Shown: one piece after another, positions 1 through 43,107 of the stretch | Layout: each line of letters opens with the position of its first letter | Numbering within the stretch: the first letter of the stretch is position 1 | NCBI GenBank assembly: GCA_913041415.1 | Contig: CAJWHS010000012.1 | Span: 1 to 43,107, forward strand | DNA length: 43,107 nucleotides | Source of the DNA: an uncultured Acidimicrobiaceae bacterium | Lineage (GTDB): Bacteria; Actinomycetota; Acidimicrobiia; Acidimicrobiales; Aldehydirespiratoraceae | Direction: 5' to 3' | Position numbers and translations under genes: made by a program | Notes under the pieces: model-generated | What the model saw: the letters and a program-made list of their open reading frames with translations, nothing else | Told to the model about the DNA's origin: nothing | The model's database searches: none

Positions 1-99
1 ATTTGTGTGATAGGGGCTTTCAAGTATTGCTTCCAAAGTATCCTACTGCAACATTATTATTAAATTATGAGCAGTTAGAACTTGCGTATTATCCAAAGG
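1..99 (+). other. AT-rich foreign fragment of a flavin amine oxidase
   Basis: Reading from base 3, the first ~34 codons encode a peptide with DRGFQVLLPKYP and YEQLELAYYPKGA. This matches the conserved segment after the FAD-binding N-terminus of NAD(P)/FAD amine oxidases; the intact homologue at 13442..14677 has DRGFQILLRAYP and HALDLRSFDPGA at the same spot. By my count 35 of the first 100 bases are G/C against 65 of the next 100. The homology stops in the bases where the MOSC homology of the next gene begins, so this is the middle of one gene joined to the 5' end of another. The donor looks like an AT-rich bacterium. An assembly chimera is the simplest reading; a real transfer junction is less likely. 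Confidence 0.75.
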
Positions 100-792
100 G
101 TGCGGTGGCGCTATCCGATCAAATCGATTGGCGGCGAGCGGCTCGACGTTGCCGAGATCACCGAGTTCGGCATCATCGGCGACCGTGGCTGGGGCCTGGT
201 CGACGAGGACACGGGCAACGTTCTCACCGCCCGTCGGGCGCCCACGTTGTTGATGGCGACGGGCGCGATCGTCGACGGTGCGCTGGTGACGACCACGGTC
301 GAAGGTGATGTGCTGCGCACATCGGCCGACTACAGCGATTGGCTCGGTCAGCCGGTCCGGCTCGAACGCGCCGGCGACACCGGCGGCACCTACGAGAACC
401 CGATGGATTTCGAGAACGACGCCGACTGGATCAGCTGGCAAGGGCCCGCCGGCGCCTGGCACGACTCAGGGCGCGCTCGCGTCTCGATCGTCAGTACCGC
501 ATCCCTCGGCGACTGGGACGGTCGCCGGTTCCGTTCCAATGTGATCGTCGACGGCGCCGGTGAGAACAATCTGATCGGTGAGCGCATCACGATCGGCGCC
601 GCGACGCTCAACGTCACCAAGGGCATCGACCGGTGTGTGATGGTCACCCGTCCTCAGCCCGGCCTCGACCGCGACCTGTCCGTGTTGACGACACTTCTGA
701 GGGCCGATGTCACGACCCTCAGTGTCGGCGCCGCCGTCGAGGTCGCCGGAGCTGTCGGGGTCGGGGACGAGGTCATCGCGGTTCCCTCATGA
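100..792 (+). CDS. MOSC domain protein, 5' end cut by junction
   Basis: The protein has an N-terminal MOSC beta-barrel signature (RYPIKSIGGERLD) and a C-terminal MOSC domain with the conserved cysteine in DRCVMVTRPQPG. MOSC proteins are related to the molybdenum cofactor sulfurase C-terminus and act on or carry sulfur for Moco enzymes; the substrate here is unknown. Homologues usually start a few residues before the WRYPxKS motif. Here the bases before about 100 belong to an unrelated AT-rich sequence, so the true start is probably missing. TTG at 82 and GTG at 100 are the in-frame options that remain, and I give the GTG. Its stop overlaps the start of the next gene (ATGA), which suggests translational coupling. 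Confidence 0.8.
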   Translation: MRWRYPIKSIGGERLDVAEITEFGIIGDRGWGLVDEDTGNVLTARRAPTLLMATGAIVDGALVTTTVEGDVLRTSADYSDWLGQPVRLERAGDTGGTYENPMDFENDADWISWQGPAGAWHDSGRARVSIVSTASLGDWDGRRFRSNVIVDGAGENNLIGERITIGAATLNVTKGIDRCVMVTRPQPGLDRDLSVLTTLLRADVTTLSVGAAVEVAGAVGVGDEVIAVPS

Positions 793-1394
793 CCGCCCGC
801 CATCTGATCCTGTCTCTTGCCACGGTGATAGTGCTCTCCGCGTGCGGTGGAGGCGACATCGACGACACCCCCAGCGCAAGCGAGTCGCTCGCCATCGAAA
901 CCTATATCGGCAGCGAACTGTCGCTCGACGAGCAACGCTGCATTCTCGAGGGCACCCGGGTGCTCGACATCGAACCCGAACGCATCGCCGCCGACGATCT
1001 CACCGCGGATGAAGACGGCGAACTCCTCGCCATCGTTGCCGAGTGTCTCGAGGACCCGGCGTCGTTCGAGCCTTTCGTCGACTCCTTGATCGCCGGCGCA
1101 GCCGAAGGCGGCACCAACCTCACCCGCAGAGAGGCTCAGTGCGCGATCCGAGCGCTCGAGACCGACGGGGATGAGGAAGAGATCTTGGCGTGTCTGAGCG
1201 ACGAGACCCTCGACTCGATCGAGGATCCGACGATCGATCTGCTGAGCGACCAGTGCCGACGCGGCAACAACCAGGCGTGTGACGAGCTCTACCGGAGCGC
1301 TCCCGAGGACAGCGACGCCTCGATCTACGGCATGACGTGCGCGAACCGGCTGCCCGAAGGCACCGGCTTCACCTGCTTCGACGAACTCGGCTGA
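789..1394 (+). CDS. Small secreted lipoprotein, cysteine-rich, unknown function
   Basis: The protein has 201 residues. It begins with a short lipoprotein signal peptide: basic residues MTARH, a hydrophobic stretch LILSLATVIVL, then lipobox LSAC with the lipidated Cys at residue 19. The mature part is acidic and has Cys residues spaced through helical-looking segments (RCILEG, AECLED, AQCAIR, LACLSD, DQCRRG, QACDEL), which suggests disulfides outside the membrane. I do not recognise a named family. It starts inside the stop of the MOSC gene (ATGA overlap) and ends one base before the convergent DoxX gene. The sequence supports export and anchoring but not a specific role. Confidence 0.75.
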   Translation: MTARHLILSLATVIVLSACGGGDIDDTPSASESLAIETYIGSELSLDEQRCILEGTRVLDIEPERIAADDLTADEDGELLAIVAECLEDPASFEPFVDSLIAGAAEGGTNLTRREAQCAIRALETDGDEEEILACLSDETLDSIEDPTIDLLSDQCRRGNNQACDELYRSAPEDSDASIYGMTCANRLPEGTGFTCFDELG

Positions 1395-1943
1395 TCAGCT
1401 GTCGTCGCCGGCGGGCGGGCGGTAAAAGACCGCAAGCTGCGTGAGCGCGGCGCCGACGCCACCCGCGGCGGCGATCAACATGCCGGTGACGCCATCGAGA
1501 TCCTCAATGAGGCACAGCGCATGGTCGAGGCTGTACTCGCCGGGGCCGATGGTGGCGACGCCGATGACGAGGATGGCGTAGATGAAGTTCAGCTCGATGC
1601 CGTCCTTTGCCGACATGAAGCCGTTTTCCCAGTGGACCGTGGCGCCCGCCACCCACATGAGTGCGACGATGGCCAGTGCGGCGAGCGGAGTGAAGAGGCC
1701 GAGTGCGAAGAGGATGCCCGCCCCGAGTTCCGTGCTGGCGGCGAGGATCGCGTGGAAACGGCCCGGGCGCATGCCCATCGAGTCGAACCAGCTGGCGGTG
1801 CCATTGATCTTTCCGCCCTTGAAGAACTTCTGGTACCCGTGTGCGGCCATGGCAACGCCGGCGCAGACCCGAACTACCAACAGGCCCAGGCTCGCAGCGT
1901 CAGCATCGACGATGTGGTTCTGAGCGATCAGTGTGCTGGACAT
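1395..1943 (-). CDS. DoxX family membrane protein
   Basis: The protein has 182 residues with about four hydrophobic helices. The DoxX pattern is clear: LGLLVVRVCAGVAMAAHGYQKFF near the start, then ELGAGILFALGLFTPLAALAIVALM in the middle. DoxX proteins are small inner-membrane proteins linked to quinone or thiol redox reactions and oxidative stress in some actinobacteria; the exact role here is unknown. The start ATG at 1943 is preceded by a good Shine-Dalgarno sequence (GGAGAGGA), unlike most genes in this window, and is preferred over longer in-frame starts. It is divergent from the thiolase-like gene 42 bp away. Confidence 0.85.
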   Translation of the reverse strand: MSSTLIAQNHIVDADAASLGLLVVRVCAGVAMAAHGYQKFFKGGKINGTASWFDSMGMRPGRFHAILAASTELGAGILFALGLFTPLAALAIVALMWVAGATVHWENGFMSAKDGIELNFIYAILVIGVATIGPGEYSLDHALCLIEDLDGVTGMLIAAAGGVGAALTQLAVFYRPPAGDDS

Positions 1944-1985
1944 GGGGATCTCCTCTCCGGCGGCGCAGTGTAGAAGACTCGCTCG

Positions 1986-3065
1986 ATGCCCGTCTCCATC
2001 CTCGCCGCCGTGCGGAGCCCGTTTGCCGAGGCCGATGGCGTGCTGGCGGGCTGGCATCCGGTTGATCTGAGTGTCGAGATCGCCGACGCTGCGATCACCC
2101 GAGCGGGGGTAACGGCGGCGTCACTCGATCATGTATGGGTGGGGTGCGACGAACCGGTCGGCGCGCAGGGTGCCAATCTCACTCGGGCGATCGTGCTCGC
2201 AGCCGGTTGGCCGGTCGCCCTCGGCGGCACGGTCGTCGAGGCCGGCCCCCACAGCGGTGTGGCTGCGCTCGGCGCTGCGGTCGACGCCATCGATGCCGGG
2301 CGGGTCGAGCGGGCGATCGTGCTCGGCGTCTCGAGCGCGTCGATCGTGCAGCCCGGTGCCGCTGCTCTCGCTCGCCTTTACGGACGTCCCTGGGGTGATG
2401 GTCCTGCGGCCCGCTTCGCCGACGACGGCGGACTCGTCCCGCCAGTCGTTGCCGCCGACCGCCACGCAGCAGCGTTGGGAATTGATCGGTTTGCGCAGGA
2501 CGAGTGGGGACGGCGGGCGCTTGGACGTCGCACTCCCCCGCCCGCCGGAGCGATCCTGGCCGTCGGCGCCCGACCCGGCGATGCGGTCGCCGTCCAGCGC
2601 GACACGCCCGTGACCACCGACGTTATGCGTTCCATCGCCCACGACCTCGAACCGATCTTCGACACCAACGGCACCACCACCGCCCTGACGTTCGCGCCGG
2701 CTGCGGACGGTGTCGTTGCACTTGTGCTCGGCCGCGCTGGCGAGGCGCTCGGTGAAGTCGAGATGACGACGAGCCTCGCCGGCTCGCCACTCGACGTCGT
2801 CTCCGTTCGCCCCGATCGCGCCGTGGATCGGCTGGACCTCGCAGCGATCTCGGCATCGACCGCGTTGGCGGCCCTCGCACTCAACGAGTTCGACCCGGCT
2901 CTGGTCGACATCGACGGGAGCACGACAGCGGTCGGCGACGCGGCCGCCGCCGAAGATCTCCGCCCCTTGGTCGATGGTCTGCACCGTTCGCCGCCGAGCA
3001 CCACCGGCTTCGGTGCCCGCGTCGGTGCCGGTGCTGCGGCAGGTTACGTCTGGAGGCGGCTCTAG
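1986..3065 (+). CDS. Thiolase-fold protein lacking catalytic residues
   Basis: The protein has 359 residues and is thiolase-like along its length: VSILAAVRSPF at the N-terminus, DHVWVGCDEPVGAQGANLTRAI, and LVPPVVAADRHAAALGIDR like the thiolase loop domain. The active sites are gone. The nucleophile Cys motif (NxxCxSG) reads EAGPHSG with Pro at residue 88. The GHP motif reads VGDAA near residue 318. The C-terminal CxGGG reads RVGAG near residue 345. With no nucleophile, no His and no second Cys it cannot be a normal acetyl-CoA acetyltransferase. The frame is open and its codon use matches neighbours, so it looks maintained as a pseudoenzyme, perhaps a CoA-ester-binding or partner subunit (inference). 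It ends 9 bp before the zinc-ribbon gene. Confidence 0.8.
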   Translation: MPVSILAAVRSPFAEADGVLAGWHPVDLSVEIADAAITRAGVTAASLDHVWVGCDEPVGAQGANLTRAIVLAAGWPVALGGTVVEAGPHSGVAALGAAVDAIDAGRVERAIVLGVSSASIVQPGAAALARLYGRPWGDGPAARFADDGGLVPPVVAADRHAAALGIDRFAQDEWGRRALGRRTPPPAGAILAVGARPGDAVAVQRDTPVTTDVMRSIAHDLEPIFDTNGTTTALTFAPAADGVVALVLGRAGEALGEVEMTTSLAGSPLDVVSVRPDRAVDRLDLAAISASTALAALALNEFDPALVDIDGSTTAVGDAAAAEDLRPLVDGLHRSPPSTTGFGARVGAGAAAGYVWRRL

Positions 3066-3074
3066 CCTGATGGT

Positions 3075-3344
3075 GTGGAGCTCTTCGGCTACCCCATCCT
3101 CAACATCGCCATTGCGATCACGATCGGTTACTTTTTTTGGCGTACTGGGTTTCGGATCCTGCGCGGCATGGCGGCGCCGATCCCCGAGCCGCCTCCGCCG
3201 GGTGAACTGCGTAAGGTCAAGATCATGTACCGCTGCGGCATCTGCGGTACCGAGGTTCGGATGACGGTGGCACCCGATCAGGAGCCCCCGCCGCCTCGCC
3301 ACTGTCTTGAGGACATGGACCTCGTCGCCCCGATCAACGACTGA
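3075..3344 (+). CDS. Small membrane protein with C-terminal zinc ribbon
   Basis: The protein has 89 residues. A single N-terminal membrane segment (ILNIAIAITIGYFFW) is followed by a Pro-rich linker (PIPEPPPPGEL) and a metal-binding tail with CGIC then RHCLED, which fits a zinc ribbon facing the cytoplasm. I do not recognise a named family, and the function is unknown. The start is GTG at 3075. A TAGCCT hexamer at 3063..3068 ends 6 bases upstream, inside the end of the thiolase-like gene, so it may have its own leaderless transcript as well as read-through. Confidence 0.7.
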   Translation: MELFGYPILNIAIAITIGYFFWRTGFRILRGMAAPIPEPPPPGELRKVKIMYRCGICGTEVRMTVAPDQEPPPPRHCLEDMDLVAPIND

Positions 3345-3360
3345 TTCCCGGCGAACCACA

Positions 3361-3381
3361 TTGTCCACAGCCTGTGGACAA
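3361..3381. promoter_or_regulatory. Inverted pair of DnaA boxes upstream of crgA
   Basis: A perfect inverted repeat has arms TTGTCCACAG (3361..3370) and CTGTGGACAA (3372..3381) around one central C. Each arm contains TTGTCCACA, the DnaA-box form common in high-GC actinobacteria. It lies about 40 bp upstream of a good promoter for crgA (GTGAAC at 3420, 17 bp, TATCCT at 3443). It could be a DnaA-controlled operator tying a septation gene to replication. A single pair is too few for an origin. Confidence 0.6.
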
Positions 3382-3455
3382 CGGTGGGGAGAATTACACG
3401 GATGTGATTCCGGACCAGGGTGAACCGACTTCCGAACCGGCCTATCCTCTCCGCC

Positions 3456-3740
3456 ATGTCGCAGAAGCCTGCCAAGCGTCGAGTGTCCGGTGGTCGTACC
3501 ACGCCGAAGGGCACGCGCCCCGATGGTTTCACCCCCGAGACCGTGAGCCACACCGGCCACGAAGACCTGCCGCCGAGCCCGCCGTGGGTCCCTGCTTTGA
3601 TGTTCGGCCTGCTCGGCCTCGGCATCGCCGTGATCTTGCTCAACTATGTCGGCTCGATCTGGGACACCAACAACGGCATCCTGTTGCTTGGCCTCGGCAT
3701 GATTCTCGGCGGCATCGTGACCGCCACCCAATACCGCTGA
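3456..3740 (+). CDS. crgA: CrgA-type cell division inhibitor/septation protein
   Basis: The protein has 94 residues. A basic N-terminus (KPAKRRVSGGRTTPKG) is followed by two membrane helices, SPPWVPALMFGLLGLGIAVI and GILLLGLGMILGGIV, and ends TATQYR. This order and the WVP before helix 1 match CrgA, the actinobacterial membrane protein that sits at the division site with FtsZ and peptidoglycan synthases. The ATG at 3456 follows TATCCT (3443..3448) by 7 bases and has a -35-like GTGAAC 17 bp further up, so it is likely leaderless. The inverted DnaA boxes lie in the same 111-bp gap. It is convergent with dcd. Confidence 0.85.
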   Translation: MSQKPAKRRVSGGRTTPKGTRPDGFTPETVSHTGHEDLPPSPPWVPALMFGLLGLGIAVILLNYVGSIWDTNNGILLLGLGMILGGIVTATQYR

Positions 3741-3756
3741 CGCTCCGACACCCGAC

Positions 3757-4326
3757 TCAGTCGAAGTTCTCCCAATAGCGGCTCGGCATCGGGCCCTGCT
3801 GGTGCTTGTACTTCGATTTGAGCTCGCTCGACCCGTACGGAGTATCGGCAGGGGTGGTCATCTGCTGGAAGCTGATCTGTCCGATCTTCATGTTCGGGTA
3901 CAGCGTGATCGGCAGGTTGGCGACATTGCTCAGTTCAAGCGTGAGCTGGCCGTCGAAACCGGCATCGACGAAACCGGCCGTCGAGTGAATAAGCAATCCG
4001 AGACGACCGAGTGACGACTTGCCCTCAAGACGAGCGACGAGATCGTCGGGCACAGCGACGCGCTCCAGGGTCGAGCCGAGCACGAACTCGCCCGGGTGGA
4101 GAATGAACGGCTCCTCACCGCTGCCGGGCACCTCGACCAGCTCGGTCAGCTCTTCGAGGTTCTGCTTCACGTTGATGTGCCCCATGGCGTGGTTCTTGAA
4201 CACCCGGAAGAACCGGTCAAGACGAAGATCGATCGACGACGGCTGCAACGAGTCCGGGCTGAGCGGGTCGATAACGATGCGCCCGGTGTCGAGCTGCTCG
4301 CGAAGGGTACGGTCGGACAGGATCAC
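3757..4326 (-). CDS. dcd: dCTP deaminase, probably dUMP-forming
   Basis: The protein has 189 residues and aligns along its whole length with actinobacterial Dcd: [69 protein letters not shown], then [20 protein letters not shown]. The enzyme deaminates dCTP. The mycobacterial homologue of the same length also hydrolyses the product to dUMP, and the match to its nucleotide site and C-terminal region (YGSS, SKY, QGP) makes that likely here. It overlaps the end of tdk by four bases (ATGA), so the two form one operon supplying dUMP and dTMP precursors. It is translated by coupling, with no separate promoter seen. Confidence 0.95.
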
Positions 4327-5060
4327 GGGTTTTCTCCAGCGGTCTGCGTGGCGTGCAGGGGTGTCGGGACAGCGTCGGGATCGACCTCGACGGGTCCGCT
4401 TCGATCAGGGTGGTCGCCGGGTCGGGCGTCGTCGACGTCGAGCAACTCGAGTTGGGCACCGCGGGCGGCTTGCGCGCCCTCCATCCAGTGACGGCGACAC
4501 AGCAGGTCGTAGGTGACCTCGCCGGCGGTTGGCCCGCTGGTGTCGCCCACAACGACGGTGGCACCGCTGATGACCTGGACTCCGTCGACAAATCGGGCGT
4601 TGTGCGTGGCGCGTGCGCCGCACCAGCACCGGGCTTCGACCTGGATCTCGGTGCGGGTGTCGGCGAGCTCCATCAGCCGGGCCGACCCGTCGAACATGAC
4701 GCCCTGGAAGGTGGTGAGGAGACCGAACGTGTAGACGTCGACGCCGAGTTCGTCGACAACTCGGGCCAACTGCTCGCATTGGGCCGGCTGATAGAACTGC
4801 ACCTCGTCGCAGATCACCGCGTTGAGATGGCCGAGTGACTTGGCCCGCTGCCGGATGAGGTCGAAGAGGTCAGACGGCGGCTCGACGATTTCGGCGTCGG
4901 CCGAAACGCCGAGACGGCTCGACACTCGACCTTCTCGCCGGTCGAGCTGGGTCATCAGCAGGGTGGTGAGACCACGGGCGCGCAGGTTGTGGTGGATCTG
5001 CAGGGCCTGGGTGCTTTTCCCCGACCCCATCGTCCCGAAGGTGAACCGCAGCTTCGCCAT
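4323..5060 (-). CDS. tdk: Thymidine kinase, type II
   Basis: The protein has 245 residues. It has Walker [10 protein letters not shown] at residues 9-17, Walker B DEVQFY near 85-90, and a zinc-binding lasso with cysteines at 145 and 147 (CWC) and C188/H191 (CRRH). Type II thymidine kinases phosphorylate thymidine or deoxyuridine for salvage. The last ~45 residues are an acidic low-complexity tail beyond the usual family end. It is the first gene of a tdk-dcd operon. A TAGGGT hexamer (minus-strand reading of 5069..5074) ends 8 bases before the ATG, consistent with a leaderless start. Confidence 0.93.
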
Positions 5061-5099
5061 CGGCGGCGACCCTACCCGCTCAGCGGGGTCACTATCGCC

Positions 5100-5722
5100 T
5101 CAACTTCCCGACGGCGCTGACCAACGCTCGACGAGCACGGCGTCCGCCTTGACCGCGCCCGTCCAGCAGTACAGCAAGACGGTCGGCTCGGCCCCGAAAC
5201 GCTACGCATGGCGGTGCCAGGGCGGGTTGTGTACGGCGTCGCCCGGGACCGAGTCGGTCCAGGTTCCGTCCCCGCTGCCGGACGCCGGCGTGCCGGCGTC
5301 CGGCAGCGGGGACGTGGTAGAGCTCCTCTGCTTCGTGCTCGTCAAGCGGGTACTCGAGGTGCGGGCCCCACACACCGATCCCGACTCGCACCGACAGGTG
5401 TTTGATGATCGACGGCGCAGGACCCACGAGCTGCACGTACCCATAGTTGGCGAGGTACTCCTCGCTCAGGATGTCGAGGTAACCGACGGCCTGACGCCAG
5501 GGCAGATCGTGGGCGATGCGGAGAAACTCCTCGATGACGGTGTCCAAGGCCGCATCACCGCTCAGACCGACAACGGCCAGGTGGCGGTGGAGCGGGAGGA
5601 GTCTCGTCAGACGAGCGAACCGCATCCAGCACGTCGAGCACCTCGGCGACCATCGGGAACTCCGGCACCGTCGGTCGCGAGCAGTGGAACGCTGCGATTC
5701 GGCCGAGCAACTCGTTGATCAC
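5100..5722 (-). pseudogene. DMSP-lyase-family cupin, decayed
   Basis: Pieces of one protein occur in different minus-strand frames. The N-terminus (INELLGRIAAFH, VLDVLDAVRSSDETP) starts at GTG 5722. After a frameshift near 5595 come LPLHRHLAVV, DLPWRQAVGYLDIL and then the metal-site cupin motif YPLDEHEAEELYHV. Past a 46-bp hairpin the frame changes again to GTWTDSVPGDAVHNPPWHRHA, an in-frame TAG follows (about 5205), then GAEPTVLLYCWTGAV to TGA at 5100. The motif order fits the dimethylsulfoniopropionate lyase cupin family (DddL/DddQ type), which cleaves DMSP to acrylate and dimethyl sulfide. At least three lesions make it non-functional unless the sequence is wrong. Family membership does not prove that the ancestor used DMSP. 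Confidence 0.65.
5268..5313. repeat. Perfect 22-bp inverted repeat inside the cupin pseudogene
   Basis: The two 22-base arms (5268..5289 and 5292..5313) are exact reverse complements separated by GT. On the coding strand, removing 22 bases from the centre would restore one reading frame across the site (HVPAAG joined to SGDGTW) and leave a shorter natural palindrome of the form CCCCGCTGCCGGCAGCGGGG. The lesion therefore looks like a palindromic insertion at the centre of an existing palindrome. It could be a replication-slippage event or an artefact of hairpin DNA. Confidence 0.8.
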
Positions 5723-5755
5723 GCCCCGAGTGTGCCGCTACGCTCGGCGCTCTTC

Positions 5756-5829
5756 GCGGGTGTAGTTCAATGGTAGAACATCAGCTTCCCAAGCTGAGAA
5801 CGCGAGTTCGATTCTCGTCACCCGCTCCA
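5756..5829 (+). tRNA. tRNA-Gly (anticodon CCC)
   Basis: A cloverleaf can be folded. The acceptor GCGGGTG (5756..5762) pairs with CACCCGC (5819..5825). The D arm is GTTC AATGGTA GAAC. The anticodon stem is TCAGC/GCTGA with loop TTCCCAA, giving anticodon CCC, which reads GGG glycine codons. The T arm has loop TTCGATT. The discriminator base is T, and the CCA end is encoded (5827..5829). The next gene has an unusual base composition, which makes this tRNA a possible integration site, but I see no integrase and no repeat of the tRNA 3' end. Confidence 0.95.
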
Positions 5830-5903
5830 CGGCGATTCCAAAGCGCAGGCCTGGCCTCTAAACAAGCAGCGCCACTCATGGCTGGCACGCTTGACCCGGA
5901 TAA

Positions 5904-5925
5904 GACCTGAGACCACGATCAGGTC
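5904..5925. repeat. 7-bp inverted repeat just before phosphatase start
   Basis: The arms GACCTGA (5904..5910) and TCAGGTC (5919..5925) are exact reverse complements with an 8-base spacer, and end one base before the chosen GTG start at 5927. This could be an operator or an RNA hairpin that limits translation. If the real start is the upstream TTG at 5891, the repeat would be inside the coding region. Confidence 0.45.
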
Positions 5926-5926
5926 G

Positions 5927-6454
5927 GTGACCACGAGCCCAACGAATCGCTCCTACTGGGTAGTCCCCGGCAAGCTCGCCGCCGGCGCCTATCCCAACAC
6001 ACATTCGGTCGTATCCGACGATCAGTTTGACGTTGTCGAGCAATTGCTTCGAGTTGGAATTGGAGACTTTGTCAATCTGACGCAGGACAGTCCGGGCGGC
6101 ACGGAGAGCCATCTGGTGCGCTACGACAAGGCCATCAACGGGCGGGCAAGCGTCAGTCGTTTCGAAATTCCAGACTTCGCCATTCCAACCGTTCAAGCGA
6201 TGGCCGCAATCCTCGACCACATTGACCGACAACTCGCCGCTGGCCTTGGCGTTTACGTTCACTGTTGGGCGGGTCTCGGCCGAACCGGCACGGTCGTTGG
6301 ATGCTGGCTCGTCCGGCATCGGCTTGCCAACAGTGACGACGTTCTCTCCGTGATCGCAAAACGGCGCAAAGGCAACCAACGAGCCGGAGATCACGCCAGC
6401 CCCGAGACAGCGGCACAACGAATGTTCGTGCGTGCGTGGCCAACAGGGAGTTGA
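5927..6454 (+). CDS. Dual-specificity/tyrosine protein phosphatase
   Basis: The protein has 175 residues from GTG 5927. It carries the Cys-phosphatase signature HCWAGLGRTGT: the nucleophile Cys is about residue 113 and the phosphate-binding Arg about 119. A likely general acid Asp is in FEIPDFAIPT about 30 residues earlier. The size and motif fit the small dual-specificity family, which removes phosphate from Tyr, Ser/Thr or non-protein substrates such as phosphoinositides or RNA caps; the substrate is unknown. The gene directly follows tRNA-Gly and is compositionally odd: 51 of 100 bases in 6001..6100 are G/C, against about 65 nearby, and many codons end in A or T. This suggests recent transfer. 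The start is uncertain; TTG 5891 is an alternative. Confidence 0.8.
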   Translation: MTTSPTNRSYWVVPGKLAAGAYPNTHSVVSDDQFDVVEQLLRVGIGDFVNLTQDSPGGTESHLVRYDKAINGRASVSRFEIPDFAIPTVQAMAAILDHIDRQLAAGLGVYVHCWAGLGRTGTVVGCWLVRHRLANSDDVLSVIAKRRKGNQRAGDHASPETAAQRMFVRAWPTGS

Positions 6455-6822
6455 TTTCTTCCAGCCCGGCGACAGCGTTGACCCGATTCGCCAACGGGGT
6501 TACCTCGACCGACGACTATGGGATGGCGTTCAACGCCGGGGTACCGACCGCCTCGGGCGAGGTTCGCTTCACAACAAACCCGTGGCTCCCGACCGCCGGC
6601 GACAACGTGACCGAGTGGCTGCCATATGACGGCGATGTCGAGCCGATCATCGTCAGGAGCGATGGCGGCGCCTTCGACCGCCAGATTCGACTCGTCGAAC
6701 GATGCGTGGGCGGAGGCCGCACTGAGGCACGGCGCCCGTCACCTCGGCTCCATGACTCGCTCGAGATCATGGGTTTCCTCACCGAGTGGGAAACCGTCTG
6801 CCTCGCCGAACATCAAGACTGA
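6436..6822 (+). CDS. Hypothetical protein, doubtful
   Basis: This is an open frame of 128 codons that begins inside the end of the phosphatase gene (19-bp overlap) and fills the gap before mlrC. Third positions are mostly G/C through about residue 80 and plausible after. Segments such as TSTDDYGMAFNAG and SLEIMGFLTEWETV look protein-like. I recognise no family. A second frame over 6626..6800 also gives protein-like sequence (SNDAWAEAALRHGARHLG), so a frameshifted remnant of a longer gene is possible. An internal ATG at 6523 is another start. Confidence 0.4.
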   Translation: MANRELISSSPATALTRFANGVTSTDDYGMAFNAGVPTASGEVRFTTNPWLPTAGDNVTEWLPYDGDVEPIIVRSDGGAFDRQIRLVERCVGGGRTEARRPSPRLHDSLEIMGFLTEWETVCLAEHQD

Positions 6823-6873
6823 CCCGCGCACGACCGGGCGGGCGCTGATCGCGGTCGAGCGCTACCGTTCGGC

Positions 6874-8382
6874 ATGCAGCGATTCGTCCTTGCCGGACTC
6901 TCTCACGAGACCAACACCTTCTCGCCGCAACCCACCACTTTGGGTCGCTTCGGGCGATCCGAAGACGAGTCGGGTCTGCTCCACGGGCCAGAAGCGATCG
7001 CGGGGATGGCGGGCACCCGGACGCCGGTTGGCGGCTTCCTCGACATTCTTGAGGGCCACGACGCCGAACTCGTCGTACCCCTCGTCGCAAGCGCCGTCCC
7101 GTCAGGACGGGTAACCGATGAGAGCTACGAAACGATGGCGGGACGCATCACCGACGCCGTTGCGGCCGGCGCAGACGCCGTGTTCCTCAGCCTCCACGGC
7201 GCGATGGTCACCGACAGTCACGACGATGCGGAAGGCGAGTTGCTGCGCCGCATCCGAGCCATCGATCCCGACATCCCGATCGCAGTGGCCCTCGACTTCC
7301 ACCTCGGCATGTCGCCCGAACTCTGCCGGAACGCCACCGTGGTAACCGGCTTCCGCACCTACCCGCACATCGACACCTACGAGACCGCCCAACGCGCCGG
7401 GGGCACGCTCCTGCGAGCGCTTGCCGGTGAGGTCGAACCGGTCATCTCGTGGGGCGTGCTGCCGCTGATGACGAACATGTTGAACCAGACACCGTTGCGT
7501 CAGCCGATGAAGGACATCATGGATCGGGCGATCGCCGCAGAGGCTGACAACGAGGTACTGACGGCCTCGGTTTTCGGTGGCTTCCCGCTGTCGGACATCC
7601 CCCACACCGGGCTCAGCGTCATCGTCGTGTCCGACGGCGACAAGGCCGCAGGAGACGCCCTCCGCGACGAACTTCTCGATCTCGCCTGGGAGCGTCGCGC
7701 AGATTTCATCCACGACTTCGAGCCGATGACAGCGTCGATCGCCCGAGCGACCTCGGTACCGGTGGGCCCGGTGGTGCTGCACGACCACGGCGACAACTGC
7801 GGCGCCGGCGGCGTGACCGATGTGATGTCCGTGCTCGGCGAGTGCCTGCATCAAGGCCTTGATGACATCGTGGCCGGGCCTTACCGCGATCCGGAAGCAG
7901 CGGCGATCCTGATCAACGCCGGGGTCGGAGCGACGGTGACCCTCGACCTGGGCGGCAAGGTCGACATGCCCGCTCGGGGGCTCACGGGCCAACCGATGTC
8001 CATGACCGGGACGGTCACCGCCGTTGCCGACGGCCGCTACAAGGTCACCGGCCCGATGATGACCGGCATGGCGATGAATCTCGGCCCCTGCGCCGTGCTC
8101 AACATCGGTCCTGCCCTCGTAATCGTCTGCACGGACCCACTCGAGCCGTTCGACGTCGACTTCTACGACGTGCTCGGCATCGACCCAACCGAGCACCGCA
8201 TCCTGCTCATCAAATCCCGTCAGCACTTCCGGGCTGTCTTCGAGCCGATCGCCCAAGAGATCATCGGCGTGGCCGGCCCAGGGGTGTGCAGCGAGGACTA
8301 CTCGGTGGTCGAGTTCGAACGCATTCGTCGACCGATGTACCCGATGGATCTCGACACCCCGAAGACCGTCATCGGGAACTGA
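6874..8382 (+). CDS. M81 family metallopeptidase, MlrC-like
   Basis: The protein has 502 residues. The N-terminal region reads LAGLSHETNTFSP, LSLHGAMVT, VALDFHLGMSP and TYPHIDTYETAQRAG, with the Asp/His pairs that bind zinc in the MlrC (microcystinase C) family. The C-terminal part has HDHGDNCGAGGVTD and ends with the MlrC_C-type domain. MlrC finishes degradation of linearised microcystin in sphingomonads, but most members in other bacteria have unknown small amide or peptide substrates, so I do not claim microcystin breakdown; no mlrA or mlrB lies nearby. The ATG at 6874 follows TACCGT (6863..6868) by 5 bases, so the mRNA is probably leaderless. Confidence 0.88.
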   Translation: MQRFVLAGLSHETNTFSPQPTTLGRFGRSEDESGLLHGPEAIAGMAGTRTPVGGFLDILEGHDAELVVPLVASAVPSGRVTDESYETMAGRITDAVAAGADAVFLSLHGAMVTDSHDDAEGELLRRIRAIDPDIPIAVALDFHLGMSPELCRNATVVTGFRTYPHIDTYETAQRAGGTLLRALAGEVEPVISWGVLPLMTNMLNQTPLRQPMKDIMDRAIAAEADNEVLTASVFGGFPLSDIPHTGLSVIVVSDGDKAAGDALRDELLDLAWERRADFIHDFEPMTASIARATSVPVGPVVLHDHGDNCGAGGVTDVMSVLGECLHQGLDDIVAGPYRDPEAAAILINAGVGATVTLDLGGKVDMPARGLTGQPMSMTGTVTAVADGRYKVTGPMMTGMAMNLGPCAVLNIGPALVIVCTDPLEPFDVDFYDVLGIDPTEHRILLIKSRQHFRAVFEPIAQEIIGVAGPGVCSEDYSVVEFERIRRPMYPMDLDTPKTVIGN

Positions 8383-8454
8383 GGCGACCGCAGCGCGGCC
8401 CCGGTTCGCCCTTGGACCTCACCGCTCGAGGCTGACGATCTAAAGTCGACGACC

Positions 8455-9471
8455 GTGGCGAACGGACGGCACTCGACGAACCTCGGCGAGGTCCAACTCC
8501 CACGTGCGTCGAGTTCGCCTCTGCGCGAGGTCGGCCGACGCGTCGGCTTCGCCGTGTCGCTGGTCGTTTTCGTTGCGCTCATCGTGCTCCTCGGGCGTGA
8601 CGGCTACGTCGACGACACAGGCGATCAAATCGGGTTCCTCGACTCGCTCTACTACGCGTCGGTGACGGTCACGACAACCGGCTACGGCGACATCACCGCC
8701 GTGTCGGACGGGGCCCGTCTAGCCACGATCGTTCTCATCACCCCTGCCCGGATCGTTTTCCTGATCCTCGTGGTCGGCACCACCGTCGAGGTGCTCACGG
8801 ATCGATCCCGGCAGCTTCTTCTCATCCGACGCTGGAGGCGCCGCGTGCGAGATCACTACGTCATTCTCGGTTTTGGTTCGACCGGGGCATCAGCCGCCGC
8901 CGACCTCGTCCGCCGTGGGGTGGAACCAGACAGGATCGTCGCTGTCGATATCGACGCCTCGGCCGTCGCCGAGGCCGCAAATCGAGGCTTCGTCGCCATT
9001 CAGGGCAACGCCACGAACAGCGCCGTCCTCGGTCAGGCCGCCGTCCGACAAGCGAAGGCCGTGATCATCGCTCCCAACCGCGATGACACCGCCGTGCTCG
9101 CCACCCTCACAGTTCGCGAGATCAACAGCACCGCCCACATCGTCGCCGGCGGCCGCGATCAGGAGAACCTCCACCTCCTTCGCCAAGGGGGCGCCAACGA
9201 AGTCATCGACGCGACCGCCGCCGTCGGGCGGATGCTCGGCATCGCAACGAAGTCTCCCGGCGCGATCGGTGTGCTCGATGAACTCCTCGAAGCCGGCATC
9301 GGACTCGAACTCGTGGAGATCGAGTGCGCGACACCAAATGATCTTCCGGTGATGCCCGACAACGCCTCGCTCGTCTCGGTCGTGCGCAACGGACGTCACC
9401 TCCGCCCCGATGTGGCGGGCGATCCGCAGCCCGGCGATCGCCTCGTCGTTCTCAACGACCGCGACGCCTGA
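8455..9471 (+). CDS. Two-TM potassium channel with RCK/TrkA domains
   Basis: The protein has 338 residues. Membrane helix 1 is around residues 30-47, the pore helix and selectivity filter TVTTTGYGD end near 79, and helix 2 is around 90-113. Then come a Rossmann TrkA-N/RCK domain starting HYVILGFGSTG near 134 and a TrkA-C domain in the last ~80 residues. This is the standard MthK-like plan: a K+ channel in the cell membrane gated by ligand binding to the RCK domains. GTG 8455 follows TAAAGT (8441..8446) by 8 bases. The gene is a single transcription unit between mlrC and the phosphotransferase. Confidence 0.93.
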   Translation: MANGRHSTNLGEVQLPRASSSPLREVGRRVGFAVSLVVFVALIVLLGRDGYVDDTGDQIGFLDSLYYASVTVTTTGYGDITAVSDGARLATIVLITPARIVFLILVVGTTVEVLTDRSRQLLLIRRWRRRVRDHYVILGFGSTGASAAADLVRRGVEPDRIVAVDIDASAVAEAANRGFVAIQGNATNSAVLGQAAVRQAKAVIIAPNRDDTAVLATLTVREINSTAHIVAGGRDQENLHLLRQGGANEVIDATAAVGRMLGIATKSPGAIGVLDELLEAGIGLELVEIECATPNDLPVMPDNASLVSVVRNGRHLRPDVAGDPQPGDRLVVLNDRDA

Positions 9472-9586
9472 CCACCTACGGCTGACATCGTCGGCACCGA
9501 AGTCTCATCGGCAGACGTACGGCGCTCCCCTCACTTCGATCTCGTCGTTTGGGAGACCGGGCATGCGCCGGGCCTACGATCTCGCC

Positions 9587-11002
9587 ATGACGGGGGCTGA
9601 AGACACGATCAACCACGAAGCGTTCGAGACGCAGTGCCGCGCCGGTATCGAAGCGTGGATCGCCGAACATCTGGGCGGCGAGGTCATCGCCATGGAGCGG
9701 CTCGAACGCTGGCGGCCACAGTGGAAGGTCTCGTACACGAGCAGCGGTGAGACCGGTGCCGTGCTTGTGCGCGGCAATCGTCCGATCGCTCCGGTCGACG
9801 CACTGCGGTTCGAGATGGTGTGCATGCAGGTCCTCGAACGCAACGGCATCCTCGTCCCCCACATCCACGGCTGGATGGACGAACCGGTCGCCTTCGTCAT
9901 GGACTGGGTCGAGACCGAAGACCGTGCCCCTGGAATGCTCCACACGGCGATGGACACCCCGTCGGAGATGGATCCCGAACGCTGGCAGGCCACGCTCAGC
10001 TACATGACCCACCTCGCTGCGGTGCATGCCGTACCGGTGAGCGAGTTCGCCGATGTGAAGCAGCTCGCCAACCCACCGAGCGAGCCACGCGACATCGCCT
10101 TGCAGGCCGTGGACCGCATGTACGCCATGGGCGAGATGGCGGGCAACATCGATCCGTCGTTGTCCTTCCTGCAGATGTGGCTGCGCCGCAACGCACCGAC
10201 CGACCGCCACGATGTGCACTTCCTGTGCGGCGACGCCGGCCAGTTCATGTCACGCGGCACCGACGTGGTCGCCCTGCTCGACTTCGAGATCGCCAACGTC
10301 GGCGACACCCACTGGGATCTCGCGTGCTTCCGAGGCCGCCATCCCTTCGAGAACATGGGCGACATCCCGGCGCTCTACCGCGAGTACGAGCGGGTCACCG
10401 GAACGCCGATCGATCGCCGGGTCGTCGGCTACTACACCGTCGCTTTCCTGCAGCTCGCCGTCATCGGGGCGACCTTCTTCATGATGCCGGAGATCCGGGG
10501 TGGGAACTGGATCGAAGGCATGCTCGAGAAGGCGAGCATCACCCGGCGGGCCTATGAGGCAATCGCCGAACTCCACGACCTCGAACTGGACTACGACCTC
10601 ACGCTCCCCGACCCGACCCCCGACTCGCTGGAGGCGTCAGGCCTGCGGAAGCTGATCGCCGATATCGGACGACTGCCGACCTCAAGCGCCTTCGCCGACT
10701 GGGAGCGAGATCTGCTCGGCGCCATCCCCGACTTCCTTCTCAACTACACGCGATATCGCAGCTGGTTCGAGACGACCTCGCGCACTGACATCGAGGCGTT
10801 CCTCGGCGAGTCGTTCGACGATCTCGCTGCGGCAGACGCCGCAATTCAGGCCCGTATCGACACCGACGACCCGGCCGACGACAACGAACTCGTCCGGCTC
10901 ATGCACCGCCGCATGCTGCGCCTCTCGATGATCACGGCCGGCACCGACCCCGACAAGGCCAATCCCTTCTTCTACGTTCTTGAGCCAGTGATCGATCACT
11001 AA
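9587..11002 (+). CDS. Phosphotransferase family (APH-like) protein
   Basis: The protein has 471 residues. The N-terminal two thirds follow the aminoglycoside phosphotransferase/choline kinase fold: VLVRGN, a hinge VAFVMDWVETED, the catalytic-loop segment FLCGDAGQFM and the metal-binding ALLDFEIANVGD. In the catalytic loop the usual HGD...N is altered (Cys for His, and the Asn position reads Gln), so kinase activity is uncertain. A C-terminal helical region of about 130 residues is added. Actinobacterial relatives are often near acyl-CoA genes, but the substrate is unknown. ATG 9587 follows TACGAT (9575..9580) by 6 bases. An in-frame ATG at 9563 with GGGAG upstream is the alternative start. 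Confidence 0.8.
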   Translation: MTGAEDTINHEAFETQCRAGIEAWIAEHLGGEVIAMERLERWRPQWKVSYTSSGETGAVLVRGNRPIAPVDALRFEMVCMQVLERNGILVPHIHGWMDEPVAFVMDWVETEDRAPGMLHTAMDTPSEMDPERWQATLSYMTHLAAVHAVPVSEFADVKQLANPPSEPRDIALQAVDRMYAMGEMAGNIDPSLSFLQMWLRRNAPTDRHDVHFLCGDAGQFMSRGTDVVALLDFEIANVGDTHWDLACFRGRHPFENMGDIPALYREYERVTGTPIDRRVVGYYTVAFLQLAVIGATFFMMPEIRGGNWIEGMLEKASITRRAYEAIAELHDLELDYDLTLPDPTPDSLEASGLRKLIADIGRLPTSSAFADWERDLLGAIPDFLLNYTRYRSWFETTSRTDIEAFLGESFDDLAAADAAIQARIDTDDPADDNELVRLMHRRMLRLSMITAGTDPDKANPFFYVLEPVIDH

Positions 11003-11020
11003 CGAGACGAGGGGAGGGGT

Positions 11021-11659
11021 TCAGCCGAGCGTGCGGGCCCAGACCGCGTAGAGCGGGTCGGTGCGAGCTCCCGGGTTACGGTGCTGAAGGGTCGGCTCGC
11101 CAAATGCTTCGGTGAGATCGAAGTAAGCACCGACGATGCGCATCCGGGTGACATCGTCGTTCTCGAGCCAACCCCGGATCGCTTTCGTCGGGAAGCAGCG
11201 ATTCGAGAACGTGCACACGAACACCCCGCCCGGTTGCAGCACGCGAGCAACCTCGGCAAAGACGTCGAGCGGTCGGGTGAGGTAGTCGACCGACACGGCA
11301 CAGGTCACCGCTGCGAATGCTGCATCGTCATGGGGCAGTGCCGTGTCGATGTTGAGGTCCTGGACATGCCACTCGTCGGCCATGTCGTTGGCCGTCAACT
11401 CGTTCGCGTTCATACCGGTGACAACAAGCCGGTCTGGCTTGGTCGGAAAATGCGAGATCCACGACGAGCAGACGTCGAGCACCGGCCCAGAGTCGGGACC
11501 CGTGAGGTGAAGCTCCTCGTACAGCTCACCGATGGCGACGATCGCACCGTCATCGATGTGCGTCACGAAACGGTCGAACGCATAGAAGTCCGCGTCGTCG
11601 GTCTCGTCGCCTCGAGCGAAGAAACCCTTAGGGAACGAGGTGGCGTGGCGGGGGTCCAT
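11021..11659 (-). CDS. Class I SAM-dependent methyltransferase
   Basis: The protein has 212 residues. The SAM-binding core reads VLDVCSSWISHFP (motif I, atypical because it lacks the usual GxGxG), then DWHVQDLN-like motif II (DEWHVQDLN), FAAVTCAVSVDYLTRP (motif IV) and VLQPGGVFVCTFSNRCFP. This resembles the type 11 methyltransferases with an N-terminal PKGFFARGDETDDADFY segment that are common in actinobacteria and cyanobacteria. The substrate is not known. It is convergent with the phosphotransferase gene (19-bp gap). I see no clear promoter hexamer at the ATG. Confidence 0.82.
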   Translation of the reverse strand: MDPRHATSFPKGFFARGDETDDADFYAFDRFVTHIDDGAIVAIGELYEELHLTGPDSGPVLDVCSSWISHFPTKPDRLVVTGMNANELTANDMADEWHVQDLNIDTALPHDDAAFAAVTCAVSVDYLTRPLDVFAEVARVLQPGGVFVCTFSNRCFPTKAIRGWLENDDVTRMRIVGAYFDLTEAFGEPTLQHRNPGARTDPLYAVWARTLG

Positions 11660-11919
11660 CCGCCCATAGTCGCGCCCGAACCCGGCTTCGACAGAACCGG
11701 CCGAACCACAGAACAGACCCGGGACAATCGCTCAGGAATCGGTACGCTTGCGGAGTGGACAGACGTCCAGGAACCGTCACGCAAGGTCCAGAGGATGAAG
11801 CCGACCGCCTTTGCCGCCAACGGGATCCAGGTCCTGGTTTTCGCCCGCTGCGCGGCATCGCCTCGACCGGTGCGCATGGCGGCACCCTAGGTCGCCCGGC
11901 ACCTGCAGGCCGACCGGCC

Positions 11920-13410
11920 TCACCCGATGTGTAGATCGTCCACCGAGCTGACGACGACCCCGTCGACATCAATGTCGTACGTCCGGTCGGCGAGATCAAC
12001 TCGAAGCTCAGCCGACCGTCCTGCCCGCTCCCACCGCATGACGAGATGGTCCGGCGCCGTGCCGCCGACCGTGAAGGCGCCGTCGAACAGCGCTGACTCG
12101 GATGTCCGCCACCGAAGCAGGTGAAGGAGTGAACGGACCACCGGCCGCTCAAGTTCGGCCGCGAGTGACTCGGAAGAGTGGTACGGCCGGTTAATATCTC
12201 GCCCGACACCGGTGCGCCGCAACAACGCCATGTCGTTGGGCGCAGCGAGCAGACCGGCGTAGTAGATCTGCGGGATACCGGGCGAGAAGATCTGGATCAG
12301 GCGGCTGATGATCTGGGCGGCATCGTCGCTGCCGAGCGCCTCGAAGTAGGTGCCGTTGACCTGATAGAGGTCAAGGTTCGAGGCCGCCGCCCCGGTGGAC
12401 TCGCGACTGCGGCCCTCACTTGCGTCGTGCATCGCTTCGACAAACGCGTCGACCTGCGCAGGCTGGAGGAGTCCCGGCTTGTCGCCCTCGGGCGCGACAT
12501 CGACCACACCAATCCCGTCGTGGGTGTCGAGCACGGTGAGGCAGTTGGTCGGGCGGATGCCGAGCCAGTGTCGGAACGGCTCGGCGTCACCAGCATGGAG
12601 CGCATACAAGACGAGTGGCGGCAGGGCGAAGTCGTAGACGAAGTCGACTCGAGAGGCGACCTCTATCTGGAACCCGAAGTACGAGTGGACCTCGACCAGC
12701 AGGTGCATGCCGCGCCTGTGCGACTCCGTGCGCAGCTGGGAGATGAACTCGAAGCAGGCCGGGAGCATGAAGCATGTGGTGCCGCGCTCCTTGATGGCGT
12801 ACCCCACCGCGTCGAGACGAACGAGCTTCACCCCGTTCTCCGACAGCCGATCGAGCACGGTCATCAGATAGGCCCAGCCGGCCGGGTGGTAGACGTCGAT
12901 GTCGATCTGCTCGGACGTGAAGGTCGTCCAGACCTCGGTGGGTACACCAGCGACCTCGTAGGTCGTGAACGGTGGCCACGGCCGCGGACGATAAATCAAC
13001 ACAAGCTCCTCGTCGGTGGCACCGCCGGGGAAGATCATGTCCCTGGTGAGGAACATGCCGTGGAACTCCGAGGCCTCGCCCTTCTCGAGCCAGTCCTGGA
13101 ACGGTTCGGATTCCGACGAGACATGGTTGACGATGAGATCAGCCATGATCTCGAAGTCCTCCCCGAGGGCACCGACCTCGGCCCAGCCCCCAAGCCGGGA
13201 ATCGACCTGGGTGTGATCAATCGGATCGAAGCCCGCATCCGAGCCATCGATCGGTGGGAAGAACGGCAGCAGGTGAGTACCGCCGAACGCCCCGCCAAAC
13301 GGGCCGCGCATGACCTCGCCGAGGCCGACGAGATCGGTGGCGAGACGGTCGACATAGGTGATCAGCTGCGGTGCGTTGCGCAGTGGGGGCGGCGGCGGCT
13401 GGGTGTCCAT
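11920..13410 (-). CDS. sucP: Sucrose phosphorylase (GH13_18)
   Basis: The protein has 496 residues. Motifs follow bifidobacterial sucrose phosphorylase closely: QLITYVDRL, LLPFFPPIDGSDAGFDPIDH, IYRPRPWPPF, VRLDAVGYAIKERGTTCFM, LLVEVHSYFGFQIEVAS, VLDTHDGIGVVD and AASNLDLYQVN. The nucleophile is Asp200, the acid/base Glu240 and the transition-state stabiliser Asp298, each offset by 8 from the enzyme of known structure. It converts sucrose and phosphate to glucose 1-phosphate and fructose in the cytoplasm. No sugar transporter is adjacent, so it may act on internal sucrose, for example as an osmolyte, or on glucosylglycerate-type substrates of close relatives. The ATG at 13410 has TAGCGT (minus reading of 13418..13423) 7 bases upstream. 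Confidence 0.92.
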   Translation of the reverse strand: MDTQPPPPPLRNAPQLITYVDRLATDLVGLGEVMRGPFGGAFGGTHLLPFFPPIDGSDAGFDPIDHTQVDSRLGGWAEVGALGEDFEIMADLIVNHVSSESEPFQDWLEKGEASEFHGMFLTRDMIFPGGATDEELVLIYRPRPWPPFTTYEVAGVPTEVWTTFTSEQIDIDVYHPAGWAYLMTVLDRLSENGVKLVRLDAVGYAIKERGTTCFMLPACFEFISQLRTESHRRGMHLLVEVHSYFGFQIEVASRVDFVYDFALPPLVLYALHAGDAEPFRHWLGIRPTNCLTVLDTHDGIGVVDVAPEGDKPGLLQPAQVDAFVEAMHDASEGRSRESTGAAASNLDLYQVNGTYFEALGSDDAAQIISRLIQIFSPGIPQIYYAGLLAAPNDMALLRRTGVGRDINRPYHSSESLAAELERPVVRSLLHLLRWRTSESALFDGAFTVGGTAPDHLVMRWERAGRSAELRVDLADRTYDIDVDGVVVSSVDDLHIG

Positions 13411-13441
13411 CGACGCGACGCTACCTTCTAGCCTGATCGAC
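13411..13441. promoter_or_regulatory. Divergent leaderless promoters, sucP and amine oxidase
   Basis: This 31-bp gap holds two TAnnnT elements, one per direction: TAGCGT on the minus strand (13418..13423) ending 7 bases before the sucP ATG, and TAGCCT on the plus strand (13429..13434) ending 7 bases before GTG 13442. Neither gene has a ribosome-binding site. The two -10 elements are separated by only 5 bp, so the polymerases would compete. Confidence 0.6.
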
Positions 13442-14677
13442 GTGACCGATCAGTCGACCCTTCCCGAGACCAGCGATGTCGTTGTCGTCGGTGCCGGTCT
13501 CGCCGGCCTTGCCGCCGCCCGAATCTTGCACGAAGCGGGCCGCTCGGTGATCGTGCTCGAGGCGTCCGATGGCGTCGGTGGGCGGGTCCGCAGCGACATC
13601 GTCGACGGATTCATCCTCGACCGCGGTTTCCAGATCTTGTTGCGGGCCTACCCCGAGCTCGACCGTCAGTTCGACATCCATGCGCTTGATCTCCGCTCAT
13701 TCGATCCCGGCGCACTCGTTCGGGTCGGCGAGAAGCTCGCACTGCTGGGCGACCCACTCCGCAAGCCCACGACACTACCGTCGTCGGTGTTGTCGCCGGT
13801 CGGCAGCCTCTTCGACAAGCTCCGGCTCTTCAGAGATCGCCTTCGCCTCGGACGCACCGACACCACCCAGCTACTGCGACAGCCCGATACGTCGACTCGT
13901 GAAGGCTTGGCGGCTCGTGGCTACAGCGACGCCATGATCGACCGTTTCTTCCGTCCCTTTGTCGGCGGCATCCAACTCGACCCGACGCTGGCGACCTCCA
14001 ACCGCATGTTCGACGTCGTCCTGCAACAACTCTTCCGCGCCGACGCCGTCGTCCCGGCGAAGGGCATGGGCGAGATCCCCGCTCAGCTGGCCTCGCGCCT
14101 ACCTACCGACGCCATCTACCTGAACACCCCCGTCACCGCCGTCAGCGCCGGCTCGGTCACCACCGGGCGCGGCACGATCACCGCAACCGACGTGATCGTC
14201 GCTGTCGAGGGGCCCGCCGCTGCGGAGCTGCTCGGCCTGCCGCCGGTCGACTCCAACCCGGCAACTTGCGTCTGGTTCGCCGCCGACAGCCCACCGATCA
14301 CCGAGCCACTGCTCGTCCTCGACGGCGAGGGACCGGCCCGCAACATTGCCATCATGAGCAACGTCTCACCGGCGTACGCACCGGCCGGCAAGGCGCTGAT
14401 CGGGGGCGCCTGCCCCGGCATGCTCGACCCCGACATCGAGCCGGCCGTCCGAGCTCAACTCCGCGACATCTGGGGGGCCCAGGTCGACCGCTGGATACAT
14501 CTCCGCACCGACGCCATCCCGCACGGCCAGCCAACGCAGCCGCCGTCATTTTCCCCGAAACAGCGGACTGCGCTGGGCGACGGACTGCACGTCTGCGGCG
14601 ACCACCGCGACACCTCGTCGATCCAGGGAGCGTTGTACTCCGGTCGCCGCTGCGCCGAAACGATCCTCGCCGGCTGA
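13442..14677 (+). CDS. FAD-dependent amine oxidase / protoporphyrinogen-oxidase-like
   Basis: The protein has 411 residues. The FAD-binding dinucleotide fold is at the N-terminus (VVVVGAGLAGLAAARILHEAG), followed by GVGGRVRS, DRGFQILLRAYPEL, and a C-terminal FAD-closing segment LHVCGDHRDTSSIQGAL. This is the flavin amine oxidase/NAD(P)-binding family found in plants, cyanobacteria and actinobacteria, related to protoporphyrinogen oxidase and carotenoid desaturases; the substrate is unknown. The first ~100 bases of the window carry a piece of a distant homologue. GTG 13442 follows TAGCCT by 7 bases; the longer frame upstream overlaps the divergent sucP promoter and is not used. Confidence 0.87.
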   Translation: MTDQSTLPETSDVVVVGAGLAGLAAARILHEAGRSVIVLEASDGVGGRVRSDIVDGFILDRGFQILLRAYPELDRQFDIHALDLRSFDPGALVRVGEKLALLGDPLRKPTTLPSSVLSPVGSLFDKLRLFRDRLRLGRTDTTQLLRQPDTSTREGLAARGYSDAMIDRFFRPFVGGIQLDPTLATSNRMFDVVLQQLFRADAVVPAKGMGEIPAQLASRLPTDAIYLNTPVTAVSAGSVTTGRGTITATDVIVAVEGPAAAELLGLPPVDSNPATCVWFAADSPPITEPLLVLDGEGPARNIAIMSNVSPAYAPAGKALIGGACPGMLDPDIEPAVRAQLRDIWGAQVDRWIHLRTDAIPHGQPTQPPSFSPKQRTALGDGLHVCGDHRDTSSIQGALYSGRRCAETILAG

Positions 14678-14725
14678 CCCGGTCACGCTGGGCCCGGCCG
14701 TCGAGCGGCCACTACGTTGGCGTTC

Positions 14726-15652
14726 GTGCGTCACACGACCGAGCAGCTCGACATCTGGCGTCGTGATGGCGGCGCGATACTCGATTCGTTCTTCACGGCC
14801 AATGAACTGGCCCCGTGCGTCGACGGCATGGAGCAGATGTACGGGCACCTACGCCCCGACGACCCGGTCACCCACGAGAACTTCGATGCCAAGACCCGCT
14901 ACGCCGCCCAGTTTGCGAACACCACCGACTTGCCGTTCCTCGCCACTCCCGAACTCAACCTGATCGGCCTGCATCCCGCCCTAGTCGCCTGTGCCCGAGA
15001 GGCGCTCGGCACCGACGACGTTCGGATGTACCAATGCCACACGTGGGCCAAGTTCACCGGCCAGACCGACTTCGATCAGCCGTTTCACTGCGACTACAAG
15101 AACCACACGCTGACGGTGCCGGGCGAGAACGAACTCGATCGCACGATCAACTTCATGATCTATCTCACCGACGTCACCGACGAGCACGGAGCGATCCACT
15201 ACGCGCCGGTACCGGAGTCGGATCCGATCACTGGCCCGATGCGGTCGCAATTCGCAGGTGAGGCGGACGGCTACGAAGCGCAGCTCCGAGCGATCGAGCG
15301 GAGTGGCGCCGCGCCCGCCGGGTCGGTCTTCGCCTACGGCATCGACGTCTTCCACCGGGGCACCAACCTCACCCTGCCCGACGCCCATCGCTTCACCGTC
15401 ACCGCCAGCTACAAGGCCGCCGGCAACGACCAGATCGGCTGGTCGGCCTGGCCTCGCTTCTTCCGCGAGCCGTGGCATCTCGTGATGGACAACGCCAGCG
15501 TCGAGCAGCGGACCTGCCTCGGCATCCCCGCACCCGGCGACCCGTTCTGGACCGAGATGACGCTCGCTCGCACCAAGGATCGCTGGCCGAATAGTGACTG
15601 GTCGGACTACGACGAGGCGCTCATCACCTCATCGACCGATCGCTCCTGCTGA
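14726..15652 (+). CDS. Phytanoyl-CoA dioxygenase (PhyH) family protein
   Basis: The protein has 308 residues. The Fe(II) facial triad is visible: His121 and Asp123 in FHCDYKNHTLTV, and the distal His210 in GIDVFHRGTNL. The 2-oxoglutarate-binding Arg would be in the following strand (AHRFTVTASY). PhyH enzymes hydroxylate their substrate using O2 and 2-oxoglutarate; bacterial members act on ectoine, phosphonates and many others, so the substrate is open. GTG 14726 follows TACGTT (14713..14718) by 7 bases and is preferred over the in-frame TTG at 14717, which lies inside that promoter element. The enoyl-CoA hydratase gene follows with its own promoter. Confidence 0.87.
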   Translation: MRHTTEQLDIWRRDGGAILDSFFTANELAPCVDGMEQMYGHLRPDDPVTHENFDAKTRYAAQFANTTDLPFLATPELNLIGLHPALVACAREALGTDDVRMYQCHTWAKFTGQTDFDQPFHCDYKNHTLTVPGENELDRTINFMIYLTDVTDEHGAIHYAPVPESDPITGPMRSQFAGEADGYEAQLRAIERSGAAPAGSVFAYGIDVFHRGTNLTLPDAHRFTVTASYKAAGNDQIGWSAWPRFFREPWHLVMDNASVEQRTCLGIPAPGDPFWTEMTLARTKDRWPNSDWSDYDEALITSSTDRSC

Positions 15653-15698
15653 TTCTTCGACGGGAAGCGAAGCGCGGCCGCCATCTACGCTCGCCCCC

Positions 15699-16493
15699 AT
15701 GGCCGATGCACTGATCCTGACCAAGCGCGACGACGGGGTTGCGATCGTCTCCACCAACGACGATCCGCTCAACCGCATGACGCTCGAGTACGTCGACATG
15801 TTCAGCGAGGTGGTCGATAACATCGAAGCAGACGACTCGATCCGCTCGTTCGTCGTCACCGCCGAGGGCACGACGAACTTCTCCGTCGGCATGAACCTCA
15901 AGCAATTGCCCGAGGGCCTGAAGCGGGCGGGCAGCGTCGACGCCTTCTTCGATCAACGGCTGGCGCTGATCAGCCGAATCGAGACGATGGGCAAACCATC
16001 GGTCGCCACCCTCTTCGGGCACTGTCTTGGCGGCGGCATCGAACTCCCGCTTGGCTGCACCTTCCGTCTCGCGGCCGAGCAAGACGCCAACATCGGCCTC
16101 CCCGAGATGGACCTCGGCTCGACCCCCGCGTGGGGCGGCAGCGCCCGCCTCACCAAGACGGTCGGCCGCCAGCACGCGCTCGACATGATCCTGCGAGCCA
16201 AGACCCTCACCGGACCAGAAGCACTGGTGATCGGCCTCGTCAATGAGGTCTGGCCGCTCGCCGAACTGAAAGACCGGGCGATCCAGCTCGCCGTCGATCT
16301 TGCCAAACAACCCCGCCTTGCGGTGAGCGGCATGCTTGCAGCGCTCCATGACGCTGAGCACAAGACGCTAGACGAACTCCTCGTCGCCGAGCGGACGGCG
16401 GTGCACGCAACCATGGGCACACCCGACGCCGCCGAGGGGATGAAGGCCTTCCTCGAAAAGCGAGCGCCGGTATTCAACCAGGACGTGGGCTGA
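15699..16493 (+). CDS. Enoyl-CoA hydratase/isomerase family protein
   Basis: The protein has 264 residues. The crotonase fold is clear: the oxyanion-hole segments are around NFSVGMNLKQL and GHCLGGGIELPLGC, with INIGLPE-like ANIGLPEMDLGSTPAWGGSARL carrying the Glu typical of hydratases. It would hydrate or isomerise an acyl-CoA in the cytoplasm, but the chain and pathway cannot be read from the sequence. Assignment as the DmdD step of DMSP demethylation is possible but unsupported. ATG 15699 follows TACGCT (15686..15691) by 7 bases. It is convergent with the aminotransferase gene, with stops touching at 16493/16494. Confidence 0.9.
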   Translation: MADALILTKRDDGVAIVSTNDDPLNRMTLEYVDMFSEVVDNIEADDSIRSFVVTAEGTTNFSVGMNLKQLPEGLKRAGSVDAFFDQRLALISRIETMGKPSVATLFGHCLGGGIELPLGCTFRLAAEQDANIGLPEMDLGSTPAWGGSARLTKTVGRQHALDMILRAKTLTGPEALVIGLVNEVWPLAELKDRAIQLAVDLAKQPRLAVSGMLAALHDAEHKTLDELLVAERTAVHATMGTPDAAEGMKAFLEKRAPVFNQDVG

Positions 16494-17690
16494 TCAGGCG
16501 TGGGGTTGGGTCGCCATCGCCTCGGCGATCACCTCAGCGGCCGACGCCACCCCGGAACCACGGAGCGGCGCGCCGACGACCCGAAGGCCTGCCTCGATCG
16601 TGCCGAGCGCCCCGAGGAGCGCAGGGGGGTTGACGTGACCCATGTGCCCGATCCGGAAACTTCCGGTGTGGTCCATGACGCCGAGACCGATCGTGAGCCC
16701 AGCGGTGTTCTCGCAAACGTTCGCGAGCGCCAGTGCATCGACGTGAGGGGTCAGAACGGTGGTGACGCAATTGGCCTGTGCTCCGCGCTCTCGGATCATC
16801 AACTCGACCCCACCAGGGGTCTCCCACGTGAGCACCGCTGACCGGACGGCATCGCCCAGCACCCGATGGCGATGCCAGCGTACGGCGAGGGTCTCCTCGT
16901 CAATCATGCCCAGTGCCTCACGGAGGGCGAACAAGTGGCTGACCGGCGGGGTGCCGGAGAACTGCTGGTAGATCTGCTCGCCCTCAAGTCGGGCTTGCCA
17001 GTCGAAGTACCCGTCGCGCAGGTCGGCGTTGCGTCCGCGCTCGATCGCTCGCTCGTTGGCCCAGACGATTCCGAGACCCGGTGGGGTCATGAGACCCTTC
17101 TGTGACGCAGCAATGGTGATATCGACACCCCAGGCATCCATGTGGAATTCGTCGCACGCCATGGACGCAATGCAGTCGACGACGAAGAGGGCCGATGATC
17201 CCGATGCAGCAATCGACCGCCCGATCGCTTCGATGTCGTTGCGGACCGAAATCGCCGTGTCGACGTGGACTGCGAGAACGGCAGCAAACTCGTCAGCCGG
17301 GCCAGCGGCGAGTCGAGCCGCAACGGCCTCGGCGTCGACCGGTGAGCGAGGCGTCGCTGGCAGGGTCTCAACCTCGATGCCGGACCGCTCGAGGAACAAC
17401 CCCCACACAGCCGGAAAGCGACCCGATTCCAGAACGAGGACCTTGTCGCCTCGACTGAGTGTGTTGGCGGCCGCCATCTGCCAACCGGAATGACCGTTCC
17501 CGATGCTCAAGAAGGCGCGACCGGCGGTGTCGGCTATTGCCGGTAGCCGAGCGAACACTTCGTCGGCGACATCGAGCAACTCGCCTTCGTAGATGTTGGG
17601 CATTGGCAGCCGGAAGGCGGCGAGCACCCGTTCGGGCATGACCGAGGGACCGGGGATCGCCACCATCGGGGTTCCGTGTCGCAACGTCAT
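16494..17690 (-). CDS. Class V aminotransferase, alanine/serine-glyoxylate type
   Basis: The protein has 398 residues. The N-terminus reads MVAIPGPSVMPERVLAAF, the PLP-contacting Asp is in VVDCIASMA (Asp172), and the PLP lysine is Lys198 in ASQKGLMTPPG. The layout fits the alanine-glyoxylate/serine-glyoxylate/serine-pyruvate aminotransferases, which move amino groups between small amino acids and glyoxylate or hydroxypyruvate. A paralogue sits at 24095..25222. The ATG at 17690 has TACGGT (minus reading of 17698..17703) 7 bases upstream, which rules out the longer in-frame extension. It lies 86 bp downstream of the cyclic-nucleotide-binding gene on the same strand. Confidence 0.88.
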   Translation of the reverse strand: MTLRHGTPMVAIPGPSVMPERVLAAFRLPMPNIYEGELLDVADEVFARLPAIADTAGRAFLSIGNGHSGWQMAAANTLSRGDKVLVLESGRFPAVWGLFLERSGIEVETLPATPRSPVDAEAVAARLAAGPADEFAAVLAVHVDTAISVRNDIEAIGRSIAASGSSALFVVDCIASMACDEFHMDAWGVDITIAASQKGLMTPPGLGIVWANERAIERGRNADLRDGYFDWQARLEGEQIYQQFSGTPPVSHLFALREALGMIDEETLAVRWHRHRVLGDAVRSAVLTWETPGGVELMIRERGAQANCVTTVLTPHVDALALANVCENTAGLTIGLGVMDHTGSFRIGHMGHVNPPALLGALGTIEAGLRVVGAPLRGSGVASAAEVIAEAMATQPHA

Positions 17691-17776
17691 CGCCGGGACC
17701 GTAGTCCTGGGCGCACCGTTCCGCTCGACCCGGCTGAGCCGTCGATGCGCGTTCTTTGGCTGTGAGCCGGTGGGGC

Positions 17777-18187
17777 TCAGGCAGCCTGACGGGATTCGGC
17801 GGTGGCGGCGACGAACGCAGCGAACGCCGGGCACTCATCAAGCACGGTGGCGAACTCGCGGCGGTTGAACGCCAGGACGTCGGCGTCGCTAAGCGCCGAG
17901 ACGGTGGCGGTGCGGCGGGAGTTCTCGAGCAGGGCGATTTCGCCGACGATGTCACCAGCGCCGAGGGTGGCGACCTCGTCGCCTTCGCGACTGACCGCGA
18001 GCGAACCATCGAGGACGACGAGGAACTCGCGGCCGACGCCCGCTTCGTTCATGATGGTCGTGCCACCGGGAACGGTGACACGGGTGCCGAGTCGGAGCAC
18101 TGTCTCGAGCTCGGCTGTTCGGACGGTCGAGGCGACCGCGGAATCAAGCAGAGTGGTAGGGATGTCGATTCGACGACGGAGCAGCAT
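17777..18187 (-). CDS. Stand-alone cyclic nucleotide-binding domain protein
   Basis: The protein has 136 residues. The only domain is a cNMP-binding fold: VTVPGGTTIMNEAGVGREFLVV-like strands, then the phosphate-binding cassette VGEIALLENSRRTATVSAL with the Glu and Arg that hold cyclic nucleotide. There is no DNA-binding, channel or enzyme domain, so it probably acts as a sensor or buffer that binds a partner (inference). ATG 18187 has GGAGG 9 bases upstream. An in-frame ATG at 18232 follows TACAGT (minus reading of 18239..18244) by 6 bases and would give 151 residues. That hexamer could also simply mark the transcript start for the 18187 start. Confidence 0.8.
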   Translation of the reverse strand: MLLRRRIDIPTTLLDSAVASTVRTAELETVLRLGTRVTVPGGTTIMNEAGVGREFLVVLDGSLAVSREGDEVATLGAGDIVGEIALLENSRRTATVSALSDADVLAFNRREFATVLDECPAFAAFVAATAESRQAA

Positions 18188-18340
18188 TGGGGGATACCTC
18201 CGGGTTTCGCTCCGCACGGAAGTTGCGGGCATGTCTTTACTGTACGGACGCAAGCCGATCGGGGGATGCTGCTGCGACAACCGTCACATCGATGCTCGAC
18301 GAGCCGGTCAGCGATTCGAAACAGTGCAGACATTACCGAT

Positions 18341-18356
18341 TTGAACGATCGTTCAA
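18341..18356. promoter_or_regulatory. Perfect 16-bp palindrome, likely TetR operator
   Basis: TTGAACGATCGTTCAA is a perfect palindrome ending 5 bases before GTG 18362 of the broken Rieske oxygenase gene. Its symmetry, length and GAACG half-sites resemble operators of TetR-family repressors. A TetR-like gene, itself damaged, lies 2.2 kb downstream (20604..21191). The site is intact although the gene it would control is not. Confidence 0.6.
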
Positions 18357-18361
18357 TCAAC

Positions 18362-19487
18362 GTGCCGCTCCCGAGCTCCAAGGACCTCGTATCGATCGGG
18401 GCCGGCTACCACGAGGATCCAGCAGCCTCGATGTCGCTGCGCGCCGACGCCTACACCTCACCCACTTGGTTCCCCCACGAGCAGCAGGCGACCTTCGCCC
18501 GCACCTGGCAGTGGATCGACCATGTCGAGAACGTCCGAGAGCCGGGTCGCTATGTCACCGCACAGATCGCCGGGATGTCGATCGTCGTCGTGCAAACCCA
18601 AGAGGACGAACTCAAGGCCTTCTAAAACGTCTGCAAGCACCGGGCGCACGAACTCGTCTCTGGTTCGGGAACCACCCGCAACCTGGTGTGCCCATATCAC
18701 GCCTGGACCTACGACTTCGACGGCCACCTCACCGGTGCCCGCCGCACGGGCGGCCTGATCGGATTCGACACCGCCGAGATCTGCCTCGATGAGGTCCAGG
18801 TCACCGAGTTCGGTGGGTTCGTCTACGTCAACCTCGACCCGGACGCAGCACCCCTCGCCGAGCAGGCGGGCGAGCTCGGCGCGGAGATCGCCCACTGGGC
18901 ACCCGACGTTGAGCAGTTGACGTTTGCTCATCGTCTGACCTACGAGATTGAGTCGAACTGGAAGAACGTCGTCGACAACTTTCTCGAGTGCTACCACTGC
19001 CACGTCGTTCACAAGGACTTCTCCTCTCTCGTCGACATGGACACCTACAAGGTGACCACCCACGGGATCTACAGCTCCCACATGGCCGAGGCCGGGAAGA
19101 GCACGAATTCTGCCTACGACGTCAGCGAGGCCACGGTCACCGGTCTGGTGGCTGTGGCCCAACACCTGCCTGATGCGCTACCCGGGTCGCGACAACTTCA
19201 TCGTCATGCACATCATCCCCGTCGGGCCGGAGCGGACGCTCGAGACGTACGACTTCTTCCTAGAGACAGCCGAACCCAACTAGGCCGAACTCGACTCGAT
19301 TCGCTGCATCGACGACGTACTCCAACCCGAAGACACCGGTCTCGTCGAGAGCGTGCAGCGCGGTATGCCCACCCCCGCCTTCGATCAGGGGTGCGTCGTG
19401 CACGACCCGACCGGCTCCGGACTCTCCGAGCACGCCGTGCACCACTTCCACGGCCTCGTACTCGACGCGTATCGCGCCGGCACATGA
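18362..19487 (+). pseudogene. Rieske-type ring-hydroxylating/betaine oxygenase, disrupted
   Basis: A whole Rieske oxygenase can be read by joining frames. The Rieske cluster ligands are in CKHRAHEL and CPYHAWTYDFDG; the mononuclear iron site is in NWKNVVDNFLECYHCHVVH; the C-terminal part reads WLWPNTCLMRYPG, then ERTLETYDFFLE and VESVQRGM. Three lesions break it: TAA at 18623..18625 where Tyr is expected (AF-stop-NVCKHR), a net +1 frameshift near 19146, and TAG at 19281..19283 where Glu fits (AEPN-stop-AELDSI). The architecture is that of alpha-subunit oxygenases such as the glycine betaine (GbcA) or carnitine types, which demethylate quaternary amines. The start may be GTG 18362 or ATG 18431. 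The upstream palindrome is intact. Confidence 0.82.
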
Positions 19488-19495
19488 GTCGGATG

Positions 19496-19840
19496 TCAGT
19501 CAGGAAAGCTCACGAGGATCGCCGCGCAGGCGATCGTGACCCCGCCCGTACCGTCGGCATCAATGGGCGGAACGTTCAAGCCGCCCCTTTCGGCCCGGAC
19601 GGTCACGACGCCGTACGGCACCTCTTCGGCGACCGCGTCGAGGTCCACAGCGTCGGGCTTGGCGCAGCCGATCATCACATTGACGTGCATGTCGTCGCGG
19701 GACTTGCCGGCCGCATTGAAGAGGTTGAGCGAACTGTGCCGAAGGGCGTCGAAGACCGCCCGTCGGGCAGCCTTGGTGTAGTCGCGGCCTCGGACGTCGA
19801 CGCCCATGCCCATCTCGGTGATCCAGCGCGTGGTGCTCAT
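19496..19840 (-). CDS. Lin0512 family protein
   Basis: The protein has 114 residues. It has the family pattern of a short strand ending EMGMGVDVRGRDYTKAARRAVFDAL, then VNVMIGCAKPDAVD, PYGVVTVRAERGG and GVTIACAAILVSF. The function of the family is unknown; the fold is expected to be a small alpha/beta trimer. It sits between the broken Rieske gene and the SDR, on the opposite strand, and its link to them is not established. The ATG at 19840 has TACCGT (minus reading of 19848..19853) 7 bases upstream, which fixes the start and excludes the longer Arg/Pro-rich extension. Confidence 0.8.
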   Translation of the reverse strand: MSTTRWITEMGMGVDVRGRDYTKAARRAVFDALRHSSLNLFNAAGKSRDDMHVNVMIGCAKPDAVDLDAVAEEVPYGVVTVRAERGGLNVPPIDADGTGGVTIACAAILVSFPD

Positions 19841-19875
19841 GGCCGGAACGGTAACTGCCGGGGGCGCGGGGCGAC

Positions 19876-20604
19876 GTGGTCGCTGGTGGGCGCGGCGGTG
19901 TCGGACGGGCGATCCGCAAACGCTTCGAGGCCGAAGGAGCAATCGTCTATGCCAGAGATCTGAGCGACGGCGGCAGTGTCGGTGGTGACGCGCCTGCCGG
20001 CTCCTTTCTCCCCCTCAAGGTCACCGGCGAGGCTGCCGTCATGGCCGACTTCGCCCATGCGCGCGACACCCACGGCCGACTCGACATCCTCGTGAACGCT
20101 GCCGGTATCGAGAGCGAGACCACGACGCTTGCGCAATGGAACCAGATCTTCGCCATCAACTTCACCGGCACCTTTCTCACGTCGAAGCATGCGCTGCAGC
20201 TCCTTCGCAAGAGCGAAGGCGACGCCTCAATCATCAACTTCGGCAGCTACAACGGCTTCATCGCCGACCCCGAACTGGCGGCGTATTGCGCCACCAAGGG
20301 TGCTGTCCACGCCCTCACCAAGGCAATGGAGTGGGATCACTCTCCCGAATGCATTCGAGTCAAGGCCGTGTGCCCCGGCTACGTCGATACACCGATGCTG
20401 CAATCGTTCTTTCAGGAGAACAGCAATATCGACTCGCTGCAACAAGCCGTCCGCGATGTCCGTCCGTTGCGAACGTTCGGCACACAGACCGACATTGCGA
20501 ACCTCGTCAACTGGCTGGCGAGCGACGAGGCTCGCTACGCATCCAGCCAATTGTGGTTGCTCGACGGGGGACTGTCGGCACAGGTCCAGCAGATGCGGCT
20601 CTAA
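19876..20604 (+). CDS. Short-chain dehydrogenase/reductase
   Basis: The protein has 242 residues. It has a glycine-rich NAD(P) motif AGGRGGVG at the very start, NAAG at residues 74-77, the catalytic Ser near 124 (NFGSYNG) and Tyr137/Lys141 in YCATK, then PGYVDTP. The N-terminus is shorter than usual: most SDRs have about 7-10 residues before the glycine motif, and only CTG 19855 and GTG 19876 are available after a stop at 19852. A trimmed 5' end is therefore possible. Its stop TAA overlaps the ACG that replaces the start of the TetR gene, so the two were probably an operon. The substrate is unknown. Confidence 0.82.
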   Translation: MVAGGRGGVGRAIRKRFEAEGAIVYARDLSDGGSVGGDAPAGSFLPLKVTGEAAVMADFAHARDTHGRLDILVNAAGIESETTTLAQWNQIFAINFTGTFLTSKHALQLLRKSEGDASIINFGSYNGFIADPELAAYCATKGAVHALTKAMEWDHSPECIRVKAVCPGYVDTPMLQSFFQENSNIDSLQQAVRDVRPLRTFGTQTDIANLVNWLASDEARYASSQLWLLDGGLSAQVQQMRL

Positions 20605-21191
20605 CGCGCAACGACACCACAGCCGATAAGCGGGAACACATCCTCGCAATGCTCGCCCGCGACGGCATCTCTGACGTGACCATGCGAGCCGTCACCCGAG
20701 AGGCGGGGGTCGCACTCGGCCTCGCCGCCTACCACTTCGAGGACAAGGACGGTCTCGTCGCTGCGGCGCTCGAACTGATCGCCGACGGCGATGCCGCCCT
20801 CGTCGAGCCGACCCCTTGGGCCGAGCCCGGCGAAGCGCTGCGGACCGCCCTCCACCGCATCGCCGACCCTGATTTCTTGTCCGTGCCCTACCTGGCTCTC
20901 CGGCTCCAACTGTGGTCACTCGCCGGCGTCGACGAGCGGTACGCCGCGATCAACCAGGCGGCGCAACGACGCTATCTCACCGGTCTGGTCGCATTGTTGG
21001 CCGCCGCCCGGCCCGATCTCGATCCCGACGAAGTCGAGCGGCGGGCCAACGACATCCTCATCGTGCAAAACGGGGTCTGATTGATCGCGGTCCTCGTTCC
21101 CGACCCCGATACGGTCGCCCGTTCCGTGGACAGGACCGAGGCGATCGCCTTCAATGACAGGCCTGACAGCACGGCGACCCGCTCAGCCTGA
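20604..21191 (+). pseudogene. TetR family regulator, start and Trp codon lost
   Basis: The N-terminus has a TetR helix-turn-helix (KREHILAMLARDGISDVTMR, then REAGVALGLAAYHF). The ligand domain follows and reads ERRANDILIVQNGV, then an in-frame TGA at 21078..21080 where family members have Trp. The same frame continues LIAVLVPDPDTVARSVDRTEAIAF to a stop at 21191, which is the normal C-terminus. At the expected start, ACG overlaps the SDR stop as TAACG; a TAATG overlap would be usual, so one transition seems to have removed the ATG. The nearest upstream start, GTG 20553, overlaps the SDR by 52 bp. It is the best candidate regulator for the palindrome at 18341. Confidence 0.68.
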
Positions 21192-21194
21192 GCG

Positions 21195-22289
21195 TCAGGC
21201 CCGCACGGCGGCATGCGCCGCGTGCACGACCCGGATCGATCGCATGACGTGGTCGGTCGAAGGGAACATCCGGTTCATCGCATAGACGACCGCGAGGTCC
21301 TGTTCGAGGTCGACGACCGCCATCGAGCCGCCAAGGCCGGCCCACCACACCGTCTCGTCGTTCACCCCGACCGGCATCGATCGAGAGCTGTGTCCGAAGC
21401 CGACGCCCATACGGACATTCGTGCCCGTGACAGGGTCGGGACCGTCCCAGTCAACCGTGCGGACGAGATCCAGCGCACCCTCGCCCAGCGGGTCACAATC
21501 GATGGCCGAGTGGCGAGTGAGGAGGCTGAGCAACTGCGCGACGGAGCGAGCGTTGCCGTGGCCGTTCGACGAGGGGAACTCTGACGCCTGCCACCGAGCC
21601 GTGTTGACGTCAGCCACGCGGTCGGGACCACCGCTCGATGGCGGCATTGCGTCGTGGTCGGTCTCGGCAATCCGCAGCCGGACCGACTCGGGAACGCCTA
21701 GGTGGAAGTCGATGTCATACGGTTCGGTGAGTTCAGCGCGGAGCCAGTCGCCCATCGTCTGACCGGCGACCCGGCGCACGACCTCGCCGAGCAGGAACCC
21801 CTGGGTGAAGGCGTGATACGCAAACGCCTCCCCGGGAGGCCGGATCGGCGGCTGCGCGGCCAAAAGGGAGCAGCATTCGTCCCAGTCGAACATCGTCTCG
21901 TGCTTGAGTGGCGGCCGGAACTCGTGGAGCCCGGCTAGATGGGTGAGCGCGTGGCGGACGGTGACATCACCTTTCCCGGCGGCGGCGAACTCGGGCCAGT
22001 GCACGGCGATCGGATCGTCGACCGACAGCACACCCCGGTCGTGGAGGAGCAGCACGACGAGCGCCGCGACCGTCTTGGTCGTGCTCCACAAATTGACGAT
22101 CGTATCGGACTCCCACGGGCGGGATCCGTCAACCGACGCCGACCCGCCCCAGATGTCACAGACGAGACGTCCCCGATGCACGACCGCAACACTTGCGCCG
22201 AGTTCCGCATCCTCGTCGAAGTTGGTGGCGAGCGCCGATCGCACCGGTTCGTACCGCTCGTCGGCGTCGCCGTTGATCGTGGGTGCCAT
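21195..22289 (-). CDS. Serine hydrolase, beta-lactamase/EstB family
   Basis: The protein has 364 residues. The class C beta-lactamase fold has the nucleophile motif STTK (Ser69-Lys72), then LTHLAGL, the Tyr motif FAYHAFTQGFLLGEVV (Tyr158) as in EstB-type esterases, and a C-terminal WWAGLGGSMAVVDLEQDLAVVYAMN. There is no signal peptide, so it is likely a cytoplasmic esterase or amidase and not a resistance enzyme. ATG 22289 has GGAGG 6 bases upstream. It is divergent from the DUF427 gene across 46 bp and convergent with the TetR remnant. Confidence 0.88.
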   Translation of the reverse strand: MAPTINGDADERYEPVRSALATNFDEDAELGASVAVVHRGRLVCDIWGGSASVDGSRPWESDTIVNLWSTTKTVAALVVLLLHDRGVLSVDDPIAVHWPEFAAAGKGDVTVRHALTHLAGLHEFRPPLKHETMFDWDECCSLLAAQPPIRPPGEAFAYHAFTQGFLLGEVVRRVAGQTMGDWLRAELTEPYDIDFHLGVPESVRLRIAETDHDAMPPSSGGPDRVADVNTARWQASEFPSSNGHGNARSVAQLLSLLTRHSAIDCDPLGEGALDLVRTVDWDGPDPVTGTNVRMGVGFGHSSRSMPVGVNDETVWWAGLGGSMAVVDLEQDLAVVYAMNRMFPSTDHVMRSIRVVHAAHAAVRA

Positions 22290-22335
22290 CGGCCACCTCC
22301 GCATCCGGGCGAACGACGGCGATCGTAGTCCTGAC

Positions 22336-22830
22336 ATGCGCCGCCCCACACCCCTGCCTGCCGGGCCCGGTCAGGAGTCCGTCTGGGACTACCCCCGCCC
22401 ACCCCTCATCGAAATTGTCGATCGTCACGTCCGCGTCGAAGTCGGCGGCCTGGTCGTGGCCGACACCCGCGCCCCCATTCGGATCCTCGAGACGAGCCAC
22501 CCGCCCACCTATTACGTCAACCCCAACGATGTGGAACTCGGATTGCTGCAGGCCATTCCCGGCAGCACGTATTGCGAATGGAAGGGCGAGGCCGCCTATT
22601 TCGATGTCGTCGTTCCCGATGGGCGGGTTGCGCGTGCGGCCTGGTGGTTCAAGGAACCAACCGGCGACTTTGTCGACCTCAAGCACCATCTTGCCTTCTA
22701 CCCGGCACTCGTGGCGTGCTTCGTCGACGGCGAACGGGTCCAGCCGCAGCCCGGGTTGTTCTACGGCGGCTGGATCACGAGTGATGTGGTCGGCCCGTTC
22801 AAAGGCGAGCCGGGCACCAACTTCTGGTAG
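22336..22830 (+). CDS. DUF427 domain protein
   Basis: The protein has 164 residues. It carries the DUF427 pattern: VWDYPRPP, VRVEVGGLVVADT, ILETSHPPTYYVNPNDV, STYCEWKGEAAYFDVV, AAWWFKEP, and the end FYGGWITSDVVGPFKG. DUF427 proteins are small beta-rich proteins of unknown biochemical function, common in actinobacteria and proteobacteria. It lies immediately upstream of the dmdA-like gene, separated by 86 bp that contain a palindrome and promoter, so it is probably a separate transcript. Confidence 0.85.
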   Translation: MRRPTPLPAGPGQESVWDYPRPPLIEIVDRHVRVEVGGLVVADTRAPIRILETSHPPTYYVNPNDVELGLLQAIPGSTYCEWKGEAAYFDVVVPDGRVARAAWWFKEPTGDFVDLKHHLAFYPALVACFVDGERVQPQPGLFYGGWITSDVVGPFKGEPGTNFW

Positions 22831-22875
22831 CGATCATGGCGCTGCCGATTGATCTCAGCCGCCGGATCTCACCCA

Positions 22876-22910
22876 CTCCTTAGCCCGAGGCTAAGGAGGG
22901 CCGATAACCT
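22876..22910 (+). promoter_or_regulatory. Palindromic operator plus -10 element upstream of dmdA-like gene
   Basis: A perfect inverted repeat with arms CTCCTTAGCC (22876..22885) and GGCTAAGGAG (22889..22898) has a 3-base centre. It is followed 6 bases later by TAACCT (22905..22910), which ends 6 bases before ATG 22917. The repeat covers the place where a -35 box would be, and no T-run follows, so it reads as an operator and not a terminator. The half-sites differ from the TetR-like palindrome at 18341, so a different regulator is likely. Confidence 0.6.
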
Positions 22911-22916
22911 GACAAG

Positions 22917-24026
22917 ATGGCCCAGCTCACGATTGGCTCTCGGATCAAAAAGTCGCCGTTCCACGACGCTGCGGCTGCGGCGGGCGCGACGCATTACACA
23001 ATCTATAACCGCATGTACATGCCGACGAGCTACGGCGACGCCCTCGGCGAGTACGCGCGCCTGATAACTGGTGTGTCGATCTGGGACGTCGGCGCTGAGC
23101 GCCAAGTCGAGATCGAGGGCCCCGAGGCCCGTGCCTTCGCCGACTATGTCTCGTGCCGCGACCTCTCGACCCTGAAGGTCGGCCGAGGCCGCTACACACC
23201 GATGGCCAACTTCGACGGCATCCTTATCAACGACCCGATCGCGATGCCGATCCGTGAGGACCTGTGGTGGCTGTCGATCGCCGACAGCGACGTCGCCTTG
23301 TTCTGCCAGGGCGTCGCCGGAGCAAGGGGCTTCGACGTAGCCGTCCGCGAGCCCGACGTCTCGCCACTCGCGATCCAGGGGCCCAAGGCCGAAGATCTCG
23401 TTCGTGATCTGCTCGGCGACATCGTCGACGAGATCGGCTTTTTCCAGTTCCGCGAGGTCGAACTCCAGAGCATCCCGATGGTCGTCATGCGGTCCGGCTG
23501 GAGCCGTCAGGGTGGCTTTGAACTCTTCTTGACCGACGGCAGTCGCGGTCAGGAACTCTGGGATCTCGCCTTCGCAGCCGGCGAAGCGTACGGGGTCACC
23601 CCCGGAACCCCCCACCAGATGGAACGCATCGAGAACGGCCTGTTGTCGTATCGCTCCGACACCGACGACGACACTGATCCGGTCGAAGCAGGCCTCGGCA
23701 AGTGGTGCAACATGGACGCCAGCGACTTTGTCGGCAAGGCCTCGATTATCGCCCGCCACGAGAACCCCGACGACCGAAAGCTGCTCGTCAACGTGCACAT
23801 CGACGGCGACATGCCGGCCTTAGAGAATCCGTGGCCGGCGACCGCCGACGGTCAGCCCGCCGGCGAACTACGCGTCGGTGTCTGGTCACCCAAGCTGGAC
23901 CGCAACATCGGACTTGCGTTAGTGCCGGTCCGCCATGCTGCGCCAGGGACCACGCTCGACGTCGATGCTGAGGGTGTGGCGATCACGATGACCGTCACCG
24001 ACGTCCCGTTCGGCGACAGCCTCTGA
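22917..24026 (+). CDS. dmdA: DmdA-like DMSP demethylase (GcvT fold)
   Basis: The protein has 369 residues, the same length as the SAR11 enzyme. Matches run along its length: KSPFHDAAAAAGATHYTIYN, SIWDVGAERQVEIEGPEA, VSCRDLSTLKVGRGRYTPM, DLWWLSIADSDVALF, VREPDVSPLAIQGPKAEDL, RSGWSRQGGFELFL, QMERIENGLLSYRSD and VEAGLGKWCNMD. DmdA moves a methyl group from dimethylsulfoniopropionate to tetrahydrofolate, giving methylmercaptopropionate. Related GcvT-fold enzymes act on glycine betaine derivatives, so the substrate needs proof. A palindrome and leaderless promoter precede it. It is convergent with the aminotransferase gene, near a DAO flavoenzyme and a broken Rieske oxygenase. Confidence 0.78.
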   Translation: MAQLTIGSRIKKSPFHDAAAAAGATHYTIYNRMYMPTSYGDALGEYARLITGVSIWDVGAERQVEIEGPEARAFADYVSCRDLSTLKVGRGRYTPMANFDGILINDPIAMPIREDLWWLSIADSDVALFCQGVAGARGFDVAVREPDVSPLAIQGPKAEDLVRDLLGDIVDEIGFFQFREVELQSIPMVVMRSGWSRQGGFELFLTDGSRGQELWDLAFAAGEAYGVTPGTPHQMERIENGLLSYRSDTDDDTDPVEAGLGKWCNMDASDFVGKASIIARHENPDDRKLLVNVHIDGDMPALENPWPATADGQPAGELRVGVWSPKLDRNIGLALVPVRHAAPGTTLDVDAEGVAITMTVTDVPFGDSL

Positions 24027-24094
24027 GCGACCGGGGTCCACGCCGACCTCGCTTCCTCCGAAAAGTCGATGATCGATCGCTGGCCTGGCACGAC

Positions 24095-25222
24095 CTAGAG
24101 CACGTGGTCGAGGACGGCCTCGAGCGACGCGACCGTGCGATCAACGTTGTGCAGCTTGTCGAGGCCGAACAGCCCGAGGCGGAAGGACGAGAAATCGTCA
24201 CCCTCATCCACCTGCAACGGCACACCACCGGCGATCTGCATACCTGCCGCGGCGAACTTGGCGCCGCTCTTCACCTCAGGGTCACTCGTGTAGGACACGA
24301 CAACACCTGGCGCCTGGAAGCCCTCGGCTGCGACGGAGACCACGCCCCGTGACTCAAGCGCAGCACGCACCTTCGTGCCGAGTTCCTGCTGATCGGCCAT
24401 GACCTTGTCGAAGCCGTACGCCTCGGTCTCGAGCATGACGTCGCGGAAGGAACGCAGCGCATCGGTAGGCATGGTGGCGTGGTAGGCGTGACCACCGGTT
24501 TCGTAGGCGTGCATGATCTCGCGCCACTTGCGCAGGTCGCAGGCGAACGAAGAACTGTGCGTCTCCGTCAGACAGGCGTGGCCCCGTTCGCTGAGCATGA
24601 CGAGCCCGGCGCACGGCGACCCGCTCCAGCCCTTCTGGGGCGCCGAGATCAACACATCGACACCGGTGGCCGCCATATCGACCCAGATCGCCCCCGATGC
24701 AATGCAATCGAGCACCAGCAGGCCGCCCACCTCGTGGACGGCGTCGGCGAGCGCCGAGATGTAGTCGTCGGGCAGGACCATGCCGGCCGAGGTCTCGACG
24801 TGCGGCGCGAACACAACCGCCGGTTTCTCTTCGCGGATCGTGGCGACGACGTCGTCGATCGGGGCAGGGGCGAACGGCTCCTGGCTACCGGGCGCGGCCC
24901 GACGGGCCTTCATCACCGTGTGGCTCGCCGGGATGTTTCCGGCCTCGAAAATCTGGGTCCAGCGATAGCTGAACCATCCGTTGCGCACGACAAGTACGTG
25001 CTCCCCGGTGGCGAACTGGCGGGCGACCGCCTCCATGCCGAAGGTGCCGCTGCCGGGCACGACCGCAACGGCATCGGCGTTGTACACGTCGCCGAGTACC
25101 CGGGAGATGTCGTTCATCACCATCTGGAACGACACGCTCATGTGGTTGACAGAGCGGTCGGTGTACACGACGGAGTACTCGAGAAGGCCGTCGGGATCGA
25201 TCTCGGGAAGCAGGCCAGGCAT
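24095..25222 (-). CDS. Class V aminotransferase, second paralogue
   Basis: The protein has 375 residues. VVPGSGTFGMEAVARQF binds the PLP phosphate region, Asp172 is in LDCIASGA, and the PLP lysine is Lys197 in SAPQKGWSG. It is a serine-pyruvate/alanine-glyoxylate type enzyme, paralogous to the one at 16494..17690 but clearly diverged at the N-terminus. Next to a DmdA-like methyltransferase and a DAO flavoenzyme, it could recycle glyoxylate, glycine or serine made during demethylation (inference). ATG 25222 has TAGGCT (minus reading of 25230..25235) 7 bases upstream, so it can be transcribed alone as well as from the flavoenzyme promoter 58 bp upstream. Confidence 0.88.
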   Translation of the reverse strand: MPGLLPEIDPDGLLEYSVVYTDRSVNHMSVSFQMVMNDISRVLGDVYNADAVAVVPGSGTFGMEAVARQFATGEHVLVVRNGWFSYRWTQIFEAGNIPASHTVMKARRAAPGSQEPFAPAPIDDVVATIREEKPAVVFAPHVETSAGMVLPDDYISALADAVHEVGGLLVLDCIASGAIWVDMAATGVDVLISAPQKGWSGSPCAGLVMLSERGHACLTETHSSSFACDLRKWREIMHAYETGGHAYHATMPTDALRSFRDVMLETEAYGFDKVMADQQELGTKVRAALESRGVVSVAAEGFQAPGVVVSYTSDPEVKSGAKFAAAGMQIAGGVPLQVDEGDDFSSFRLGLFGLDKLHNVDRTVASLEAVLDHVL

Positions 25223-25280
25223 GGCGTGGAGCCTACTGCTCACCAGTCGACCGATGACGAGCGCGGGCAACCAGGGCTCC

Positions 25281-26786
25281 TCAGACCCACGGACAGTTCG
25301 AGTTGCGGTCGCCGTAGGTGGTGCCGGCGGCGAAACGGTCGAAGCCGAACGGTGTCAATTCCCACGGCATTTTGCCGGTGATGAGCATGTCAGCGATGAG
25401 CTTGCCTACACCAATCATCTTGAACCCGTGGTTAGAGTCGGCGATGACGAAGGCGTTGTCGGCAACATGGTCGAAGATCGGCACATTGTCGGGCGTGAAC
25501 GCTCCGATGCCGCCGTTGCGACGCTGCTTGAAATAAGGCTCCAGATTCTCGAAACGCTTGAAAAGCATGCCGAGGGTCTTGCAGTAGTACTCGGGGAACC
25601 ACTCGTCGGCCTGGTAGGCGTCAGAGAGGTGGCCGTAGGGCTCAACCTGGGCGGAATCGCCGATCGGGATCGGGATCGTGCCGCCTTGCAGACCAGGGGC
25701 GCCGACCCGTTCGGCTGCATACCGGGTGTAGGTGTAGACGTGGTCTTGGATCATTTCGCCGTCGTCGCCGTACACGGGTGTGTTCATCAGTTCGACGTGC
25801 AGCACCGGGGCGTCTTTGCCGTCGGCGGTCCGGTAGTCGACCCCGGGCGGCATCCAGACCTCGCCCTCGAGGAGCCGCCAGTAGGTCCACATGGCGTGGT
25901 CGTTCGCAATGTGGCCGTCGGGGTAGACGATGTCGAGCGTATTGGGCCCCCCGAGCCATTCCCAGTGGCGGGGTGTCCATGCTCCCGCGCCGATGACGAC
26001 CTGATCACAGGTGATCGTGCCGGCGGTGGTTTCGACCGCCCTCACGAAGCCGCCTCCCACGCCGCCGCCGGCGCCCGACGATGCATTGCCCGAACCCATG
26101 TCGTAGCCGGTGACTTCGACGCCGTAGACGCGTTGCACCCCCCATTGTTGACACTTCTGGTCGAGGCCCCAAATCACCATGTGTGTGCCCGCATATCCCG
26201 ATCGGTGTTCGTGGAGCACGACATCGCACTTGTCGGTCTTGAAGTCGGGCCAGATCGAGGTCAGGAAGCGATGGGCGTCTTCGCCGGTGTAGAGGTCGCT
26301 TGGGTAACCCGAATCGATCTGGCTCTGGTTGAGTTTGATGTAGTCCTCGGTCTGGTTCTCTTCGCCGATCGACACATACCCGACCTGCTGGAAACCAAAG
26401 TTGACCGGGTCGGACTCCCATACCTCGGCACTGGCTCGCAGGATCGAGTGGAGCGGGCCGGTCATGTAGAGGTTGCGGACACAGCCGCAGGCAAGGCCGG
26501 TGGCACCAGCTCCTGGCCCTTGCTTGTCGATCAGGACGACATCGCTGCCGTTGCCCTTGCCGCTCCGCTCGAGCGCCATGGCCAGGTGGTAGGCGGTCGA
26601 CAGGCCGTGGATGCCGGCACCGACGACCACATAGCTCGCGCTCGACGGCAGGGTGGAGACATTGCTCAGCGGAACGACCGGGGGATTCTGCAGGACGCCG
26701 TCGACCTGATCGGGCAGGGGGCGATCCATGAAGGGATACCACTGGTTGTGGCCTGCGGTGTTGGGACCGGCATTCGGAAAATCCAT
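25281..26786 (-). CDS. FAD-dependent oxidoreductase, DAO/sarcosine oxidase type
   Basis: The protein has 501 residues. The FAD-binding motif VVVGAGIHGLSTAYHLA is near residues 53-69, followed by VVLIDKQGPGAGATGLACGCVRN with cysteines at 100 and 102, and a C-terminal DNVPIFDHVADNAFVIADSNHGFKMIGVGKLIAD that closes the FAD site as in DAO-family amine oxidases. It probably oxidises an N-methylated amino acid such as sarcosine or dimethylglycine. A Gly/Ser-rich insert lies at residues 231-246. An N-terminal extension of about 50 residues has no signal peptide. ATG 26786 has a full promoter upstream. It appears to be the first gene of a short operon with the aminotransferase. Confidence 0.85.
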   Translation of the reverse strand: MDFPNAGPNTAGHNQWYPFMDRPLPDQVDGVLQNPPVVPLSNVSTLPSSASYVVVGAGIHGLSTAYHLAMALERSGKGNGSDVVLIDKQGPGAGATGLACGCVRNLYMTGPLHSILRASAEVWESDPVNFGFQQVGYVSIGEENQTEDYIKLNQSQIDSGYPSDLYTGEDAHRFLTSIWPDFKTDKCDVVLHEHRSGYAGTHMVIWGLDQKCQQWGVQRVYGVEVTGYDMGSGNASSGAGGGVGGGFVRAVETTAGTITCDQVVIGAGAWTPRHWEWLGGPNTLDIVYPDGHIANDHAMWTYWRLLEGEVWMPPGVDYRTADGKDAPVLHVELMNTPVYGDDGEMIQDHVYTYTRYAAERVGAPGLQGGTIPIPIGDSAQVEPYGHLSDAYQADEWFPEYYCKTLGMLFKRFENLEPYFKQRRNGGIGAFTPDNVPIFDHVADNAFVIADSNHGFKMIGVGKLIADMLITGKMPWELTPFGFDRFAAGTTYGDRNSNCPWV

Positions 26787-26792
26787 GGGCGG

Positions 26793-26821
26793 AATGTACG
26801 GACTTGATCACGTGCTGGCAA
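26793..26821 (-). promoter_or_regulatory. Sigma-70-type leaderless promoter of the flavoenzyme gene
   Basis: On the minus strand, TTGCCA (complement of 26816..26821) and TACATT (complement of 26793..26798) are separated by 17 bp. The -10 element ends 6 bases before ATG 26786. This is the clearest full promoter in the window, and it places the transcript start at or next to the start codon. Confidence 0.7.
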
Positions 26822-26831
26822 GGGTCTTGAA

Positions 26832-26864
26832 ACCGGGCCGAGGCCTGTCGGGCAACGGCCCGGT
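26832..26864. repeat. 8-bp inverted repeat between flavoenzyme and yaaA
   Basis: The arms ACCGGGCC (26832..26839) and GGCCCGGT (26857..26864) are exact reverse complements 17 bases apart. The repeat lies just upstream of the flavoenzyme promoter and about 50 bp before yaaA. It may be an operator for either gene. GC-rich arms of this length can arise by chance in such DNA. Confidence 0.35.
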
Positions 26865-26913
26865 AACCGATCCCCGGTAGCCGAGTCGGTGCCGGACGGG
26901 GTAAACCAGGATT

Positions 26914-27705
26914 GTGCTGATCGTCGTCTCCCCCGCCAAATCGCTCGACTACGAGTCTGAGCTCCCTACCAAGAAGCACTCCGAGCCGCGCATGCTCGAC
27001 AAAACCCAGGAACTCGTCGACGTGATGGCGAAGAAGTCGCCTGCCGAGATCGCCAGGCTGATGTCGGTCTCCCAGGGCCTGGCCGAACTCAACCATGACC
27101 GCTACCAGGACTTCGAGCAGCCGTTCACCGCCGCGAACGCCCGTCCGGCGATCCTCGCCTTCACTGGCGACGTGTACCTCGGTATGGATCCGAGCGGCAC
27201 CTTTACCGAACGTGACTTCACCCACGCCCAGAAGGTCCTCCGGATCCTGTCGGGCCTGTATGGCGTACTCCGCCCCCTCGACCTGATGCAGCCCTACCGG
27301 CTCGAGATGGGTACCTCGCTCAAAACCAACCGCGGCGACTCGCTCTACTCGTTCTGGGGCGACCGCATCACCGATCAACTCAATGCCGACATCACCGAGT
27401 CGCCGGGCGCGAAAGTGCTCGTCAACCTGGCCAGCAACGAGTACTTCGGTTCGGTGAAGCCCGGACAGATCGACGCCCGCATCATGACGCCGACCTTTCT
27501 CGACTCCAAGAACGGCGGTCCGCACAAGATCGTGTCGTTCTTCGCGAAGCGGGCTCGTGGCGCCATGTCTGGTTGGATCATCCGAGAGCGCATCAAGAGC
27601 GCAAAGGCCCTCGTCGAATTCGACGGGATGGGCTACCACTACGACGCCGAACGCTCGACCGCCGACGAGCCCGTCTTCATCCGCGAAGACGGGACGATGG
27701 GCTGA
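26914..27705 (+). CDS. yaaA: YaaA family peroxide stress protein
   Basis: The protein has 263 residues and matches the family end to end: MLIVVSPAKSLDYES, LMSVSQGLAELNHDRYQDF, AILAFTGDVYLGMD, HAQKVLRILSGLYGVLRPLD, QPYRLEMGTSL, FWGDRIT, LVNLASNEYF, and IVSFFAKRARGAMSGWII. In E. coli, YaaA lowers free intracellular iron and protects DNA and proteins during peroxide stress. Here it follows a flavoenzyme that would make H2O2 if it is an oxidase, which is suggestive but not proof of a link. The GTG start lacks a standard TAnnnT at the usual distance (TAAACC is present instead). Confidence 0.93.
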   Translation: MLIVVSPAKSLDYESELPTKKHSEPRMLDKTQELVDVMAKKSPAEIARLMSVSQGLAELNHDRYQDFEQPFTAANARPAILAFTGDVYLGMDPSGTFTERDFTHAQKVLRILSGLYGVLRPLDLMQPYRLEMGTSLKTNRGDSLYSFWGDRITDQLNADITESPGAKVLVNLASNEYFGSVKPGQIDARIMTPTFLDSKNGGPHKIVSFFAKRARGAMSGWIIRERIKSAKALVEFDGMGYHYDAERSTADEPVFIREDGTMG

Positions 27706-27737
27706 CGCCGATACCGAGGTCGGCCAGACTCAGCCCC

Positions 27738-29297
27738 ATGAATCAACCGAGCCTCGAGCGGGGCGCCGACGACCAGACGTTCCACGACGTCATCGAGGCC
27801 TACTGCGGCGCGCTGTCGTACGCGCCGGGTGAGACCGCGACGGTGCACGTCTCTACCCACGCCGCAACGTACGACGTGGTTGTCGAGCGGTGGGGTGGTG
27901 AGCGGACCATCGCCTGGGCGGCCAACACGGTGCCCGGCACCTTCCACGAACCCCCGGCCGATGCCGACGCGAACGGGTGCGGTTGGCCGACGTCGATCGA
28001 GATCCCGATCGACGAATCGTGGCGGTCGGGCTTTCATCTGATCACCCTTCGCGCCCACGACGGACCCGACGGCCGACGGGTTGCCCACACCGGATTCGTC
28101 GTGCGGGCCGGAGCGCAGCGCCAGCGTGCCGTGCTCGTGCTCGCCACCAATACCTGGAACGCCTACAACACGTGGGGCGGCAAGAGCCTCTACACCGGCG
28201 GCCACCAGGTCTCGTTCCGGCGACCGTGGGCCCGCGGCATCCTCGACCGGCCCGAGGTCGCGCGTGATGACCGAAAGTCACGACCGGTCCACACCGGCGA
28301 GGAGCCCGACGACGGGGGGTTCGTTTTCCAGGAGTACCGCCTGCCCCGGAACTACCCATCGGCGATCGGCTCGACCGGTTGGTTCACCCACGCCCGTCGC
28401 TTCGTCGAGTGGGCCGAGCGCGACAGGCACTCCTTCGACTTGCTCGCATCGACCGACCTCGACCTCCACCCCGATTGTCTCGATGGCTACGACCTCGTCC
28501 TCGGGGTTGGTCACGACGAATACTGGTCGGCGGGACAGCGCACGGCGATCGAGACCCACGTGCGGCGCGGTGGCCACTACGCCTCGTTCTCGGGCAACAC
28601 GATGTTCTGGCAGGTCCGCATCACCGACGGCGATCGGGGTACGGCGATGATCGGGCACAAGTATGCAGCCCATCGCAACGATCCGGTCGTAGGTACCGAC
28701 GACGAAGCATCGATGTCGGGCATGTGGGCCGACCCACTCGTTGGCCGTCCCGAATGGTCGTTCCTCGGCGCCGGATCGGCCTTCGGGCTGTACGCCCGGT
28801 TCGGGAGCGGGACACCACGAGGTGTCGGTGGCTTCGTCGTCTACCGGTCCGACCACTGGCTCTTCGAGGGAACCGGCCTCGGGTACGGCGACGTGCTCGG
28901 CCTCGACGCGGGCATCGTCGGCTACGAAACCGTCGGCTGCCCGATCCAACTCGACGACGTGAACCTTCCGGCGCCGCGCACTCGGGACGACCTTCCAGCA
29001 GAGCAGGAGATCGTGGCGTGGACACCTGCCACCAACCTCGGAATGGGTGACTACCCGAAGTCGGTTGCGGCGTTCGGCGACCAGGGCGACCTCGAGTTCA
29101 TCGCCGACCGGGTGTTCGCCGATTCGGCCGACCCGATCGGATCGGCTCGCCACGGCAACGCCGTGATGTCGGTCGCTCGTCCCTTCGACAATGGCGGTGA
29201 GGTCGTCGTGTGTGGCACGACCGACTGGGTGTTCGGTCTCGGCGACCCCCGAGTCGCGCGAGTAACCGCCAACGTGCTCGATCGGTACCTCGACTGA
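27738..29297 (+). CDS. N,N-dimethylformamidase large-subunit-like protein
   Basis: The protein has 519 residues. An N-terminal beta-sandwich-like part is followed by the DMFase large-subunit core: VLVLATNTWNAYNTWGGKSLY, FVEWAERDRHSFDLL, STDLDLHPD, YDLVLGVGHDEYWSAGQR, and HYASFSGNTMFWQVR. DMFase splits dimethylformamide to dimethylamine and formate and needs a small subunit; no such gene is next to it, and the protein is shorter than the characterised large subunit (about 760 residues). It may act on another amide alone. CAGACT (27725..27730) ends 7 bases before ATG 27738, a variant of the leaderless element seen elsewhere. The gene follows yaaA after 32 bp. Confidence 0.8.
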   Translation: MNQPSLERGADDQTFHDVIEAYCGALSYAPGETATVHVSTHAATYDVVVERWGGERTIAWAANTVPGTFHEPPADADANGCGWPTSIEIPIDESWRSGFHLITLRAHDGPDGRRVAHTGFVVRAGAQRQRAVLVLATNTWNAYNTWGGKSLYTGGHQVSFRRPWARGILDRPEVARDDRKSRPVHTGEEPDDGGFVFQEYRLPRNYPSAIGSTGWFTHARRFVEWAERDRHSFDLLASTDLDLHPDCLDGYDLVLGVGHDEYWSAGQRTAIETHVRRGGHYASFSGNTMFWQVRITDGDRGTAMIGHKYAAHRNDPVVGTDDEASMSGMWADPLVGRPEWSFLGAGSAFGLYARFGSGTPRGVGGFVVYRSDHWLFEGTGLGYGDVLGLDAGIVGYETVGCPIQLDDVNLPAPRTRDDLPAEQEIVAWTPATNLGMGDYPKSVAAFGDQGDLEFIADRVFADSADPIGSARHGNAVMSVARPFDNGGEVVVCGTTDWVFGLGDPRVARVTANVLDRYLD

Positions 29298-29317
29298 GCC
29301 ATCCGGCCGGGAGTTGA

Positions 29318-30274
29318 TCAGGCGGTCAACGACCGGAACCGATCGAGGTCGACGTTGCCGCCCGAGAGGGTGATGCCCACCCGCTGACCCGTCACGTCAA
29401 CGGCACCGCTGAGTACCGCCGCAAGCGCAGACGCGCCCGACGGTTCGACGACGACGTTGAGGCGTTGGAAGGCGAGTCGCATCGCGGCCACGATCTCCGC
29501 GTCGGTCACCGTGACGATCTCGTTGACCCGCTCACGGATCACCGCAAAGGTGTGTACGCCTGGCGCTCGCGTTTGCTGACCGTCGGCGATGGTTCGAGGG
29601 GTATCGGGGAGTTCGACGATACGCCCCTGCTCCAGTGATTGCTTGACGTCATCGCCTGTCTCGGGCTCGACCCCGATGACGCGGACAGGGCCCATTGACG
29701 TGGCGACCGTGGCGCACCCCGAGATCAGTCCGCCCCCACCGACGCACACGACGAGCGTGTCCACAAAGGCGATGTCGAAGAGTTCCATCGCCAGGGTTCC
29801 CTGACCTGCCATCACGTCGCGGTGATCGAATGGCGGGATGAGGGTGAGGCCTCGCTGCTCGCCTAGTCGCTCCCCGATGTCCTCCCGGCGCTCGGTGTAG
29901 CGGTCATAGGAGATGACGTCGGCACCGTAGCCAACCGTCGCCGCACGCTTCACCGCCGGAGCATCATCGGGCATCACGATCACCGCGGGGATGTCGTGCA
30001 ACGCAGCGGCGAGCGCGATCGCCTGCCCGTGGTTGCCTGAGGAGTAGGTCACCACACCGCGAGCGCGTTCATCGGGGGGTAGCGAGGCGATGGCGTTGTA
30101 GGCGCCGCGGAACTTGAACGAACCGGTGCGCTGGAAGCACTCGGCCTTGATCCGGAGATGAGCGTCGAAACGCTCGTCGAGGGTTCGGCTGGTGAGTTCG
30201 GGGGTGATGTTGGCGATACCGGCGAGCCGCTCGGCTGCCCGGGCGACGTCGTCGACGTGCAACTCGGGTTCCAT
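29318..30274 (-). CDS. Threonine/serine dehydratase (PLP fold type II)
   Basis: The protein has 318 residues. The PLP lysine is Lys54 in GSFKFRGAYN; SSGNHGQAIALAAA binds the substrate carboxylate; the phosphate loop is VVCVGGGGLISG; the C-terminus reads GITLSGGNVDLDRF. The length without a regulatory ACT domain fits catabolic threonine/serine dehydratase or serine racemase, which convert Ser or Thr to pyruvate or 2-oxobutyrate plus ammonia. It could consume serine made from C1 units in this region (inference). ATG 30274 has TACGGT (minus reading of 30281..30286) 6 bases upstream. It is divergent from aroQ. Confidence 0.9.
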   Translation of the reverse strand: MEPELHVDDVARAAERLAGIANITPELTSRTLDERFDAHLRIKAECFQRTGSFKFRGAYNAIASLPPDERARGVVTYSSGNHGQAIALAAALHDIPAVIVMPDDAPAVKRAATVGYGADVISYDRYTERREDIGERLGEQRGLTLIPPFDHRDVMAGQGTLAMELFDIAFVDTLVVCVGGGGLISGCATVATSMGPVRVIGVEPETGDDVKQSLEQGRIVELPDTPRTIADGQQTRAPGVHTFAVIRERVNEIVTVTDAEIVAAMRLAFQRLNVVVEPSGASALAAVLSGAVDVTGQRVGITLSGGNVDLDRFRSLTA

Positions 30275-30334
30275 CTCGCGACCGTAGGCGAGAACGTCAC
30301 GCAGTGGCTGGGCAATTCCTCGTACTGTTCAGGC
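30275..30334. promoter_or_regulatory. Divergent leaderless promoters, dehydratase and aroQ
   Basis: TACGGT on the minus strand (30281..30286) ends 6 bases before the dehydratase ATG, and TACTGT on the plus strand (30323..30328) ends 6 bases before the aroQ ATG. No ribosome-binding site is seen on either side of this 60-bp gap. Confidence 0.6.
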
Positions 30335-30772
30335 ATGGCGCAGCAGATCCTCGTGCTCAACGGACCGAACCTGAACCTCCTCGGCACGCGCGAGCCCGAG
30401 GTCTACGGCACCCACACGCTCGACGACATCGTCGCTGAGCTCACCGCCATCGCCGCCGAGCGGGGCGCGGAACTGCGTCACGTCCAGTCAAACCACGAAG
30501 GCACATTGATCGATGCCCTTCATGACGCCCGCGAGTGGGCCAACGGCGTGATTTTCAATCCGGGCGCCTACACCCACACCTCCATCGCGCTTCGGGACGC
30601 CGTCATCAGCAGCGAACTACCGGTCGTTGAGACCCATCTCTCGAACGTGCACGCGCGAGAGGAATTCCGGCACCGGTCGATGCTTTCGGGTGTGTGTCTC
30701 GGCGTCGTCTTGGGCTTCGGAAAGCACAGTTACGCGGCAGCGCTCGATGCTCTGCTGCGTCATCTCGACTGA
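30335..30772 (+). CDS. aroQ: Type II 3-dehydroquinate dehydratase
   Basis: The protein has 145 residues. The full family signature is present: LNGPNLNLLGTREPEVYG with lid Arg19 and catalytic Tyr24, SNHEGTLIDALHDA, FNPGAYTHTSIALRDA with Asn74, and VETHLSNVHAREEFRHRS with catalytic His100. It catalyses reversible dehydration of 3-dehydroquinate to 3-dehydroshikimate in the cytoplasm (shikimate pathway). It is alone here, not in an aro operon. The start at ATG 30335 is set by TACTGT 6 bases upstream. Confidence 0.96.
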   Translation: MAQQILVLNGPNLNLLGTREPEVYGTHTLDDIVAELTAIAAERGAELRHVQSNHEGTLIDALHDAREWANGVIFNPGAYTHTSIALRDAVISSELPVVETHLSNVHAREEFRHRSMLSGVCLGVVLGFGKHSYAAALDALLRHLD

Positions 30773-30817
30773 ACCACCTGTCGATCGGGGTGCACAGCCA
30801 CCGGTGATGCCGATCGA

Positions 30818-31381
30818 TCAACGCGTCAACCGCTGCTGATCGAGCGTTCGGACCACGTGCAGATCTGACCCCATCGACTCGACCTGTTCTTGCAGGGCGT
30901 CGAGATGTTTGCGTCGGGGCGCTGCATCCCACATGCCGGCGCCGGAGATCACGAATCCGACCGCATACACGAACCAGTGACCGCTGAGCAGGAAGCAGAC
31001 AAAGCCGATCCAGCCCGCTGCCTCGGCAAGGCCGATTCGGATGAAGGTGGCGCGCTGGTAGGAGCCGGCGAACGCCTCCGGCGACGACACGTCGAGCTCG
31101 TGCACGAACCGGGGCACGAGCATCTGTGCGAAGACGCCGAGCATTGCGGTGATCGCAATGCCTGTCGAGAGGCCGAGCGGGGCGTCGTCGCGTTGACCGA
31201 AGAGCAGCACCGGGATCCAGATGATCACCAACACGTTGGCGAAGCCGAGCCAGACCATCCGCATCGACTGCAGGCCCGAGGTCTGCCCGACCATCGCCCG
31301 CATGCCGATGAACGGCACGATCAACTTCGGGTAGGCCCGAAGTACGGGACCCCAGCCGGGGTCGGCGTGCGGCTTGCTCAC
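30818..31381 (-). CDS. Four-helix membrane protein coupled to pncA
   Basis: The protein has 187 residues with about four hydrophobic helices: ANVLVIIWIPVLLFG, IAITAMLGVFAQMLV, GWIGFVCFLLSG and FVYAVGFVISGAG. A basic C-terminal tail with LDALQEQVESMG follows. I recognise no family. Its GTG start overlaps the stop of pncA (GTGA), so it is translationally coupled as the third gene of pncB-pncA. A role in the membrane side of nicotinamide or nicotinate use is an inference from position only. Confidence 0.72.
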   Translation of the reverse strand: MSKPHADPGWGPVLRAYPKLIVPFIGMRAMVGQTSGLQSMRMVWLGFANVLVIIWIPVLLFGQRDDAPLGLSTGIAITAMLGVFAQMLVPRFVHELDVSSPEAFAGSYQRATFIRIGLAEAAGWIGFVCFLLSGHWFVYAVGFVISGAGMWDAAPRRKHLDALQEQVESMGSDLHVVRTLDQQRLTR

Positions 31382-31980
31382 ACCAATTCGATACCGGCGC
31401 TGGTCATCTCGGCCAGCGCGGCCTCGGTGGTATCGAGGGCGACGCCCGCGCAGTGGTCGAGCAGCACGCGAGTGTCAAAGCCCTCCGCCTTCGCGTCGAG
31501 TGCCGTGGCCCGAACACAGTGATCGGTGGCAAGTCCGACGACATCGACGGCCGTGACACCACGCGCAATCAGCCAAGCACCGAGCAGGACCGACTCGTCT
31601 GCTGACGCGGTTCCGTCGAAGCCGGTGTAGCTAGCTGTCGTGCGCCCCTTGAGGAAGAGCTCATCGATTGCGATGTCGAGATTGTCGTGGAACTCCGCAC
31701 CGGGCGTCTCGGCGCCGCAGTGGACCGGCCAGGTGTCGACGAAGGTCGGGGTGTCGTCACCGGTCACCCAGTGCTCGCCCGGATCTTCATGCCAGTCCTT
31801 GGTGGCGACGACGAACGCATAGGTTCCCTTGGCCCGGTCGAGGCCGACGGTGTCAGTGATCGACTGGGCGACAGCAGCGCCGCCGTCGACGGCCAGCGAA
31901 CCGCCTTCGCAAAAGTCGTTCTGCACGTCGACGACGACGAGGGCCTTCGGGGATTCCGACATAGGTGTGGTCTCGCTCAT
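31378..31980 (-). CDS. pncA: Nicotinamidase (isochorismatase-like hydrolase)
   Basis: The protein has 200 residues. The catalytic triad is visible as Asp18 (VVDVQNDFC), Lys111 (FLKGR) and Cys155 (ATDHCVRATALDA). The metal site is Asp62/His64/His70 in KDWHEDPGEHW. It hydrolyses nicotinamide to nicotinate, which the product of the upstream gene then uses. The ATG overlaps the pncB stop (ATGA), and the stop overlaps the start of the downstream membrane protein gene, so this is a tightly coupled three-gene NAD-salvage operon. Confidence 0.93.
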   Translation of the reverse strand: MSETTPMSESPKALVVVDVQNDFCEGGSLAVDGGAAVAQSITDTVGLDRAKGTYAFVVATKDWHEDPGEHWVTGDDTPTFVDTWPVHCGAETPGAEFHDNLDIAIDELFLKGRTTASYTGFDGTASADESVLLGAWLIARGVTAVDVVGLATDHCVRATALDAKAEGFDTRVLLDHCAGVALDTTEAALAEMTSAGIELV

Positions 31981-33338
31981 TGGGCACCTCTGGAGGGGAC
32001 GGGGGTCGACAGGGGTTCTTCGACGCCTTCCCACACGGTGGGGATGGCGGGCGAGTGGGTGGGCCACGGCGTGCGGTCGGCGTCCTGGAGTCGGCTGCGC
32101 CGCTCCACGCACCGGGCTTGGGCTTCAGCTGGGTTGGTGAGGTCGGCGACGATCTCTCCGTCGCGCACGAGCGGCACCTGCGGATTCATCGTGTTGTCTT
32201 CGAGTTCGACGGGCAGGACCGAGAGGACCTCCTGGATGAACCGGCCATCAGCATCGACAACGCGATGCACATCCTTGCGACCACCAAGGGTCTTCTTGCC
32301 GGGCGAGAGTTTGCCAACGGCGCGCAACTCGCTGTGCGGTTCGTCGGCATCGGCGATCGACACGAGCTTGTAGACCATCGAGGCGGTGGGGTGGCCCGAA
32401 CCAGTGACGAGGCTGGTGCCGACGAGGTACGCGTCGATCGGCGCGCCGGCCGCTTCGAGTTCCGCGACTCGGAACTCGTCGAGGTCAGAACTCACAACGA
32501 TGCGACAGTCACTCGCGCCGAGGCTGTCGAGCAGTTCGCGGGCCGCCACGCTGTTACGCAGCAGCTCGCCGGAGTCGATGCGGATGGCCCCGATGTCGGG
32601 ACCGACGACTTTTACGGCCCGACGGATGCCTTCCATCACGTCGAACGTGTCGACCAGGTAGGTGGAGCCGACGCCGAGGGTGGCCCGCTGCGCCTCGAAC
32701 GCCTCCTCCTCGTTGGCGTGGGCGAGGACGAACGCATGCGCTGTGGTGCCGCCGGTGGGAATGCCGTGACGCCGACCGGCCTCGAGGTTGGACGTGGTGT
32801 CGAACCCGCCGACGAACCCGGCACGGGCAGCGGCCACGGCGGACTCGGGATCGGTGCGGCGCGAGCCGCCCTCGATCAAGAGGCGGCCGCCGGCAGCGTC
32901 GGCCATACGGGCTGCAGCCGAAGCGACAGCACAATCGTGGTTGAGCACCGAGAGCATCACCGTCTCGAGCACGACGCACTCGGCGAAGCTCCCTGTCACG
33001 GTCAGAACCGGCGAGTACGGGAAGAACAGTTCGCCCTCGGCGTAGCCGGTGATGTCGCCGCTGAATCGGTATCCCCGCAGCCAGTCGGTCATCTCGCCGT
33101 CAGCGACAACGCCGGCCCGCACGAGATGGCTGATCGTCGCGTCGTCGAAGCGGAAGCGGCTGACCGCGTCGAGTACCCGATCGATGCCCGCGACGACACC
33201 GTAGGCACGACCAGCCGGAAGTCGGCGGGCGAAGACCTCGAACACGGCTCGTCGATGGGCGACACCGGATTCCAGTGCCGAGGCGACCATCGTGAGTTCG
33301 TAGTGATCGGTCAGCATCGCCGACGTGGGCGGTTCCAC
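31977..33338 (-). CDS. pncB: Nicotinate phosphoribosyltransferase
   Basis: The protein has 453 residues. It has LTDHYELTMVASALESG, AVFEVFARRLPAGRAYGV, IEGGSRRTDPESA, TSNLEAGRRHGIPTGGTTAHAF split over two motifs, IDSGELLRNS, VSSDLDEF and VGTSLVTGSGHP. The enzyme joins nicotinate to PRPP, with ATP use, to give nicotinate mononucleotide for NAD synthesis. It is the first gene of the pncB-pncA-membrane protein operon. GTG 33338 has TAGGGT (minus reading of 33345..33350) 6 bases upstream, indicating a leaderless operon mRNA. It is divergent from the ABC exporter. Confidence 0.93.
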   Translation of the reverse strand: MEPPTSAMLTDHYELTMVASALESGVAHRRAVFEVFARRLPAGRAYGVVAGIDRVLDAVSRFRFDDATISHLVRAGVVADGEMTDWLRGYRFSGDITGYAEGELFFPYSPVLTVTGSFAECVVLETVMLSVLNHDCAVASAAARMADAAGGRLLIEGGSRRTDPESAVAAARAGFVGGFDTTSNLEAGRRHGIPTGGTTAHAFVLAHANEEEAFEAQRATLGVGSTYLVDTFDVMEGIRRAVKVVGPDIGAIRIDSGELLRNSVAARELLDSLGASDCRIVVSSDLDEFRVAELEAAGAPIDAYLVGTSLVTGSGHPTASMVYKLVSIADADEPHSELRAVGKLSPGKKTLGGRKDVHRVVDADGRFIQEVLSVLPVELEDNTMNPQVPLVRDGEIVADLTNPAEAQARCVERRSRLQDADRTPWPTHSPAIPTVWEGVEEPLSTPVPSRGAQ

Positions 33339-33448
33339 GTCTTCACCCTAACGGGACCCCACCATGACCTCGGCGTCGTTTGTGCGCTTGTGGTCGATCG
33401 ACAGCCCGGTCGGTCGGAATGTCCCGCCAAGGAGTACGTTTTTCCCTG

Positions 33449-35317
33449 ATGAATGCTCCAAGCCCATTCATGGTAATGCACTCGATGACGGCCGACCGGT
33501 CCGTGCTCGATGGCAAGGACCTCACCAAGCAGACCCGCCGGCGTGTCATGTCGTTTGCCCGTCCCTATCAGGCCTCGATCGTCGGCTTCCTCGGAACGAT
33601 CATCGCCTCGACCTTCCTCGGCCTGCTGCCCCCGCTATTGATCCGGGAGATCTTCGACGATGCGATCGTCGACGGCGACAGTGGCTACCTCAACATCCTC
33701 TTCCTCTTCATGATCGCCGCCGCTCTCGGCGAAGCGGTGCTCGGACTCGTCGAGCGCTACCTGTCGAGCCGGATCGGCGAGGGCCTGATCTATGACCTGC
33801 GGGTGAAGCTGTTCGACCACGTCCAGCGGATGCCGATCGCCTTCTTCACCCGCACCCAGACCGGCACGCTCATCAGCCGGTTGAACAATGACGTCATCGG
33901 TGCCCAGCGGGCCTTTACCGGCACGCTCGGCACAGTGGTCGGCAACGCCATCACGCTCAGCGGCACCCTCATCGCAATGCTGCTGCTCGAGTGGAAACTC
34001 ACGTTGCTGGCCATTGCGATTCTCCCGATCTTCGTGATCCCCGCCCGCCGCGTGGGTGCCGGTCTCAGCGACATCACCCGCGAGGGGATGAACCTCAATG
34101 CGTCAATGAACAACACGATGACCGAGCGCTTCAATGTCTCTGGCGCCCTCCTGGTCAAGCTGTTCGGCCGGCATCGCCGAGAGGCTGCCGACTTCGGCGA
34201 CCGCGCCGGTCAGGTCCGCGACATCGGCGTGAAGTCGGCGATGTACTCCCGGGTCTTTATCGCTGCGCTCACCCTGGTCGGCGCCATCGGCGGTGCGCTC
34301 GTCTACTGGTGGGGTGGCCATCAGGTCATTGATGGCGGCATCACGCCCGGCACGCTTGTCGCGCTTGGTCTCTACACCGTGCGGATCTACATCCCACTCA
34401 CATCACTGTCGAACGCACGCGTCGACATCATGACGGCCTTCGTGTCGTTCGAGCGGGTGTTCGAAGTCCTTGACACGCCCAACGCCATCGAGGACGCCGA
34501 CGACGCCGTCGAGTTGCCAGCGACCACTCGCGGTGCGATCCGGTTCCAGGATGTCGTGTTCGGGTATCCCGATCCAGCGCCCGGAACTCCCGAGTCACTC
34601 GGTGGAGGAGAAACCACCGCATCAGCCGACGACGTGCTCCGGAAGATCGATGTCGAGATCGCCCCTGGTCAGATGGTGGCGATCGTCGGGCCATCCGGTG
34701 CCGGCAAGACCACCATGACGTCGCTGGTGCCTCGGCTCTACGACATCACCTCGGGGGCGATCACGATCGACGGCCTTGATGTTCGGGCGGTCACCCAGGA
34801 CTCGCTGCGTCAGTCGATCGGTGTCGTCAGCCAGGACCCGCATCTCTTCCACGAGAAGGTCGGCGACAACCTTCGTTTCGCTCGGCCCGACGCAACCGAC
34901 GACGAACTGGTCGCCGCGTGCGAAGCAGCACGCATCCATCACGTGATCGCCGAACTGCCCGAGGGGTACGACACCGTCGTTGGTGAGCGCGGCTATCGCC
35001 TATCCGGTGGCGAGAAGCAGCGGCTCGCCATCGCCCGCATGCTGCTAAAGGATCCGGCGATCGTGATCCTCGATGAGGCGACGAGTCATCTCGACACCGA
35101 GAACGAGGCCCACGTGCAGGAGGCACTCGCCGAAGCGCTCCGTGGGCGCACCTCGCTGGTGATTGCCCACCGCCTGTCGACGATCACCGACGCCGATCAG
35201 ATCCTCGTCCTCGAGGACGGTCGCATCGTCGAACGGGGCAGCCACGACGAATTGCGCCACGCCGGCGGCCTGTACGAGGAGCTCTACGAGAACCTCGTCC
35301 GCGCCGAGCACACCTGA
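33449..35317 (+). CDS. ABC exporter, fused permease and ATPase
   Basis: The protein has 622 residues. Six membrane helices of a type I exporter come first, including the coupling region QRMPIAFFTRTQTGTLISRL. The ATPase follows, with Walker A GPSGAGKTT near residue 414, Q-loop SQDPHLFHEKVGDN, signature LSGGEKQR near 518, Walker B VILDEATSHLD and the H-loop IAHRLS. It would work as a dimer in the cell membrane; the substrate (lipid, peptide or drug) is unknown. The ATPase has an unusual Pro/Gly-rich insert after its first strand (VFGYPDPAPGTPESLGGGE). TACGTT (33435..33440) ends 8 bases before ATG 33449, and AAGGAG lies just upstream at about 15 bases. Confidence 0.92.
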   Translation: MNAPSPFMVMHSMTADRSVLDGKDLTKQTRRRVMSFARPYQASIVGFLGTIIASTFLGLLPPLLIREIFDDAIVDGDSGYLNILFLFMIAAALGEAVLGLVERYLSSRIGEGLIYDLRVKLFDHVQRMPIAFFTRTQTGTLISRLNNDVIGAQRAFTGTLGTVVGNAITLSGTLIAMLLLEWKLTLLAIAILPIFVIPARRVGAGLSDITREGMNLNASMNNTMTERFNVSGALLVKLFGRHRREAADFGDRAGQVRDIGVKSAMYSRVFIAALTLVGAIGGALVYWWGGHQVIDGGITPGTLVALGLYTVRIYIPLTSLSNARVDIMTAFVSFERVFEVLDTPNAIEDADDAVELPATTRGAIRFQDVVFGYPDPAPGTPESLGGGETTASADDVLRKIDVEIAPGQMVAIVGPSGAGKTTMTSLVPRLYDITSGAITIDGLDVRAVTQDSLRQSIGVVSQDPHLFHEKVGDNLRFARPDATDDELVAACEAARIHHVIAELPEGYDTVVGERGYRLSGGEKQRLAIARMLLKDPAIVILDEATSHLDTENEAHVQEALAEALRGRTSLVIAHRLSTITDADQILVLEDGRIVERGSHDELRHAGGLYEELYENLVRAEHT

Positions 35318-35337
35318 GCGGCCCCGATCGGCAGCCG

Positions 35338-36540
35338 CTAGCCCGCTGCACCGGCTGGGCGAACGTGCAGACCGCGAGTCGACGCCATGAAGGGCGACCG
35401 CATCAACACGAGCGCCGCCAGTGCCGAACCAGCGACGACGACGTACATTCCGTCGTAGCCGACCGATTCGGCCACGAATCCGAGCGTGAGCGTGCCGGCG
35501 GAGTTGGCGAGGTCACCAAAGGTGGTCACCGTGGCGACGGCGCGCGACCGTTCGGCGTCGGTTGCCGAGTCGACGGCGATGAGGATCAGGAGTGGCACGT
35601 TCCACGCCATGCCGACCGCGATCACGAAGGCGGCCACGTACAACTGCGGCACCCCGTCGGCGGTGGCCAGGAGAAGGGCCCCGGCAACGACCGTGCAGTG
35701 GGCGAAGGTTGCGACTGCCCGTCGCGGAACTCGCATGAACACCTTGGTGGACGCAACCCGCATCGCCATAACGGTCAACGAGTAGGTCAGAAGGAGCCAG
35801 CGGGCATCATCGATGTCGAACTCCTCGGCGTAGTCAGCGATGAAGGCGTTGAACCCCATGAAGCCGACGAAGACGAGCAGGTTCACGATGCCGATCCTCA
35901 CCGCCGCCGGGTGGAACAGGTCGCTCACGGACGCCGCAGGCACGGCATCGTCAGGTCGAGTCTCGGGCAGGGCGAGGCTGACGATCGTGCTCGAACCGGC
36001 GAAGGCGGCCGAGACCGCAAAGGCCCAGACGAAGCCGTGGGCCTGCATCACCATCTCGCCGACAACCTGCCCGACCGCGAACCCGACTAGAACCGTGGTG
36101 GAGAAGAGCGCGAAGACACGATCTCGGTGTTCGGGATTCGGGAGTTCGGTCGCCACGGTCGCCTGGGACAGGTACATCGCCGAACTCGTCGCGCCCGTGA
36201 GCACTCGGACAATCAGCAAGACCCAGAGTTCTCCCGTGTCGGCTGCGGGCACGTGCAACAACTGCAGCACGGCGACACCGAGCGAACCGCCGAGCATGAC
36301 CGGCCGACGACCGACACGATCGAGGAGCCAACCGGCGACAGGCCGGACCAGCAGCATGCCGATGGCGAACACGCCGAACGCCAGGCCGATGTCGGCTTGC
36401 GAACCGCCGAGTTCCTGCTCGACGAGACGCGGCAGCACCGGGAAGGAGAGCCCACCGACGCTGAAGTAGAGCGCCGTCGCCGCGAAGACGGCGAGCACCC
36501 TCGAGGTGTAGACACGCTCGACCGCGCCGGGGGACGTCAC
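35338..36540 (-). CDS. Major facilitator superfamily transporter
   Basis: The protein has 400 residues with about 12 membrane helices. The motif A-like loop RPVAGWLLDRVGRRPVM lies after helix 2, and VRVLTGATSSAMYL is in helix 4. It resembles drug/proton antiporters of the sugar-efflux type; the substrate is not known. GTG 36540 has TACCGT (minus reading of 36548..36553) 7 bases upstream. This excludes the Arg-rich in-frame extension that would overlap the plsC promoter. It is convergent with the ABC exporter gene. Confidence 0.88.
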   Translation of the reverse strand: MTSPGAVERVYTSRVLAVFAATALYFSVGGLSFPVLPRLVEQELGGSQADIGLAFGVFAIGMLLVRPVAGWLLDRVGRRPVMLGGSLGVAVLQLLHVPAADTGELWVLLIVRVLTGATSSAMYLSQATVATELPNPEHRDRVFALFSTTVLVGFAVGQVVGEMVMQAHGFVWAFAVSAAFAGSSTIVSLALPETRPDDAVPAASVSDLFHPAAVRIGIVNLLVFVGFMGFNAFIADYAEEFDIDDARWLLLTYSLTVMAMRVASTKVFMRVPRRAVATFAHCTVVAGALLLATADGVPQLYVAAFVIAVGMAWNVPLLILIAVDSATDAERSRAVATVTTFGDLANSAGTLTLGFVAESVGYDGMYVVVAGSALAALVLMRSPFMASTRGLHVRPAGAAG

Positions 36541-36602
36541 CGGCCGCACGGTACCGACCAGACCGGAACCGCACGCCATCCTCGGCCACCTACGATGCCC
36601 GA
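36541..36602. promoter_or_regulatory. Divergent leaderless promoters, MFS gene and plsC
   Basis: TACCGT on the minus strand (36548..36553) ends 7 bases before the MFS GTG, and TACGAT on the plus strand (36591..36596) ends 6 bases before the plsC GTG. The gap is 62 bp and shows no Shine-Dalgarno sequence for either gene. Confidence 0.6.
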
Positions 36603-37259
36603 GTGACCTACGCCGGCGTCTCCCCCAGCGCACTTCCGACGACGCTGCCGTATCGACTGTGGGGTCGGCTTTTCCGCCTGGTCAACCGGCTCCTGAGTCG
36701 AGTCACGTGCGACCCGCTTCCGGATCTCGGGAACCGTCCGGTCGTCTTCGTCGCCAACCACACCAGTTTCTCCGACGTCTTCTTCGCCGTCGCCGTGCTG
36801 AGTGACTGGCGCTACCCGGCTCGCTGTCTCGTCCGGTACTCGTACTTCAGGCCGGCGATCGTTGGGCGTTGGCTGCGCACCTTGTTGTGCGTCCCCGCCG
36901 GCGGTGGCGGCACCGACGCCGTGACCGACGGGGTCGAGATCCTCAAGGCCGGTTGGCCCATCGCCGTGATGGTCGAGGGCCGCATCGTCCCGCCTGACCA
37001 GCGAGCCGAGGACGGCATGGGCGAGTTCCGCGACGGATTCATCGCGATCGCTCGCAAGGCCGACGCCGCCATCGTGCCGATCACGCTGCACAACGCCGAC
37101 CGAGTCTGGCCGAGCGGTTCGTGGCCTCGCCTGCCATTCCGGGGACGCCCGAAGGTGACCGTCAAGGTCGGCACGCCATTCGCCACCGACGGACTGGTCG
37201 ACACCGAGGTCATGGCGGAGGCCCGCGGCCAGATGGCGGAGATGCTCGCCACTTCATAA
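36603..37259 (+). CDS. plsC: 1-acylglycerol-3-phosphate acyltransferase family (PlsC)
   Basis: The protein has 218 residues. The acyltransferase motif I is NHTSFSD (HxxxxD); the second block has YSYFRPAIVGRWLRTL; motif III is VMVEGRIVPPDQ, where the more usual form is PEGT; FRDGFIAIARKADAAIVPITL follows. The family adds acyl chains to lysophosphatidate at the membrane. The altered EGT motif makes the exact acceptor uncertain. It starts at GTG 36603 after TACGAT. Two small genes follow in the same direction. Confidence 0.85.
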   Translation: MTYAGVSPSALPTTLPYRLWGRLFRLVNRLLSRVTCDPLPDLGNRPVVFVANHTSFSDVFFAVAVLSDWRYPARCLVRYSYFRPAIVGRWLRTLLCVPAGGGGTDAVTDGVEILKAGWPIAVMVEGRIVPPDQRAEDGMGEFRDGFIAIARKADAAIVPITLHNADRVWPSGSWPRLPFRGRPKVTVKVGTPFATDGLVDTEVMAEARGQMAEMLATS

Positions 37260-37270
37260 CGTCGTCGCTC

Positions 37271-37435
37271 GTGGGGAACGGCAAACGACTGAACCAGCTG
37301 CTCATCGTCAGCGACGAGGAACGCCGCAACGACTGGCTGCGCAGCAAGCTCGAGCTGCGCGAGCACTTCAACCGGCCGCTCGAGATCGAGCTCACCGAAC
37401 TCGGCGACCAGGCCGGACATCAGGGACCGTCGTGA
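37271..37435 (+). CDS. 54-residue protein coupled to hydrolase
   Basis: This is a short frame of 54 codons, GTG 37271 to TGA 37435, with strong G/C third positions. The peptide is highly charged and helical (LLIVSDEERRNDWLRSKLEL, then REHFNRPLEIELTELG). Its stop overlaps the GTG of the alpha/beta hydrolase (GTGA), and TAACGT (37257..37262), overlapping the plsC stop, ends 8 bases before its own start. Coupling and composition support a real gene. I recognise no family. Confidence 0.6.
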   Translation: MGNGKRLNQLLIVSDEERRNDWLRSKLELREHFNRPLEIELTELGDQAGHQGPS

Positions 37436-38139
37436 GCATCTGGTCTGGCGAAGCGCCGGTTCCGGTCGTGTTCCTGCACGGCTTCGCCACGTCGACGCAG
37501 ATGACGTGGGTTGAGCCGGGCTGGTTCGATCTCGTGAGGGAGGGCGGGCGCCGACCACTGGGTTATGACCTCCTCGGGCACGGCGAAGCCGACACGCCCG
37601 ACGACATCGAGGCCTACAAGGATCTCGTTACGCCCGTTGTCGAGCAGCTGCCTTTCACGCCGGACGAGGGCCGCCAGATCGACATCGTTGGCTACTCGCT
37701 CGGAGCCCGCACGGCGCTCGACATCACCCTGCGCCACCCGCAACTGGTGCGTCGGCTGGTGCTGGGTGGCATCGGCCGCAACGTCATCGACGCGCTGGCG
37801 ATGGGAGCCGGTGAGGATCGTGCCGCCGCCGACTACCGCTTCGAGGGACTGTTCCGCACCGCCGGGGCTGAGCGGGCCGAGATCCTCAAGAAGGTCGGCG
37901 AAGCGCAGTCACAGCGCGACGACCGTCACTTCACCGCTGACCAACTGGCGGCGGTCACGCAGCCGACCCTTCTCGTGATCGGCACGGAGGATTTTGCCGG
38001 TCCGCCTGGTCCGCTCGCTGAGCTTCTGCCCAACGTCAAGGTGAAGGAGTTGCCCGGCGTCGATCACTTTTCGCTGCCGAAGCAGTTCGGCTTCATCAAC
38101 GCCGCCCTCGACTTCCTCGACTGCGTGCCGAGTTGGTAG
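37432..38139 (+). CDS. Alpha/beta hydrolase
   Basis: The protein has 235 residues. VVFLHGFATS forms the oxyanion hole, the nucleophile elbow is GYSLG (Ser89), the acid is probably Asp187 in IGTEDFAG, and the base is His212 in GVDHFSL. The lid is small. The substrate is unknown; the nearby acyl-CoA dehydrogenase and acyltransferase suggest esters or thioesters. The GTG start overlaps the stop of the 54-residue gene, and no promoter of its own is seen. Confidence 0.88.
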   Translation: MSIWSGEAPVPVVFLHGFATSTQMTWVEPGWFDLVREGGRRPLGYDLLGHGEADTPDDIEAYKDLVTPVVEQLPFTPDEGRQIDIVGYSLGARTALDITLRHPQLVRRLVLGGIGRNVIDALAMGAGEDRAAADYRFEGLFRTAGAERAEILKKVGEAQSQRDDRHFTADQLAAVTQPTLLVIGTEDFAGPPGPLAELLPNVKVKELPGVDHFSLPKQFGFINAALDFLDCVPSW

Positions 38140-38179
38140 CCGCCAACGGCGGCACGGCGAGCCGGGCCGGATGACAGCG

Positions 38180-39424
38180 TCAGCTCCGGCGCAGATCCTT
38201 CCAGGGTGTTTCTCGGCGCTTGGCCTCGTCGGGCTCGCGGGGCAGTCCGAGCACTCGCTCCCCGATCGAGTTGCGAAGCACCTCGTCGGTGCCACCGGCG
38301 ATCGATTGAGCCGGCGTGAACATCGCGTACCGATGAAAGAGACCACCGTCGGGGGCGTCATCGCCCCACAACATGCCGGCCGCTCCGAGCGCCTCGAGTC
38401 CGAGGTCGCGGACATTGCGCCCGGTCTCGGTGCCCGTGATCTTGAGGCCGGCGATCTCGGGTCCGGGTTGACCGGTCGCTTTCATGTTCGCAGCGCCGCG
38501 ACGTCCGGTCAGCCCGACGACCGTGCGATCGACGTGAAGCCGAGCGAGACGATCGCGTAGAACCGGATCGCAAGAACTCTTCAGGCCGGAAGCAAGAGCG
38601 CCATCGAACACCTCGCTGGCCCGACCACTCATCGCGATCGAGAAGCCGTCAGCGGCCGCCTTCTCGCGTTCGGCGTGCTCGCCCACCGGCATCGTGAGAT
38701 CGGCTTCGTAGAACGCTGCGGTGTCGCCCAGGCCAGCGTTGCCCGGATCGCGTTCGAACGAGAGCGTCGTCATCGCGACGCGCCAGCCGTCGCCCTCAGC
38801 ACCAACCCGGTCCGAGTCGTGCACCCGGGCGTCGTCGAAGAAGACCTCGTTAAAGGCGGCATCCCCGGTCATTTCTCGCAGCGGCCGAACATCAACGCCG
38901 GGCTGGGTCATGTCGATAAGGAAGTAGGTGACGCCCCGATGTTTGGGGGCGTCGGGGTCGGTGCGGGCGATCAGGATCCCGTACTTCGCATAGTGCGCAC
39001 CCGAGTTCCAGACCTTCTGCCCGGTGACGGTCCACTCATCGCCATCCTTCACGGCGCGGGTACCGAGCGAGGCCATGTCAGATCCGGCCGTCGGCTCGGA
39101 GAAGAGCTGGCACCACGGAGTCGTGCCGTCGACGATGCCGGGGAGGTAGCGCTGCTGCTGCTCGGGCTTGCCCATGACGAGGAGTGTCGGTGCCACGAGG
39201 AAGGTGGCGACGCCGTTCGGTGGACCGTAGGCGCCGACGGCACGACGAGCCTCCTGGATGGCCTTGGCGTCACGACCCGACAGGTTGCGACCGCCGAAGC
39301 CCTCGGGCCACTGCGGGAAGGCGAAACCCGAGTCGGCGAGGAAGCGCCACCAGTCGCCCAGTGGCATGGCTGGGTCCCAGTGCTGCTGGAACCACTCGGT
39401 CGCGTCGGTCGTGATGTCGGTCAT
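38180..39424 (-). CDS. Acyl-CoA dehydrogenase family protein
   Basis: The protein has 414 residues from ATG 39424. It has the N-terminal helical domain (FAFPQWPEGFGGRNLSG), the FAD-contacting beta domain with CQLFSEPTAGSDMASLGTRA and WTVTGQKVWNSGAHYA, and the C-terminal helical domain ending GGTDEVLRNSIGERVLGLPREP. It would introduce a 2,3-double bond into an acyl-CoA, passing electrons to ETF. The size is that of the actinobacterial FadE17/FadE26-like group and is too short for DmdC. GTG 39430 is an alternative start. I see no standard promoter hexamer. It is divergent from the gene of unknown function at 39543. Confidence 0.9.
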   Translation of the reverse strand: MTDITTDATEWFQQHWDPAMPLGDWWRFLADSGFAFPQWPEGFGGRNLSGRDAKAIQEARRAVGAYGPPNGVATFLVAPTLLVMGKPEQQQRYLPGIVDGTTPWCQLFSEPTAGSDMASLGTRAVKDGDEWTVTGQKVWNSGAHYAKYGILIARTDPDAPKHRGVTYFLIDMTQPGVDVRPLREMTGDAAFNEVFFDDARVHDSDRVGAEGDGWRVAMTTLSFERDPGNAGLGDTAAFYEADLTMPVGEHAEREKAAADGFSIAMSGRASEVFDGALASGLKSSCDPVLRDRLARLHVDRTVVGLTGRRGAANMKATGQPGPEIAGLKITGTETGRNVRDLGLEALGAAGMLWGDDAPDGGLFHRYAMFTPAQSIAGGTDEVLRNSIGERVLGLPREPDEAKRRETPWKDLRRS

Positions 39425-39542
39425 ATCCACCCCGGACCAGCTTGTCAGGAGCGCCTCTCGGCTCGCCAGCGATGTGCTACCACAACGTTCACTGTGTGAC
39501 GTCGGTCAGCCATCTGGCAGTCTGAGGATGAGAGGAGATCCG

Positions 39543-40112
39543 ATGGATCCCGCTGCGCTTGCTCGACCCCATAACCCCACCGACTACGTCGTTCCCACAC
39601 TGGACGGCTCAGGGCCGAAGGCTACCCATGTGCCGAAGGGTGTCACCGGTCCCGACGCGTCGTGGAACGTCTGGCCGCTGCGCATCCTCGATGGGTGTCG
39701 CGAGCCCCTCGTCGACGGCGCCGCTGATCTGCGTGGTGTCTGGGAGTGCTACGAGGGCCCGATGAAGGGTCACGTCGAACGGATCGAACAGGCGGGGAAC
39801 CGCATCACGATCACCACCGGCGGCCTGGTCCATGACATGTTCTGCGACGGCACGCTCGAGAACGGCGTCAATGACACGGCCGGCATCGGTGGCCGCAAAA
39901 TCCGGGTTGCGGCTCGGTGGAACAAGGGCGTGCACAAGCTCCGGCCGTGGAACACCGTCGTGGCGGTCACCCGCCGGCTCGACCCGGAAAGCAGCGACAT
40001 GATCTGGCGCTACGGCCGCCGTATCAACCGCCTCCGACGGCTGACCGAGCCGCCGTTCGACCACCCGGCGACCCGCACCGCTGCCGAAGCGGCCGGTACC
40101 CTGCCGGACTGA
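39543..40112 (+). CDS. Protein of unknown function, beta-rich
   Basis: The protein has 189 residues. No family is recognised. A likely beta-sheet segment reads GVWECYEGPMKGHVERIEQ and ITITTGGLVHDMFCDGTLENGV, followed by RKIRVAARWNKGVHKLRPW, WRYGRRINRLRR and a tail. The pattern resembles small lipocalin-like sheets that bind a ligand, but this is weak. There is no signal peptide. ATG 39543 has AGAGGAG 5-6 bases upstream, one of the few true Shine-Dalgarno sites here. It is convergent with the alcohol dehydrogenase. Confidence 0.7.
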   Translation: MDPAALARPHNPTDYVVPTLDGSGPKATHVPKGVTGPDASWNVWPLRILDGCREPLVDGAADLRGVWECYEGPMKGHVERIEQAGNRITITTGGLVHDMFCDGTLENGVNDTAGIGGRKIRVAARWNKGVHKLRPWNTVVAVTRRLDPESSDMIWRYGRRINRLRRLTEPPFDHPATRTAAEAAGTLPD

Positions 40113-40121
40113 TCAGCGCGA

Positions 40122-41231
40122 TCAGTCGAAGACGATCACACCTCGCCCCACGCCGCCGCTCAACATCGCATCACAGGCCTCATTGATCTCGTCGAGGCGA
40201 TAACGCTCGGTCACCAAACGATCAATCGGTAACCGTCCGTCGAGATAACGCTGGGCGTAGTCGACGAAATCGCGGGCCGTATCGGCAGAGCCAAAGATCG
40301 ATCCGGTCAGCACCTTCTCCCGCCGGATGAACTCGGCCGCATCCACCTCAAAGGCGGTTCCGTTTGAGGGGATGCCGACGAGTACGGCGGTGCCGGCCGG
40401 CGCAAGACAGTCGAGGAGAACCGACTCGATCGAGGCAAGACCAACGGCATCGAAGACGTGGTCAACGCCTCGCCCATCCGTGGCTTCACGGATCGCCGAC
40501 ACGGCGTCGGTGAGATCGTCCGTGATGACGACATCGGTCGCACCGAAACTGCGACACATGGCGTCCTTGTCGGGATTGCGGTCGATCACCACGATGCGGC
40601 TTGCGCCGGCGAGAACCGCTCCCATCACCGTCGACAGGCCAACCCCTCCCCCACCGAAGATCGCCACCGTGTCCCCAGCGGCGACCTTCGCCTTTTTGAG
40701 CACGGCACCGACCCCGGTCGTCACACCACACCCGATCAACGCCGAGATTTCGAACGGGACATCGGGCATCTTCACACAGCTGAAGGCAGGCACGATCGAG
40801 TGCGTTGCCCACGTCGAGATCGCCGCGAGGTGAAAGACAGGTTTCCCGGACGCATCGACCATCCGACGGGTGCCGTCGGGCATCAGACCGGCCCAGAGAT
40901 TGGGCAGATGGGTCTGGCAGAGGTTGGGCGATCCGCGTTCGCACTCTCGGCAAGCGCCACACGCGGGGATCCAGCTGAGAGCGACGTGATCACCGATGGC
41001 GAGGCCGGTGACACCGGGGCCGAGTTCCGCCACGACACCGGAGCCCTCGTGCCCGAGGACCGCAGGAAGATCGATCACCGAGTCACCGGTGACACAGTGC
41101 CAGTCGCTGTGACAGACGCCCGAGGCCTTCATCTCGACCAGCACCTCACCCTCCCGGGGCCGGGCGAGCGTGAGCGACTCGACCGACAAGGGAGCGTTCA
41201 CGGCCCGGAGGACGGCGGCATAGATCTGCAC
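40122..41231 (-). CDS. Zinc-dependent alcohol dehydrogenase, class III-like
   Basis: The protein has 369 residues from GTG 41231. Catalytic zinc ligands are Cys40 (GVCHSD) and His61 (GHEGSG). The structural zinc loop has Cys91, 94, 97 and 105 (CGACRECERGSPNLC). The NAD-binding motif is FGGGGVGLSTVMGAVLAGA. It resembles aryl-alcohol and S-(hydroxymethyl)thiol dehydrogenases of actinobacteria. A mycothiol-dependent formaldehyde dehydrogenase role would fit a region that demethylates osmolytes, but this is inference. TACACT (minus reading of 41240..41245) ends 8 bases before the GTG, so the 25-residue extension to ATG 41306 is unlikely. Confidence 0.9.
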   Translation of the reverse strand: MQIYAAVLRAVNAPLSVESLTLARPREGEVLVEMKASGVCHSDWHCVTGDSVIDLPAVLGHEGSGVVAELGPGVTGLAIGDHVALSWIPACGACRECERGSPNLCQTHLPNLWAGLMPDGTRRMVDASGKPVFHLAAISTWATHSIVPAFSCVKMPDVPFEISALIGCGVTTGVGAVLKKAKVAAGDTVAIFGGGGVGLSTVMGAVLAGASRIVVIDRNPDKDAMCRSFGATDVVITDDLTDAVSAIREATDGRGVDHVFDAVGLASIESVLLDCLAPAGTAVLVGIPSNGTAFEVDAAEFIRREKVLTGSIFGSADTARDFVDYAQRYLDGRLPIDRLVTERYRLDEINEACDAMLSGGVGRGVIVFD

Positions 41232-41432
41232 GGCGTCGGAGTGTAGGGCCACGCCGTGCGAGAACTGCCGTATCCGCACCTCCAGCGACGTGTTCGAGGT
41301 CGCCATTCATTGGCTGTCGGTCACTAGCTTCGCGCCACGACTCCCACCAGAACACGTCTGCAGCGCGCCAAGGGGTACGACCCGGAGCCGTTGTCGGGGA
41401 CTGAGCCGTCGACGAGTGCCAGACTGCTCGTC

Positions 41433-42305
41433 GTGAGCACCGCTGAACGACGAGCCGCCTTCGCCGACCGGGTCCGGGCCCGGGAATTCTGCCATGCGCC
41501 GGGCGTGTACGACATGGTGTCGGCCAAGGTCGCCGACAGCGTCGGCTTCGATGCGTTGTACATGAGTGGCTACGGCATCTCGGCCTCACACCTCGGTCTC
41601 CCCGACGCCGGGCTCGCCTCATTTGCGGAGATGCTCGATCGAGCGCGCACGATCGCCGGCGGCACCCAAACGCCGCTCATCGCCGATGCCGACACCGGCT
41701 TCGGAGGCCTCGTCAACGTCCGCCACACCGTCCAGGGCTACGAGCAGGCCGGGGTTGCGGCGATCCAACTCGAGGATCAGGACTTCCCGAAGAAGTGCGG
41801 GCACGCCACCGGACGAACGGTGATTCCGACCGACGAGATGGTCAGGAAGGTGGCGGTCGCCGTCGAGAGCCGGACACGCGACGACTTCCTCATCATCGCC
41901 CGTACTGACGCCCGCTCGTCACTCGGCATCGACGAGGCGATCGCACGGGGCCAGGCTTACGCCGCCGCCGGCGCCGACGTCGTCTTTGTTGAGTCTCCCG
42001 AATCAGAGGACGAGTTCGCACAAGTCGTCGCGGAGATCGACGCTCCAGTGCTCGCCAACATGGTCGAAGGTGGTTTCTCGCCGCTGCTTTCGGCGGACCG
42101 ACTCGCCGAGCTCGGCGTGACGATCGGGTTGTTTCCGGTCACGGCGCTACTCGCCGTGACCGCCCAGCTGCAGGCGGTCTACCGGCGACTCCGCGCCGAT
42201 GGCATCGGCCCCACTCCCGGCGACGACATGCGATCGATCAGTGACCTACATGGACTCATGGGGCTGGACGAGGTTCAACAGTTCGAGGAGCGCTGGAACG
42301 ACTGA
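41433..42305 (+). CDS. Isocitrate lyase/PEP mutase family enzyme
   Basis: The protein has 290 residues. The TIM-barrel enzyme has PGVYDMVSAKVAD, the Mg-binding ADADTGFGG (Asp85/Asp87), the gating-loop KKCGH (residues 120-124) that supplies the catalytic Cys of the lyases, and IIARTDARSS. KKCGH supports a lyase of the methylisocitrate, dimethylmalate or oxaloacetate type over a phosphonomutase. The substrate is unknown. GTG 41433 follows CAGACT (41420..41425) by 7 bases, the same variant element as the gene at 27738. It is divergent from the alcohol dehydrogenase. Confidence 0.88.
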   Translation: MSTAERRAAFADRVRAREFCHAPGVYDMVSAKVADSVGFDALYMSGYGISASHLGLPDAGLASFAEMLDRARTIAGGTQTPLIADADTGFGGLVNVRHTVQGYEQAGVAAIQLEDQDFPKKCGHATGRTVIPTDEMVRKVAVAVESRTRDDFLIIARTDARSSLGIDEAIARGQAYAAAGADVVFVESPESEDEFAQVVAEIDAPVLANMVEGGFSPLLSADRLAELGVTIGLFPVTALLAVTAQLQAVYRRLRADGIGPTPGDDMRSISDLHGLMGLDEVQQFEERWND

Positions 42306-42334
42306 TCGAGGTAGGCCCGAACCGGCGCTGACCG

Positions 42335-43107
42335 TTACTTCGCTTCGGACCAACGATCGACACCAGTCACATCGGCTACGAACCGGACGTCGGGTTCCGG
42401 CGACCAGTAGTGGGCGGCCTCCCCCACTGCGGCATCGACCATCGCCGCCGCGTCATCGGCAGCGTCGGCGGGGACGTGCACGAGCAACTCGTCGTGCAGG
42501 CAGAGCACGACCTCAGCACCGAGCGCCCGACCCCGACGGCGGACCGTGATCGCCCACACCTTGAAGAATTCGGCCGCTGCGCCCTGGATCACGGCGTTGC
42601 GGGCATAACGGCCTCGTGCTGCGGCAACCGACACCGCTCGGTCGAGGTCGCCTTCGATGGACGGATCGGTCCACATCCGGACCCGACGCCCACCGCTGGT
42701 GAAGACATCTCGCCCGACCTTGCCTGATTCGGCAGCCTCCTCGAGCAAACCCATCGCAATCGGATAGCTCTTCTGCAACCCGGTGAGCGCCCCCGCCGAC
42801 TCACCCGTCGTCGCGCCGTACATCGCGCCGAGTACGGCCACCTTCGCAATGTCGCGTTCGACACCGAGCGCCCGGGCGATCGGGGCGTAGAGGTCGTCTT
42901 GGCGGGTCGCGTCGATCAGGCGACGATCACCGGACACGGCGGCGAGCACGCGGGGCTCGATCTGGCCGAGGTCGGCTCGCACGATGCGATGACCGGGCTC
43001 GGCGGCGACAATCGGTCGCATGGTCGATGGAAGATTGTGGAGGCCGGCCGATGCCGACATGCGTCCAGCGGCGCCCACCGAACTCGCCCACTCGCCACGA
43101 AGCCGGC
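42335..43107 (-). CDS. Family A DNA polymerase with 3'-5' exonuclease type, C-terminal part
   Basis: This is the C-terminal ~257 residues; the gene continues past the right end of the window. The in-frame sequence from the edge reads RLRGEWASSVGAAGRMSAS. Polymerase motif A is VRADLGQIEPRVLAA, the O-helix region is DIAKVAVLGAMYGATTGES, and motif C is LCLHDELLVHVP. This wording (ADLGQIEPR, LGAMYGATTG) is that of the short actinobacterial bifunctional exonuclease/polymerase proteins, not the main PolA. They are thought to act in repair. It is convergent with the PEP mutase family gene. Confidence 0.88.
   Translation of the reverse strand, partial: RLRGEWASSVGAAGRMSASAGLHNLPSTMRPIVAAEPGHRIVRADLGQIEPRVLAAVSGDRRLIDATRQDDLYAPIARALGVERDIAKVAVLGAMYGATTGESAGALTGLQKSYPIAMGLLEEAAESGKVGRDVFTSGGRRVRMWTDPSIEGDLDRAVSVAAARGRYARNAVIQGAAAEFFKVWAITVRRRGRALGAEVVLCLHDELLVHVPADAADDAAAMVDAAVGEAAHYWSPEPDVRFVADVTGVDRWSEAK

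Follow-up and report, generated by a model that had tools for sequence, protein, structure and literature searches.

A dead Rieske oxygenase operon beside an intact DmdA-family gene in an uncultured Acidimicrobiaceae bacterium

Do the catabolic genes gathered at positions 18341 to 26786 of this actinobacterial contig serve one pathway, or are they neighbors with separate roles? The window, a stretch of 43,107 nucleotides from an uncultured Acidimicrobiaceae bacterium, had been read from its sequence alone as carrying a methylated-osmolyte gene block with one arm decayed and one kept. Every gene named in that reading was found within the window, and its gene order and its dead and kept arms also held up; the single methylated-osmolyte pathway did not. 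We consider it fairly probable that the block is a genus-level neighborhood of catabolic modules, with a dead module A (Rieske-SDR-TetR) and a DmdA-family module B, and not one pathway. The component genes are of known kinds, and dmdA of Acidimicrobiia has already been published. Gene content, lesions, selection, and distribution of the block were all directly observed.

Gene order of the block

Genomes G001, G002, G003, G005, and G008 are congeners of the window genome; g numbers denote genera, f1 a family, and L numbers loci. The gene order of the block was kept within the genus and in part in a second genus, and the conservation check that the sequence-only reading had proposed found parts of the order in all eight congeners. 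Conserved order within the genus favors one pathway in which the Rieske oxygenase, DmdA, and DAO demethylate a quaternary amine in turn, with C1 units passing to tetrahydrofolate (THF) and amino groups leaving via aminotransferases. Against this, the block genes lie on both strands and form several units. The serine dehydratase at 29318, once suggested as an outlet of the pathway, was conserved with other neighbors and in the closest genomes only.

The Rieske-SDR-TetR operon is decayed

Module A consists of three plus-strand genes. The Rieske oxygenase pseudogene (18341..19487) is interrupted in frame by nonsense codons at 18623-18625 and 19281-19283 and lacks 8 bp at 19143 relative to the intact copies of G001, G002, and G003. 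Its middle piece matches PF00848 (Ring_hydroxyl_A), and the intact G002 copy matches both Rieske and Ring_hydroxyl_A. The SDR gene (19876..20604; PF13561, 151.3 bits) has lost its 5' end: ~108 nt of G002 sequence is replaced by 4 nt in the window, and the SDR start, as interpreted, is deleted with it. In the TetR-family regulator gene (20607..21080; PF00440, TetR_N, 32.5 bits), the position of the start codon of the sisters holds no start codon, and a 12-bp deletion follows, as aligned with G001 to G003. The decay of the oxygenase arm was thus real but had been understated, since all three genes are damaged. The dN/dS of the SDR was 0.32-0.34 in comparisons with the window and 0.08 between the sisters, and the SDR is under relaxed selection. 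For TetR, the values were 0.19-0.29 and 0.16, respectively.

In G005, the Rieske gene was also broken, with no lesion in common with the window; the SDR match spanned 144 of 254 residues, and nothing matching TetR came after it. The operon is therefore dead in the window genome and separately decayed in this congener, a clean case of one catabolic operon decayed through distinct mutations in two congeneric species. An artefact of assembly or sequencing is barely credible as an explanation. The sequence comes from a draft assembly of 143 contigs, and the lesions are read from the assembled sequence. However, three adjacent genes between them carry nonsense codons, short deletions, and a 108-nt replacement; the dN/dS of the SDR was raised; the genes next to the broken operon are open; and G005 carries the same operon degraded differently. 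Sequencing error is an unlikely cause of the lesions.

We also examined the residue signature of the oxygenase. According to PMC7948474, an aromatic residue 203 with a bridging Glu205 marks group Va, and Asn at 203 marks the glycine-betaine and stachydrine demethylases of group Vb. The motif FLECYHC (Phe203/Glu205), which combines the aromatic and bridging residues of group Va quaternary-amine Rieske enzymes, occurred in nine of nine intact Acidimicrobiia copies aligned and is retained in the window pseudogene. The glycine betaine monooxygenase GbcA of group Vb gave the best NCBIfam model (NF058607), although the intact copy scored only 159.8 bits against a cut-off of 670 and has Phe at 203. 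The group Va carnitine monooxygenase CntA matched with 265 bits over 353 residues and shares the bridging Glu205 and an aromatic residue 203; the window-type Rieske differs from it in having Phe instead of Tyr at 203 and SDR and TetR as operon partners, and in being dead in the window genome; no CntB-type reductase was noticed next to it. The signature agrees with carnitine/choline-type oxygenases and not with demethylases of glycine betaine or stachydrine, a point against successive demethylation in one pathway. Judging from these residues, an intact module A oxygenase would act on a quaternary amine as carnitine, choline, or benzalkonium oxygenases do, the SDR would process its product, and TetR would regulate the operon; like these, the substrates and reactions throughout the block are those that we infer.

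In other genera, Rieske-SDR occurred without DmdA or DAO. The stretches read around Rieske-SDR in G018 and G009 held no DmdA, DAO, or aminotransferase, and in G021, Rieske-SDR-TetR and DmdA were on different contigs. In G021, G026, and G031, the neighbors of the Rieske gene are orthologues of window genes 27748-35317, which ties module A to the wider region there.

The DmdA-family methyltransferase

Module B centers on an intact gene for a DmdA-family THF-dependent methyltransferase (22917..24026, plus strand; PF01571/PF08669, GCV_T and GCV_T_C), downstream of a DUF427 gene (22333..22830, plus strand; PF04248, 104.2 bits). A beta-lactamase-like gene (21195-22349, minus strand) was also identified by HMM. 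The dN/dS of DmdA was 0.11-0.13, supporting the earlier contrast between a decayed oxygenase arm and an intact DmdA arm. The 3ke3-type aminotransferase (0.11-0.14), DAO (0.04-0.06, the best conserved of all the block genes), and Lin0512 (0.09-0.10) are likewise under purifying selection. The dN/dS of the kept genes was somewhat higher in comparisons with the window than between the sisters (for example, 0.12 versus 0.07-0.08 for DmdA), an observation that runs against the preferred reading.

Ordinary GcvT function, raised earlier as a possible refutation, was not borne out: the protein scored 155.5 bits with NF001567 (cut-off 300) and 132.3 bits with TIGR00528 (cut-off 235.85), far below both. 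With the DmdA model NF009133, it reached 354.1 bits, under the equivalog cut-off of 410, as did all 10 relatives scored (332-403 bits). It shares with the DmdA of P. ubique (3tfh; 253 bits) and roseobacters the GCV_T fold family, the length, and the RSGW.-QGG signature, but it is 36-39% identical to the DmdA proteins of P. ubique and of named roseobacters, falls outside their branch, and has no dmdBCD nearby. The tryptophan described as key for DMSP in PMC7487153 (W171, mapped here to W197 of 3tfh) is present in the sequence RSGWSRQGG. It is not decisive because, according to PMC7487153, it also occurs in non-DmdA clades. The folate-site Tyr of P. ubique DmdA is Phe in the window protein, and the end branch of the window protein is longer than those of its sisters; both observations count against the preferred reading.

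In the tree, the window protein and a plasmid-borne homologue from Marivivens sp. LCG002 fell into one group of 48 rows (support, 100/97), with 46-47% identity and a similar NF009133 score (360.5 bits). The Marivivens gene belongs to a dmdABCD operon (dmdA, AMP-binding, acyl-CoA dehydrogenase, dmdD), whereas the window has no such genes nearby. Homologues of dmdB, dmdC, and dmdD were found near DmdA neither in the window nor in the Acidimicrobiia loci searched. Among the named-genome loci, a co-directional dmdB or dmdD homologue lay 22-182 bp downstream in 5 of 79 (L101-L179); further dmdB/C/D homologues were one convergent gene (L153) and two at 4.6 kb. Genome-wide, DmdD was unmatched in 22 of 23 genomes (G000 included) and SBP56 was absent from all 23, which, like the lack of dmdBCD near DmdA, counts against the preferred reading. 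A DmdC-like protein (45%) was present in each of the 23, G000 among them; the set had been picked by a DmdA-like match and included no DmdA-free control.

DMSP demethylation is the likeliest function to propose for this protein. The enzyme, whose location near yaaA is old, would most probably transfer a sulfonium methyl group, with DMSP as the first candidate, to tetrahydrofolate, yielding 5-methyl-THF and methylmercaptopropionate. It is rather unlikely that the protein acts instead on an N-methyl donor such as dimethylglycine or another betaine, with DAO completing the demethylation and DMSP not being a substrate. Its score under the DmdA cut-off and the lack of nearby dmdBCD would suit such a donor, but the operon protein of Marivivens, in the same group, is likewise under the cut-off. 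A 37% identical Lichenihabitans homologue sits with MTHFR, FolD, PurU, and an FAD oxidoreductase; however, that protein is of another motif type (SELG) and groups with paralogues of the window genome, not with this DmdA-like gene. DAO is adjacent to DmdA in genera g1 and g7, yet it is dispensable beside DmdA.

The distribution of the genes also bears on the joint pathway. DmdA was present in all eight genomes of the genus with a readable spot, and DAO was absent from two of these (G002 and G008); G005 was not scored as lacking DmdA, one of its contigs ending inside the beta-lactamase gene and the other starting inside the aminotransferase gene. DmdA was kept where DAO or Rieske had each been lost. 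It also lies beside or near yaaA in genera g2, g7, and g10. Among 80 named-genome DmdA loci, some of them short, only L100 had the aminotransferase, and DAO was limited to L100 and L101; these two belong to kin of the window that share its gene order, and the other loci showed none of the block genes. In favor of joint action, one of the 80 loci (L150, Anaerolineales) has a 40% identical Rieske homologue directly upstream of the DmdA-like gene, and DAO is distantly similar to sarcosine oxidase beta. Together with the aromatic residue 203 and the occurrence of Rieske-SDR without DmdA or DAO, these losses and absences make one joint pathway improbable, and separate modules are preferred. With module B, a second DmdA-type lineage lying below the cut-off of the standard NCBI model gains a branch from Acidimicrobiia, and a sub-cut-off lineage with one dmdABCD-operon member bears on metagenome counts of DMSP demethylation.

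The DAO flavoprotein

The DAO-family flavoprotein (25281..26786, minus strand; PF01266, 97 bits) has orthologues of 71-74% in other genera and families. It shares the DAO domain with the sarcosine oxidase beta family but scored 51.9 bits with the soxB model TIGR01373 (cut-off 529.45) and, at 501 aa, differs from that family in forming its own conserved subfamily. Neither DAO nor Lin0512 had a match in the plasmid collection searched. An AlphaFold prediction of the DAO fold from three sequences had a mean pLDDT of 29.6 and was not used. In G001 and G003, a rhodanese gene separates DAO from the aminotransferase; most of it is missing from the window.

Homarine catabolism was considered and dropped. 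A hercynine/methyl-histidine reading was also dropped because no urocanase match was found in the window genome or in other DAO holders (G001, G003, G005, G006, G009, G024, G026, G029, and G063). In G018, G034, G094, G134, and G191, by contrast, DAO orthologues and urocanase are ~4.4 kb apart, and at L060 the DAO orthologue directly follows hutI.

Aminotransferases and Lin0512

Two class V aminotransferase genes lie on the minus strand. The BhcA-like one (16494..17834; Aminotran_5, 60.7 bits) was found at 61-94% in all eight congeners and, with the adjoining gene for a cNMP-binding-domain protein (17777..18280, minus strand; PF00027, 58.1 bits), travels with the block in the genus. The other (24095..25270), intact, has no Pfam match, sub-cut-off NCBIfam matches to PhnW and BhcA models, and a close PDB homologue, 3ke3 (498 bits). 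With the BhcA model NF045640 (cut-off 650), the two scored 242.7 and 75.1 bits, respectively; the beta-hydroxyaspartate cycle was rejected since both are far under the cut-off.

The Lin0512 family gene (19496..19843, minus strand; PF09585, 105.5 bits; TIGR02058, 59.4 bits against a cut-off of 56.85) is kept. The 3ke3-type aminotransferase was found in 20 of 100 relatives. Among the 49 genomes outside family f1, Lin0512 occurred in four, the aminotransferase in five, and both in four (hypergeometric, 2.4e-5), on different contigs in the double-positive genomes. The co-occurrence is one-way, because 8 of the 20 aminotransferase genomes are without Lin0512. Genome size may partly explain the co-occurrence: outside the family, three of the four genomes with both genes measure 4.5-5.1 Mb. 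That Lin0512 and this aminotransferase, perhaps with DAO and the DmdA-like protein, form an undescribed pathway with Lin0512 as an enzyme or partner working with the aminotransferase is improbable. The aminotransferase, DAO, and Lin0512 are kept genes, whose joint role with DmdA would be hypothetical. The co-occurrence ties an uncharacterised family to one aminotransferase in a testable way. Of 12 loci around Lin0512 or the aminotransferase, 4 carry an alanine dehydrogenase gene: in G063 it lies two genes away from Lin0512, and in three g8 genomes it is no more than ~6.5 kb from the aminotransferase. This proximity would suit alanine/pyruvate-linked transamination.

Gene content of the block

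The source genome (G000) is a 2.68-Mb draft of 143 contigs, 96.85% complete, with the window as its contig C12. Its placement in Acidimicrobiia is suggested by the best-ranked DmdA loci from named genomes, which are of Actinomycetota (L100) and Acidimicrobiaceae/Acidimicrobiales (L101-L103), with an alphaproteobacterium next in rank (L104). All genes named in the sequence-only reading are present in the window, and the gene block with a broken oxygenase arm was confirmed, with decay exceeding that described. The proposal that the block forms one methylated-osmolyte pathway was only partly supported. The Rieske, SDR, and TetR genes, like those for DUF427 and DmdA, lie on the forward strand and the Lin0512, aminotransferase, and DAO genes on the reverse strand; thus, the block is not one operon. 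Its parts are of known kinds; what modest interest it holds comes from one operon having decayed repeatedly and independently, from a DmdA-type lineage that scores below threshold, and from a lead on Lin0512.

Decay of the Rieske-SDR-TetR operon

Compared with the intact copies of the congeners G001, G002, and G003, the window Rieske gene is interrupted by two in-frame nonsense mutations (codons 118 and 340) and has lost 8 bp at codon 290. In addition, 4 nt stand in for ~108 nt of the G002 sequence, with the SDR start, as read, inside the lost part, and 12 bp are deleted from the TetR gene, where the sisters' start codon is gone. The dN/dS values of window comparisons versus sisters were 0.32-0.34 versus 0.08 for SDR, 0.19-0.29 versus 0.16 for TetR, and 0.29-0.48 versus 0.16, 0.10-0.13 versus 0.05, and 0.05-0.18 versus 0.00-0.04 for the N-terminal, middle, and C-terminal pieces of the Rieske gene, respectively. 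The moderate values across most of the Rieske gene point to its recent death.

Among the other eight genomes of the genus (G001-G008), the Rieske gene is intact in G001, G002, and G003. In G005, it is broken by a single base pair inserted at codon 91 and by nonsense mutations at codons 241 and 306, none of which is in common with the window; 144 of the 254 SDR residues are matched there, and nothing matching TetR follows. The sole copy in G004 (73%) is located elsewhere, and only distant homologues (27-35%) were detected in G006, G007, and G008. The operon has therefore been inactivated on at least two occasions.

Independence and type of the Rieske operon

In two further relatives (G018 and G009), the 13-19 kb read around Rieske-SDR gave no match to DmdA, DAO, or the aminotransferase, and in G021 Rieske-SDR-TetR and DmdA are on different contigs. 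However, the Rieske gene adjoins orthologues of window genes 30272-33368 in G021, G026, and G031, and an orthologue of window gene 27748 is also nearby in G021 and G026. The operon is thus part of the same wider region there, which counts against full independence.

All nine intact Acidimicrobiia copies aligned carry the motif FLECYHC, where CntA has YMECYHC; in both, position 203 is aromatic and position 205 is Glu. According to PMC7948474, an aromatic 203 marks group Va enzymes (carnitine, choline, benzalkonium), Asn at 203 is characteristic of group Vb (glycine betaine, stachydrine), and CntA Y203F retains activity. The aromatic residue therefore argues against glycine betaine demethylation by the Acidimicrobiia enzymes. 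The SDR of the operon would act on the oxygenase product. In an Anaerolineales locus (Chloroflexota; L150:8773-11110), a Rieske gene (40% to the G002 copy) lies immediately upstream of a DmdA-like gene; its residue 203 is not aromatic.

Selection on and neighborhood of the kept genes

For the kept genes, dN/dS in window comparisons versus sisters was 0.11-0.13 versus 0.07-0.08 (DmdA), 0.11-0.14 versus 0.02-0.06 (aminotransferase), 0.09-0.10 versus 0.06 (Lin0512), and 0.04-0.06 versus 0.03 (DAO). The sister values are lower in every case; constraint on the window lineage is thus somewhat weaker overall. The DmdA end branch was 0.061 for the window versus 0.009-0.015 for sisters.

DmdA and the aminotransferase occur in all eight genus genomes with a readable spot (G000-G004 and G006-G008). 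DAO is missing in G002 and G008, where the yaaA-aminotransferase gap is 0.1-0.3 kb on one contig, and Lin0512 is missing in G008. In genus g7, DmdA, DAO, and yaaA are contiguous in G026 and G031, and G014 and G021 carry DmdA and yaaA without DAO; in genus g2, DmdA adjoins yaaA in four of five genomes read, with no DAO between. The older feature is thus the position of DmdA by yaaA, which makes DAO adjacency weak evidence for a common pathway. Among 80 DmdA loci from named genomes, many covering ≤10 kb on each side and some far shorter, DAO matched in two (L100 and L101, both with the window's order) and the aminotransferase in one (L100).

A rhodanese-domain gene (L080:8627-9019, L081:16413-16805, and L090:8870-9232, all reverse strand) lies between the DAO or methyltransferase gene and DmdA in G001, G003, and G014 and has been largely lost from the window by deletion. 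A class I methyltransferase gene (L084:11513-12127, forward; L088:6829-7464, reverse) directly 3' of DmdA in G004, G007, G021, G014, and others is not in the window.

In other genera, a histidine-utilisation cluster carries a close DAO orthologue (71-74%) after hutI (L060:9131-10594, L063, L064, and L062); urocanase had no match in the window genome. A DAO paralogue (~41%; L074:5455-6786 and L076:9266-10597) adjoins glutamine-synthetase-like and glutamate-synthase-like genes, by eye an N-methylglutamate pathway, with a trimethylamine monooxygenase nearby in L074.

Identity of the DmdA-like protein and DMSP context

The DmdA-like protein scored 354.1 bits on the NCBI DmdA model, below the cut-off of 410, and 155.5 and 132.3 bits on GcvT models, below their cut-offs of 300 and 236. 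Plasmid proteins named DmdA share 38-40% identity with it; the closest plasmid homologue, a Marivivens protein (46%), is not named DmdA, and others not so named range down to 27-37%. The Marivivens protein likewise falls below the DmdA cut-off (360.5), and its gene is first in an operon, followed by those for an AMP-binding protein, an acyl-CoA dehydrogenase, and dmdD. In a 61-row tree rooted at the midpoint, the window and Marivivens proteins belong to one 48-row group (100/97), separate from the DmdA of Pelagibacter ubique and three roseobacter proteins that bear the name DmdA (100/99). At the Tyr that we mapped to folate-binding residue 180Y of DmdA, as given in PMC7487153, the window protein has Phe, and so do its kin from Acidimicrobiia. 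Two other DmdA-like paralogues in G000, at C62:2755-3849 (42%) and C2:33965-35044 (37%), carry an SELG-type motif and cluster separately from the window gene.

The presence of dmdA genes in Acidimicrobiia has already been reported (PMC13280387), and PMC10205998 credits Mizuno et al. 2015 with the use of DMSP by marine Acidimicrobiales. Among 79 named-genome loci (L101-L179, leaving aside L100, apparently from the congener G007), a co-directional dmdB or dmdD homologue lay 22-182 bp downstream in five (L157, L160, L167, L169, and L171). A further locus (L153) had a convergent dmdC homologue, and two (L137 and L155) had a dmdB homologue 4.6 kb away; none of these loci was from Acidimicrobiia. 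The window and 27 relatives' stretches had no dmdB, dmdC, or dmdD match. DmdD was unmatched in 22 of 23 genomes, including G000 (the single match, in G006, was 34%), and SBP56 methanethiol oxidase in all 23; both results count against DMSP use. A DmdC-like protein occurs in all 23, but its presence is uninformative because all also have a DmdA-like match. PMC8547437 describes SAR116 with dmdA as having dmdB and dmdC homologues of low identity and as lacking dmdD.

Lin0512 and the aminotransferase

At E-value limits of 1e-8 for Lin0512 and 1e-100 for the aminotransferase, 12 and 20 of 100 relatives, respectively, had a match; 8 of the 20 lack Lin0512. Outside the family, Lin0512 occurs in 4 of 49 genomes (G052, G060, G063, and G077) and the aminotransferase in 5, including all four with Lin0512 (P = 2.4e-5), on different contigs; genome size may contribute to this co-occurrence. 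Alanine dehydrogenase recurs in 4 of 12 stretches around either gene: in G063 it adjoins Lin0512, and in three genomes of genus g8 it is no more than ~6.5 kb from the aminotransferase. A literature search on Lin0512 found nothing. In two Hyphomicrobiales loci (L148:12337-13040 and L161:12036-12742), adjacent Lin0512 pairs lie ~1.2 kb beyond a DmdA-like gene, with formate-dehydrogenase-like genes, by eye, on the other side.

Reductive dehalogenase-like gene

The window lacks a reductive dehalogenase-like gene that G021 and G003 carry in their corresponding islands (L088:12789-14009 and L230:10653-11867), and the flanks of this gene are contiguous in the window at 11814-11827. The 406-aa protein (82% alike between the two) scored 169.5 bits on TIGR02486 (cut-off 160.35) and has two ferredoxin-type cysteine motifs; FAD-monooxygenase, FAA-hydrolase, and nitroreductase-like genes are nearby.
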